This document shows positions 1 to 64,000 of a stretch of DNA of 64,000 nucleotides, in pieces. The position numbers were made by a program, and so were the translations under genes. Below the pieces are notes generated by a model. The model saw only the letters and a program-made list of their open reading frames with translations, was not told the DNA's origin and did not search any database. Source of the stretch: Sphaerolaimus hirsutus. Its lineage: Eukaryota; Nematoda; Chromadorea; Monhysterida; Sphaerolaimidae. Within the stretch, counting starts at the first letter, position 1. Every line of letters starts with the position of its first letter. Location: NCBI GenBank assembly GCA_964036195.1, contig OZ038458.1:16505832-16569831 (forward strand), given 5' to 3'.

Positions 1-302
1 CTGTCTATCTGTCTATATGTGTGTTTATCTGTCCCCGTAAACAAATATTCTGGAAAATGAACACATGTTTGCGACTTTCGCTGCTTATGTGTGCATATTT
101 ACATCTATATAAAGCGGTTGCTGGCGCTGGCACCAACGCCAATAGCGCCATGGCGTGGCGCCTTGGTATGACGCTAGCGCCAAAACACTTTTTTGTCCCT
201 ATACAGGGAAAAAATTTAGGGGGGGGGGCTGAGCCCCCCCCCCCGCTCGCCGGCCCCCGTAAACAAGCAGCCCCCCCGCTCAAAAATCCTGGATACGTCC
301 CT
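1..302. mobile_element. 3' part of a CAGGGACGTATCC-type hAT-like MITE
   Basis: Right-hand part of a short element whose left end lies outside the window. It ends with CTGGATACGTCCCTG and contains the G-run/C-run hairpin and the GGCGCCATGGCG-rich core seen in complete copies at 26662-27108, 45738-46183 and 52189-52631. Those copies carry 8-bp target-site duplications, which is why I call it hAT-like. No coding capacity. Confidence 0.75.
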
Positions 303-316
303 GTCTCGGGCGTGCA

Positions 317-447
317 CTGATACGCACACGCGCCTGATACGCACATATGCCTGTTTTTTTCACTTGACACTTTTTCAAGTGATTTTCAGATATGAGTAAA
401 GTGAAAAAAACAGGCATATGTGCGTATCAGGCGCGTGTGCGTATCAG
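317..447. repeat. Perfect-ended palindrome with GATACGCAC repeats
   Basis: The left end reads CTGATACGCACACGCGCC and the right end is its reverse complement. The motif GATACGCACA occurs twice in each arm, and the centre carries CACTTGACACTTTTTCAAGTG. A larger relative sits at 38447-38815. Probably a foldback MITE; no duplication of flanking sequence is obvious. Confidence 0.75.
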
Positions 448-1442
448 GCCTGCCCCCCTGTCTCTGCTGTCGGTGCCATAGTTTAACATTCATTTGTATT
501 TTCATCGATCATTTTTGTAAATTTTGTAGCATATTTTTCACTCTGAGGGGTGCGTTATTCGAGGGGGGGGGGGTTATTTTTCGTCAGAGTTTTTGAGGGT
601 GGTTATTCAAGGGTAGCGGGTTATTCGAGGGGGTTTTATTCCAAGATATACGGTATTTACACAATACCATCGGGTGGTTTCCATTCGTTTTGAGCCATTT
701 TTAGTGTGAAAGCTTCCATTGGTTTTTCAATTTGTCCATTTGTTCCAATGCTATTGTGTCATAATAAGCCGTGATATGTTAAGTATATAATGTCTAGCCA
801 ATATACCCCCATATACTTCTACAGTGTGAAACACCACTGCCAATGCATTAGCCTTCTCTTAAAACCTTTTTTTCATCCGTACATCTGAAATTTCGGTCCC
901 AATGTTTAGAAACATGCGCGACAATGAGTGAAACTTTAGCAGAAATTTTTTTAACCTCCCCCCCCGTGATAATGTTTTCTATTCACTTTCAAATGCTGCT
1001 AAATATTCTTTACACCTTTTAACGAGACTTGGTACCCCAAAAAATATCACAGTGGCTTCACCTCGATCTATGCGAACGTCGGCAAACCCCATCCGTCGTT
1101 TTGCTACCCTTTCATAAGTATTTTTAAAATCCAGACAAAGCGCGCAACACGTTCATTTTTGCAATTCGCAAGTTCTCAGACATGTTTCATGTCCGCGCTA
1201 ATATTGCTCATCAAATCGCACCTTAAATGCCGGATTTTATCGCTTTTCCGCGATAACTCGTCTTTGTGCCACCCTCTGAAGTGTCCCATTCAAATCGAAC
1301 GATTCGTTTTGTTGCAAAATGTCCCAAAACGTCCAAGGTCGAGTCCGCCCACCAGGCGGTAGGATAGGAACGGCGCCGTAAACACGCGGCATGATTGGGC
1401 CGCTTTTATGCGACCTGTAAGCATCTGTCGCGGCGTTCTGAC
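448..1442. other. Non-coding DNA with transposon relics
   Basis: About 540-655 is a G-rich relic of the TTATTCGAGGGGGG family. About 657-930 is a degraded inverted relative of the interior of the hAT-like elements at 32628-33127 and 44851-45504, sharing the segments around CCATTTTTAGTGTGAAAGC and CTACAGTGTGAAACA. The rest, to 1442, shows no gene-like open frame with splice sites. Confidence 0.5.
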
Positions 1443-1703
1443 CAGGGTTGGCAAATTCTCAGAAAAAAATAAAATGGAAAATTGAAGAATAAAATAAAAT
1501 GAAACATAAATAAAATTAAAATTAAATACAATTTTTATACAATTTTCGTAAAAAGAATTTTACTAAAACCAACCTGGTCACAAACTAAAATAAAAAATAA
1601 AAACAAAATAAAAATAAAATGGAAATTTGAAGAATAAAATAATAATAAAAAATAATTTTTTTATACAATTTTACTAAAAATAAATTTACTAAAACCAACC
1701 CTG
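1443..1703. mobile_element. hAT-like MITE, CAGGGTTGG termini
   Basis: Begins CAGGGTTGGCAAA and ends CCAACCCTG. The interior is low-complexity TAAAATAAAAT sequence. The flanks GTTCTGAC and GGCCTGAC match at six of eight bases, consistent with an aged 8-bp target-site duplication. Same family as 39854-40882, which has a perfect duplication. Confidence 0.75.
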
Positions 1704-2037
1704 GGCCTGACGCATGACCGAGGAATGTTCACATGATGCTCGTGGTTGGCCCGAATCGCAGTGATTCCCAGAGATGGACGATCATCATTCAAAAGTGCTG
1801 CCGCGTGTTGCTTTAATTCTATTATGTATTTAGATGTGAATGTGTTGAGAGTGTCTTGCGAGATGTTTCGAAATGCGCTCATACGAAATGGCGAAATTGT
1901 GCGAGAAAGAGTTGATATTTCTGAGCTGCGTCCAGTTTTTATTTGTGATTGAAATTGCATGTGCACCGGTTTGTAGATTGAAAGTTTCCTGGTTTGCTGA
2001 AGCAAGACAAGGGACACATTCTCTTGTTATTTATATT
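1704..2037. other. Single-copy DNA, nothing recognised
   Basis: Short overlapping open frames exist on both strands, but none has splice signals, codon bias or similarity that I can recognise. Confidence 0.4.
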
Positions 2038-2668
2038 GGGCCCACACATACTAGTTGACATCGAAATTCGTGTCAACTAAATTCAACTACCGTATTACCT
2101 CGAAATACCCCCAGGGGGTTTATTATTTCGCCAGCAAAATTTGAGGGGGGATAATTCGAGGGGGGGTCTATTATTTCGCCAGAAATTTTCGGAGATTCCC
2201 CATACGCAGACGTAGAAAAATCGAACAATCACATAGATTTATGTGTTTATATGCATATATTACTGTGTATACACAAAAACCCTTCCCTAACGTCACTTAA
2301 TCATCAGTTTTAACGTGTGTTCTGCATAGTACAGATCACAAACTGCGGTATTTATCATGTACGTTCACGTTACACTCAATTTTAGGGGGGGTATTTCGAG
2401 GGGGGGTTTATTATTTCCTCAGCCGAAATTTAGGGGGGGTATTTCGAGGGGGGGGGTTAATTCAAGGGGGGGGATAATTCGAGGTAATACGGTAGGTATA
2501 TTTTTGTCAATTATATGATTTCAACTTTCCTGCGTGATAGAGCATAGTTTATTTTATATCATGTCATTTAATTTTCATCGTTTGTGTCAAGTGTGATGCT
2601 TTGAGAAATTTTTGGTGTTAGGTATTTAGTTGACATTCAGTTAGAATGTCAACTCGTGTGTGTGGGCC
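2038..2668. mobile_element. ACTAGTTGACA-type MITE with a nested element
   Basis: Outer ends are GGGCCCACACATACTAGTTGACATC and its imperfect reverse complement ending GTGTGTGTGGGCC. At 2088-2494 it contains a second element that opens TACCGTATTACCTCG and closes with the reverse complement CGAGGTAATACGGTA, with G-runs before TTATTATTTCG. The inner element was inserted into the older outer one. Confidence 0.75.
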
Positions 2669-3786
2669 TTTTGAGGTAGAGTTGCATGTGGGTGGGCAAT
2701 TGGTGATTCATTGACAACGAATGTCGTAATCGTGATATGGTAATTTTCATTGCCTGTTGCGTTTGATGAGTTTTTGCGTAGTTTGGATTCTTAAAATATT
2801 TGTAAAACTCATCTAGGTTATTGCACTTCCGGATTCTTCTTTGGTGATGCCGAAATTCCGAAGCAGCTGATTCCATTCAGTGTTGCCTCTTGATTCTTTC
2901 GAGCACCATTGAGTTTCGGCGGCGCCAAACATTGTCGCTCTCACGTTCGCATGCGCTCGAGTGTTGCGCATGCACCGAGCCCGGGGCCGAGGTGTCCATG
3001 CAAGGCACTCATGGTCAATTGAGTTCTCTACTATCGGATCATTTCAATTGTCTTTGATCGACCCGTCGGTCGGTCATCATCACTGTTTTGTCCAATTGAA
3101 ATTGAGTGGATCAACGGCGGCGGCGTCTCACGCATTGATAGCACTAGAGCGTCGCGCCGCCGGGCCGCGAGCGCATGTGCTCCTTTGTGCGCGCGCCGAG
3201 GTGTGAATGAGGACCTACCAGTTGCCGCCGCCGCGCCGCCACTGGTCCAAACCGATGATGGGCTTCTTTGTGGATCACATGCGCGCGCGCATCGTTGACT
3301 ACTGTAGCGTGTGCGTGATATGATCCCATTTTTGTATGATACAACGCTTTGTGTTTGATCTCTTTCGTTTGGGATCGCCCCCGACGTCTTTTGTCCTGCC
3401 GGGGGTTTGTTATAGTCTGATGACTTTTGGTTTTGGTACGTGGTCCCGTGTCAACTCAACTCGTTGAGTAAGGGCTGACTGAAATTGGAAGCATGCGTGC
3501 GTGCCGGGAGTTTCTGGAAGGTCGTCGCGCACCTCATGGATCGGTCGCTGCGCGCATGTGATTGGCCCGCATTGGAGGCGCGCATGCAAATGAGCTGCCC
3601 CGTTGATGCGACCGGCTTATAAATACGTTGTTGAACTGGACAAAATAAACGTATTAGTGCAACGTTTCGGGCGGCGCGATCGCTTGCGTCATCCGCTTAA
3701 CCTTTGCGCGCGGCGCCACCGGCGACAACGTGAAGATTAAATACGTTTATGAAACACAATGCACATTCGAGCACGAATGGCAGCAC
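2669..3786. other. GC-richer single-copy DNA
   Basis: No convincing gene. The composition (many CG dinucleotides, e.g. 2900-3330 and 3480-3740) contrasts with the AT-rich repeats around it. A consensus POU octamer, ATGCAAAT, lies at 3584-3591. It may be a regulatory island of the downstream POU gene, but nothing in the sequence proves this. Confidence 0.35.
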
Positions 3787-4675
3787 GCACACTAGTTGAC
3801 ACTTGTGTGTCAACTGGTCTTTGTCAACTCAGATATCGGCTTCACGTGTCCCAGAGCAATCTACAAATGAAGGGTGTGCTTCTAAAACGAGTCTACCGAT
3901 CTACAAATTTTTCTAATTTGAGTTATGACCATTTTTGAGGTCCCCATAAAAATGCGCTTCAAAAATATATATAATATGTGGGGGGTGCGAAATTCAATTT
4001 TGAGATACGGGGGGTCGAAAAAAGCAAAAAAATCGCAAAATACAGTTCTTGAAATTTGAAAAGTACCGATAAGCTTTTTCAGCTTTTGTGTCTTTAAAAG
4101 TACCGATAAACACTTTTTTCAAAATTGTTCTTTTAAATGTACCGATCTGCACATTTTTTTTGTGCTTCTAAAAGTACCGATGTCAGATCGGTGTCCGGTT
4201 GCGCAATAACTCATTTTGTGCTTTTTTATTATGGGTAAAAGTACCGATCTACAGCTTTCTGATTTTGTGCTTTAAAAAATACCGATCTACATGCTATTAC
4301 CAATTTGTTCCTTTAAAATGTACTGTACTACAAAAATACAATTCACTAAATTTTATATAGCTAGTGTTATGTGAATAATGAATGATTATACCCATGCATG
4401 TGGATACCCAACAATATGGCCGAAATACCCATACCCAAAATTCCCATACCCAATACCCATGTATGGGTATTGCATACTCCAAACTTTCAATCGCGAGTAT
4501 CTCAAAATCGATTTTTTTGTAGATCGGTACTTTTAGAAGCACCCTTCAAATGCACATGGGGCGATGTTGAAACATAAATATTGCGGCAATGTATTGGAAG
4601 ATCGCTCTGCGACACGTGAAGCCGAAATCTGAGTTGACACAGACCAGTTGACACACAAGTGTCAACTAGTGTGTG
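3787..4675. mobile_element. ACTAGTTGACA-type MITE interrupted by another element
   Basis: The two ends pair: CACACTAGTTGACACTTG on the left and CAAGTGTCAACTAGTG on the right, with inner arms built on GGCTTCACGTG and CACGTGAAGCC. The same family occurs near full length at 51043-51261 and 63677-63893. Its middle is split by the element at 3870-4546. Confidence 0.8.
3870..4546. mobile_element. AAGGGTGTGCTTCTAAA-type element, copy 1
   Basis: A 677-bp element opening AAGGGTGTGCTTCTAAAA and closing with TTTTAGAAGCACCCTT. It is flanked by the direct repeat CAAATG (864-869 and 547-552 within the 3 and 4 kb lines). The interior repeats TACCGATCTACA many times and contains an ACCCATACCCA microsatellite. 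A near-identical copy lies at 58465-59144. Confidence 0.85.
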
Positions 4676-7203
4676 AGCCGCCAATGCAGTCGCCGCGGCG
4701 GTGAAAAAGCTTGTACGATAGCCTTCCTGGGTTTGTGCCCGCATAAAAATAAAACAATGGCCCCCCGGTTCTGTGCGACCCGATCACATGTTCGCACTTC
4801 GTTCCTTTGAGAAATGCGAAATGAAAAAAGAATTTTCTACGGTCAGCCGGCGCGCGTGGGAAGCATCGCCGCCGCGTCCCAGTGTTGCGGGTTGACTGCG
4901 CATTTCGACTTTCGAATCAATAAGAGAATGGATTTTGATGCGTGCCATTTTGGTCACGCACTGTCGGTTTTTGTTTGGATCTGTGCGTGAGTATTCACAG
5001 TGGTCCACTTTCCACCTGGTTGTATGAGATTCCGATGCGGTAAACCGAGGCGGCGATGTGGGGAGTATTGAACGAAATCGATTTATATTTACGTTGCCCA
5101 AAGTTGCGCTGCGACACTGGGCGGGAAAAGGTGCCTATTTTGGCGGCCCGTATTTTGCACCGCTGGCACGGAAAAATTTTATTAGCGTCCGCGGCGGCTG
5201 GTCGCAGATCAAACAAATACGATTGTTGTTGTTCTGGCGCGGCAATAAACGCGGTGCGCTGTTTGGACAGGCGGCGCGGTCCATGAGCACGCGGCCGCCG
5301 CCGCGGCGCGCGTTTAATAAGTTTATTGCAGCCCCGTTCACGCAAAGGTGTGAAGGCTGGTCCGGCGCCTGTGTGCCGCCGTTGTTAATACGCACGTGCG
5401 CCGCGTCACGTCGCGAATACGATCAAGCCTGCACGTGTGCATCGCGGCGACAGCGCAGCTGCAGCTGCAGCGCTGCAGCTTCTGGGAGATCGGCGCCGCC
5501 GCTCAGTCAATTGGCTTGTCACATCGAATAAGCCGCAAGTGGCTCGACGGCGCGTCCGATTTCGGCGTGTATTGAAGCTATTCCAGTTATCCCCCGAGGG
5601 CAAACTTGCGCGCTTGCCGAAGGGTGCCGACTTTTGCGGTCGGTGAGGTTTCTGCTAAATGCAAATTTGTGCTGAACGATTCACAACGGCGCTGGCGACT
5701 GTTTAGCGCTGGAAACAGGAACCGGTTGGCATCTATGGCAGTAAATGTAAATGGATTGATAGAGTTTTGGTACTGTGCTTAATTCATGAAATGTATGGGG
5801 GGATTGGGAGAGCTTAAATTTGGGGGATTGGAAGTTAAAGGGCTAGACATGCATTTTAATTATCCAGCTGTGACTGCGTGTGGAAATGCGAAGTGGATTC
5901 TTCTGCAGCTGGCGTTGTCGCTCCGGCCCAATCGCCTATCACCATCAAAAACGATCCCCAACTCCTACCAGCCATCGCGTCAAGTTGTTGCGAAATGCAA
6001 AATAACGCGCGCGCGCCTGGCCGGCGGCAAACACGGCCGCGCCCTTGCCGCTGCCGCACGCATTGTAATGTCGCTGGGGGGAGGCGGTGCAGCGCTGCCG
6101 CGGCGGCTAGCAGTTCGCCCGGCCAGAAACACCATCACATAAATATATTTCCAATTCTAATGAGTGCGGAACATGGGCAGCATGCGCAGGTCGGCCGCTG
6201 CCGCCAGTCGACGGCCGTATTTTGACTGGAGTCTTTGCCGTTGCGACCCGGCGCCCGCGCAGACTTCTTCCTTGATTTTTGAGCAAGTTTTTGACGTTTT
6301 TGTCTGTGTTTCGGGTGTTGAGATGTTGCGGTTGTTTTTTTAGGCACTTTTGTTTCTTTTTGAGTGCCTTTTTCTAGTGATCTCTCTGGACCATATTATA
6401 TGCTTCGCTCTGGTCGTTACATGTTTAGGTTTTGATCATGAAAAGGAATGTTTTCGATCATGAAAAGGAATGTTTTCGATCAGGAAAAAATGTTGTGTAT
6501 ACGTTGCACTAGATTCCGTGTTGAACAAGTAACTGTTTATTTCGGTTATTCTTAGTCATAATGTGAGTTGTTTATCAGCTGGACATTGTTTTTCGTATTC
6601 AGATTTTTATTTCTGTCATGAATGTTGTCCATTCCGTTCAAGCATGTCGAATACGTATATTATACATTCATCAATTCGTGTAAGCACAACTTCAAAACCC
6701 CACCCCATCCAACAACGACGCCAGTAAATATTTAACTTATTATTCGACACTATGACAACAACCCTACCCACCGCGCCGCCCAGCTAGCTCCCTGCGGCTT
6801 TCAAATTAGCCCAAAATGCCCGTTTATCTGCATTTCGTGACAAGCAACAATGCGGCCGCGATCCCGGGCGCCTTCTTGATCGCGCATTTGGCAAGTGATA
6901 AGTGCGACGTTGACGTGCCGCGCGGTTGGTGGCGCGGCGACGCGTCCAGCCCGTGCTGGCTGAGCTGCAGCTTGATCGCGGTGGGTGGAGATGTCACGTT
7001 TGATGCGCCACTGGGTGGCTTGAGATGGGCGCGGCCCTGTCAATCTAACCTTGTTGGCGCACCAGTACCCTTATCGGCAGGGTCATTCTTATTCACACTC
7101 GCACCGGGGCTCGTATTTGATGGAATTTGGCGATACTGAAGCCACGATACAAATTTTGCCACTTTTCAATTTCCTTGATCAAGAGCAACGGTTTACGCGA
7201 GTA
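4676..7203. other. GC-rich single-copy DNA without a supported gene
   Basis: The segments 4780-5650, 5860-6280 and 6780-7060 are rich in CG and contain long overlapping open frames in several registers, as expected by chance in such composition. No splice-bounded exon or known domain is visible. A POU octamer ATGCAAAT lies at 5659-5666. At about 6430-6485 there is a short tandem TTTTCGATCATGAAAAGGAATG repeat. Confidence 0.35.
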
Positions 7204-9046
7204 TGGCGCCACACACACTCGATGTGAACTGGTTTCGGTGTCAACTCAAATTTCAGTTTGATTTAGGTAGCAGGACAATTTTTAAGTGCACATGCGGCAT
7301 TGTCGAAAAGAAGTCAATATTGCTATGTGCATTTGAACGTGGTTTCGCAACCCATCAACTAAAATCTTATTGTGCCTACAAACTCTAGTTTTCATCGTAA
7401 CTTTTTTGAAAACTGAAATGGAGACACGATCCAGTTATCCTCTATTGGAGGCTCGTTATGTTCAGTTTTCACAAATGGCATGCATTTTGGTGTGGTGGTT
7501 TTGGCAAGTTACTATTTTGCCAATTTTACCTAATGGCCCTACACACACTAGTTTTCACTGTGACTTCTGTAAAAACTGAAATGGCGACATGGCTAACATT
7601 CAGCCTACTCTTCTTGTATGCTATATGTATTGTAGTTTTCAAATTTTCTAATTTAACCTTCATAAATTTAAATTCACATTAAAATTAAATAAAATCATTC
7701 AACCATGTTTATTAAATTGCATTTGTAAAAAATTCAGTTTTCCCACGAAGTCATGGTGAAAACTAGTGTGTGTGTAGGCACATTGTGAAAACTCAAATGG
7801 TGGCATTGCCATCACTTTGTCTTCTTTTTGTGTGTCAAAGATGTAAACTGTTTTAGTAATTTTGTATTTATGTCATCCTGCTATGAATTGTATTGTCATG
7901 TTTTAGTGTATAAAGCATTTCTCTATCGTATAACATACTTTTTGAAATAAAACATGACTTTTTGAAATAAAACATGACTTGAAAAATACCCATTTGATGT
8001 AATCAAAAATGATCTACAGTAATTGAAAACTCAGTTACCCATTTTTGAAAATTGAAGGCTTAGTTTTCATTTTTTGAATGCATGAATTGAATACGATGTC
8101 ACTGTCTTTTCATAAATTTTTTGACCATTGAGACTGTCCTCAATACAGTTGATTTCATGTGATTCTATGAATTTTTGTCTTTCAATTGAACCCAGAAGTG
8201 GCTGTATGCATGCAAAGGATGGCTTTTTATTCATAAATTTTTTTATTCATTCCTGTATATGTTAATTATTCCCATTTTTGTTGCATTTTAAAAACTGTCT
8301 CCTGTAATGCGTGCAAAAATTGCAGCTACTTGTTTGGTAAATCTCATTTAAAAATGATTTCATGTGAAATACATTCTTTTGTTATTTTTTTGCTTCTTCA
8401 CAACAGCCAAATGAAAGTGAATAAAAAAACACATGAATGTCACTGGAAAAATTTAAAAAACAAAACAGTGAGCAATTTGATCAACAAGCAGATAATCAAC
8501 ATGGTTGAATGATTTTATTTTATTTTAATGTGAATGTAAATTAATGAAAGCTAAAATTTGAAAATTTGAAAACTAAAACACATAAAGCATACAAAAAGAA
8601 TAGGCTGAATTCTTGTCGCCATTTCAGTTTTCACAGAAGTCATGGTGAAAACCAGTGTGTAGGGCCAATACTGTAGCAAAAACCAAAAGTTACAAAAATA
8701 TACAGTTTCACCAGCTTTATCACATGCAACAAACAGCTACTGCTATCAAAGCACAATGTTTTTACAGTGCAAACTCATTAATGTTTGCAAAAAAATCATA
8801 GTTTTCATCGATATCTGACACAAAATAAAAACACAAAAATTCAATATGGCGACCTGTTTGGTCTCATTGCTGCCAGTGTGAAATCCTAATTGAGTTTTCA
8901 CAGAGAAGTCACACTGAAAACTAGTGTGTAGGGCCAATGACAACCAGTTGGCCCAGTTGACATTGGGTGTTATCGTCCCGCAACCTAAATTGAACTAAAT
9001 TTTGAGTTGACACCAAAACCAGTTGACATCGAGTGTGTGTGGCGCC
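7204..9046. repeat. Nested palindromic MITEs with GTTTTCA ends
   Basis: The outermost pair is TGGCGCCACACACACTCGATG at 7204 and its reverse complement ending near 9046. Inside are at least two further terminal pairs: GTGCCTACAAACTCTAGTTTTCA (about 7371) with TGAAAACTAGTGTGTGTGTAGGCAC (to about 7781), and GGCCCTACACACACTAG (about 7533) with CTAGTGTGTAGGGCC (to about 8935); a partial right end also stops near 8668. The interior is AT-rich with no coding exon. Confidence 0.7.
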
Positions 9047-9489
9047 CATGTGCCGATACAGTCGTTCAGGCACATCCAGTTCGCAGGCTGGTCCAGCACA
9101 TGAGTCAACTCTGGACCAATTCTGCTTATCGTTAAGTGCAAAGACTGTGTCAACTGCATACCTTGAAGATTGGCGAAAATTATAAATTTATTGTCGGTGT
9201 CAACTTAAAATTCAGCTAGAGTTCAAACTGTTATTTTCATACATTCTAGACACTTGTTGTCACTTGTCACAGCGCGGAGTTGCATCCACCCAAACTACAG
9301 TAAGCCGAGCGCGACTGCGCGACCTGTCGCCGCCTCGTAATTGAGTTACTTGCGCACCGGCCGTGCCGCCCGCGCCCTGATTCAATTTGATGGATGACCG
9401 ACCGCCGGACGGCTAATGATATTTTTATTGCTCAACGTTGCCGGTGCTTGATTGCTGACGGCGGCGCGGCGCGATTCGCGTCACTGTTA
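9047..9489. other. Single-copy spacer
   Basis: Contains a short GC-rich block (9290-9480). No gene, RNA or repeat termini recognised. Confidence 0.35.
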
Positions 9490-10546
9490 AGGGCGATTTA
9501 CAGCATATGAAGCGACAAATTCAGTGTCGACAAATTACAAATACACGAGAATGCTTAGATAAATGTATTCACCCCTAAATTGACACGTTACAAGCAACAA
9601 TCAATATCGACATCGTGTCCAAAAATTATCCAAAAAGCTCCAGTGGTTCTTAAGCTATAAATCTAGGTAAATAAAAATTTTGCTATTTGTCGGCAACATT
9701 TCTCGTTGGAATTGCCGACAAATAACGAAATTTTTATTTTATATTTGAGGCGTCTAATTCTAAAAGTCGACAAGTCCACAAAATGCGATTTTGAGTAAAT
9801 CACATTCTAAGTTTCATTTCCAATTCCAGGTCCGTGGTGCGTGTCCAATGGGGCTCTCTCATGCTAAACATTAAGTTCCAAATGTTAACAATAAAGTGTC
9901 AAATTTTCAGCCCCTGCTCTCAACGTATAATGGAAAAATTGGGTGTCTATAAAATTCTACTCGGACAGAACAAAACCGTTTTGGGGAGGAAAATACACTT
10001 GTCGACTTCTTGCACTCTAGAACATTTTTGTTCCCGCCGCGCAACGCTTGCCTTATGGGAAATTTATGGACTTGTCGACTTTTAGAAATCAGTGTCCATG
10101 ATGGACTTATCACATTTCTTGCTTTTTTCCCCATAATAAAAGGCTGCGGAAGGTGGACTTGTCGACTTTTAGCCCAAAACTAAGTGGACTTGTCGACTTC
10201 TTGCCCAAATTTTTTGCATTTTTCCCTAAAAATGTCAAATTTGGCACTTTGCCATATGGGCATGCGAGGTCAAAAAATTTATGGAAAATTATGAAAAATG
10301 TGCGTGAGTAGCCCCAGATGACGTTTCTGGGCCTAACTCAAAATTTTCATATTTTGGACTTGTCGACTTTTAGAATTGGACGCCTCATTTATATTTCGAG
10401 AACCACTTGGATAATGTTGGACACGATGTCGATATCGGTTTGTGCTTTCAACGTGTCAATTTGAGGATGGATATATCTAAGTGTTCTTGAATATTTGTAA
10501 TTTGTCGCTTCAGCTCCTATTTGCCGTTATGCTGTAAATCGCCCTT
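9490..10546. mobile_element. TA-flanked inverted-repeat element with an internal second element
   Basis: Termini AGGGCGATTTACAGCAT and ATGCTGTAAATCGCCCT are exact reverse complements and are flanked by TA on both sides, the usual target of Tc1/mariner-type elements. Inside, 9748-10386 has its own inverted ends (GAGGCGTC-AATTCTAAAAG with CTTTTAGAATTGGACGCCTC), and the phrase GGACTTGTCGACTT recurs several times. No transposase reading frame is present. Confidence 0.7.
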
Positions 10547-11921
10547 TATCAAGGAAGTGATGTGTGCGGGTCGGCCGGCCCAAGTTTGATAATTTATGCG
10601 GCCGCAGTATGCTAATCGGGCTTGTGATTTGCCCAGCTTTATTGACAAATAAGTGCTAAATCGAGCATCATGCGCTCGAACTTATATCATGCCGTGTTTT
10701 GGTCGTTTTGTGATCTGACGCCAGTCTATTTCGGTGTGGAATGTGGGTCAGAACGTAATCAGCGTGCGCACGCGGATTAAAATACGCTCCTACCCCGTAT
10801 AATTGAGATGAATTGGCCGGGCAAATTAGCGAAATCTAAGCTGCCGCATCCGAGTGACCGGTGCCGGCATCTGGCCCCAGCCGCCCGGCGATTGACGGCA
10901 GCCGGAAGTTTGCTCGTTTGACATCGTAGACCGCAAGGGGGGGGGGGCCTCGGGGAGCGGCGCGGCCGCAGTGTTTGTGCAGGTGTCGCATTTCAAATCA
11001 CCGATCCAATTTGAGGGTTGCGTGTTCCCGCCGCGTCGCAATGCCCGCATGCGCGGCGCGCATTGGAACACGTCCATTTGTGCGTCCGTTCGCGTGGTGC
11101 CAGCGCAGATTAGATTTGTCTGCCAGCTACTATAGATGATTTCCTTGCTTTCAAGCAGCCATACATAACTGCGCTTTCTATTTATTGTGTTGATGCATGG
11201 TGGGAAAGAACGCAAAATGAATCATGAGCCTGCAGCCCACCCCTCAGTTCTTTGTCGCCGCGCCCAGACGGGACCCCGGTCCCAGGCGAAAAATTGTCCG
11301 ACTACAGAAGGGTTTCCAATTTTTTTTGCTGGAGATACCATTCAAAATAGCAAGCTGACGCCAGCAAAAATGTTATCGCGAGTACAGGAATGTATGTATA
11401 GGAACAGCTGCAAGCTATGGGCTGTTGAACTTTTGTCAGTCACAACATTTAACCCGACCCTGATGAAATGTGCCCGTTCCCCAGCTGGAATGGCATATTT
11501 TGAGGCTCTGTAGAATTTCGCCGGTGGCCGCCGCCGCGGCGTGGTATTTAAACGTGTTTTAGCTGAACTGTACAGTCGTTTTAATAGTGACTGACGCGCG
11601 GCGCCACGTTGCACAATTGCTGGCGCGCTTCCTCAGCGACGCGCTGCTAAAACGGCATGAATGCACAGGATGTGGCCCTCGGAATTAATTTTGGACCAGT
11701 TTGAAAAAAGTGTAACGCACGGTGGACAAAGAAAATATTCTCGTTTTAATATGCAGTAACAATACATATTTACATACCTCAAAACAATTTCACTGTATAA
11801 GGGGCGGACGACTAGCAGACTTATTTTTTGTGAGACATTCCTAATTTTGATATTATTACCTCCGACTCAACACACAGAAATTAAGGATGTAGGAATGAAC
11901 GTAAATATATAATCGAAGTAT
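10547..11921. other. GC-rich single-copy DNA
   Basis: 10550-11120 and 11510-11660 are GC-rich. The open frames here lack splice sites and recognisable domains, so I do not call a gene. It could be regulatory DNA of the POU locus, but this is only a guess from composition. Confidence 0.3.
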
Positions 11922-12086
11922 GGGCCCGCATACACTAGTTGACATCGCAAATAAATGTCAACTAAATGACCACTAAATCACACGATAATTTTTAAAGCGT
12001 CACTTAACAAAAACTATGAAAATTAAGTTTCACTATGTAAAGTTGAAATCACATGAATTTTGATGTCAACTAGTGTGCGTGGGTCC
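11922..12086. mobile_element. Short ACTAGTTGACA-type MITE
   Basis: A 165-bp copy: GGGCCCGCATACACTAGTTG on the left, with CAACTAGTGTGCGTGGGTCC on the right. Confidence 0.75.
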
Positions 12087-12151
12087 TATCTTAGAAAAAT
12101 AGCTTGGTGCGATCCAGAAGTAGCGCCGTTCTAGTCATTTGGTATCCAGAA

Positions 12152-12298
12152 GGCAGTCGGGCACCACGTAAAGTGTGTATGTAAAGTGTCAAATGTCACG
12201 CAAAATTTCGAAAGTTAAAGATTATTTCTTGATTTAAATTGGAAATTTACATGACATTTGGCACATTACTTTAACCTTTACATGGTGCGGGACTGCCC
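12152..12298. mobile_element. GGCAGTC-GCACC MITE
   Basis: The ends AGGCAGTCGGGCACCA and TGGTGCGGGACTGCCC are near-perfect inverted repeats. The interior repeats the theme GTAAAGTGTCAAATGTCA. A relative lies at 41543-41760, in the 5' part of zinc-finger copy B. Confidence 0.65.
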
Positions 12299-13059
12299 AG
12301 GGTTTCAATGGGATAATTTTTCACCGGGTTATTGACTAAACTGGAAACGTTGCAATCATTGAAAAACGACTCGCTATTAATGACCTGATCGAAACTTCTG
12401 GAACGCCCCAAGTAAAATAAGCAGCGTAGACACAAAGTACGGAATGATGGTTTCGAAAAATCGACAGTGGAAAATATCGGCAAGTGCGGCTGATCGATTT
12501 ATAGATGCATTTGAATGAAAGTGTCTACGAATGTTACGTATAGAAGTGTAAACCGCTAACAACATCAGCTTAATCAGGATGGCACTTGATTTTTTAAGCT
12601 TGCCGCATATTATATTTGGTGTCACGGCGTCCTTTTCTGCACACTATTGGCATATCATGATACTCACACTTTTTGGAAAAAAATATTTTAATTTTTTTGG
12701 TTAAATCAAGCAGCTTAAAAATTCATTTTTCCATCCCTGACCATGTGTATGAAAAATTGTGTAATGAAGCAATAGAACTCCGTAATAGACGATCTTTCTG
12801 TTATTATATTTGCCAACAAACTAAATCAGAATCACACACACGCAGTGTGCTCACTAGAAATGTCCGTAAATACAATAATACTTCACAACTCAAGAAATTT
12901 TGTGTCCTTGTCACTCGAGCAAAATACTATAGGTATATAACTAAATATTATGAATATCTGAGTCATGGAATTCGACTTATAAATACACACAATCACATTG
13001 ACACAATTGAGCAGCACAACGTCGAAAGTGTTTTTCGAAACCTCCAACTATGTGGCCAA
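12299..13059. other. 3' flank of the POU gene
   Basis: Mostly AT-rich, and presumably includes the POU 3' untranslated region, transcribed to the left. A 208-codon plus-strand open frame (12673-13299) runs antisense through the last POU exon. It has no recognisable domain and I treat it as chance. Confidence 0.4.
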
Positions 13060-13176
13060 CTATCTGGCGTATCCCGCGTTGGCCGCATGCGCATGGTACA
13101 TAGACGGGTGCATGAGCTGCTCCAACGGCTGCTGGTGGTAGAAGGCGGCCATTGCTGCCGCCGCGTCGCTGCCGCC
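13060..13176 (-). CDS. POU gene last exon
   Basis: Thirty-eight codons plus stop, Ala/His-rich ([17 protein letters not shown]). The acceptor CACCGCGCAG is inferred because it keeps phase 0 with exon 7; an alternative acceptor slightly upstream would add residues. Confidence 0.75.
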   Translation of the reverse strand, partial: GGSDAAAAMAAFYHQQPLEQLMHPSMYHAHAANAGYAR

Positions 13177-16100
13177 CTGCGCGGTGATCATGATTACAGT
13201 TTGGATGTCGCGATCAAAGTGCATGCTCACGCTCATGTAAATATTTTTTACCTACCTATCTGTGTCATGTATTTCTGGGGCGAATTCAGCAAAAAGTGAA
13301 GTGAAGAGCGAAGCGAAAAGTGAAGTGAAAATTCAAGTGAAATGAGAAGCGAAAAATAAATGATTGAATGGGAAACGATTTTGCATTTGTGTCGGAACTT
13401 TAGAATTGAAAATGCCACCCTATAAAAAAACTATTTGACTTCGCTACTACCTGTAGGTAGTACTGCATTCAAAGCTCACCTGCGCAATCATAGCCGCGGC
13501 GACAGAGTTGGGCGGCAGTCCGATGATCTCGCCGCCCGGCCCGTAGATGGGCTGCATGCGCTTCTCCTTTTGCCGCCGGTTGCAGAACCATACGCGGACG
13601 ACCTCTTTTTCTAGCTGCAGCTCGTGGGCGATCGTGTTGATTTCCTGTGGGGTAAGGGTGATTGTGCACTTCTGTGTATTGATAAATTTTTGTACACTTA
13701 CCGTATTTACTCGAATAATCCCCCCGGGGAGTTATTTTTTCGTCAGACTTTTTGAGGGGGGACTATTCTAGGGGGATTATTCATTAATATTAAACCCAAC
13801 AATTTTATCATTTGCCTAAAGGGGAGGAATTATTCCTGGGGGGGGATTATTTTTTCCTCACTCGTCGAAGAGGGGGAAATTATTCTAGGGAGAATTGTTC
13901 AAGGGGGGAAATATTCAAGTAAATACGGTATGTATTGATGTTTGTGTAATGCTTCATAAAGATAATAATTAATCATAAATGCGACCGCAGTTCAACCAAC
14001 CGCCGCATTGGGTTTCTGGTTGCGCGCGAAGCAGTTCTCCAGCCGCGACTTGACGTGCACCTCGATCGACGTGCGTTTCTTGCGCTTGCGTCCCTGGCCG
14101 GCGATTTTGTCCAGCGCGGCGCTGGTGGCCGACGACGTGCAGTCGGCCTCGTCGAGCCACTTAAGCAGCAGCGGCTTCAGCTTGCACATGTTCTTGAAGC
14201 TGAGCTGCAGCGCCTCGAAGCGGCAGATGGTCGTTTGGGAGAACACGTTGCCGTACAGGGTGCCCAGCGCCAAGCCCACGTCCGCCTGCGTCGTAAATAA
14301 AGTATATTCAATGCCGCGAGTGAAGTGGTCAAAAACCGACGGACAAGCGAATCTAAAGTTTCCCTCAACCCACGGCCAATTCCAAAGTCTGTCAACTGAC
14401 AAGTTCCCGATGCGATAAATACAAATTCAAAGTCTTAAGTGACCCGTAAAATGACAAGATTCATCTTATAAATTTATTTCAAACTGCCTAAAATTCATCA
14501 CTTGCCAAAGCGGGGTTTCGTACCTGAGTGTATCCCAACTTAATCCGCCTTGCTTTGAACTGCTTCGCGAAAGCCTCCAAGTCGTCAGACGTGGTGGGGT
14601 CGTCGTCGCAGGCTCCATTCATGCCCTGGTGCATGTGCCCGGCCATGTGCTCCGCGCCGTCCATGCCGTGCAGCTGCTGCTCGTCGCCGCCGTACTGCAA
14701 CAGACTCTGCAGCATGGACGGCGGCGGCTGCGGCACCGGCTGTACGACCATGCCGTTTGAAGGCGATACAGTCGACTGCGCGCTGTTCGGCGTGCCCTGC
14801 CCGTCGGCTGCGATCGAATTTTGAGGTGGATAAAGGTGGATTTGAAAATGGGTTGAGAGTGGACTCGATCAAATGTTTGGTTTTAGTTGAATCAAATGTT
14901 AAGGTGAATAAAATTGGATTTAGAAAATGGATTGCGTGGTTGGTGTGGGTTCATTTTTTCAGTAACCGGCACTCACCCCTGAGCTGTAGCTGTTGCTGCT
15001 GTTCTAAGCCACCCAATCGGCACTGCAGCGCCGGCTTGGCTTCGAAAGCGGTCCGTCTGTTGTCGTTGCCGTCGCGCGGCGACCGCGAGTGCGGCGAGCA
15101 GCCCGCGTCGCTCTCGCTGTGCGTCGCGTGCATTTCATCGCTGGTCGCCGTGGTCATGTTGTTCTCGCACGCGGCCATGCTCGTGTCGGCGGCCGGATTG
15201 TAAATCTGTTGCGTGAATGCAAATGGTTTAATGGGTAAATGACGTAATGATGAATGATTGCTTTATGATAAATGGTTTAATGCTAAATGATAAATAAAAG
15301 CTCAAATAGATTCCCTGCGAATCTACTCACCGCGGCGTTGACAATGCTGCCGTGTACCTGCTGCGGGTGCTCGTAAGCGGCGGGCCAATAGGTAGCCAGC
15401 TTCAAGTCTGCGCCCACAGCCGCCGCCGCTGCCATTGTCGCTCCGTCGACAGCAAAGTGTCCATGCCCCATGGCGTCGTATCCCATAGCGGCCGGATTCG
15501 GAACAACGGCGTAACCGTGTGCCGTCGACGCCTGATGCTGCAACTGCTGCTGCGCGTGCTGTTCGTGCGTCGCCGCCGCGGCGGCAATTGCAGTTAAAGC
15601 CTGCATCAGTATCAAACATTATTTGGGCCCATGAACTACAAGAATGAATGGCGACGCGAAAGCTGATTGAACCATCCCGTAACTGACCACTTAGACTCAG
15701 CGCACTTGTATAAGAATGACAATATTAATTCACAGAAATGATCAGTCCATGAACTACTGTTTGATCGACAAGATTTCGATCGAGTTTTCAAATTGGAAAC
15801 ATGAAAGCTAGCTTGTGTTGCGCCAAAATGCCGCCACGCGGCCAATGTAAACAGTAACCTGTTGATGTTGCTGCTGCAGCACGTTGTTCTGCTGCTCTTC
15901 TTGCTGTTGGTGGTCCTCTAGCGCGGCCGCATGTTGATGCTGCTGTTGCGCCGCCGCGCCGCTCAACTGCTGGCCGTCGATCGCGAGAGCCTGCTGTGGT
16001 TGATTGTATCCCAGCCAGTGCGCTGTGTCCAGCGGGAACGGCCAGAGATTGGTGCCCGGCCGCGCCCCGTATGAAGCCGTCGGCCACGCAGTGCGTGTAG

Positions 16101-16825
16101 CGGTTCCTTGTGCACCCTGGAATGGAGACTTGTTAATTTCTGGAGCTATGTATGGTTATGAATAATTCCTACAACTACGTGTGATGCTTGCAAGTATAGC
16201 CTACTGAATGCATTCTTAGCATCATTGTGATAGTCTGACATTCAAATCAGCCACCATTGTAACTTAAAGCATTCATGGCGCCTACCCCGTTGCGTAATGC
16301 ATTCCATGAATAATCGCTGTGTTGGCTGATGAATTTTTCATGGCGACTTATCACATGACCAGACGATTCATAATTAAGTGGCACTTGCCGGCGAACCGCA
16401 CTTAAATGGTGCGCACTTTCTTAACAGCACATTCAATACTGTCCAAAGTTTCAAAATAAAGAAGTTGAGGAAGTGAAACTTGCTCTGACCTGATTATGTG
16501 CCGCATAATAATGGTGTATGAGCGCGGCGCCGGTGTGCCGCTGCGCCGCGTGCTCGTGCCACTGTTGCTGCAAGTTGGTCGCCGACGCGGCGGCGAAGTT
16601 GCGCGTGTGCTCTCCATCGTCGGCGTTGAGCTGCGCCGCCGGGTTGCTGGTGATGACCGACTGGTGCAGCGCGTGCGCGCCCTCGTCGCCGTTGGTCTGC
16701 TGAATCACGCCAGTATAGGCCGCGTCGGCGGCGCACTTGTGCTGCTGCTGCAGTCGCGTCTGGTCGCCCACTACTGACTGGTCGTCCAGCGGCGCGCCGC
16801 CGCCGCCGCGCTCGTTGCTGCTCAT
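13060..16825 (-). CDS. POU class 3 homeodomain transcription factor
   Basis: Sequence-specific nuclear transcription factor of the Brn/vvl/ceh-6 class, which typically regulates neural and ectodermal genes through octamer-like sites. Eight exons in transcription order: 16825-16490, 16116-15859, 15600-15331, 15205-14977, 14807-14524, 14285-14001, 13644-13480, 13176-13060. All junctions are GT-AG and in frame, giving about 647 residues. The POU-specific domain spans roughly residues 436-507 ([39 protein letters not shown]). The homeodomain spans about 525-584 ([24 protein letters not shown], with the POU-typical Cys at position 50). The N-terminal half is rich in Gln, Ala and His, like activation regions. 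The homeodomain stretch KSRLE..F..NQKPNA matches nematode ceh-6 better than insect or vertebrate homologues. The start is the first Met of the first exon; an upstream in-frame GTG exists but a stop closely precedes it. Class 3 is firm; the exact start and first exon are less so. Confidence 0.95.
13480..13644 (-). CDS. POU gene exon 7: homeodomain recognition helix
   Basis: Fifty-five codons, acceptor CCCCACAG and donor CAG|GTGAGC. Encodes [20 protein letters not shown] followed by a Gly/Pro-rich tail. Confidence 0.95.
13699..13931. mobile_element. TACCGTATTTACTCGAAT element in a POU intron
   Basis: Inverted ends TACCGTATTTACTCGAAT and ATTCAAGTAAATACGGTA, with internal G-runs preceding TTATT. 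It sits in the 356-bp intron that splits the homeodomain, leaving splice sites untouched. Same family as 2088-2494, 18174-18678 and 57646-58021. Confidence 0.75.
14001..14285 (-). CDS. POU gene exon 6: POU-specific domain and start of homeodomain
   Basis: Ninety-five codons in phase 0 at both ends. Contains [18 protein letters not shown], the linker, and the homeodomain N-terminal arm [11 protein letters not shown]. It ends at NQKPNAA, so an intron splits the homeodomain before [10 protein letters not shown]. Confidence 0.95.
14524..14807 (-). CDS. POU gene exon 5: start of POU-specific domain
   Basis: Acceptor TCGCAG at the right, donor CAG|GTACG at the left. It encodes a Pro/Gln/His-rich segment followed by the first helix of the POU-specific domain, ending at ...KLGYTQ. 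The intron falls exactly between TQ and ADVG. Family members usually have GFTQ; here Phe is replaced by Tyr. Confidence 0.93.
16117..16489 (-). other. POU first intron
   Basis: A 373-bp AT-rich intron between exons 1 and 2, with no repeat termini or additional exon seen. Confidence 0.6.
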
Positions 16826-17639
16826 CAATGCCAATCCGCACCCGCTGGTCGCTTGCAAATTATGCACGGCACTTTGTCGCCGCACCGCTCAACCTGCGCG
16901 ACAAACACCGTGTGTGCTATGCATGCGCTCTCGGCTCAAATGTATGGAAATCTTGGAGCGAATGGAAATGGGCTTGCATGGAGCCGCGCCGGCCGCTAGA
17001 GCCTCCGCTCGGCTAATGCGATTGCGAAATGCGAACGCATGCAACGTCTTCGGCGGCAGCGGGCTAGAATAAATGGCGCCGGCGGCGTGTACCTCAACAA
17101 ATTGCCTCGAGCCACGCTTCAGAAGCCAGCCGGGCGGCCAAACAAAAAGGTTCCCGCTAATGCGGCGCCTAGTATTTACAGCGAAGGCGACACAATCCGC
17201 AGCGCGGCAACAAGGTGCCGTCAATCTACGCAATGACCGCGATGGGAAAGGGACGGCCGCGGCCGCACTGGGGCTGAGTGCTTGACGGCCGTCGCTGGGG
17301 CGGCGCAACTGCGCGCTCATTGGCTGCGTGCGATCGCACTACGCGGGTGGGCGGGGCGAATATTGAGCGCATGGACCGCAGGGCTGCAAGTGTGATGTGT
17401 CGCTGTCAACTGCTCGTGTTTAGATAAACCAGGGGTTTTGGATGATGTTTGTTGACTTGACAGTAATGATGTTTGGTTGATTGGTCAAGAGCAGCTACGG
17501 AATAAATAATTCTAAAATATAAAAAAATTCTTACTTACGTACCTACGTCTTTAAATAAGACATGTAAAAGTACAATGTTTTAGCATGTAGTAAATATTTA
17601 AAGTTACCTATATATTTAGTATAATTCCTGTTTTCCGTT
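16826..17639 (-). promoter_or_regulatory. POU 5' flank, GC-rich
   Basis: Immediately upstream of the POU start on its strand. 16826-17400 is GC-rich and CG-dense, then composition drops sharply to AT-rich. This suggests a CG-rich promoter, but no TATA box or defined initiation site can be assigned. Confidence 0.4.
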
Positions 17640-17790
17640 CCCGTTAGACAATGACAAAATTTTCACCTTCCCGCTTTCTGGCAGCTGGAATGTTTTTACT
17701 TTTCCGATTTCCAGCAGCTGAATTTTTTTACATTTCCGTTTTCCGGCAACTGATTTTTTCTACTTTTCTAACTTCCGTTTTCCGTAAAGC
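17640..17790 (+). repeat. TTCCGTTTTCCGGCAGCTG tandem repeat
   Basis: Four to five imperfect units built on TTTCCGTTTTCCGGCAGCTGA plus a T-run. A second cluster of the same unit lies far away at 33790-33905, inside zinc-finger copy A. Confidence 0.65.
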
Positions 17791-18893
17791 TATTTTTTGG
17801 CATATTGTTTCACGATACAGAGGTTCCGTGTCCATAAATTAAACAGGCACTGGAATTAATTGGATGATGCACCACATCTAGGTGTTATAAACACAAACTT
17901 TTGTGTAAAGATGACGGAAAGCTTTTTCTAATTTACACACAGGTAGTATTAAATATAATGATGACAGTCATATGCAATGTCACTGGAAATGCGTTCTGAA
18001 ACAGGTGATTTTTCAAAAATACCATCAAATATAATCTCTAATATAATCTCTTAATAGAGTCTCTCTGCAATAACCCTTTGAAAACATTTAAATAAAATAT
18101 TATATAGCAACAAAGCAGCTAAATCTATCTAAAAAACACTGGATACCTGTAAGTTTTTTATAATGTTTTCCTACCGTATATCCTCGAATACGTGGAGTTT
18201 TTCATCAGAACTTTTGAGAGGGGAGTTATTCGGGGGGGGGGGTATTTTTTCGTCAGAATATTCAGGAAATTTTCAGGAAATTTCAGGAAAGCAGCGAGAT
18301 AAGATGGATAAAAAATAATTCAAATAAAAAAGAGCAAAACTGTGGAAAAATTACACGAATCAATGAAAATGGTCGATGCACGCAGCTACACACTGCATAC
18401 ATAAGAGCTTACGTGAAACATTCTTTTGTGTTTATCGTCGCACCCCTGCACTACACTTGCATTCGATGAATCAGACCATGGGCCATGGCTCTTTTGGTAT
18501 GTCTGGCTTCATCGAATGCTTTTTTATGTGACATTTGATACATTTATGGCATTGATCAGGGGAGTTCTTTGAGCGGGGAGCTATTTTTACCTCACGCTCA
18601 CAACAAGGGGGACTTATTCGAGGGGGGCTTATTCGAGGGGGGGCTTCGTCGAGGGGGACTTATTCGAGGATATACGGCATATTCAAAAGGATTGTTTCCT
18701 ATGTTTTGGAATGCTGACTGTGAATTACACATGTATGTATATGACAGAATGAGTTTTACATGACCATATTGTAAAATGCGGCGATTCAGTAATTGTGGAA
18801 CAAATCAAATAGAAACTTGATCACGTTTCAATAGATGACCAATAGGGCGACACAACAGAAAATGAGGCTGGTCACTGACCGGCCATTGGTCAC
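17791..18893. other. Intergenic AT-rich DNA with one element
   Basis: At 18174-18678 there is an element with ends TACCGTATATCCTCGAATA and TTATTCGAGGATATACGG and several TTATTCGAGGGGG units. The remainder shows nothing recognisable. Confidence 0.5.
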
Positions 18894-20560
18894 TCAGTCA
18901 TGAGACAGGTGCCGTAATTTGCCGCGAGGCTGTCGCAATTTCGGCATAATTTGCAGCAATTGCATGTAATCACGGCGCGTGGCTGTTGACACTGTTGAGG
19001 CAAATTGTGCGTGGATGAGTGAAAGTAGACGCAGCGCCGATGAAAATGCAAATAATAACACACGCATATTTAGATGAGGCAGTTCATTATTAGGGCTATT
19101 TCCAGCACTCGGTTCGATGGCAATTTCACAAAACTGCGGCAGTTTGTCGACCGGACGCAACAGTGGCTGGGCTCCGAGCAAAATGCCGGCTGCTCGGTTG
19201 CGCAAAGGACGCACGCGGGGCGGCAGGTGTGAATCGACCGCGCCGATCCGATTTGAGGCACAATTGATTTGCTGCCGCCGCGGCACGGCGGCCATTTGCC
19301 CGGCCACACCCCGGGGCCATGATGCATGGGCGCTAATCGCCGTCGAAGGCCGTTCCCTGCCGCCGCTGCAAAATGGTCACGCATCTACTGCGGTGATTGG
19401 GTGCACATGCGCCGACTTTCGTAAATAGTGAGGCGATAGCCCAAATGGCATTGTTATGATTCGATTTTCCGGTCGATGTGAATATCATCCCTCTCGCCGT
19501 GCGCCGCGTGCCTCCGATCGTAAAGTCATTCGAGTTTATAAACTGATTTGTTCATCAATCATTGATGACGCGTGATAATCTCATGGGTGTGAATTGAGGT
19601 GATTAGGGATGAACTTAACAGGTGCAATTATTTGAGTTTTTTGCACGCAACATTTGGTTACGCAACAGCTTTGCCTATGCATAAGTAAGTAGCATTCAAA
19701 TTAGGTATATCTCTATTGGTGCCGTGTTTCAGCCAAAATGATCACATTTTCAATGCATAGATCTTTTAGTGGGATTTGTCCAATTTACGCCAAATTCAAC
19801 AGATCAATCGCGATGATTGAAGCTTGATTTGATCATTTCCATCCGTCAGCAACCGAAACCTTTTGATTTGTTGGCAATTCGATGGCGGCTAGGATCCAAT
19901 TCTACATCGTGTCAAGTGACCAGACAAGCATCAATATTTTGAACAGGAAATGTCTTGCTTTGAGAAGTGTTTGGTAAACAATTGACAAGGGTTTTGACAA
20001 TGGATTTGACATTTGTTTTCTCTGTTTCTTGACTTGCACTTGACAGAGTGTGGAATATGCCTAGTGGATGCCATAAATATAGGATCCCAGCGAGCCTTCA
20101 GTCCCGGCTCATGTCTCAGATTCAACAAGCAGTCAGTGTATTAGAGAACCGCGTCGAGCGCAATTTCAATCGAAAACAAATCGACGCCATTTCGTTTGCA
20201 TTCCATTTCGCAATCGGGGGGTCAATGACGTTGTTCGGCGCGTCGTTCGAGCGGCGCTGCGGCGGCTTTTCGACCGGGCGTCCGTTCGTCTGCGGCTGCG
20301 GCGGCTCGTAAAATTAGCAAGTCATGATTGGAACATTTTTCCGCTGCGCCGCCTATAATAACAACGGCTGCCGGCCGCCTTGCGGTCGCTTTGCATAAGA
20401 CAATTGGGCGGCTAGAAAAAGCTGAATTAGCTCGCGCGTGAATCGGCCGGGTCGTTCAATCAGACGAACGAGCTTGGGATGCCGTGTATCCCCGGATCGG
20501 ATGCACGCAATCTAGAATCCGGCGGCTTACGGTATGGTTGAAAACGAAATGGAGTTAAAT
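18894..20560. other. GC-richer islands upstream of the POU gene
   Basis: Two GC-rich islands (18894-19440 and 20130-20560) in otherwise AT-rich DNA. A POU octamer ATGCAAAT lies at 19046-19053. No exon structure is visible. Possible enhancers, by position and composition only. Confidence 0.3.
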
Positions 20561-21789
20561 ATCTAGTCGGTTTTGTAGAAGATTTATAGTCGTGGAATGG
20601 AGCCATCATTCTAGCTGTCGGCACCTTTGTATTGACATATTATTGGCTTGTTACAAAGTTTTTGCTGTTTCAGGATCGTCTCCCATTGGATCGTCCTGGA
20701 TCGTGAGGTTTCAGTCGTGGTATATAAGCTGCAATTGCAGCTCGATGTAAAATTTCAGAAAAAAGTTTACCAGGAAATTGATTACCTACATAAAAGTACA
20801 TAAATGATTATTAATGAAAATGATACCAACTTTATGTTTCCAACTGATTTTACATTGAAATTTCACTGAAAAATCGAAAACTCTGGAAATGGTGGGCCGT
20901 GCATGTTGAGTTTTAAATATTATTGAGAGATGGATTTGAACTAGATTCACTTTTAAGTAATCAATTTCACAGTATACACTTAAGTTAATTGCAGCTTAAT
21001 AACCCCTGAACATCCTGGACACTCCAGTGCTAAACGAACTGCTAAAAACTTATGCAACAGACTAATAGTACCGATCGAACAAGAAAACGAGTATGAATTT
21101 AGCAGTGCACTGCACCTGGAAAAGTACCTAGGTAATTGGCTCACACACTGATCGTGACTTACCAATACCAGTGAAGCCAAGCGGTTTTACGTTGCAACGG
21201 CGTATACGTTGAGCTTCCATTAGAAATTTCTCCATTTTTTTAAATTTCTTACAGCTAAATTTCAAGAGCGGAATTTGCAGACAACTTCTACTGATATCAG
21301 TGACTGTCGGCGTACCACGGGAAACTTCAGCGTGCGTATAAATAAGTACATAAAACGTATTTCTGTATGAAGCTGGACTTTTCTTCTCCTGCGATCATGC
21401 TAATGCAGTCTTTTGTAGCAAGCCGCTAAGATATGCTGCCGATGAATTGTGCCAATGCCATTTCACGCACTGCTCGATCGAAAATCAATCTATACTCGTC
21501 ACTTTACACCCTTCTCCTGGACGCGTGCCAACGATTTATTAACACGTGCGATTTTCACATGAAGTTGAAAAAAGTTATTTCTGTAATAACGCTATACTAG
21601 TTATACTATATTAGTTCACAACAATGATTTTTGTAATCATTTTATACAAAAATCGCATGCTTTATCATCATTGGCACGCTTCCGACGTGAGACATAAATG
21701 AGTGCGATAGCAGAGTATCATGTTCGCCGAGTATAACTACTATTTAAGATGGCATTTAATCAGATCGGTTTTTAAACTTGAACTTTTGT
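20561..21789. other. Single-copy DNA, no supported gene
   Basis: The minus strand near 21170-21230 reads GFTGIGKS in one frame, which resembles a P-loop, but it lacks the hydrophobic strand expected before it and runs into a perfect GTAAGT donor. I cannot connect it to a gene. Confidence 0.3.
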
Positions 21790-22219
21790 TCAATCATCGC
21801 CAGGTGCGATATCAGCCGTAAGATCACCAGAGCGCAGAAACGAATACGGTATAAAATAAAAAGTGGCCGTTTGCGGCAGGTAAAGCTGAACATGGGCGAA
21901 GTGCGGCCGTTCAACTGAAAGTGCTTTTAACCGTTCCGCTGTATGCAAATAAGCTGGCACATACATTGAAATGGCTGTCATTTTTCTAACAACCTGGCAG
22001 ACACCGTTCATAACACGTATCCGACCGCAGTTTTTCTTTACAGTTTATCGTCAGTTTCTGTTTTAGCGGTTTCTCAAATCGATGAAAAATATTGTAGAGG
22101 AAAAATGTGACGACAACGGGACTTGGTGTAAAAGAAAATAGAGCCAAACATGACATCAAAGTTAAGAAGTTCATTGTTGTTCGGCACCTTTGATCTGCAT
22201 CCTCAATTGGCTGATTCAC
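21790..22219 (-). CDS. Two possible exons of an unrecognised membrane protein
   Basis: Minus-strand open segments at about 22240-22004 and 21956-21790 can be joined by a roughly 55-bp intron: donor CCAG|GTTGTT to acceptor CATACAG, both phase 1. The upstream segment reads GEYFFKGVNQPIEDADQR, then a hydrophobic stretch (MSCLALFSFTPSPVVVTFF). The order N-x-x-x-x-A-D-Q-R before a membrane segment recalls the transmembrane region of ABC subfamily D transporters, but similarity is short and no ATP-binding domain follows, so I do not name it. Further exons were not found. It could be a relic or chance. The POU gene lies downstream on the same strand. Confidence 0.25.
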
Positions 22220-22575
22220 TCCTTTGAAAAAGTATTCACCAGCGCGGCTTTACAATACAATACAACGAAGCGGCAAACGCAGTGGGTGGTCCCCCCCAAA
22301 GCTCGAATACAAATCGAAAAACGGCTTTTGATCTTTTTTTTATAGAAAACGCGTTGAGAGCAAGGTGAATTTACATCAAGGAAGGTGTTACGTTATGCGA
22401 TAAAACTTCGTATTTTCAAACGTTTAATTTTTGTTTCAAAAATATTCTGGTTTTCCACTACAGTTGAGGGTCAACAATTGATGGAACCACAAAATTTCTC
22501 GTTGTTGCCATGGACCAAATTTTATCAGCCACAGAAATGCTTTTAGACATCGACGTTGACACCAGGTGCCAGTTC

Positions 22576-22769
22576 CGCAAATTGAGAAGTGAAGTGAGAA
22601 GTGAATTGAGAAGGAAATTGGCAATGCAAAGTGAAATGGCAAATAAATTGGCAAAAGCAAAGTAAAAAAATAAAAAGTGATTTTCCTTAGCTTTTGCCAA
22701 TTTCCTTCACAATTCACTTCTCATTTCACGTCGAATTTGCCATTTCACTTCTCACTTCTCAATTTGCGG
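22576..22769. repeat. Long hairpin of GAGAAGTGAA units
   Basis: Left arm CCGCAAATTGAGAAGTGAAG pairs with right arm CTTCTCACTTCTCAATTTGCGG. The arms contain repeated AAATTGGCAA and AAGTGAAATGGCAAA. A related GAAGTGAAGAGCGAAGCGAA run occurs at about 13297-13355. Likely a foldback MITE. Confidence 0.7.
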
Positions 22770-23978
22770 ATCTGGCCCAGATAAAAAATATTCCGCCCGC
22801 ATGGCATGGATCGCTTTCACTGCGGTGTTAACCAACTGAACACCGCGTATAATTTCTTACCAACTTTTGTTAAATTCTCATGGTGTTTTTTCATAGCACT
22901 TTTTCAGTGGTAAAATTACGGTTGTGTTATTGTTGTTGTAAAACAGGAAAATTGAAAAAAAATGGAATTAAATCGTTACGCAATCGCAATATTTTGTTTT
23001 ACACAGGTACGATGATAATCTGAATTTTAAGTTGTATTCGTCGGAACACTATAATTATACGAATTAGGTAATCGTATTTACACGTAAGCATTAAGCACAT
23101 GTTACTTGAACATCGGCTAAAATAAGAAACTGGAATCGAAGCATTAAAGGTGCCAAAATATTCATTCGCTGGTTTGATTAACCGTATGAATATATTCCTT
23201 AAAAAACTTTTATCAAAATCTGTTGGTAAATAAAATATTTTGGCCTGATTGTATCAACATAAATATGGCATGAAGTGAACGGTATGGAAATTGGGGATAG
23301 TTGATACGAAAATCTTGCAACGAATGCGCTACTAAAACCGTAACATCAAAATTGTTAATATGCAGTGCGATAGTGATGAAAAAACGACAAAAAATGGCGC
23401 CGAGAGCCGCAAAATAGTCAGTGGTTAGCACTGAAAAATCTATCAGGGATTTTTTTTAGATATCGGAATAAAAATCTTTTACCCAAGATTGTTTTGCGAC
23501 ATTCTATTTTCTGTTTGAGAATTTCAGAGATGTTTTAAAATATGAACAAATATCGAAAATATAATTTAAAAAAATTAAATGTTCTTCCGGTTTGTTTCAT
23601 ACAGATTTTATTTTATTTTCTTATTCGAAAGATTTTTTTTGAGATTACACTTATTTTCCATGCTTTCCACGGCAGCTTCATTTTGAAATGGCACCATGTC
23701 GTGGTACTTTTCCATCACTTTAAGTACATGTACAGTGGCTGTTTGTCGTAATGTCGTAATGGAAAGGACAACTACCGAAAAAAAACACCCAAAAAGACAG
23801 ATGACAAGAAAATTGCAGGTAAAACTAGCACATTTTTAAGTAGAAAAGGTAATTATCGAACCCAAAAACCTAAAACACTGGCAAAATCTAACGCAAAGGT
23901 TTGTGTTGCTCAAGAGTCGCTCCAGAAATTCCGAGAGCAAAATTACTATTTCGACAAGATTTTTTAGGTATGCAAATA
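22770..23978. other. AT-rich DNA with unassigned open segments
   Basis: Minus-strand open frames at 23440-23213 (preceded by ATTTTTCAG, encoding LTTDYFAALGAIFCRFFITI) and about 23770-23610 (VMEKYHDMVPFQNEAAVESM) look protein-like, but I could not join them in phase. An octamer ATGCAAAT lies at 23970-23977. Confidence 0.3.
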
Positions 23979-24221
23979 GGGCCCACACACACTAGTTGAC
24001 ATCGCAAATTCGTGTCAAAATCAATTAATAACAGACATATTATTAAAGGATCACACTTGACAGAAACAATGAAAATTGAGTTTCACGATATAAAATAACC
24101 TATGCTCCATCCATCAAATAAATTTAGGAAAGTTGAAATCACATGAACCAAAATTTTGATGAGTTGACCAAAAACCAGAGTTGACACGAATTTTGATGTC
24201 AACTAGTGTGTGTATGGGCCC
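23979..24221. mobile_element. ACTAGTTGACA-type MITE
   Basis: A 243-bp copy, GGGCCCACACACACTAGTTG to CAACTAGTGTGTGTATGGGCC, just downstream of the tetraspanin gene. Confidence 0.85.
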
Positions 24222-24343
24222 ATACTAAAAAAAACTGTAACATCGACTGTGGAACAAACCAAGCCAACCAAACCGCACACCCCACCTAAACCCATCTCAT
24301 CCATATACACTATACAATCCACCTTGAAATTCAGGACACAATC

Positions 24344-27300
24344 TTAGCCGGTGGTCAGGGAGTAGTACGGCATGTGTTCCTCGCGCTTGATGCACACCAG
24401 CGCCGCGGCCGCGATGAAGCCAATTACCTGTGTTATTTTTAATTAATTGTAATGAGCTACAGAGTAGGGCAAGTATTTAAATGATAGGTATGGGTAAACG
24501 CAGGAACAAGCTAGTTCTTTTGCACCTACTTTGGAACGCCTTCACCGGAACAATTTTACCGATTTTAGAAATTTCCCACCTGAATGGTTTAAGCGGTGTC
24601 TCCTTTATTTGCTCTCCACATCTTTGAAAAACCAATATACGCTAGGTATTGAAAATTTTGAATACACACCTATGAACATTGAACACAATTTAAATGGCTT
24701 ATTAGCGGACCGGGTGACCCCCCCCCCAACGAAACAGCAGTCTTACCCATACCCTCGAAAAGGGCGTTAGGCGGTGCTATAAATATGAGCTTGCCCATGT
24801 GATAATGCACTGTTTGTGATCGATTGCGCAAGCCAGTAGATCAAGATTTTACTGATAAGTGACTAAAGGGATGTGGTAGTAGGCATGGCCGGACTTTTAA
24901 AAAAGAAATGCAAACATTTAAAAACACAAGCAACAAAACCGCTTTTTTAACACCCAGTTGAAATTTGTAGTACTTATTCACCAGGGATTTTGTTAAAAAG
25001 ATGGATAACCTCGCTTTCCTATCCATGCATATTCTTTTTACTTGACTTCTATACTTTAAATTACTACTACTATTCACCCAAATACACCGGCAGTTTGACG
25101 TGCCATCGTAAACCCGTCCTTTATATGTTTCACAGTTCACAACTATAATTATCTTCTCAAGATATACGCGTCGTGGGAGAGAGCCCTCACGGGAGCCATA
25201 ATTTAAGGTGTGACCGCAGCTTCCTCGCTTCCAGCGGGATGCTGTTTTTGGTCCAAATATTGTTTAGCCGGCTTGCACTTGATCCGTGCTCGCTGATTTT
25301 TATGGTTGCAAGTTTTTTTGAAAGCCTCAGCGCATACTAGAACACCACGCAAATTTGGGAAGCTCAAAAATGTTTTGAACAGATTTGAGTTGACCAGAAT
25401 GATGAGTGTCACTGGGTACTGGGGGCTTCAACAATAGAGCAAAAACTTCCTAGGCTGTCGTTATTGTAGGGGAAAGTAAACAAATGTAAATACAAATAGG
25501 TAGGAAGTGTAAATAGTACGAGCAAAATATATGGTTTTCTGTGGAGGAAATTCGTCACATGGGTAAAATTTTCTGACCCTTTTTACCAGGATTTTTACAT
25601 AAAATTTTAAAAAATTGTGTGTGGCACCTCACTTTTTGCATGACATTTTACAATGTACGTGACGGACTCATGGTCAAAGCTGTGCGGCAGCCTTTCTAGT
25701 GTCTAGTGTGTCTAGTGTTCTAGTTTGACCCCCACTTACTCACACGCCAGAGGTTAAAACGTAGTTATGAAAGTACGGCGTGCAGAATCGGTCACACTCT
25801 CTGAGCGTCTCGAGGCATGCCAAAATCAGAAGCTGCAACGCGAAAATACAGCAGCCTCCATTTTGGATCGGCTAGAACCCAGTGCACAAGTTTACCCGGT
25901 GCAATATCCGGTACCAATGTAGACTCGGTGTTGAGGTACGGCCCCCGTACTTGAGCACTGGATCTTCATGGGCAATGCAGGGGTTCAGAATGGGGGTTGG
26001 GGGGATTACCCCTCCCCCAAACGCTCCAGCTATCTATGTCCATCTAGCGATTTTTCTCCCTTTTTTCCTTCTAAAGCTTGAAAACCCCCATATATTGAAC
26101 CCCTGCAAACCCCCCTCCAAAAACCACAGGTATATACATGATTAGTGACGGAATGGCGCCATTTGAGGGCGCTAAAGTACGACGCACCATGACGCCCTTT
26201 TGCTACTTGTGCACCGGGTAAACTTATGGACCAGTACAGGGCCATTTGGACCACCCGCTTGTCAAAATAGAAACCGACCATAAGAATGAAAACTCCCAGT
26301 GTGGAGGCTTCGATGAAACGCATGTTGTCCATGATGATGGTGTCGATCTTGTGGTAACACCCGTCCGTGTTGATGTCGCTCGGGGCGGATGTGTCGCATT
26401 CTGATCGTATTATCGGATTTATTTATTTAATCAAATAACCATATGCATCATGTTTGAGATTGTTTGCACTAAAAATTAGCACGTTTGATAAATAACTACC
26501 TAGTCAAATAAATCGTGAATAATTTGTATTTTTTGTAGTCAAATTACATTGTTGCTGTCTACGAAAATATTTTGATTTTATGGCATTGAATTATCGGTTT
26601 TTCCTTTTTGATTTTTCCAAATTTTCTACACCCAGGCTAGTATTGTGGTTTGGCAGTCACTCAAGGACGTACGCAGGGGGGGGGGGCGGGGGGGGGGGCG
26701 GCCGCCCCTCCCCGTTCCCGTGCCGGACATAAAAAATTGCCAGAAATGGCACTTTTCTAAATCGATTTTGTAGGCACTTCTAAAATTTTTTGGCGCGCAA
26801 GCGCGCAAATACCCACCCAATGATTAAATACTATGTATTTTTCCGGAATCTAACAGCGTTAGTAAGGTACTCAACATGATTCTTGTACGAAATATAGGTA
26901 TAAAAAGAAACCTATATAGTAGACGTTGGCGCCAACGCCAGCGCCAATACTGCCATGGCGTTGGCGCCTACAAATGGCGCCAGCGCCATGGCTCAATTTC
27001 TGTACTATAGGGCCAAAATTTAGGGGGGGGGGGCGCCGCCCCCCCCCGTTCGCCGAGCCCCGTATACAATCCGCCCCCCCCCGCTCAAAAATCCTGCGTA
27101 CGTCCCTGCAGTCACTTTCATACAATTCTTTTTAACACACAAAGCCGCCGAAAACTGACTATCGATAGCCACCTTGCAGCAGGATTTCGGAGCATGGCCG
27201 TAATCAGTACTTTCCCAGTCCGTGTAGTTGTCAGCGCCACAGCAGCGCAGCTGAAAAACAAGAGCGAATGAAGGCTTAAATTGATCAAGACGGCTGAAAA

Positions 27301-29826
27301 GGATTCAGCGAAAATTCATTACTACAAGTATAGCCAAGGACGTTGCCAGGGGGGGGCAGCGACGCCCCCCCTTCGCAGGCCGGACCAAAAACTGTGCCAG
27401 AAATAACACTTCCAGAAGACGATTTTGTCGACAGTGTGAAAAAATTATTGGCGCGCTAGCGCACATTTTCCCTTCACGCACCCTATAGTTTCGGCTGACA
27501 AGTCCCCCAGCTTCAAAAGCCAGTGAAAATAGACTCAATTCCTGTCCATGTCGCTGCATATGCAGTAACGTACAGACATATACTGCTGTTCTGGAGCCAA
27601 TGCCAACGCCAGTGGCGCCATGGCGTGGCGCCTACGAATGGTGTCAGCGCCATTCCCTTACTACAGGGGTAAAATTTTAGGGGGGCGGCCCGGTCGCCGG
27701 GCTCCGTGTACAATCTGCCCCCCGCTCAAAATTTTTGGCTACGTCCTTGAGTACACCCCGTTTTCATTGTCGCCGGAGTTCACTTATCACAAAAAATATT
27801 TATAACTTGGATGCTATACTGATTCCTATTTTATTTATAACTTTCATTTAACCCCATCGTAAACCGCTAATTTTTCATCGGCAGCCAAAAACGCACATGA
27901 TTCTGAATGTAGTCGATCTGGCTAGTCCATGGATTGGTGCTGTTGCCGTCATAAAATTTGAGCGCCTCGCGAGTGCTGTTGTGCAGCGTGCTGTCGATTT
28001 GCGATCCCCTCGTAAATGCTAGAACGCCAGCCACCGTCAGCATCAAGATGACGCAGAGCAGGAAAAATGCCAGCTGCAAAAAGTGCGAAATCTAGGTGAT
28101 TAAGCTCACTACAAATAAATCAAGCGCATTGACGCAAAAGTGTTGTTTTAAAAAAAATAATCATTTTTTTCTTCAAAATCGTCCAAATTTGGGGTATTGA
28201 GCAAAAATATCGATATGTCAAATGTATTGTATTTATGTCTATTGTGGCAGGGGTCTCGAATGGGGGGTTACCCCCCCAAACCCAAATCCTGGATACGTCC
28301 CTGATCTATATATCCCAGAGGCTGCTCAGCTATCTATCTCGGAGGCTAAATTTTGGGCTACTACCCCTAAACCACCCTCCCCCAATCGCTCAGCTATCTA
28401 CCTAACTGGAGCGATTTTTGAGAAACTATGCCTCAATTTTCACTCAAAATCGCTATTTTTCATACATTTTTTTAGAGACTTTCACCTACAAAATACCGTT
28501 TTTGTTCCTATTTACCTATTTTCAGCTATTTTTAGTACTATATGCTCTTGTATACCTATTTTCAGCTATTTTACACCTACTTTTAGCGATTTTTCTCCCT
28601 TCTACACCCAGAAATAGCCTATTTAAAGTTCGAACCACCACAACCCCCAAAAAATTTTTCCCGCTGTCTATCTATCCCAAAGGCTGCTAATCTATCTATC
28701 CAACCGCTAACAGTTGTATACCCATTTTGAGCCATTCTACACCTACTTTTAGCGACTTTTACCTACTTTTCTCCCACTTCTTCCTTCTTTGCCCCAAAAA
28801 AGCCTATATATCGAACCACCACAACCCCCCCCAGAAAATGTTTCAGCCATCTATCTCTCCAGAGGAGCGATTTGCTATCTATCCAACCACTCGGAGGGTC
28901 AAAATTCAAGATACCCCTGTATTGTAGTAAAGTAGAAGCAAAACGTATTTATCTGTGTAACACCGGCATCCGAAACAGTCGGAATCAGAATTTAAATTAA
29001 ATTTTTAGTATTGTGGTATCGAAAAAGCAAAATCACATGTATCGAATCCAGCCGACCACCTACACTTCAAACATTTTATTACACCTAGATGGCTCAATAA
29101 AATGACAGTTTCCATCCTATACCCAACCCGAGTGCCTTAAAACGACACCAAACTCCCACGCAACCAAATGCACAAAACCCTAAACAGACCAAACAGGCGA
29201 CACAGCGGTTCGCATTGCACATGGCGCAGCAGGCTAGAATGCCGCCAAAGAAAAACACCACGCCGAGTGCGACCAACACAACGGCCGGCGCCAGAGTGAG
29301 CTTGGCTTCCATGAACTGGTCGTAGTGCCTGTAGGTGGCTATGACGCCGCCCGCCAGCACCCACACGAACACGGCCACGATCTGAGAGATGTAGACTGGT
29401 AAAATAAAAAACCTTTTGGGATCGATATAATTATACTGAACAGACATAACGCTGTACAATGAATCGTACCATGTTTTGATGAATAAGGTCACGGTAAACA
29501 TTGTCCACCAAATTAACAAAGTGAGAGGAATCTGATGTGATGAGAAAAGATCTGTTCTTTTATTCAGAGACATTCAAGATTTCAAGGTGTAAACTCGGTA
29601 GACTATACTGTAAGAGTGTCTCTGTAATGAATCTCCTTGAAAATACGAATAAATCACTTTCATGAAAATTTGCAACTACAATCAGTTGAAAAAACTATCT
29701 GTCAAAAGGCGGGTGATTCATACCTTATTTATTCAGCTTAGAAGTGATAAGCACAACACCACCAACCCAGAATATGAGGCCAATCACGCCAACCACCGAA
29801 CGCATTGTACATTTGCACAGGCCCAT
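24344..29826 (-). CDS. Tetraspanin (TSPAN3-like)
   Basis: Four-pass membrane scaffold that organises partner proteins in the plasma or endosomal membrane. Six exons in transcription order: 29826-29767, 29381-29190, 28073-27897, 27250-27160, 26400-26279, 24427-24344. They join in frame to 241 residues, the usual family length. Membrane segments lie at about 9-33, 50-70, 85-104 and 205-230. The large extracellular loop has the hallmark CCG (146-148, in LRCCGADNYTDW), SCC (166-168) and Cys at 175 and 188: six cysteines, three disulfides. N-glycosylation sequons lie at 116, 128 and 151. Membrane-proximal cysteines (MGLCKC at the N-terminus, CAMCNANRC after helix 2) are likely palmitoylation sites. 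The short C-tail contains PYYSL. The donor of exon 4 (GATA|GTCAGT) is inferred from phase. The segment after helix 1 (YRHYDQFMEAKLTLAPAVV) resembles TSPAN3; the family is certain, the subfamily is not. Confidence 0.94.
24428..26278 (-). other. Tetraspanin last intron with unexplained open segments
   Basis: Holds a plus-strand open frame at 24531-24770 (FPPEWFKRCLLYLLSTSL) and two Cys-containing minus-strand segments: about 25240-25070, ending CETYKGRVYDGTSNCRCIW before a GTGAAT donor, and 25412-25203, with CAEAFKKTCNHKNQRARIKC. At about 26141-26210 is a relic of the GTGATGGAATGGCGCC family. I cannot show that any is expressed. Confidence 0.4.
26662..27108. mobile_element. CAGGGACGTATCC-family MITE in a tetraspanin intron
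   Basis: A 447-bp element from CAAGGACGTACGCAGG to CCTGCGTACGTCCCTG, flanked on both sides by the 8-bp direct repeat CAGTCACT. It lies only 51 bp from tetraspanin exon 4. Confidence 0.88.
27335..27749. mobile_element. CAGGGACGTATCC-family MITE, older copy
   Basis: Begins CAAGGACGTTGCCAGG and ends TGGCTACGTCCTTG. The flanks AGTATAGC and AGTACACC match at six of eight bases. Contains the same GGCGCCATGGCG core. Located in the intron between tetraspanin exons 3 and 4. Confidence 0.75.
28248..28919. mobile_element. CAGGGGTCTCGAATGG element
   Basis: A 672-bp element from CAGGGGTCTCGAATGGGG to AAGATACCCCTG with flanks TATTGTGG and TATTGTAG (seven of eight bases). Its interior has CAGCTATCTATCTATC runs and long C-rich, weakly protein-like frames without a domain. 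Located in the intron between tetraspanin exons 2 and 3. Confidence 0.78.
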
Positions 29827-30866
29827 TTTGTTAAGCAAAAACAATCTTAAAGCCAACACTTATTCGTTTACAAAACAGTGTCACGCGCCACCAATTAGCG
29901 AGATTTTTTCGTTTTTACGCACGTTGGTTCAGTCGTATTCACATGAAAATTTCTACTTCGCGTGTAACGAGATCTTCGCATGAATATGTTGTTCTCATCT
30001 CCATCCTGGTCATGCGATACGATGTGAATTGTGTTTCTTCGGGAAGATATTATGTGCATCGGGTCACATGAATAGCTATCGCTATTTTTGTGTGCATGAC
30101 AATTAACGATAACTGACAGTGGTACGAGTGGTTCTGAAATCGTGGAAGGATTTGGATACTAATGTACAGATCTTCCATAAACTTCAGAAACCAGTGCATC
30201 AGTGCATTCGTGGTAGTAAAGCGACTACAATGGTATTCAGTATTCCATCGATAAAGCAGTTCGTCACATAATATCAATAAAGCACTTAATATACCACATT
30301 ATCAGCAAACATATGTTTAAATCGTGATTTTTAATTATTGTTAACTGGTATGCTAATATTTTTCGGATGCGAAAATGTGGTTCGCTGACATTATGTGAAC
30401 TTGGCATTTTTCCAATAAAGTCTTATTTTGTATTTGGATACCATTACATATTCTACGAACGAGAGTAAAAGACACAAGATTACTGTCCGAGTCACTGAGT
30501 ATGTCCGCAAAAAATGATAAAGCTACTGGGTATGGTCGCTAATGGCCGCCGACACACTGGCATGCAGCGTCCGTTCCCCATCGTCGACGGCAGTATACAA
30601 ACGGGATATCCATACGGGCTTTTGGACAGGTGCCAAGTTCACATAATGTCGGGATTCGGTAAAATTTCAATGGCCGATTTCGGGTGTATCGGTTTTGGTC
30701 ATGCTTCCAATGATTTGATGAATCTAACCACTCGGAAGTGCTGAGCTCGCACTGCCAACCCATCTGGTACGTGAGTATGCTATATTTTGCTGCTTAATAT
30801 GTTCGCTATCTGCTGCACTTCATGCCTGGCAATGTGCCAATCTTTTTACAATTTCATTTTCAGGAC
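29827..30866. promoter_or_regulatory. Divergent intergenic region, tetraspanin and zinc-finger copy A
   Basis: The two start codons face away from each other across about 1 kb (about 0.7 kb if the upstream Met at 30501 is used for copy A). No repeat termini were seen, so both core promoters probably lie here. At 30501-30529 there is a possible short first coding exon, MSAKNDKATG, ending in a GTATGG donor. Confidence 0.5.
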
Positions 30867-33800
30867 ATGTCGACGAAAATTGGCGGAATTACGACTAGAT
30901 CGGCGTCAAAACGCTCACGTACTCATGATTTTTCCTCGGTTGGTATGGTTAAATCTGATTTTTAACTTTTTTTTGGAAATCTTCCATGCAGGTTGATCTA
31001 TGTGCGTCGGCGGGTGCCGAGGACCGTGTCTTGTCCCAGTCACCGTCACGGGATTTTCTCATGAACAGGCGGTCCTTAGTGGGTCATCTTCTGTAATTTT
31101 TACACATTTTCCTTAGCTGAAAAGTGATAAATCGGCTTGCTTTCGGCGAATCGATACACTTTCTGCGCAACACTCAGCCACAACACTCGGCCACTCAGCA
31201 CAACGATTCCCGTCCAATTTTAATTGCCGTGATTTTGAACCCATTTTACTCTCTGATGAAGCCGTTCTCAACTTAATCTCAGCTTCAACGCAGGCTCGCC
31301 TGTTGCTGGCAGCGCGCAAGCTTGCCCCCGGAAAATCGGCACAGACATCAATCTCCCGGCGCCACTGCGCAACTTTGGCACTCAAATGCATGCGACAGCG
31401 GCGCACAATCAGTAATTTGGCTGGCCGCCTTCGTGTCATGCAGAATAACAACGCTAGTCTTAAGAAGGTGGTGGATGGCTGGAAGTTAAAGTTTGAGCAA
31501 GAGAAAGTGAAGAATATTGAGAAAGCAACGAAAATTCGAGCGCCCGCTCAATGGAAGGTGAATTCAGAAGGTACATAAGAATATATGAAGGCAAAATTGC
31601 GTTTGTATACCAGCATTGTGTTGTTAGCCAGAAATTTTCTCTGGGCACGTTACTGCCAAGGTAGGAACAATGAACATGGCAATGGCTATACTTTCGGTCT
31701 GTATCATTGAGTATAGCCATATTTTTGCTGAATACACCCACTCTGGCTTATTTCGATTAACGATATTTTAGATCGACTTTTATATTTTTTGAAAAATTTC
31801 TATTTGTATTTATTTCCTAGTTTTGGCGAATTTAATTTTACCACAAACGAGACACATTTAAAGCCACTCACTCTTTGCACATGAAATCCAATATAAATAA
31901 ACCCAGGTTAACGAAGCGTTGGTCGCTCGTCTAGGCCGCTTGTACGAGTCACTGCGCCAGGCAGCCAGCGGCGGCGTGATGACCAGTGGGCGATTTGTTG
32001 TCGCCTACCCGCCCTTGGCTCAAGTCCAACGCGATGCGGAACGCCGTGTTTACTCGTATGGTGAATACCGACAGAGGCTTGTTAAGAAAATGCGCGGGTC
32101 GGAGGTACAGCGGCCTAAATTAGAGAAGGACAGTTGTGCGGCGCCCCGTCCACCTGTTTATTCCAATACTCAGAGCAGCGAAAACAATGGAGTTTGTGGG
32201 GTGGGTCAGTGTTCTGGTATGTTAAAATATTTTGTTTTTAGCTCCTGTAGGATAAATAATCAGCTAAAGCATAAACAACATCTACTTTAGCACAAAAATT
32301 TGATAAAATTGTTGAAAAGATAAAGAAAAGTTGAGAAAAGAAGACATCAAACATGGAGTGTATTATGTTTGCGTAAAGATGTTCTAGATGTTTTCCAAGC
32401 ATGTTTTAAATTTTTTGACAGGGTTCTCCAATAGGGGTTTTCCTAACAGCCAATGTTTAATACTTGTTTTTTTGTCAACGATTATGTTGTAGTTAAATTC
32501 GCCGACCTTCATTTTACAGTTGGCACGCGGTTGTGCTGAACATCAAATTTTATCGTGGTTTTCCACGAGCACCACCGACATTTTTCAGTACCATATTTTA
32601 GGCACCAGAAATGTTCTTTTTTGTATGTAGGGTTGGAAAAAAATCACTTTTTTTAAACGCCTTGATTAAAAAATATATACATTATTTTTATGTCGACTTA
32701 TTACATATATCGCCTTTTGTCGGACGTTCGTGACTTCGAGTGAAGTTCAGCATGGAATAGTGCTTAAATAATGTTGTAATAGAAGGCTAATACATTGACA
32801 GTGATGTTTCACACTGTAGAAGTAAATATGTGGGAGCACATTGGCTGCATATTATATACTAGGCTAGCATAGCACGGCTTATAATTACACGGTAACATGA
32901 ATAAATGGAAGCTTTTACACTAAAAATGCCCCAAAACCCATGAAAACACCACCAATGGTAATGTGTATGAGAAACTGCGCAAAAAATTGCAAAATACCTA
33001 GTGCAAGTCTACCAGAAATTTTGCCTTTTGATAAAAAAAAAATTAAAATCAGTTTACCCCCTTTGATTTTTTATTAAAAAAATCAGATTAAAAAAACAAT
33101 CAGTTAAAAAGTCAAGTACCAACCCTTTTTGTATGCAGACTAAAGATACTGCGAATCCTCTCCTTTGAAATCTATTTCCAATGCTGACATTCTCTATTCT
33201 TTTTCAGCAGAAATGTTACCCGACGACGACACTGAAATTATAGATGTGGATGAACCAGTCGAGGTGTCGCAGCCTCAATTTTCTGGCGCGCTGTCTGAAC
33301 AGATCAGGGTACCTGAAACTGAAAATGATGGCACTTTGAACTATGAGCGTGAAAATGGTGGATTATTTTTGGCCGTTTGGGAAAGTAGTGGCACAACCCA
33401 CCTTTTTGGCAAAATTAATTCAATTTGGTATTAGCGGAACCAGGCTGATATGTGGCTTGCCAGATTTCCAGTAGCTGTCAATTTCGAAGTTTATTCAAAT
33501 TTATCTCTTGCTTCCGTTAGATCAATTTATTGGAGGACTTGCGCTTTTTAACAAAGTGTTCAAAACAAAAAAGGCCTTCGAAAATCTTTGGTGCCATTAC
33601 TTCCCTAACGGGTTTAGTATTTCAGTTTTTGAATTCGTCACAAAATTTGCACCAATTCGCCATTTTCGACAGGTTACATAAGATGCAAACTATGCAAACA
33701 AAACAAGTTGTTTCGCAAAGAGTTTGCGTATGAATATCATGTGCGGTATCGCTGTACGCGCGATAGAAGTGAGTTTTTTCTAGCGGGTCAACTTTCGTTT

Positions 33801-36800
33801 TCCGTGTTTCGTTTCCATTTTACAAAAGCATGTGAAGATTTTGTTATTTATCGTTTTCCGTTTTCCGGCAGCTGAAATTTTTTACCCTTTCCGTTTTCCG
33901 TAAGGTATTTGACACCCTTTTTTGCGAGATTCTAAGTTTAGAGTATTTATTGCGTGTTCAGGTGACGTGCGGTGCCAACGGTGCAACCGAATATTCAAAT
34001 CGCAAGTCAGTTTAGTGCGGCATGCGTCAACGTGCAACATCACCAAATGTGAGTTACTGTATGCAGTTGCCCCTGCGCAAATTAGTTGACCACCGGTTTG
34101 AAGCATCGTTTTTAGCTTCAGTAAAAACCTTTTGGCGTACTAAGAAAAGATTCGTTTCCGTGAAGTAAAACATTTCAAACAGACTTTTCGGTGGACCGTT
34201 GGCCATACCAACACTAATTTTCTACGGAAATTTTGAAAAGTTAGGAAAACTTTTGAAGTTGCGGTAGAAAACTAGTGTGAAAAGTGTGTAGCTCTTCAAT
34301 TCTTGATGTCAACTAATTTGCTCATCCACAATTCCTCATTCTTTTAGCAAGGATTGAAGATTTGAAAATTGCATGTTTTCTCATTCAGCTGACATGCAAT
34401 GTGAGTACTGTAAATGCTGGTTTCGAGATTTGCGCAATCATCATTGCCCTGAACTGAGAAAAAAGGGCCACCACAAGCCAGGTATGTGATTGAACTTGAA
34501 AGCAGGGTAGCTTAAAACATTTTGGCTCCTGTCCTGGATATTCTCTCAGCTCCAGTGTTTTATTTTTCATTTTTTTGCAATATTCGTGTATACGGCACCC
34601 CAGTTTTTAACACTGATTCATGGGCCGGCAAATAATATACTAGACCTGATTAGAAATAATTATAATTATTATGATTGAAGAAATAATTATTAATATACTA
34701 GACCTGCCAAATTAGAACAGTATACCCGATCCAAAAACTTCCCAACCTGGTAGAAGTAAATAATGTAGGCTATGCTTGCAACAACTGTGGAGCGATCTTG
34801 TCAACGCTGGGATCTCTGAGACGCCACAAGGAGGGCATTGATAGGAAACAGCCGTGCTCTGCTGATTCTCAACACTGTGAGTCTGGGTGTACATTAACGA
34901 CTGCTAAAATATAACAAAGAACACATTTCGCTCGCTCGGCGATTCGGCGGCCCAAACACACTAGATGACATGTGTGTCATCTGATCTGTGTCAACTCAGA
35001 TTTCTTCTTCACGCTTGTCAGAGCGATCTTCCAATGGACTTGCCGCACGTGCATTCGGAGATCGCTTTGCGTCACGTGAAGCTGAAATTTGAGTTGACAC
35101 AGACCAGTTGACACACATGTGTGAATCAGTGCGCGGGCATAGGGGATTTTCGGGGTAGCATTTTAGGGGGGGGGGGGGTCCGCCAAAGTTTGCATGGTTA
35201 TAACTTTGCAACCACTTGGCGAAATTTGTCGAAAATTTAAAATAATGATGTTTCAGGTCGGGCGGTATTGAAAATCAAATTCGAATTTCTACGACCCCCC
35301 TGACCCGAGATAGGGTGGGTCTGAAAAAAAGCACATTTTTCGATTTTTTCGGGTGTCGCCTTGAACACGCAAAATTTGAATGTCAATAACTCCGTTATTT
35401 CACGGCCGATTTTGATCATTGAACTTCTAAAAAATTTTTTTTGGAGATCCCATTTTTGAGGTCATTTTGGTGATGTACAATTGCGGTAATATCGATTTGA
35501 TCCTATTTCTGAATTCTGAATGCCAAATTTTGAGCAATTTTGTTTATTTGAACATGTTATCATATACTTTAGACAACGAGAACTCATATAAAACAAAAAT
35601 GAGTTCAATATCTCTTTCCAATCAAAAGTTATAGCGCATCAAACTTTCCCTCCCATCCACATAAATAACTGCAGGATGAAGAACAAAGCATGCAATTTCA
35701 AAACTCCATATCTCGCCCATTTCTCAGCCGATTTTCACCAACGAACACTTAAAATGATCAGAATAACATGGGGATATCGTTTTTATTATCAGTTTATTTG
35801 TATAAATGTTCATTATGATAATTTCATTCAAGAGTTATCATTGTTTTCTTGTACTGGAGAACTTATACAATACACAGATAATCTGGGAATAAAAATGATA
35901 TCTCCATGTCATTCTGATCATTTTAAGTGTTCGTTGGTGAAAATCGGCTGAGAAATGGTCGAGATATGGAGTTTTGAAGTTGCATGCTTTGTTCTTCATG
36001 CAGTTATTTATGTGGACGGGAGGGAAAGTTTGATGCGCTATAACTTTTCATTGGAAAGAGATATTGAACTCATTTTTGTTTTATATGAGTTGTCGTCGTG
36101 TAAAGTATATGATAGCATGTTCAAACATAAAAATTTGCTCAAAATTTGGCACTCAGAAATTGGGTCAAATCGATATGACCGCAATTGTACATCACCAAAA
36201 TGACCTCAAAAATGGAATCTCCAAATGTTTTTTCTTCATTTTAGAAGTTAAATGAACAAAATCGGCCGTGAAATAACGGAGTTACTGCCATTCAAAGTTT
36301 GCGTGTTCAAGGCGACACCCGAGAAAAAAAATGTGCCTTTTTTCAGACCCACCCTATCTCGGGTCAGGGGGGTCGTAGAAAGTCGAATTCGATTTTCAAT
36401 ACCGCCCCGACCTGAAACATCATTATGTTAAATTTTCGACATCTTTCGCCTAGTGGTTGCTGAGTTATAACCATGCAAACTTTGGCGGACCCCCCCCCCT
36501 AAAATGCTGCCCCAAAAACCCCCTATGTGCGCGGGTCGCCTTTGCTGGTCTACCCCCTCCAATTTGGGGGCCCCTGCTGTAACCGTTTGTCGCTTTTTCC
36601 GTAGCCTCCCTGCGCTGCCCTTTGTGCGTCGACGGGCCCGAGCGTTTCGTCGGCGGCCAGGAGGGATTCGTGCAGCATCTGAACGCTGCGCACGGCTACG
36701 GTGCCGTCGTGAAGCGCGACACGTTCGCGTCAAAGTTGCTCTTTGACAACTGGCTGCTGGCGCTGGAGAAGGGCACCAGTCAGCGTTTCGTTATCAATAC

Positions 36801-39555
36801 TAGCTACACGCGCAAGCCGGATCATTTGGTGGCTGTCAGGAGATTGGTGTGCGTGTTTGGTTTGAGAATTGTAATCTGTTTGGGGAGTCTTGTTGATTTT
36901 GACCCCTGCGAGGGTTGAGTAGATAGTAAATCGATTCTCATAGATACGGATCGATAGCTTAATTATTTTCTGTTGGGGGTTTGCGTGGGTTCAATAATAG
37001 GCTTTTTCAAGGTGTACAAGACGTCGGAAATTTTCAGGGGGACATTGGGAAGAGGGGGTAACCCTTAGACGCCCCATCTGTTTGTAATTCGGTTGATCAA
37101 TTTCGCGTCGAATTGCAGACATCGATGCTATTACTGGCGTCGACACGATGATGCAATTGGCACGGCTGTGGAATATGTGCCAGATTTTGGTTTGATCTGT
37201 CCCGCATTCGTTGTGGCTGTGATTAGCAAGGCTGATGGGTAAGACATTCGATTTGAAAATGTCACTGGAAAAAGCTTTTTACGAATGCACTCTATTTTCT
37301 CAAATTATAGCTGTAAATTCGAAAATATAAATAGCGAACGTCCAAAGTCTAAAGTATAAAGTCAAAATAATTTATGAAATCGGTCGAAAATCAATCCAGT
37401 GCTGGAGTGATGTCACGAAATTGAAAATTGAACACTTTGTAGAGTGAACCAAATTTGTGAAGGAAACATTTTACACACCCTTTTGCCAGCCCTTTAACGT
37501 ATTAAACAGTTCACACAATACGCTCAAAATTTGTTCAATATTGCTGGTTGATCAATGAAAGGTATTTGTAAGTTGACAAATCCTGAAAAAATTTCTTCCC
37601 TCAATTTTTCCACACACCTCGCAGATCGGTTCAGGTAGTCTATTGTACCGATCATTGTGGACACGATCGGTACGATTTGAGCAAATATGCCAGACACCTT
37701 GCCGATAACGTGTTTGATTTTATGGCCGATTACCTGGACCGGCACCCCGATGCCAGTAATCAAGATATAATCGACGCCGTTCGCGGTGAGAAATTGAGAA
37801 ACATTTTTAGAAAGGTGGTGCAACGTTGAAAAAAACACGATTCACACTGGCGATAAATCAACGCTGCAGGTGCTAAATCGGAACTTGGCGATGTTGTAAT
37901 GGAATACTCAGACCAGAAATTTAACAATTGCATCCGCAAAAGTTTGCGCAATCCTGACAGCAACATGCATGCGCAGCGAAAACTTCGAGCCGCGAAGCGC
38001 TTGGTGATCTCATTTAATCTAGCTGGCTGCGTTTAATACAAATTTGGTATTTACTTCTACCCCAACCCAATCAAACACAGAAACAGGACTCCGCTGTATG
38101 TGCGATTGTGGAAGAAGCCACCACCAAATCGCCGTTGGCTGTTGCAGCCCCGCGCCAGTTCAGTTCACCTTTGAGGAACACTCGTCGCACTGCCAAATTT
38201 CAGCAGACAAAACTCGTGTGCCCACCCGGTTTTGCTGCTTACGCGCCTAGGCACATGTTAGATGTTGTTTTACCTTCACTGGGGCTGCCGCCAGAAACTG
38301 AAACTGTCAATGCTATCCCATGGCTCCACTGCCCAGGGGTCTCCAATGGGGAGGGGTGGTTACCCCCCACCAAATCTGCCAGCTATTTATCTATTAACCC
38401 CCTCCCCGTCTCAGCAATTTTTTGTCTATGCCAGACAGGGGCATGCCTAATACGCACATCTGCCCGTTACGCACATTTGCCCGTTTTTTCAATTGACACT
38501 TTTTCAAGTGATTTTCAGATATGAGTCAAGTGAAAAAAGTTGCGCAATGACATTAGTGAACTTTTTTCACCTCACTCATATCTGAAAATCACTTGAAAAA
38601 GTGTCAAGTGAAAAACGGTCAAAAATAGCCCTTTTTCACCGTTTTTTCACTTGACAATTTTTCAAGTGATGTTCAAATATGAGTGAAGTGAAAAAAGTTC
38701 ACTCATGTCATTGCGCAATTTTTTTTCATTTCACTCATATCTGAAAATCACTTGAAAAAGTGTCATGTGAAAAAAACGGGCAAATGTGCGTATAACAGGC
38801 AGATGTGCGTATTAGTGCAACCTCTGCCAGACATCGTTCAGCTATCTATGAATTTGGAGGCAGTTTTGTGTTTTACTTTTTTTGCCCATGTGGAAAACCC
38901 TTTTTTTATTTTAATTGTCAATTCTAAAAATCAAGCAGTTTAAAATTGAAATTTTTTCCAACGCTGCGTAGCGATATTCAAATTAAACTCATGATCTGAC
39001 CAATTCAGGCGCGTGATTCGGCAACTTTCGGCGCGACGCGGCGAATGCGCCGATCCGACGCCGTTGGCGCTCGAGCTGAACACCGCGCCCGGCGCATTTC
39101 TTCGCATGACCGCGCAGCCGATGAGCCACGCGCAGCTGGAACGGCCGGGACACGGCGACTTCAGCTCCTACGGGTGCTACGCGTGCGGGCGGCACGCGGT
39201 GCGGCTGCACAAGTACACGGGGCGGGTGTTCTACAGCGCCGTCAACTGGCAGCGGGACAAGTGCACCAGGGCGCTGGGCGGCGTCCACCCCAGCTACTCG
39301 CTGCAGCAGCTCGCCTGGCTCGAGCTGGAGCTGGCCGCCAGACGCGCGCTCGCCCACAGCGCGCACATGCAGCCCCAAGTCGCCGCCGCCCACGCAAGAC
39401 AGCTCGCTGAGCAAACTGTTGTTTCTGTGGCTAAACACCTGGCGCTCGGTGATGCAGACATAGTGACACTTAAGACACAGTGGGCGAGGCTGTCTGATGA
39501 TGTGTTTGACGAATGGCGTCGGGACGAATTGAGACCAAATATTTCACTCAAGTAG
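30867..39555 (+). CDS. Multi-finger zinc protein with FAR1-like domain, copy A
   Basis: Unnamed protein of about 905 residues, presumably nuclear and DNA-binding. Proposed exons: 30867-30938, 30992-31082, 31283-31557, 31907-32216, 33208-33357, 33673-33768, 33962-34048, 34389-34481, 34721-34876, 36605-36854, 37119-37238, 37625-37785, 37870-38003, 38081-38256, 39009-39555. Domains in order: basic, helical N-terminus; four CCHC fingers at about 302-440, each in its own exon; a C2H2 finger at about 445-475; a block with CYYW...CPAF...CTDHCGH (about 528-580), the C/CPA/H-x-x-H spacing of FAR1/WRKY-GCM1-like domains found in Mutator-type transposases and their domesticated relatives; a helical region; then a last exon with C-x-x-C-x-x-H. 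No transposase core is visible. The tandem paralogue at 41320-50884 confirms most splice sites. The first two exons are uncertain: MSAKNDKATG at 30501 is an alternative start that also stays in frame. Confidence 0.82.
32628..33127. mobile_element. hAT-like element in copy A intron
   Basis: Starts TAGGGTTGGAAAAAAA and ends CCAACCCTT, flanked by the 8-bp direct repeat TTTGTATG. Interior (GTTCGTGACTTC, CACTGTAGAAGTA, CTAAAAATGCC) is shared with 44851-45504. No transposase. Lies 80 bp upstream of the exon beginning at 33208. Confidence 0.82.
33673..34876 (+). CDS. Copy A, four single-exon CCHC fingers
   Basis: Four consecutive phase-1 exons, each with one Cys/His unit: 33673-33768 (C-x2-C-x14-H-x4-C, GYIRCKLCKQ), 33962-34048 (C-x2-C-x12-H-x3-C, RCQRCNRIFK), 34389-34481 (C-x2-C-x9-H-x-C, MQCEYCKCWF) and 34721-34876 (C-x2-C-x12-H-x9-C, YACNNCGAIL). 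Copy B has the same spacings in each, which is strong evidence that they are functional zinc sites. The one-exon-one-finger phase-1 layout would allow exon shuffling. Confidence 0.88.
33790..33905 (+). repeat. TTCCGTTTTCCGGCAGCTG repeat, second cluster
   Basis: Three or four units of the same motif as 17640-17790 (CGTTTTCCGTTTTCCGGCAG), in the intron between the first two CCHC-finger exons of copy A. Confidence 0.6.
34949..35137. mobile_element. ACTAGTTGACA-type MITE, interrupted at its right end
   Basis: CCCAAACACACTAGATGACA pairs with the GTTGACACAGACCAGTTGACAC arm. The right terminus is cut by the foldback element at 35138-36527; the displaced end continues at 36528 with TGCGCGGG. Confidence 0.72.
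35138..36527. mobile_element. 1.4-kb foldback element with 8-bp target duplication
   Basis: Two arms of roughly 650-690 bp (CATAGGGGATTTTCGG and its complement ending CCCCCTATG) around a short central loop near 35790-35890. Flanked on both sides by TGCGCGGG. The arms have diverged only slightly. No coding capacity recognised. It lies in the copy A intron before the C2H2 exon. Confidence 0.88.
36605..37785 (+). CDS. Copy A, C2H2 finger and FAR1-like domain exons
   Basis: Exon 36605-36854 has RCPLC...VQHLNAAH (C-x2-C...H-x4-H), then FDNWLLALEK and an RFV.N strand. Exon 37119-37238 has HRCYYWRR and CPAFVVAVI. Exon 37625-37785 has VVYCTDHCGH and the helix NVFDFMADYL. Order and spacing match the F..W......F.......YYC...CPA.......H.H pattern of animal FAR1/MULE N-terminal domains. 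Assignment is by pattern, not by alignment score. Confidence 0.7.
38333..38446. mobile_element. Fragment of a CAGGGGTCTC element
   Basis: CCAGGGGTCTCCAATGGGG and a TAT-rich run match the left part of 28248-28919 and 47675-48162. It is broken by the palindrome that follows; CAGCTATCTATGAATTTGG resumes near 38838. Confidence 0.55.
38447..38815. repeat. Large GATACGCAC-related palindrome
   Basis: Ends CTAATACGCACATCTGCC and GGCAGATGTGCGTATTAG. The interior alternates CAAGTGATTTTCAGATATGAGT and its complement four times, forming nested hairpins. A longer relative of 317-447. It lies in the last intron of copy A. Confidence 0.75.
39009..39555 (+). CDS. Copy A last exon
   Basis: Encodes about 182 residues ending PNISLK-stop. 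Contains GCYACGRHAVRLHKYTGRVF and a long Ala/Leu-rich helix. 39169-39410 is almost identical to 50471-50712 in copy B, whereas the flanking coding sequence on both sides is diverged. Domain unknown; the C-x2-C-x2-H and a later Cys may bind zinc. Confidence 0.88.
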
Positions 39556-41319
39556 TTTGATGTGTGTTGCCTGTTGACTATTCTACATGCTTGTATTTCT
39601 TTGAATGAAAATATTGAAACCTGATTGATGTTTTCATCCCAATGAATTCCAACCCGCGGGGTCGTTAATGGTGCCGAACTGAGAAAACGTAAAGGGAAGT
39701 ATTTTTCTCAACGCGGGAAAACATGAAATGAATGTAATGTATTTACTTGCTACCAGGAAAACGTAAACTGGGTATTTAAAAAATTCTACTGAAATATTTA
39801 GTAATCTTTATTTTTTTTAAATAAAAGAATGTTCCTCAACAATCAGCCAAGGACAGGGTTGGTTTTATAAAAATTCATTTTAGTAAAATTGTATAAAAAT
39901 TGTATAAAATTTTTATTTTATTTTAATTTTATTCTTGTTTCATTTTATTTTATTTTATTTTATTCCGAAAAGTCATTAATAAAATAAAATGACACATTTT
40001 ACAAAAATTTTACAAAAATTGTACAAAAATTTTACAAAAAATCAGAAACAGGCATGCAAGGCCAGAAAAATGTTATAATTAGACCTATACATGAAAAACC
40101 TGTGACAAATTTTTCCCTTTCTTTTCAAAAGTTGCATGCAGCTATATTGTTAGCTAGCTGCAAGTGTAAAGTTACAATTATTGATAAGAATGGTTTGCAT
40201 TTTCAGTAGAAGGACTACTGGAGTGTGCTTGGCACATTTGTAAAATGTCATGCAAAGTGTCAATTGTCATGACAAATGTAAAGTAAAGTATCAATTGTCA
40301 TGCAAAATGTCAAGTGTCATGTAAAATTTCAAGCACAGTGGCAATTGTCATGACAAATGTCATGCAAAGTGTAAATTGTGTATCGAAATCTTGTGTTATT
40401 GTATCCAAATGTTCACATAAGATTTGGAGTCAACAACAACATAATTTGGATACAAAACATAAGATTTTGAAATAAAACATGAGATTTGAACACAATTTGC
40501 TTGACAATTGATACTTTAATTTTTACATGTCATGACAATTTACACGTTACTTTACATTTGTCATGACAATTGACACTTTGCATGACATTTGACATGACAT
40601 TTGACACTTTACAATGCTTGGGACTGCCCCCAGATCCATGAAAAAACAGGTAGAGACTCAAGCAATGAGACAAAATTTTACAAAAAATATGAATTTTTAT
40701 ACAATTTTACAAAAATACGAATTTTTATACAATTTTACAAAAATTTTACAAAAATTCGAATTTTTATACAATTTTTATTTTTATTCTTAAATTTTCCATT
40801 TTATTTTATTTTATTTTATTCTTGAATATTCCATTTTATTTTTATTTTATTTTTATTTTTTTCTGAGATTTTGCCAACCCTGGCCAAGGAACGTTTTTCA
40901 GTACGTCTACCAAATGTTCAATCAATCCAAGTTTCCAAAATATAAAGTGAATCAGCATTAAAAGTATCTTTTATGTACTCGGATACTTTGAAACATTCTA
41001 TTTACGTAAAAGCGAGTAAGGTACTTTTTGGGAGAAAACGTAAACGTATTCGGTACTTGAGCATTTGTATGTTTCAACTTAAATGAATACGTTTTCACAA
41101 CTGTGCCATCCTGTACTGGAGATGTCTCCCAGAGGACTGAAATAGTCCGCTCTATTTTCTCAGTGTTGATAAGGCTTGCTCTTTGATTTACGTTGAACGT
41201 TTCTATTTCCGTGCAGTTGTGCTGTTCGTGATCTCGTCTTATCGGAATTTGTACAAATTTTCGATTTTACTCTGCACCGCGAGTGATTATGTACACGGAA
41301 TAATCCGGGAACCCTGACA
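39556..41319. other. Intergenic region between the two zinc-finger paralogues
   Basis: About 1.76 kb, of which 1.03 kb is the element at 39854-40882. The remaining 39556-39845 and 40891-41319 are AT-rich and presumably hold the copy A 3' end and the copy B promoter. Confidence 0.6.
39854..40882. mobile_element. hAT-like MITE with perfect target duplication
   Basis: Termini CAGGGTTGG and CCAACCCTG flanked by identical GCCAAGGA. The outer arms are low-complexity TTTTATTTTATT. The middle (about 40210-40630) is itself a palindrome of TGTCATGCAAAGTGTCAATTG units, apparently a second element inserted into the first. Confidence 0.88.
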
Positions 41320-44300
41320 ATGGCAGCAGTCAAAGTTGAAGCAGAGGACCGGGATATTCACAATCGAGACCGAACATCTCGATGTTGCGGAAATTCCGGG
41401 GTTGGCATTGTCAACTTGGCACACCGCATTCTCAATTTCATGTCCGCCACACTGCATTCACCTTAGATCGAGTGCGATGTCGATCCGATGGCCAGCGGCG
41501 GGGAGGACTGCGACGCGCCCGTGCTGACTACGTGCAGTAGGTGGCAGTCCCGCACCCTGTAAAGTGGCATGTGTAGTATCAAATGTAATTTAAGTTTCAA
41601 TTGAAGCATAAAAAATAAGACTTGAGGACCCGTTGTGACAGATTTCAGACTAAGAACTTTGACATGCGACTTTGCACTTGCAACTTTGACAACTTTGCAT
41701 TGCACTTGACAAATTTGTGTGACATTTTGCATGACACTTCACAGGGTGCGCGACTGCCCCCAGGCGTTCATTGGTCTGTTGTGTTGACTGCGACTGTTTT
41801 GGATACATGCATGGATGTCCAAGTTGTTGTATCATGCACAGGCTCGCATTCTACTGGCGGCGCGTCGCCGCCGCAGCGCATCCATGCAGCTTCTATACGA
41901 CCGGTGCGTCCTGTTATCCCAGCTGTGCGCGCGTCGCGGCCGCCAGATAGCCCTACTGCGCGAGCGGCTGATTAGTGAGCGACAACGGAGGCGCACTTGG
42001 CGCGGTTCCAAGCAACGACGCAAACTCACAATGCAACTGGCCAACCTGTACCAGGAGGTGCTCACTTGGAGGGGGAAATATGAGGCGGAGAGAAAGAGCT
42101 CTGCTCAGCATAGGGTTGGTTCTGGGGAGGGTGTGATACAGGTGTTGCCAACGAGGCGGTGGTTGTTGGGGGTGCGGGTTAACCCCCCCCCCCCCCAACT
42201 GTCGAGCAGCGTCCTATGTGGAACTAATTCTTGGCAATTTTAACCGAATTTTCACAGCATTTTCACAGCACAGAGTTTTTGTACCCTTTTGAACATTTTA
42301 GGTTTCAAAGTCATTAAATTGTTATACGGTACTGCTTATTTTTTTCCTATATATTCTTTTCTATATTTACCTATGTTTGGTTAAATCTGCATTTGTATAC
42401 CTATTTTTAACTATTTTTCTCCTATATTGGGTTCAGCGATTTTTCACTCTTGTCGTTTTGCCGCATCGTGCCTTTTTCCGCGCAGGTAAATGAGGTGCTG
42501 CTGTCGCGTCTGTGCCCCCTGTACGACTCTCTACGAGCGGCGGCGGTCACCGCCAACTTGGGCCACGGCAGTTCGTTCACGCTCAACTGGAAGCCGCTCG
42601 GCGTGCTGCGGCGGCAGTCGGAACAGCGGGTTTATTCGTTCGGCGAATATCGCAAGCAGATCAAGCGCGGCGGCGAGCTGACGCACAAACGGCGCAAAGT
42701 TGCTAGACGGCTGCCGGGGAAAGTCGAGGTTGACAGTGATGTTCAAAATGACGCGGAAAAACACGGTCGGTGACAAAATAGCGTATTTTCTCGAAATACC
42801 CGCAGGGGGTTTATTAGTTCGCCAGCAAATTGGGGGGTAATTCAAGGGGTATACTCATACGTAGGAAAATAAAACGATCAGAGCGATGTATAAGCATCGA
42901 TATTGATGAGTAAATAGACATAAATATATAAGTACAGGGACGTATCCAGGATTTTTGAGCGGGGGGGGGGGCTGCAGCCCCGCCCCCCTGGATACGGCCC
43001 TGTATAAGTACATATAAAGACAGTATTTATAAGCCCTGCCTTAATGGAACTCAGTCATTGTTTTAACGCATGGCCTGCATTAAACAGATCACAAAATGCG
43101 GTTTTTGTTATTCACATTTTCTTAAGGCTCAATTTTGGTGTGGGTATTCAATGGGGTATGTGGGTATTTCATGGGGGGCTATAATTTCCCCAGCTCGCTC
43201 AAGCCTGGGGGTATTTCGAGGGGGTTTATTCGAGGAAATGCGGTACATTCGTCTGCTCATGATTCTTGTTCAATGTGGAGATGACGTCTTCCTTTTGTAT
43301 CAGAATCAAATACTGCTGCCGGTCGTGTGGAAAGCCCGAAGTCTAACCATGTGATCGACAGCCAAGCAGCGGGAAGCAGTGAATCTCAAAATTGTGCAGA
43401 TATACCGGATGGAGGTGTGAAAGAATATGACCGGATAAATGGTTTGTTCTGAATGATTTGCAGAATTTGTTTTACATGCTGAACTCTTTGAAAGTCGTAG
43501 ATCATCAATAACGTTCGCAGGATATATTGTGTGCAATAAATGCATAAAAGGCAAGACATTCATCAAAGCGGAGACGTATGAATTCCACTTGAAATATAGA
43601 TGTCCGATGGACAGAGGTAGTTTGCTGGGAATGCTTCCTGCTGTGACGTCACTCTATCTTTCACTTCTGTCACCCCCAACGCGCAGAGGATGGCCGCTGC
43701 GAGCGTTGCAACAAACTGTTCAAAACTCGACCCTCATTGGAAAGTCATCGAAAATCGTGCAAAATCACAGAAGGTTTGTGTTGCTTGAATTGGCAAATCC
43801 TAAAAATAATGTAAAATTTATGTTCTTGATAATCTAAAACAGCCGACGCGATGTGCGAACACTGCGAGACTCGCTTCAAAGACATGCGTTACCACGCCTG
43901 CCCTGTCCTCGCCAAGCAGGGAAAATTGGTCAAACTTGCAGGCACGTTGCATTCCTGTATTTTAATTGTATTTGTGGTGTTGACTTCAATACTTATTGTG
44001 CAGTATGGTTTATTGCAGTGATATTGTACATATTCATTGTTTTTTTTCTTGAGGCGCTCTCATCACTAGTTCTTGTTGAAAAAAAAACTAGTTAAAAAGG
44101 TGTTCAATCATGTCTACTGGCAGGCTTTCAATGCGACCGCTGTGGGCGACTGTTCCAACGCTCTTCCCACCTGCGAGCGCATAAGGAAGGCAAAAATCGC
44201 AAACAGCCATGCTCCGCGGACTCATCCAGTGGTTTGTTTTTCGAGGTTGATTTTTAGCACTGATTAACATCGCAACTCGAGTGGTTTCACTTGTAAGTAC

Positions 44301-47300
44301 TCTTGTAAGCAAATGAATGGAAAGTAACTTGAGCAACAATACCTTACAATCAATACAATACAATCTTTAATGACACTTTGCAAATGCATGAAAATTCTAA
44401 TTGACGTAAATAATTCTCTGCCCTACCTTGAATAATTTCCCATGATTTTTTTAACGCAAACATTGAAAATTGTGACCGAAATTACTCTGGATTTTCCAGG
44501 TCTCACCCAGGGAAATGGGGTATCCCCTGGGAATGGGGAATCCCCCTGGATACCTCCTTACTGTAGTAAATAGTTTTAAACCACCTTCCAGCCAACTTCC
44601 GCTGCCCGCTGTGCGCGACTGATGCAGAAGAGGGCCGAGTATGCGGACAAGAGTCTTTCGTGATGCACTTGCAAGCGAAACACGGCTACGACGTGACCAT
44701 CAGAAGAGAGTCGTTTGACGTCAAAGTCAAATTCGACAATTGGTTGTTGGCGCTGGAAAAGCAGACGTGCAGTCGTTTCGTGCTCAACTCTTGCGGCAGC
44801 AGACGCAACGAACAGCTGATTGCCGTGCAGAAATTGATGTGCGCGTTGAATAGGGTTGGAAAAAAACGTTTTTTTTTAACTCGATGTTTTTTTATTAAAC
44901 GTTTTTTTTAAAAGCTCCCAGATATGACCTTGTGTCAACATATATAGGTATATCAGACAGTGGCAATACTCTGTGATGTTATATATGACCATATAATGTC
45001 TGTGAAGCCATGGGATAGCATTATAAGTGGTGATTTGTGTCAAAAATATCCATTTTTCGTCGACATATTGTTGGTATACCGCCTTATAGTCGAATGTTCG
45101 TGACTTCAGGTAAAGTTTGGCACGGAATAGTGATCAAACCAGGTTATAAAAGGAGGTTGTTATTTTGGGAGTGAAGTTACACACTGTGGAGGTACATGGA
45201 AGCACGTTACCTCAATATTATATACTACAGCAACATATGACGGCTTATTAACCCATGGTAGCACATAGAAATGGATACTTTGATACTAAAAATGCCATAA
45301 AACCAATGAAAACAACCACGAATGTCAATTTGTGCGTGAAATTGCGAGCTTGCGCGCAAAAATTTTGCAAAATACCTAGTGCTTAGTACTAAAAATTTCG
45401 GCCCATGTTTTTTATTAAAAAAAACATTTCGGACGTCATGTTTTTTTAAAAAAACAACGTTTTTTTAAATAAAAAACGTTTAAAAAAAACATCGGCCAAC
45501 CCTAGTGTTGAATGTGGTTTCTCTTAGAGGTGCTGCATTAGTCTCCGAGAGACCGACCTTTTGGGGTTCATATGAATATCTGGGGGCAATCCCGGACCCT
45601 GTAAAGTGTAAAAAAACTGGAAAAAGTCATGTGTCATGTAATAGACCCTGTAAGATGTCATGTGACATGTAAAAAGGCCTGTAAAATGTCATGTGTCATG
45701 TAAAAGACTCTGTTAAGTGTCAAATGTCATGTTCAATCAGGGACGTATCCAGGATTTTTGAGCGGGTGGGGCTGCTTGTTTACGGGGGCCGGCGAACGGG
45801 GGGGGGGGTTCAGCCCCCCCCCCCTAAAATTTTTCCCTATATAGGGACGGAAAGGCGTTTTGGCGCTAGCGCCATACAAAGGCGCCACGCCATGGCGCTA
45901 TTGGCGTTGGCGCCAGCGCCAGGAACCGCTTTGTATGTATGTAAATATGCATACATATACAGCGAAATTTGGAAAAATCTGTTCATTTCCAAGGCAATTG
46001 GTTTTCTGGGGCCGATCCGCTGTAAATACAATGCATGGGCAAGAAATTGCGCGCTTGCGCGCAAAAATTTTTAAGAAACATCGAAAAATATATAGGAAAA
46101 GTGGCATTTTCCGGCACCTTTTAGGTCTCACCCCGGGAAGGGGGGGCTGCAGCCCCCCCCGCCCCCCCCTGGATACGTCCTTGTGTTCAATACTCTCTAA
46201 AGTGTCATGTGATTCAGATCTTATTGTATTGTGTCTAGTGATGGAATGGCGCCATGGCGCTGGCGCCATTTGAGGGCGCCAAAGGGCGCCGCGCCATGGC
46301 GCCCTTTTTCCGTGGCGCCCTTGGCGCCTGGCGCCCTGCTTTTAAAGGGCGCCAAAAAGGCGCCAGCAGGGTTTCAAGGTGAGTGCTGTATAAATGGAAA
46401 AAAGATGAAAAACGCATTCATGGATGATCTGAATTCGCCAGAAAAATGGACGAAGTGGTTTGAGTGGGTATAAATCTTTTGTGCAACGGTTCATCAGATG
46501 TGTTCATCACAGGTTGACAGATCAAAAGACGAGAATGATGGAACGTTGAACTTGCAAAATCATAAATCAACGGATTCAAATCATTGCAATTCCGTTTTTT
46601 TGTCCATTTCGAGGAAACATGATTGGAAAAGTCAATTTGAAGTGAATGGATTGTTGTCAAATGACAATATCCATTGTGTTTGAATTGTCATGTGAATTTT
46701 ACTCGAATTTTTTTGTTGCTAGTCTTGTCTTTGTTCATTACACCCTGGAGAACGCAAATTAAGTAGTGAATGCATGTACTAGGGTGCTGTAGAAACACTT
46801 TTAGCACACGCAGGGTGTTGTATTCACTTTTTTATCCTGGCGCCCTATTTTTCAAATGGCGCCCTAGGCGCTTGGCGCCCTCTTTCTGTGGCGCCCTTGG
46901 CGCTTAGCGCCCACTTTCTGAATGGCGTCATGGCGCCATTGACGCCTGGCGCCCTTTTTTCTGGCGTTTTTCCATCAGTAATTGTGTCCAAATCTTATGT
47001 TTTTGTATAGAAATCATAATTATGGACATAATATTTGGATATTGATTTGGATACGAGACAATAAGATTTGCATACGCATAACACTTTACACGGTCTTTTA
47101 CATGACAATTTACACGGTCTCTACATGACACTTTACACTATATTTCCATGACAATGTACATGGTATTATACATGACATCTGATAATTAATAGGGTCTTTT
47201 GACTGAATGCTATATTGAGCTGGATGCTATTGTGGGTTCGTCTGCGCACGAATAGGAAGACTTTAACTTGATCAAGTTGTGTGACACGTTGGCTGGCGCG

Positions 47301-50300
47301 TTTTAGGTGTCTAAATCCAATTCCCTCCCATTGGACACCCCTGATTGTGAACTGTGGTCGCAGGCACCGGTGTACTTGCTGGCGACGCGACGCAAACTTG
47401 GACGGCACGCCGGCCGAGGTGGTCCCCGGCTTCGGCATACTGTGCCCAGCATTCGTTTTTGCCGCAATCGACAAAACTACTGGGTTTGTTCTTTTTGTCT
47501 GGATTAAATTCAGAATCTGGATCGAATAGCATTACTATCCTCGAGATCGGACAAAAGCTACAAATTATTAATATGATTTTGAGCAAGGTAAAGCTTTGGA
47601 TAATTCTTCACGTCTAAATAATTTGTAATTTTATCAGTTTTGGAGACTTTATAAGGTGTGTGATAGGTTACCTCCAGGGGTCTCGAATGGGGGGGGGGTA
47701 CCCCCCCCCCCCAAACCGCCCAGCTATCTATCTATCCCGGAGGCCGCTCAGCTATCTATTTATCCCGGAGGGAAAATTTTGGGCTACTACCCCCTAAACC
47801 CCCCCCCCCAATCGCCCAGCTATGTACCTATCTGGAGCTATTTTTGAGAAAATATACCCCAATTCTCACTTAAAATCGCTATTTTTCATACCTTTTTTAT
47901 AGATTGTCACTTCCAAAATGATAGTTCTGGTTCCTATTTGCCTATTTTCAGCTATTTTTAGTACTATATGCTCTTGTATACTCATTTTTCTCCCTTTTCG
48001 TCCTTCTATGCCCCGAAAAAGCGTATATATCGAACCACCACAACCCCCCCCCCCAAACCCCCCCCCACCCCCCCCCAGAAAATTTTTCAGCTATCTATCC
48101 CTCCGGAGGAGCGATTTGCTATCTATCCAACCACTCAGAGGGTCAGATCCAAGATACCCCTGGTTACCTCTAGGGTTTCAAAGATACTGGCTTTTTGATA
48201 CCGATACTGACATAAAAATTTTCAATACCTACACAAGATTACAAAACCGAGGCTCCCGTTTTTTCAATCGTGACATCAAGTAAATATTCCCTTTTTCGAT
48301 AGATACCAACATTTTAATTTTTCGATACCGGTACAAGGTATCCGGATAACGATACCGATACCGCAAAGTATTGACATTTTGCCGATACCGATACCGCGGT
48401 ATCCATTTACACCTAGTTTCCTCCACTCATTAACTAGTATTCCGAATTGTATGTACATTATCACGTGCAGCACAGTGCAAGTTACCTACTGCACCGACCA
48501 CTTCGGCCACAAGCAGCTGGACATCGACAAGCACAGACGCTCGGCTAGAATCGATGAGAATGTGTTCGACTTCATGGCTGATTTTTTGGAAAAAATGCCC
48601 GATGCAACTGATGAACAGATTATGCAGGCTGTCCGAGGAATGTTTGCATTGTATAGTAACTAACATTGAGAAATTGATGATTTTGAGAGAATATAATTAA
48701 ATATAATTTAGAAAACCTCTCAAAAAAGAAATATAAATAATCAAATCTCTCAGGAAAACGTTGAAAGATAAGAAGAATTTTTTCTGATATTTTTAATCAT
48801 CTTGGAACATGTCTCAAAAATAAAATTAAAATAAATCTGTCTGAAAAATACTGGCAAATAAACAAATCTAAATTTTTTTATATTTTTGTGTTTTATGATA
48901 TTTCTGAATATAAATCTCCCACATATTTTTCAATGCTAATCTTTACATTCTTTAAGTATTATATATTTATGGTAGATTTTGTCGTTCAGGCGCAAAGGAC
49001 GTGCTCGGTGACATTGTGCTCGAGTACTCCGAGGCGTCATTTGCGAACACTATCAAAAAGCGTCTAAGAGACCCTGACAGCATATCTCACAGGGTTCGGA
49101 AGGAGAAGATGGCAGTAAAAAAGGTTGGGGTCCGGCTTTTATTGCAGCTTAATTGTTACGTCATATGACTACGGCCTCTTCTATTTGTGTTTGGGTGGTT
49201 TTTCTACAGGCGCTATTTATTTCTATGGTACATATATTTACATTTTTGTCACTGTATGCTTATTTAGAGAAAATTGCAACCGTACTTAACATTCTGAGGT
49301 AAAAAGTGACATGAAATATCCGATATCAGTCGACATTGTTTTAAAATCAACGTCCTTTTCGATAGAGCTCTTTTTCATATCCGGTAGGATATATCATCCA
49401 AAACAGGTTTTATTCACCCACCACATCCCGTTCACCTGGTGCTTTTGTGCTTCAGGCTCGCGAGCAGACATCGGCATTGATTCAACCTGCCGCACCGGAC
49501 GAAACGGCGGAGCAGAGCACGTCGCAGTCAAAGAAGCGCCGTGTTTCCGCCGACGCCCATTGCCCGCCTGGGTTCGCACCATACACGCCCAGTCACATGT
49601 GAGCAGTTTTTATTTTCAGTTGTCAAGAGAAACTGACCTAGTCGTGTTAACCCGCCAAACCCGCCAGTCATGTATTTCTACCCGCTAGTCATGTATAGGG
49701 GGTGTACATGAGGGCGGGGGAATTAGCGGTTGGTGTACATGAACATGGAAAGGGGGATTAGCGAGAGTGGGTTGTCATGTGACCAGCAAAGTTGTACAAA
49801 TACCATTTTTGGAAAACATAAGATTTGCATTGGCATTATTGTGTTTTTAGAACTTTTTCTGTAATATTGAACTTTAGTGTTTTTAGAACTTTTTCTGCGA
49901 CAAACCTTGAATATGATAACTTTGTCCAAAATCCTGATCTCAAAAGTTCAAAAAACCAATCTTGATGTGGATCATCTGGTTTGTATTTACATTTTTGAAA
50001 ACACCAATATTTTAACAAATCTGCTGGTCACATGACCACCCACTCTCACTAATCCCCTGCCTGCTGGTCATGTACACCCACAGCTAATCCGCCACCCACT
50101 GGTCATGTGCCCCCCCTATACATGACTGGCGGGTCTACATGATTAACGTGTTTACATGACTACATGGTCATTGCATGATATTACGTTGTTCATTCACTTT
50201 TCTCACATTGGAATAATAAATCTTGCAAACCGAAATTTCGTCAAAACTGAACCAAAAAGTGGCAACTTCAGCCTGCCTAGTCCGCATGTACAATAAGTCT

Positions 50301-50884
50301 CTTATTACAGGCGCATCATCCGGCAGCTGGCGGCGCGGCGCGGCGAGCCGGTCTTGCCCGCACCCATGGCCCTCGAATTGGGCACCGAGCCTGGAAAATT
50401 TCTGCGCATGATCGCACAGCCACCGGCGATGGCGACAGCCGCGCCCGCTGGCGATTCGGAGTACGAGATGTACGGGTGCTACGCGTGCGGGCGGCACGCG
50501 GTGCGGCTGCACAAGTACACGGGGCGGGTGTTCTACAGCGCAGTCAACTGGCAGCGGGACAAGTGCACCAGGTCGCTGGGCGGCGTCCACCCCAGCTACT
50601 CGCTGCAGCAGCTCGCCTGGCTCGAGCTGGAGCTGGCCGCCAGACGCGCGCTCGCACACAGCGCGCACATGCAGCCCCAAGTCGCCGCCGCCCACGCAAG
50701 ACAGCTCGCTGACCACACCATGCATTCGGTGGCCAACCGGCTGCAGTTGCCGCCCGCCGACATGAACGAGCTGCTGCACAGATTGCACACGCTCGCCGAT
50801 GATGAATTGCTGCAGTGGCGCGACGAGGAATACTCGCAACCGAATATAACTTTCAATAGTCCTGCCGCATTTGTGTACCCATGA
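41320..50884 (+). CDS. Multi-finger zinc protein with FAR1-like domain, copy B
   Basis: Tandem paralogue of copy A, about 895 residues. Proposed exons: 41320-41400, 41467-41536, 41824-42141, 42486-42765, 43304-43441, 43521-43616, 43687-43773, 43843-43941, 44124-44231, 44592-44844, 47364-47483, 48471-48655, 48990-49123, 49456-49598, 50311-50884. Intron phases match copy A from the third exon onward; exons of 96, 87, 120 and 134 bp have identical lengths in both. In the 134-bp exon 23 of 45 residues are identical. Fingers: GYIVCNKCIKG, RCERCNKLFK, MCEHCETRFK, FQCDRCGRLFQ, then RCPLC...H-x4-H. The FAR1-like block has HRCTCWRR, CPAFVFAAI and YCTDHFGH. Odd points: a GC donor at 43942, loss of the expected donor after 48637, and a phase mismatch between the second and third exons next to a MITE. 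It may still be functional with small adjustments, or be starting to decay. Confidence 0.8.
41543..41760. mobile_element. GGCAGTC-GCACC MITE in copy B
   Basis: Inverted ends GGCAGTCCCGCACCCTG and CAGGGTGCGCGACTGCC, with internal TGTCAAAGT-like units. It begins 6 bp after the apparent donor of the second exon (GCA|GTAGGT) and fills the whole intron up to the third exon. Related to 12152-12298. Confidence 0.72.
42780..43244. mobile_element. CGTATTTTCTCGAAATACCC element in copy B
   Basis: Ends GCGTATTTTCTCGAAATACC and GGTTTATTCGAGGAAATGCGG, interior with TTTCGAGGGGGTTTATT. Same family as 2088-2494. A tiny element at 42935-43002 is inserted in it. Confidence 0.68.
42935..43002. mobile_element. 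68-bp CAGGGACGTATCCAGG mini-element
   Basis: CAGGGACGTATCCAGG to CTGGATACGGCCCTG flanked by identical TATAAGTA. It consists of little more than the two termini and a G/C hairpin, so the termini alone seem sufficient for mobility. Confidence 0.88.
44592..44844 (+). CDS. Copy B C2H2-finger exon next to a transposon
   Basis: Encodes RCPLC...VMHLQAKHGYD and FDNWLLALEK. The donor GCGC|GTTGAA is followed after only six bases by a hAT-like element. By alignment with copy A (TGCGT|GTTTGG) this is the ancestral donor, and it lies inside the target-site duplication. Confidence 0.82.
44851..45504. mobile_element. hAT-like element at a splice donor
   Basis: TAGGGTTGGAAAAAAACG to CCAACCCTA, 654 bp, flanks GCGTTGAA and GTGTTGAA (seven of eight). 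Long T-runs and A-runs at the ends, interior shared with 32628-33127. Non-coding. Confidence 0.85.
45738..46183. mobile_element. CAGGGACGTATCC-family MITE in copy B
   Basis: 446 bp, CAGGGACGTATCCAGG to CTGGATACGTCCTTG, flanked by identical TGTTCAAT. The GGCGCCAACGCC-type core resembles 52189-52631 closely, so both moved fairly recently. Confidence 0.9.
46237..46979. mobile_element. GTGATGGAA element rich in GGCGCC
   Basis: Outer ends GTGATGGAATGGCGCC and GGCGTTTTTCCATCA. Both arms are dense in GGCGCC and GGCGCCATGGCGCC. The centre (about 46380-46800) is unrelated AT-rich DNA with an open frame (ENDGTLNLQN) faintly like a copy A exon (ENDGTLNYER). Likely a MITE with filler. Confidence 0.6.
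47675..48162. mobile_element. CAGGGGTCTCGAATGG element in copy B
   Basis: 488 bp from CAGGGGTCTCGAATGG to AAGATACCCCTG, flanked by identical GTTACCTC. Contains CAGCTATCTATCTATCC and C-runs. Relatives at 28248-28919 and 54873-55358. Confidence 0.87.
48471..48655 (+). CDS. Copy B exon with altered donor
   Basis: Encodes VTYCTDHFGH and NVFDFMADFLEKMPDA, matching copy A exon 37625-37785. In copy A the exon ends CGCG|GTGAGA; the aligned copy B sequence is CGAG|GAATGT, which lacks GT. An in-phase alternative donor, TATA|GTAACT, lies 18 bp downstream and would add six residues before a stop codon that follows immediately. Confidence 0.65.
49645..50166. mobile_element. CCCGCCAGTCATGTA palindromic element
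   Basis: Left arm GTTAACCCGCCAAACCCGCC pairs with right arm GGCGGGTCTACATGATTAAC; repeated CATGTA/TACATG units throughout. It occupies the last intron of copy B. A cousin lies at 61291-61651. Confidence 0.7.
50311..50884 (+). CDS. Copy B last exon
   Basis: About 191 codons ending FVYP-stop. Shares GCYACGRHAVRLHKYTGRVF with copy A. 50471-50712 differs from 39169-39410 at three bases only (two silent Ala codon changes, one Ala/Ser), while the 5' third and the C-terminal 50 residues differ widely. Confidence 0.88.
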
Positions 50885-51042
50885 GTTATTCACCATTTGT
50901 ATACTTATGAATTATTCACCGTATACCGTGTACGAATGAATTGTTCGCACTTTATTTACATTTGTACAGTTTTTTGGTGAATTTTTGGCTTTTTAGTGCA
51001 GCAGCCATTGGTGATTTGGTCTGACGACACCAGCATTGGCGG

Positions 51043-51261
51043 CCCACACACTAGTTGACAACGTGTGTCAACTGGTCTCTGTCAACTCTGATTTCGGCTT
51101 CACGTGTCGCAGAGCGATCTGCCACTGCCAGTGCATTTGCTGTAATATTTATTTTTCAACTATGTCGCATGTGCATTTGGAGATCGCTATACGACACGTG
51201 AAGCCAAAATCTTAGTTGACACAGACCAGTTGACACATAAGTGTCAACTAGTGTGCGGGCC
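51043..51261. mobile_element. ACTAGTTGACA-type MITE, complete
   Basis: 219 bp. GGCCCACACACTAGTTGACA to TGTCAACTAGTGTGCGGGCC; inner arms GGCTTCACGTGTCGCAGAG and CACGTGAAGCC. Confidence 0.88.
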
Positions 51262-51541
51262 CCCATTGACACAGCGGTTTGTTGTGTGTGTAAATATTTT
51301 ACCTGTGCGCTTTTCTGAAAATTGTGCAGCAGTGAATTTCTTCAGACAGTAAATGCAATTTTTCCACTGAAAAAAAATGTTGTAGTTGTTTACCTCTGAT
51401 AGCAGTAAGCACTCCATAGGCTGAGCTTTCTGCATACTTTACATTTGCTTTTACTTTTTACTTTACATATTCACAACATTTTCATTTATTACTGTTTTTT
51501 AAATAATGGAGCACAATCCAAAACGTAAAATTGTCAAGCAC

Positions 51542-51916
51542 GTAAATATTAAGTAAAAATAATCATTTGTTTGTGGCACAGCGCTCTTTAAGATGAGGTC
51601 GGTCTTTTTGTCGCTGTAACCGAGTTTAGTCATGTGCAGAAACAGCTGGTTCAAACATACTCGAATGAGTCCCATATTTTTCCGATAATTCTGCCACTTG
51701 TTTTCTGGTGAATTAATGTCTACCGATTATCCTTCGAGTTGCCAGGTCATAAGTTTCCAAGCCAACAAATATTTTACGTGTGCACATCGCCGCATGCGAG
51801 GTGAAAAGCCGCACCCTTGCATCCTCCCTTGAATCGGGCGCCGGCGGTGCCGCCGTGCTATTCACAGCGCACTGCACTTCACCCGTTTGCTTCGCGTCGG
51901 GCCGCAACCTGCTCAT
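51542..51916 (-). CDS. Possible first two exons of an unnamed gene
   Basis: Exon 51916-51778 begins MSRLRPDAKQTGEV and ends with donor CACAC|GTAAAA in phase 1. Exon 51719 (or 51704) to 51542 follows after acceptor CGGTAG or CACCAG in matching phase and encodes ENKWQNYRKNMGLIRV, then CLNQLFLHMTKLGYS and PQTNDYFYLIF. The pattern of a helix with C..QL...L...GY followed by P....F..IF recalls the N-terminal calponin-homology fold of Ndc80, but it is too short to name. Downstream candidate exons at 51394-51429 and about 51290-51350 could not be joined in frame. Convergent with copy B. Confidence 0.3.
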
Positions 51917-52188
51917 TGAGCGAGTCGATCTTTTTGTGTACACAACGGCCGGGGGTGACGTGAACAGTTGTTAAAACGTATTTATTTTTACTCGATAAGT
52001 ACGTATGGGTACTCGAGTACAGAGTGAATAAATACGTTTACGTTTCCTCTGAAAACAAGTTTCTGGACTCGCTACAGTACCCGAGTACAGAAAACGTATT
52101 TCAGATAGTCTTTTATATCGATTTTTGGAGGCATAAGGAAAAAAGGATGCTAAAAATATGCTAAAAATAGGGGAAATTTGCTTCAAAT

Positions 52189-52631
52189 CAGGGGCGTATC
52201 CAGGATTTTTGAGCGGGGGGGCTGCTTGTTTACGGGGGTCGGCGAACGGGGGGGGGGGCTCAGCCCCCCCCCTAAAATTTAGGGACTAGGGACGGAAAGG
52301 CGTTTTGGCGCTAGCGCCATACAAAGGCGCCACGCCATGGCGCTAATGGCGTTGGCGCCAGCGCCAGGAACCGCTTAATATGTATGTAAATATGCATACA
52401 TATACAGCGAAATTCGCAAAATTGTGTTCATTTCCAGAGATTTTGGTTTACAGGGGCCGATCCGCTGAAAAAACAATGCATGGGTAAGGAATTGCGCGCT
52501 TGCGCGCAAAAATTTTAAGCAACATCGAAAAATATGCAGGAAAAGTTGCATTTTCCGGTAACTTTTTAGGTCTCACCCCGGGAAGGGGGGGGCTGCAGCC
52601 CCCCCCCCGCCCCCCCCTGGATACGTCCTTG
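52189..52631. mobile_element. CAGGGGCGTATCC-family MITE
   Basis: 443 bp flanked by identical CTTCAAAT. Internal order matches 45738-46183 almost throughout. Confidence 0.9.
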
Positions 52632-54231
52632 CTTCAAATACGCAAAAAGTTACGAAAATTAGTAATTTCCAGTGAAAATTGAGATGACATTTCTCAAGAA
52701 TACTCACAATTTCGTTTTTCAAGGGAAAAAGTACGTTTATTCACATTGACTCACGAGTAAAAGTCAAAAATTTAACTTTACGTTTTCTGTACTCAGGGGG
52801 TTAGTAAAAAATAAATACTTTATGTTTACGTATACTTGAAAAAAGTTAGGTACTTTGAACAACTCTGGTGACGTGTGGCGTGTTTGTGTGCGTACTGCGA
52901 GGAGTGCGTGCGTCGTGCGGCGCGGCCGCGTGCAGCCGCCGCGGCCGCGCAGAAGTTTGGCCGGTGTTGTAAAACAGGTCTCTTAGTATTTCTGCGGGAT
53001 GTTCTGAAACGCGCCACTGTGTAGTTCTGTGTGGCCGGGCCCTACCTGTTCGATGGGCCGTTAAGTATCGATCTTTGCCCGCGTACTCCGGCCGCCCGCG
53101 CGAGATCTCGCATCCGCGTACTTCATTAGGGCAGCACCGGGGCGCCGCGACTGCGTGCACATGATGACCTGAATTTACAGTCGTCCACTGTGATGCAGTT
53201 AGGTGTTTTGCAGTCGACGCGCGTTGCCTTCTGTGCGTGTCTTCAGAAGTTGGTTCGCTCCTTTTTGATGGAAGTGAGGTTACTGGCTCGCGATTTAGCC
53301 CTGCGCCGCATTTTTGTTGAATCGGTGCCATTAAAACTCATATTCCACAATTCAAAAACTTGTTTTGGTGCGGGCATTGTGCACCGGGCTCGCACCTGCG
53401 TCTGTAGACTGCACATTTCAAAGACACTGTTTGCTTTTGTTATTTGCGTGGGTATTTGATCGGCTGGTTTTTTTCAAAAGTCCCCATGCATGCTGAAGTA
53501 ATGGGCCTTGTCAATCAACTCGCGAATACCTATTGAAGGTGCTTGGCGAAAACATGCCTTCAAACAAATTTATGGCGCGTCCGCATGCGCCGCCTGCATT
53601 GGCACACCGGCAAACGCGACTTAACTCGCGGCGCCGGCGCGCCTACGCGGCACTTTGTCGCGGCGGCACTTGAACAGTCCGGCAAAAAAAGCCTCAGTCA
53701 CGTCACTAGAAGCGTTTTTCGGAAGCCATTTGAGTCGGTCGCAGTCTGAAGAGTCGTTCGCACATGATATCATTGCATGCATAACGTAATGAGCGGCGCC
53801 GCGGCACTGGATGCCCTTGGGCGGCGCGCGCAGCGACGCGTCGCCCGCTCGCACTTAGTGCAACAGTCGACGTGTCTCCAGTCGCATGTCGCAGTGCTGC
53901 TGTCGCATGCGCGTCATTGTGCCGGATTTCGTTGGGCGCTGCAATGTAAACACATATTTCACTCGCCTAATTTTCTTGATTTCGCAGAGTTGTTAAACTG
54001 TAATTTCAGTTTCGATAGTTGCAACCTTTCATCAGATGAGATAGGTAGCTATGCTATTGATGGTGGGGTTGAGGAATTTGGTGGACCGGCGTGTGGTGTT
54101 GCACGGCATGTGCAGTGCTAGTCGTATTTATTCATTGTATTTTTTACTGTGTTTCTTTGTCGTTTCCTTCTCGTGAAGTCCGCTCTTTGTCAGGGGGGTA
54201 TTCAAGCGGGGATTTTTCATGTCATCGAGGC
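52632..54231. other. GC-rich island without a supported gene
   Basis: 52870-53930 is GC-rich and CG-dense with long chance frames on both strands. It may be a promoter or a first exon region for a gene running left, but no splice-bounded exon stands out. Confidence 0.35.
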
Positions 54232-55780
54232 TAGTGATGTAAGAGCCCAGCGCTAGCGCTTTTGGCGCTTGGCGCTATCTTGCTGTGGCGCCATGCCCAT
54301 GAAAAGCGGGAGAATGCCCTTTTACTTTTGTGGTCTATTTACCCTGCTAATTAATTTACCTTGTGGGCTTGTCCATTCACTTTAAGTATCAATGTACTTT
54401 ACAGGCATAAGATTCACCCTACACAACAAACATTCACCCACAATGAGGGTATGTGTTTACCCTAACACAAAGTATGCACGCCTGTTCGTGTTAAACCTGG
54501 GGTTTGGATTTACCATTCACCATACATAGAGATCAATACCATCAAGTTTTTAATCCTCATAACGCAGGTTATCGACTGTACTAACATATGCATATCACTC
54601 TTTTGTTTGCTCAAATCTTTGCACCTGATTTAATAAATGATTTTTGTCTGCATGCTGATTTTGTTATGTAAGTATGTAGAATGCAATGGTAATCACTGTT
54701 TTTTTCTGTTTTGTGTCCCCAATTTATCTGCACCATGACAGTTGAAATATTGTTCTTGTGAAATGACAAATTTCGGTAACCTTGAAGAATGGGCAAGTGG
54801 GCTCACAGGTGCAGGTTAGTGTGGATATTTGCACTCATCTGCACACACCAAAATGCACCAAACAGATATAGGCAGGGGTCTCCTAGGGGGGGGGGCTGCC
54901 CCCCCCAAATCCGCCAGCTATCTATTTATCCCAGAGGCCGCTCAGCTATCTATCTATCCCGAGGCAAAATTTTTGGCTACTACCCCCAAAGACCCCCCCC
55001 CCCCAATCGCTCAGCTATCTATCTATCTAGAGTGGTTTTTGAGAAATTTTCCCCCAATTTTCACTCAAAATCACTAATTTTCGCACCTTTTTATAGTTTT
55101 TCACCTTCAAAATCGTGCTCTCCAGCTATATGCCTGTTGTTAGCCATTTTAAACCTACTTTTAGCCACTTTTAACCAATTACTAGCGATTTTTTCCCCTT
55201 TCGGCCTTCTATGCACTGAAAAAGCCTATATATTTTGCCCCCGCGAGCCCCCCCCCCCAAGCCCCCCCCCAGAAAATTTTTTCAGCTATCTATCCCTCGG
55301 GAGGAGCGATTTGCTATCTATCCAGCCCCCGCGAGGGCCAAAATCTTGGAGACCCCTGGACATAGGTACTTATGAATCATGCCTTTGAGTTCACAGCCCT
55401 ATACTTTACATGGGGGTAAATCCACTCATGTAATGGTAAATTTTTGCCACTTGAAGCTTAACTCCAGGTAAATGCATAGCCTGCCAAGGTAAATTGACAA
55501 CACATATGGTAAATATTTGTTTTGTTAAATGGGCAGGGGATTAAGGTAAATACCTTCAAATGGTAAATGAGCGACAGGGTAAAAACACAGGGTCTCTGAA
55601 AAGCGCCTTGGGGCTCTTGGCGCTATTTTTGCCCGGCGCCAGAAAAAAAATCCTGGCGCTAGCGCCAAAGCAAAAAGCGCCATGGCACTTGGCGCCATTG
55701 GCGCATGGCGCTGGGGTCAGAAAGAGCGCCATGGCGCTTTTGGCGCTTGGCGCCAGAGCCTGGCGCTTTTTACATCACTA
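54232..55780. mobile_element. TAGTGATGTAA element with GCGCTTGGCGC arms
   Basis: Ends TAGTGATGTAAGAGCC and GCGCTTTTTACATCACTA, with repeated GGCGCTTGGCGC and GGCGCCATGGCGC in the outer arms. The centre contains unrelated DNA and a nested CAGGGGTCTC element (54873-55358). Confidence 0.62.
54873..55358. mobile_element. CAGGGGTCTCCTAGGGG element
   Basis: 486 bp, CAGGGGTCTCCTAGGG to TGGAGACCCCTG, flanks GATATAGG and GACATAGG (seven of eight). The 199-codon frame through it is repeat translation, rich in Pro and Ser. Confidence 0.83.
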
Positions 55781-57449
55781 ATAGAGGCATTTGGGAAGAA
55801 TAGGGAATTAAAGAGTATGGTACTGATGGGTATTTTTTTGAAAATACAGTTACTTGGTATTGCAATGGTCGAAAAATGTGTGTTCACCTAGGTATATAAT
55901 TTACATCTCTATCTACCGCGGCCGGAATCGGTAACTTGAGTCACTCTTTCCCCATTTGGAGTTTTGTTTATGGCACGTGATTCCTTTTGACGGCGCGGAG
56001 GCTTATCTGCGATCGGATCTTGTTAAGATCTTAAACTATTGATCGATCGGCGCGTCTGATGAGTTGCCCAAATAACACATTGTGATTTTTCCTGCACCTG
56101 ACTGTGATTTTTCATCTATAAGCTATTTAACTTTCTTTTTCACCATGTTTACATACCCATCTCGATACAATGTAGTGTCACTTCGAATTGAGACACTCGA
56201 CCATTTTGTGGGGGTTAACGAATATTCCATCTGTATTTATAATATGAACAGTTTCCTCTGATTTCGCAGTTAACTGTAGGTCGTCGTTGACACGCGGCGG
56301 GAGCTCTGAACTCTTTCAGATGCACTTTTACCCATCACAACTTTTAATTTTCCACCGATTTCACACGCCACTTTGACAAAGTGTATAAAAGTCGAATTGA
56401 AGTCGCACATGCCGAAGATGTACCTAGGTATTTTATACACATTTTTCGTTAATAAAGTTAGAGTTGTGAATTACATTGAGAATTAGTGCATATGAAAGTA
56501 TTGGGTATTGCGTTCCGATTGAAATTTGGATGTGAGAGTAGGTATTTAACAAAAATTTATTTTAGTCATGTGCCAAGTTTGCGTTGAAACCCTCATCCGT
56601 GGGGTGTATTCCAAATGAACAGTTAACTGATTATTTTCTTGGTTTAGAAAAATATTCTAGGTAGGTATATCTTTACCATAAATAAATAGATAGGTATTTC
56701 TCTTTCACTATTGTTTTGCACATAAATTTTGGTCAAAATTTCGATTCTCAGGGTGACTACACCGGCTTATTCAAGTGTGCTGGTTAGGTTATGCGAAAAA
56801 AAAACAAGTGATCGATCGTTGTTATTTTACCGATTCGAGCGTAATTTCGATACAATGAATTTGGCTACCCAAGCGAAATGCCGGCTAATTTTTTTTGTCA
56901 CATGTGTAAATCTTCGCCTGCAATAAAAAGATTTTAAAACTTGAAAAATACTTTTCTTTCAACTGTGCTTCGATGCACTACGGTCGCATGTTACCGCACT
57001 GCCGCGTGCGTTTTTATGTATTTATTTTACATGAAATCACTGAAGGCAATGACCGTTGCCCTTGTGCCCGTGTATTCATTCAAGTGTATTTATGCATTTT
57101 TGCTCTTTTGCTGTCGCATGGCCTTTACGCCATTCCATCGCTGATAGTAAAATTTTACCTGCGGTGATTTTATCGTATCTCTTTTATGTTAGCGAGTTTT
57201 TTTCGTGTGTTCAATACGCACATGAAAATAGAACCATTTTGGGCAATTCATGCATCGATGTTGAGGCACTTATGTGCGTGTACCGTATAACTTCGAATAA
57301 CCACCCCTTAAACATTACCCCAACATTTTATATACCACTTGAACAACTCCATAGTGTCGGCGAATTGAGCTAAGCTATAAAATGCGTAGAAGCTAAGCCC
57401 AGTCATCATCGAGTCATCAACTACCTACCTTATTTCTTCTAATAGATTT
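55781..57449. other. AT-rich DNA, possible promoter at 56384
   Basis: GTGTATAAAAGTCG at about 56381 looks like a TATA box, with ATG at 56419 followed by a possible donor CCTAG|GTATTT. Overlapping plus-strand frames at 56941-57167 are hydrophobic and Cys-containing, but no exon chain can be built from them. Confidence 0.3.
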
Positions 57450-58345
57450 ACCGTGTTTCCTCGAAATAGCCCAGGGGGGTATTTTTTTAGAATGCAAACT
57501 TTGAGGGGGGGGTTAATCGAGGGAGGGGGTATTTCGAGGAGGTTTCTTATGTCGCCAGCATTTTTTGAACTGCCTGTACTTTTTCGATGTTTGTAACGTA
57601 CAGAAAAACGTGACATAGACAAAACTTCATAATAATGTACCTACCGTATTACCTCGAAATACCCCCATGGGGGTTTATTTTTTCACCAGCAAAATTTGAG
57701 GGGGGTTAATTCGAGGGGGTTTATTATTTCGTCAGAAATTTTCGTAAGGATCGTAAATAGTAAATAGTAGGCATTTGCATACCCAAAACAGGTAATAAAT
57801 GTGTCCAAACAGCATATATTTGGACATAAAAACGTAGATAGCTACACAAACTGTTCTATTTGTAAATAAGCAGTAATAAATACATCATGTACATTGCATA
57901 CATAACGTATTTATTACGTACATGACGTAGATCATTCCGAAGGGGGGTATTTCGAGGGGGGTTTATTATTTCCCCAGCCCATTTTGAGGGGGGGGGGGGG
58001 TTAATTCGAGGTAGTACGGTATATGCGGCTATAGACTTATTTACATAATAGATGATGATAAAGCCCTGCCCTAAAGTAACTCAGTCATTGTTTTAACGTG
58101 TGTTCTGCATTATACAGATCACAAACTGACAAAGTTCTTGTCAATTGGGTAACATTCTCTTTACACTCATTTTGAGTGGGGGTATTTCGAATAAATGCGG
58201 TATATTGTTCTATGAATTCTTTCGCTGGCATTCATAAATGGTCGATCTTGATGATTTTATGAACCTCTGCCCTCGAAAAAACCCCTCTAAGTGAAAAATC
58301 TACCCGAAAAAGCTCCCTGGGGGTGATTCGAAGTAATACGGTAAA
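57450..58345. mobile_element. Cluster of TACCGTATTACCTCG elements
   Basis: 57646-58021 has paired ends TACCGTATTACCTCGAAATA and TTCGAGGTAGTACGGTA. Partial copies flank it (57450-57560 and 58080-58345). All carry TTTATTATTTCG preceded by G-runs. Confidence 0.65.
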
Positions 58346-58464
58346 TAAATAACCGGTGACGCCTTGTCTATTAAACGCCGGGCGTTATGGATTTTACATT
58401 GTTGCCAATTGTGCGGGCTAGTGAATGAGATTACACCTGTCCAAAAAATCGCCGTGCGCATTTG

Positions 58465-59144
58465 AAGGGTGTGCTTCTAAAAGTACCGATCTACAAATTT
58501 TTCAAATTTGAGTTAGGACCATTTTTGGGGTCCCCATAAAAATGCGCTTCAAAAATATATATAATATGTGGGGGGTGCGAAATTCAATTTTGAGATATGG
58601 GGGGTCGAAAAAAGCAAAAAAATCGCAAAATACAGTTTTTGAAATTTTAAAAGTACCGATCTACAAGCTTTTTCAGCTTTTGTGTCTTTAAAAGTACCGA
58701 TCTACACACTTTTTTCAAAATTGTTCTTTTTAATGTACCGATCTGCACATTATTTTTTGTGCTTCTAAAAGTACCGATGTCAGATCGGTGTCCGGTTGCG
58801 CAAAAACTCATTTTGTGCTTTTTTATTATGGGTAAAAGTACCGATCTACAGCTTTCTGATTTTGTGCTTTAAAAAATACCGATCTACATGTTATTACCAA
58901 CTTGTTCCTTTAAAATTTACTGTACTACAAAAATACAATTCACTAAATTTTATATAGCTAGTGTTATGTGTATAATCAATGATTATACCCATGCATGTGG
59001 ATACCCAACAATGTGGCCGAAATACCCATACCCAAAATTCCCATACCCAATACCCATGTATGGGTATTGCATACTCCAAACTTTCAATCGCGATTATCTC
59101 AAAATCGATTTTTTGTAGATCGGTACTTTTAGAAGCACACCCTT
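58465..59144. mobile_element. AAGGGTGTGCTTCTAAA-type element, copy 2
   Basis: 680 bp, nearly identical along its length to 3870-4546, and flanked by the direct repeat CATTTG. Contains the TACCGATCTACA repeats and the ACCCATACCCA microsatellite. Confidence 0.88.
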
Positions 59145-59150
59145 CATTTG

Positions 59151-60426
59151 AACAGTAGCACGCATTTCCCTTGGTGGTGACAGATTTTCCAAATGCGCAG
59201 GTGCGCGCCGCCGCTCTCAGTTTGTATTTTTACGTGTATCGTGTTCTCACCTGTCATTTTGAATAAAAAATGTTAGTCTGCGGCCGTGGGATGGGATAAT
59301 TTTTGCCATTTATTAGGTGCCCGTTGAAGGCGGCCGTTAGATGAGAGTTGTCGCAATCTTTGCACAATCGTTTTGTCGTCGACCAATTTTCTGCCGCGCG
59401 TTCCATTTCCGAGTTGGGCAAGTCAATTTTTTTCGCCGCCCACCAAAAAAGTTGACCTTTTCGCAGTCGTGTTTCCTCTTGATGTATATTTCACACGATT
59501 TTTGCGTACGAACAGTTCTAACTTTTCGCACAAGTCACAACCGAAAACTGGACTGTATACAAAGATATTGAATTTATTGTAGACACGTTTTAAGAAGTAA
59601 GTGTTCGCTTCCATTACTTTTTCAACCACTGGCAAAGAACTCTGACGCCAGCAAAATGTATTATTTTACTCCCGAGAAAGAGTGCACAAACAAGGCGGTG
59701 CTGGCGTTCGCCAGTTGATCAAGTTTTTATACTCTTTAGTGATGGGAAACGAGCCATGAATTCTGGCGCCAGCGCCAAATGTCCAGTTCCATGGATTTAC
59801 CTTTTTCCAGACCCTGTAAAATGTATAATCTCATGCAAAATGTCAAAAGTCATGTAAAATGCCAAATATCATGCAGTGTCAAAGGTATGTAAAATAACGA
59901 CACTTTGCCTTTTGGCACTTTGCATTTGATCGTTTGGCGCTGATGCCTGAACAAACTGCATCGCGTCTTCCCATTGCTAACGATTTCCAATCGACTTGCA
60001 AGTGAAATCCAGCTGGAAAGTTCGACTCGAAATCACAACAAAATGAGCAGCCAAGCAGATAACGCGATCAATTGTTATTTATGTATCTTGTACACACCGA
60101 ATTAATGTCACTCCGAGTTGTGAGGTCAGAAATGCGCGCTTGTTTTTGGTGCTGGGGCGTTCTTTTGTTTCACACACCATCTAAATATTTATTTTGCTGT
60201 ATATGAAAGGCCTTGATCTTCAGGATAAGTTTTTATTGTTGACCTGTACGATTCGCAGCTAAGGTTTTAAAAGGAAAAATCACAGGTATTTCATTCTGGC
60301 TGGACGGATAGCTATATTATAGCCGAGTTATATTGCGTTGAAGGAACTGTCTTGTCCCTTGAATTTTCCCGATGCACTGATTTTCCCGATTTTTGGATCA
60401 ATGCCAACATCATTTTTATTTTTCAG
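59151..60426 (+). other. Upstream region of the 60.4-kb gene
   Basis: No exon could be assigned, though the next gene must have its promoter or earlier exons here or further left. 59740-59960 contains degraded GGCGCCAGCGCC and TGTCATGCAAAATGTC repeats. Confidence 0.35.
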
Positions 60427-60741
60427 GGACAAATGGGCCGGCGGGGAGTACGCAGAAATCTGCCGAGTGCCGGCTCGACACAATTCCATATCTCTAACCA
60501 CTTATCATCACATTGCCGATTACCAGCAAACGATTCCAGCGACACTTCATTATCAGCAGTTACGCCCAGTCGGCGGCTGCTTAGCTCCGCTGCGAGAAAT
60601 GTTCTACTTTTGGTTGTCGCCGTGCTTTTTGCGCCGGCTCACGCACTTAACCCGGATGGCGTTGTGACACGTTGGTGTGGGGGTTTATTGGTTTTTGCCG
60701 TGTTTTTTTGGATGTGTGCCAAATTTATGATAAATGAGTAA
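60427..60741 (+). CDS. Last exon of a small two-helix membrane protein
   Basis: A strong acceptor (TTTTTATTTTTCAG) opens a 104-codon frame ending in TAA, with AATAAA just after the stop. The sequence begins GQMGRRGVRRNLP, has a Ser/Thr-rich stretch with an N-glycosylation-like NDSS, then two hydrophobic helices: NVLLLVVAVLFAPAHAL and CGGLLVFAVFFWMCAKFM. It could be the whole protein if the Met in QMGRR is the start. No family recognised. Confidence rests on the splice site and the clean pair of hydrophobic helices. Confidence 0.55.
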   Translation, partial: GQMGRRGVRRNLPSAGSTQFHISNHLSSHCRLPANDSSDTSLSAVTPSRRLLSSAARNVLLLVVAVLFAPAHALNPDGVVTRWCGGLLVFAVFFWMCAKFMINE

Positions 60742-61290
60742 ATAAATAGAGTAGATTGTGGTTTATGTGTTAACTCTGTTCTGTTCCTCTCTGTTAAGTG
60801 AAGCTACCCCCCAACCCCCCATTCGAGACACCTGAACCATTGTCTAGTAGGTGGGCGGTTCCCCCTAAACACTGCAGCTAGTTTTTCATCCTAGAGCCCG
60901 CTTAGCTATCTATCTATTCCTAGGCGCTATATCTTGGCTACTATCCATCTAACCCCCTGTGAGCTCCCCTTTCCGACCTGACAAATTGTGGAGTAAGTGG
61001 AGCAAATTTTGAGCGATTTTGTCCCAATTTTCGCAGAAAATCGCAGTGTTCGAAACTTCGACCTTTTTCCCATATTTTATTCAAACTTTTTTATTTATGT
61101 GCCTTATGACCTATTTTTGGCTATAATAAATGGCGCTCTGGGGTACAAATATACAAGACTCCCCCAAGCTCGACCCCAATTTTTTTATTTATTTCCATGC
61201 AATGTGTTGGATTCCTGATCCCTAGAATATTAAAATGCCTGTCTCCATTCTGATCCCCAGATGAACATTGCGGTATAATTTTCTTGGTAG
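60742..61290. other. 3' flank with a degraded repeat
   Basis: 60800-61000 resembles a decayed CAGGGGTCTC-family element (TTAGCTATCTATCTATTCC). Nothing else recognised. Confidence 0.4.
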
Positions 61291-61651
61291 TGTTATAACG
61301 ACGTAGGCCTACTAAATAGTTATGCAAACCCGCTAGCCGTCATATAGACCCGCCAGTCATGTACTTTAGGTGGTATTAGCACATCACCTAAATAGGTCAG
61401 CAGCAGTGCGTTTACATGATTATTAGAGTACATAGCACAGGCTGCACTGCGTGTGCACTCACACTGTTATTGTCACTATTCTGATGACAGTGCTCAAAGA
61501 AAAATTTAAAAACTAAAAGGATTTATGAGTTTTTGTGCAGACACCGCGTAAACCCGCTGCTGCTGGCGTGCTAATCGCCCCAAAAATACATGACTGGCGG
61601 GTCTACATGACTAAGGGGTTTACATGACTAGAGGCACAGGGTCGTTATAAC
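61291..61651. mobile_element. TGTTATAACGAC-ended element
   Basis: Ends TGTTATAACGACGTAGG and CAGGGTCGTTATAACA. Interior GACCCGCCAGTCATGTA with its complement TACATGACTGGCGGGTC, shared with 49645-50166. Confidence 0.7.
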
Positions 61652-62196
61652 ACTGTTTCAATTTTAAGGCTGTTGAACGTTTTAGCGTAAACTACTCATA
61701 AATATTTAGTGAGGTCTGCGTGGTGGTATAAGCTGTTCGTTCAAATATGAAATGCCAATAAAGCAAACTTACGTTCCTCCGTCGATTTTCAACCGCGATT
61801 GTTTATTTATTTTGTAGAAATATTTACGTATGTATCATAAATCCTTGAAAAAGCCCCACTCATCCCTGCACCCCCTTGGACAAATTCCCCACGTTGCCCG
61901 ACCTTAGAGAAATCCCCCTCGAATACCCCCTCATTTGGTCGGCTGTAATGATGTAGCATGTACGGTAAATATTTATAAGAATAAAATCTTTAAAAGAAAT
62001 CAGTGGTTTTCACTAATATCGTGTACAGTGCTTGAATTATCGAATTCCTATCTGGTTCTATACCATGAACGTAACGGTAAGTAAATACAGTAGGTAATCA
62101 CAAATCCTGCTGAAAATTTTGACAAAAAAACTATCTACTCTGCTTGAAAAACTCCGCAGTCGAAAGGGTTTGACGAAATAATAACTCCCTGGGGCA
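61652..62196. other. AT-rich spacer
   Basis: No gene or repeat terminus recognised; a weak relic of the CGAAT/CCCC family lies around 61850-61930. Confidence 0.35.
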
Positions 62197-62995
62197 TAAA
62201 TTTTGACATGTTAAGATATCAGGTGTTTTGAGTTTCGCCTAAAATTTTACCCCTCTAGCTCCACCCACTGCGGAACAGTGGAGGTTACAATTTCAATCAT
62301 TTTGTACTGATGTACACAATGTGCTCTAGCCCAATGCTGCTTTAAGTTGTGACTTGTGATCATGAAACTTTGGCTAGTGTAAGCCACCAGTGTTGGCAAT
62401 GTGCTGATAGTATTCAACACTTTCATCAACATCATTGCTATTAAGGTAAAATTTATATGCAGATCAGGGTGATGTGCAAGAAACGTGGGAACTGTGATGG
62501 ATGTTTTTGGTGATCATGTGAGATCATTTTGTATTGCAGTGATTTTAATTTTGTTTTGAAGTGTGCAGTAAAGAAGATCGTGGAGGATCATGGAGGAAGT
62601 GGTAGTCAGGTGGCAGAGGTGCATTGACTCCAAGGGGGGGGGGGCTATTTTGAGAAGGGGAGACAGAATGGTGAATTTGGTAGTGAGAGTAGTGATAGGA
62701 ATGACAATATGAACTTGCACATCACCCTGATCTGCATATTAATTTTACCTTAATAGCAATGATGTTGATGAAAGTGTTGAATACTATTTATCAGCACATT
62801 GCCAACACTGGTGGCTTACACTAGCCAAAGTTTCATGATCACAACTTAAAGCAGCATTGGGCTAGAGCACAATGTGTACATCAGTACAAAATGACCGATA
62901 TTGTAACCACCACAGTTCCGCAGTGGGTGGAGCTAGAGGGTAAAATTTTAGGTGAAAACTCAAAACACCTGATATCTTAACCTGTCAAAATTTTA
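62197..62995. repeat. 0.8-kb inverted repeat with 280-bp arms
   Basis: Arms 62197-62480 and 62713-62995 are near-perfect reverse complements (for example GATATCAGGTGTTTTGAG with CTCAAAACACCTGATATC). The 232-bp spacer is G-rich and unrelated. No coding frame recognised. Confidence 0.88.
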
Positions 62996-63676
62996 TGACC
63001 GTAGCTTACTCCTAGCGCGAATGGAGAGCACTGCCCGGGGACTTTTCAGCCGGACTAAGTAGATATGTAATGTACATATTTATGTCACATGTCTTGATTG
63101 TGGCTTAGTGAAACGGTCGCTACAGCGCACAACCATTGCATTGCCATTTGCCACGGTCATCCCGAACATGATGGACTAATCCTTTTATAAGTTTTTATCT
63201 TTATTTTTAATTTTATTTTTTCAACTGCATTTTAAATGATACCTGTGGTTAGCGGTATACTTAAGATACAAATTTGACTGGTTTGTCGGGATCGGAATTC
63301 TTGGATGAGGCATTCTTTCCGGGGATTCGGAAGTTTGAAGTTTCCTGTTATTTTCATAGCCACGCATTTTTAGCTTGATCACATCAGTCATAAATTAATT
63401 TGGCTTTGACAAAAATCATCCATTCCCAAATTGTCACATTAATATTCGAATGACCTTTTATTCCATTGTCGACGACATAGATTGTGGACGACCGACTAAA
63501 CATAAATATGACGCACTGGTTTACACCATGTGCAATTTGTGTCATTCGTTTCGATGATCAACACGTAAACACGGCCCGTTAACCTATTTATGTACTTGTA
63601 CAGTACGTAAACTTGACTGGCCGCCGCCGCTGCACCACAATATTTATTTCGTCGATGCTTTCGACGCAGTTATTGG
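62996..63676. other. Single-copy spacer
   Basis: AT-rich, no gene or RNA recognised. Confidence 0.35.
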
Positions 63677-63893
63677 GGGCTCACACACTAGTTGACACAT
63701 GCCTGTCAACTGCTCTGTGTCAACTCAGATTTCGGCTTCACGTGTCGCAGAGCGATCTCCAAGTGCACATGCGGCAATGTTGAAAAATAAATATTACGGC
63801 AAGTGCATTGGAAGATCGCTCTGCGACACGTGAAGACGAAATCTGAGTTGACACATACCAGTTGACACACCTTTGTCAACTAGTGTGTGGGCC
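63677..63893. mobile_element. ACTAGTTGACA-type MITE, complete
   Basis: 217 bp, GGGCTCACACACTAGTTGAC to GTCAACTAGTGTGTGGGCC. Inner arms match 51043-51261. The last 107 bases of the window after it are GC-rich and featureless. Confidence 0.86.
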
Positions 63894-64000
63894 ATCATTC
63901 GCGTGTTTGCGCAGCGCCGCTGCGACACGCGCGCGAGCGGCACGGCGGCGGTAGCGCGGCAAAAAGCCACATACCGATCAGATCAAATATCGATTGCAGC

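Follow-up and report, generated by a model that had tools for sequence, protein, structure and literature searches.

What do two adjacent zinc-finger genes of Sphaerolaimus hirsutus encode, and does the unusual order of their domains betray a transposon ancestry? In the window (the whole stretch of 64,000 nucleotides analysed), a sequence-only reading had proposed a tandem pair of related genes for proteins of about 900 residues. All-against-all BLASTP of stop-to-stop frames paired ten exons (E3, E5-E12 and E14) co-linearly, with E-values between 9.6e-7 for finger 2 and 1.2e-84 for the last exon, in support of the pair, while the spliced models came out shorter: gene A (30867-39555, + strand) has 14 exons and 823 aa, and gene B (41320-50884, + strand) has 14 exons and 844 aa. 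Their exons are as follows.

30867..30938, +, gene A exon 1, start ATG, weakest exon (spliced model; 17% identity to B exon 1)
31294..31557, +, gene A exon 2, basic/helical N-terminal region (spliced model, A/B alignment)
31907..32132, +, gene A exon 3, conserved N-terminal region, present in C and D too (BLASTP, model)
33208..33357, +, gene A exon 4, acidic linker (model; 31% identity)
33673..33768, +, gene A exon 5, CCHC finger 1 (BLASTP, model)
33962..34048, +, gene A exon 6, CCHC finger 2 (BLASTP, model)
34389..34481, +, gene A exon 7, CCHC finger 3 (BLASTP, model)
34769..34876, +, gene A exon 8, CCHC finger 4 (BLASTP, model)
36605..36848, +, gene A exon 9, C2H2 finger and opening part of Cys/CPA/HxxH block (BLASTP, model)
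37119..37238, +, gene A exon 10, first Cys and CPA of block (BLASTP, model)
37625..37785, +, gene A exon 11, H-x-x-H and next segment (BLASTP, model)
37870..38003, +, gene A exon 12 (BLASTP, model)
38087..38257, +, gene A exon 13, CPPGF motif (model; start chosen among acceptors)
39009..39555, +, gene A exon 14, C-terminal Cys/His domain, including stop (BLASTP, model)
41320..41400, +, gene B exon 1, weakest exon (spliced model)
41842..42114, +, gene B exon 2 (model, A/B alignment)
42486..42735, +, gene B exon 3 (BLASTP, model)
43304..43441, +, gene B exon 4, linker (model)
43521..43616, +, gene B exon 5, CCHC finger 1 (BLASTP, model)
43687..43773, +, gene B exon 6, CCHC finger 2 (BLASTP, model)
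43843..43941, +, gene B exon 7, CCHC finger 3, GC donor (BLASTP, model)
44124..44231, +, gene B exon 8, CCHC finger 4 (BLASTP, model)
44592..44838, +, gene B exon 9, C2H2 finger and opening part of block (BLASTP, model)
47364..47483, +, gene B exon 10, first Cys and CPA (BLASTP, model)
48471..48655, +, gene B exon 11, H-x-x-H, six extra codons at end (BLASTP, model)
48990..49123, +, gene B exon 12 (BLASTP, model)
49456..49598, +, gene B exon 13, CPPGF motif (model)
50311..50884, +, gene B exon 14, C-terminal domain, including stop (BLASTP, model)

The common exon order, phases and several exon lengths proposed earlier were also recovered. Five exons are identical in length (E5, 96; E6, 87; E8, 108; E10, 120; E12, 134), and the phase matches at all 13 introns, the aligned column at 10 of them, an agreement to be read in the light of exon ends having been picked partly for phase match. 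Over the 614 codons of E1-E13, A and B differ at 280, 226 and 400 first, second and third codon positions, respectively, and this pattern, together with a pN of 0.344 versus a pS of 0.804 in E5-E12, is the behaviour of conserved coding sequence. The weaker points are exons 1 and 4, the GC donor ending B exon 7, the six codons by which B exon 11 is extended, and A exon 13, whose start is one choice among several acceptors. The comparison shows A and B to be 14-exon paralogues, as far as predicted gene structures go.

A search of the 348-Mb genome revealed three further co-linear members (C, D and E) on the contig of A and B, at a distance of about 9 Mb; judged by sequence, A-E are a family of at least five predicted genes on one chromosome-size contig. 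Every member carries four CCHC fingers, a single C2H2 finger, a Cys...CPA...H-x-x-H block, a CP-x-GF motif and, at the C-terminus, a Cys/His domain, and the domain order first noticed in the pair is therefore a trait of the whole family. Their alignment has 112 invariant columns, including Cys and His residues in the fingers, in the block and in the C-terminal domain; the last Cys of finger 3 falls out of register, yet is present in all five. As anticipated, the four CCHC fingers of A and B have four different spacings (C-x2-C-x14-H-x4-C, C-x2-C-x12-H-x3-C, C-x2-C-x9-H-x1-C and C-x2-C-x12-H-x9-C), and the C2H2 finger (H-x4-H) comes next. The search for co-linear homologues, while successful within this genome, yielded no relative outside it in IMG/VR scans and one GTDB scan, and Rfam gave no match at gathering scores. 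The arrangement of the parts is uncommon, and the family may be a class of zinc-finger proteins with a new domain order.

With a probability of roughly two in three, A-E are multi-exon host genes, most likely for nuclear nucleic-acid-binding zinc-finger regulators, expanded in this lineage and kept under selection, with gene conversion between A and B. The observations behind this reading are the conserved metal-type residues, the five co-linear members, the protein-level constraint between A and B and a near-identical tract; zinc binding, a nuclear role and nucleic-acid binding are what we infer. The fingers and the Cys/CPA/HxxH block would be zinc-bound and contact DNA or RNA; interactions with proteins would fall to the C-terminal Cys/His domain. 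The family would have grown by tandem and dispersed duplication and be maintained by selection, with A and B still swapping sequence over the C-terminal domain.

The block, about 140 residues long, had been called FAR1/WRKY-GCM1-like and taken to point to an origin from the N-terminus of a Mutator-type transposase. The WRKY-GCM1 superfamily has a four-stranded sheet with a C-C-H-H/C zinc site, and FLYWCH is a zinc domain of the same proposed superfamily as FAR1. FAR1/FHY3 (FRS, PF03101) proteins are regulators of transposase origin, and FHY3 (Cys, C-x-A, about 24 residues, H-x-H) resembles the Cys, CPA, 23 residues, H-x-x-H of A-E, in which Cys, CPA and H-x-x-H are invariant in all five members; the order and spacing that coincide with FHY3 run from C-x-A over about 10 residues to DG, and over about 10 more to H-x(1-2)-H. 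The family thus has the ligand order Cys...C-x-A...H-x(n)-H, without matching the PF03101 profile. A and B also differ from FAR1/FHY3 in having no recognised DDE core or SWIM finger, and in having extra CCHC/C2H2 fingers and the C-terminal domain.

Direct searches did not establish the assignment. Pfam returned no family for the block of any member at E<=10, a PDB sequence search returned no WRKY, GCM1, FAR1 or FLYWCH chain, and neither the block nor the C-terminal domain received an assignment from Pfam, NCBIfam or PDB. Weak matches to DUF7613 (E 0.029), Ves (E 0.13), a guanylate-binding protein (E 0.38) and cholinesterase (E 0.21) were regarded as chance. The FAR1 domain of FHY3 (in a sequence that matches Pfam FAR1 at E 5.8e-26) aligned to the family profile with an hhalign score of 11.8, versus an average of 11.9 for 200 shuffles; for single members, equally good shuffles out of 500 numbered 372 (D), 473 (A), 226 (B), 15 (C) and 14 (E), with E aligned in the CPA register and C outside it. 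The FLYWCH profile (PF04500) matched 14 places in the genome, a lower bound; against the domains from ten of these (L072, L074, L077 and L078 left out) the block scored 13.07, and 10 of 40 shuffles reached at least 13.11 (top 17.05). The block, which also differs from FLYWCH in spacing, is thus at shuffle level for both profiles, in a set-up in which FLYWCH versus FAR1 was detectable. FAR1 itself exceeded the cut-off nowhere in the genome; of eight matches below it, at least six (L008, L009, L012-L015) appear by eye to lie in one repeat-like frame, and these matches were rejected.

A core was sought as well. No DDE/MULE core was found for gene A in the three + frames of 30850-40201 at E<=1, none was recognised in spliced A and B, nor was a SWIM finger, and a genome-wide MULE search gave four places at E<=0.01, one of them over the cut-off, with none on contig C14 and none at A-E, in agreement with the absence of a DDE core noted at the outset. 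An active transposon was rejected because the genes are multi-exon and conserved and no core was found.

The block may descend from the N-terminus of a MULE transposase, an idea kept alive by a consensus of animal FAR1-like domains, which matches the family profile (hhalign 41.0, E 1.8e-6; 200 shuffles <=20.18) and weakly Pfam FAR1 (E 0.064). This consensus, itself unverified, was written with the window sequence already known, so its match may be circular, and no real sequence resembling it was found, including in an IMG/VR scan. In the fuller version, the C2H2 finger and the block would be the DNA-binding front end of a former Mutator-type transposase that lost its DDE core, the remainder then being joined to host fingers. 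The invariant ligand order and the in-register alignment of E to FHY3 favour such domestication, as do precedents: PMC6446971 describes MULEs carrying C2H2 fingers or FAR1, and PMC10027918 reports domesticated FHY3 and FLYWCH genes in animals, in which transposase DNA-binding parts were reused in host genes without one-to-one homologues. Those factors, as presented there, have recognisable FHY3/FLYWCH parts, whereas the A-E block is not detectable in that way; with the negative Pfam, FAR1 and FLYWCH results, and A, B and D aligning to FHY3 like shuffles, a Mutator-type origin is not established, and we hold this explanation at somewhat less than even odds. Equally tentative is a host-born finger protein, in which Cys/CPA/HxxH would be an unrelated zinc domain, similar to FAR1 by convergence and with no transposon in its ancestry. 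The negative tests against real FAR1/FLYWCH material, the missing core and the multi-exon structure common to the members argue for it; the coincidence of order and spacing with FHY3, and the one strong consensus match, argue against it.

On the finger segment of B, zf-met scored 24.4 bits (cut-off 21.2), with ligand residues conserved; it also exceeded the cut-off in the spliced B protein but not in A, and matches to zf-C2H2 and other finger profiles stayed below theirs. CEP104_ZnF fell just short on the same segment (E 2.2e-5; 25.1 bits, cut-off 27.4). Like these multi-finger proteins, A and B have tandem C-x2-C...H...C/H fingers, here one exon each; unlike them, they combine five conserved fingers with a CPA block and, after it, one more Cys/His domain. 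Such CCHC fingers may have proteins as ligands too, as the near-match to CEP104_ZnF suggests. That the fingers bind proteins or structural RNA, as a CEP104-like CCHC array or zf-met might, and that the proteins are not transcription factors, would fit both profile scores, yet we consider it unlikely, since the CEP104 match is below the cut-off, zf-met is a broad model and the C2H2 finger plus CPA block is not the known architecture of CEP104. That the models, built from DNA comparison and including the weak exons 1 and 4, merely join unrelated frames or decayed transposon copies is highly improbable given co-linear C, D and E in the same order, matching phases and protein-level constraint.

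Within the last exon, A and B share a nearly identical tract.

39169..39410, +, gene-conversion tract in A (partner 50471-50712; 3 mismatches in 242 bp)
50471..50712, +, gene-conversion tract in B (partner of 39169-39410)

Outside it, exon 14 shows 57% synonymous difference over the 120 other aligned codons, and the sequences indicate that A and B exchanged about 242 bp recently by gene conversion over the C-terminal domain. AlphaFold2 models of exon 14 of A and B were poor (mean pLDDT 45.8).

The last exon is uninterrupted in A and B; in C, D and E it is broken up, at a different point in each gene, by elements of about 192 bp, near-perfect palindromes with GT...CAG ends, which are identical to one another at 161-167 of 191-192 aligned bases. 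Intron ends in C and E were set by hand, the aligner placement being off by a few codons; the predicted protein junctions across the elements are ELEL|GARHSL in C, HPV-R|VHK in D and SLAS|SRDSD in E. Similar mobile elements thus exactly fill putative introns at non-homologous sites, with the empty sites preserved in A and B, and these appear to be introner-type intron gains. Element copies were located by exact patterns, and the genome has 334 CAG-GTGC element ends. A CAG preceding the element was rejected as proof of splicing: two of the three sampled CAG-preceded copies (L080 and L082) lack evident coding flanks, so the CAG must in part, at least, reflect the choice of target site. At L074 the element lies inside a FLYWCH exon, but its 3' end differs, and it was not counted as an intron. 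We think it quite probable that a high-copy palindromic MITE with GT/CAG ends split the last exon in C, D and E, with frame and length kept after putative splicing, and entered at least one other gene (L081), so that the genome would hold a transposon-type introner family, and the split genes would encode the zinc-finger class of new domain order. The introners of PMC9860276 are short nonautonomous inverted-repeat elements forming introns at their insertion point, as the elements in C, D, E and probably L081 would be; the present ones differ in being near-perfect full-length palindromes in an animal genome, with candidate introns known from DNA. The PMC9860276 survey reports introners in two animal groups only.

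A conserved five-gene family with several predicted zinc sites and a block that matches no assigned family offers a clean case for the origin of DNA-binding modules, and three putative introns filled by an element, their sites empty in sister genes, allow a direct test of intron gain in an animal. If the introner reading is true, the family would naturally document how introns are born in an animal.

The window carries two tandem copies of a multi-finger gene, both modelled by splice-site reading and adjoined by a POU-type and a tetraspanin-like gene, two labels given by eye and on whose account the DNA is taken to be animal:

13450-16155, minus strand: POU-type homeobox gene with several exons, presumably POU3-like
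27023-29573, minus strand: gene with a CCG motif, which we take to be tetraspanin-like
30867-39555: gene A, 14 exons, 823 aa
41320-50884: gene B, 14 exons, 844 aa

When all stop-to-stop frames of the window were compared by BLASTP, 10 exon pairs, in conserved order, linked the stretch at 31.9-39.6 kb with that at 42.4-50.9 kb. The introns of both genes are bounded by GT-AG, except for the GC-AG intron 7 of B, and agree in phase at all 13 positions and in alignment column at 10 of 13. The tandem pair with common exon order and phases, as proposed in the sequence-only reading, is thus upheld; since exon ends were picked partly with phase in view, however, the independent weight lies with the BLASTP pairs and with the further members C-E described below. 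A and B are old duplicates under protein-level constraint, with pN of 0.344 and a saturated pS of 0.804 over exons 5-12. TBLASTN revealed no further gene copy in the window; a minus-strand match within gene A (E 0.57), lying off the exon series, was counted as chance. The window also contains a direct repeat of about 0.6 kb (3922-4533 and 58512-59155), in which most, albeit not all, paired frames are 92-100% identical at the protein level.

The last exon contains a near-identical tract differing at 3 positions, which spans the Cys/His portion at the centre of the C-terminal domain:

39169-39410: tract in A, 242 bp
50471-50712: tract in B, 242 bp

Within it, pS is 0.02 (61 codons), as opposed to 0.57 in the other 120 aligned codons of exon 14. 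BLASTN extends the tract to 248 bp at 98% identity, with no third copy in the window. An assembly error could also have yielded such a tract, and is the less likely explanation; the natural reading is that recent gene conversion took place between otherwise old paralogues.

We searched the assembly (348,482,957 bases in 762 contigs) with the B protein, reduced to 838 residues by omission of six doubtful codons of exon 11, and obtained 53 places at E<=1. Co-linear matches define three more members on C14, the contig on which the window occupies 16505832-16569831, and an isolated frame lies on another contig, C15:

C14, near 25.595-25.604 Mb, minus strand: member C
C14, near 25.363-25.373 Mb, minus strand: member D
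C14, near 25.348-25.354 Mb, minus strand: member E
C15:12194762-12195061: F, a single exon-14-like frame

A purpose-written spliced alignment recovered the fingers, the Cys...CPA...H-x-x-H block and the C-terminal domain in C, D and E, in models starting after exons 1 and 2; C and D clearly contain the exon-3 region, which in E is represented by a weak TBLASTN match outside the model (E 0.39). The A-E alignment has 112 invariant columns. Signature searches found the first and third CCHC fingers, the C2H2 finger, the block and the C-terminal motif in 5/5 members, while the second and fourth CCHC fingers, judged from the alignment instead, have all four ligands invariant. FastTree placed D with E, and then C with both (supports 1.000 and 0.993). 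Around F, no other matches at E<1 were present in the 18 kb examined.

The block (F...(D/E)NWLL..E....R(F/Y)..N...RC..WR...G...CPA.V.A....G.V.V.YC.DH.GH) had been likened in the sequence-only reading to FAR1/WRKY-GCM1, as a pointer to an origin from the front end of a Mutator-type transposase. Its order and spacing do recall FAR1; beyond that, comparisons with real material give no backing. Pfam families were detected in the block of 0/5 members, and no relevant PDB match was obtained. With hhalign, the family block scored 13.07 against ten of the 14 or more FLYWCH places in the assembly (10/40 shuffles reached at least 13.11) and 11.8 against the FAR1 family member FHY3 (200 shuffles: mean 11.9, top 19.73), for which the FLYWCH set, as a positive control, scored 22.8 (E 0.0019). 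Taken singly against FHY3, A, B and D were equalled by 473, 226 and 372 of 500 shuffles, and C and E by 15 and 14, with the CPA register aligned in E only. An animal FAR1-like consensus scored 41.0 (E 1.8e-6; 200 shuffles <=20.18); it was composed after the window had been read and may be contaminated for that reason, and no natural sequence resembling it was found in the assembly (best E 0.297) or in IMG/VR. Because tests on real material were negative and only this possibly contaminated consensus matches, a superfamily link to FAR1 should be regarded as no more than possible. Assembly-wide, the places over cut-off, all lower bounds, numbered 0 for FAR1, at least 14 for FLYWCH and at least one for MULE (C15:12236230-12236487, on a contig other than that of A-E). 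F lies about 41 kb from this MULE match, possibly by coincidence, and nine FLYWCH matches cluster in 37 kb (C15:12474792-12511747).

C2H2-type fingers are detected by Pfam, with zf-met exceeding its cut-off in B, and CEP104_ZnF falls just below its own. Because seven Cys/His sites are conserved, a nuclear, nucleic-acid-binding role appears most likely for the family proteins, the main rival being that they bind proteins instead. No described family with the same domain order was recognised in the literature searched, which mostly excludes subscription journals.

Exon 14, unbroken in A and B, is broken at three different points in C, D and E, in each case by a short palindromic element:

C14:25595348-25595539: element in C, 192 bp (locus L045)
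C14:25363510-25363700: element in D, 191 bp (locus L047)
C14:25349325-25349519: element in E, 195 bp (locus L049)

In pairwise comparison the three match at 167 of 191, 167 of 192 and 161 of 191 aligned bases; they start with GTG(C/T)CAGTC, end with CAG, and fold into near-complete hairpins (-151, -126 and -137 kcal/mol in C, D and E). In D, the spliced aligner placed the intron ends at the element's GT...CAG unaided; those in C and E were shifted by hand to its GT and CAG from original calls of 171 bp with a GC donor and 192 bp, respectively. Joining the flanks across the elements keeps frame and length in all three (slash, junction): ELEL/GARHSL in C vs ELELAARRAL in A and B, HPV-R/VHK in D vs HAVRLHK, and SLAS/SRDSDRLLHYG in E vs SLVSGEHDDRLLHFG in F. 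All three have one more modelled exon-14 intron each (301, 417 and 1366 bp in C, D and E) in which element-type inverted repeats are absent, so that the elements would explain only some introns there.

The 22-base end of the element has 2,158 exact copies in the assembly (reversed control, 0); 677 have GTGC in front, and CAG precedes 334 of these. Among three CAG-preceded copies read, one (L081; 168 bp, GTGCCAG...CCCCCAG) interrupts an apparent coding exon, 2/3 frames of its joined flanks being open to either side of the junction; the other two (L080, L082) had no evident coding flank. Near C15:12474792 (L074), the same element, with a different 3′ end, breaks a FLYWCH-coding frame. Diverged element ends with 3-4 mismatches occur in the window at 41545, 45587 and 59802, the first two in introns of gene B. 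PMC9860276 reports introners, mobile elements that become new introns where inserted, in two animal groups only. The elements in C, D and E fit the description given there, and the putative introns that they would form fit introner-type intron gain within this family.
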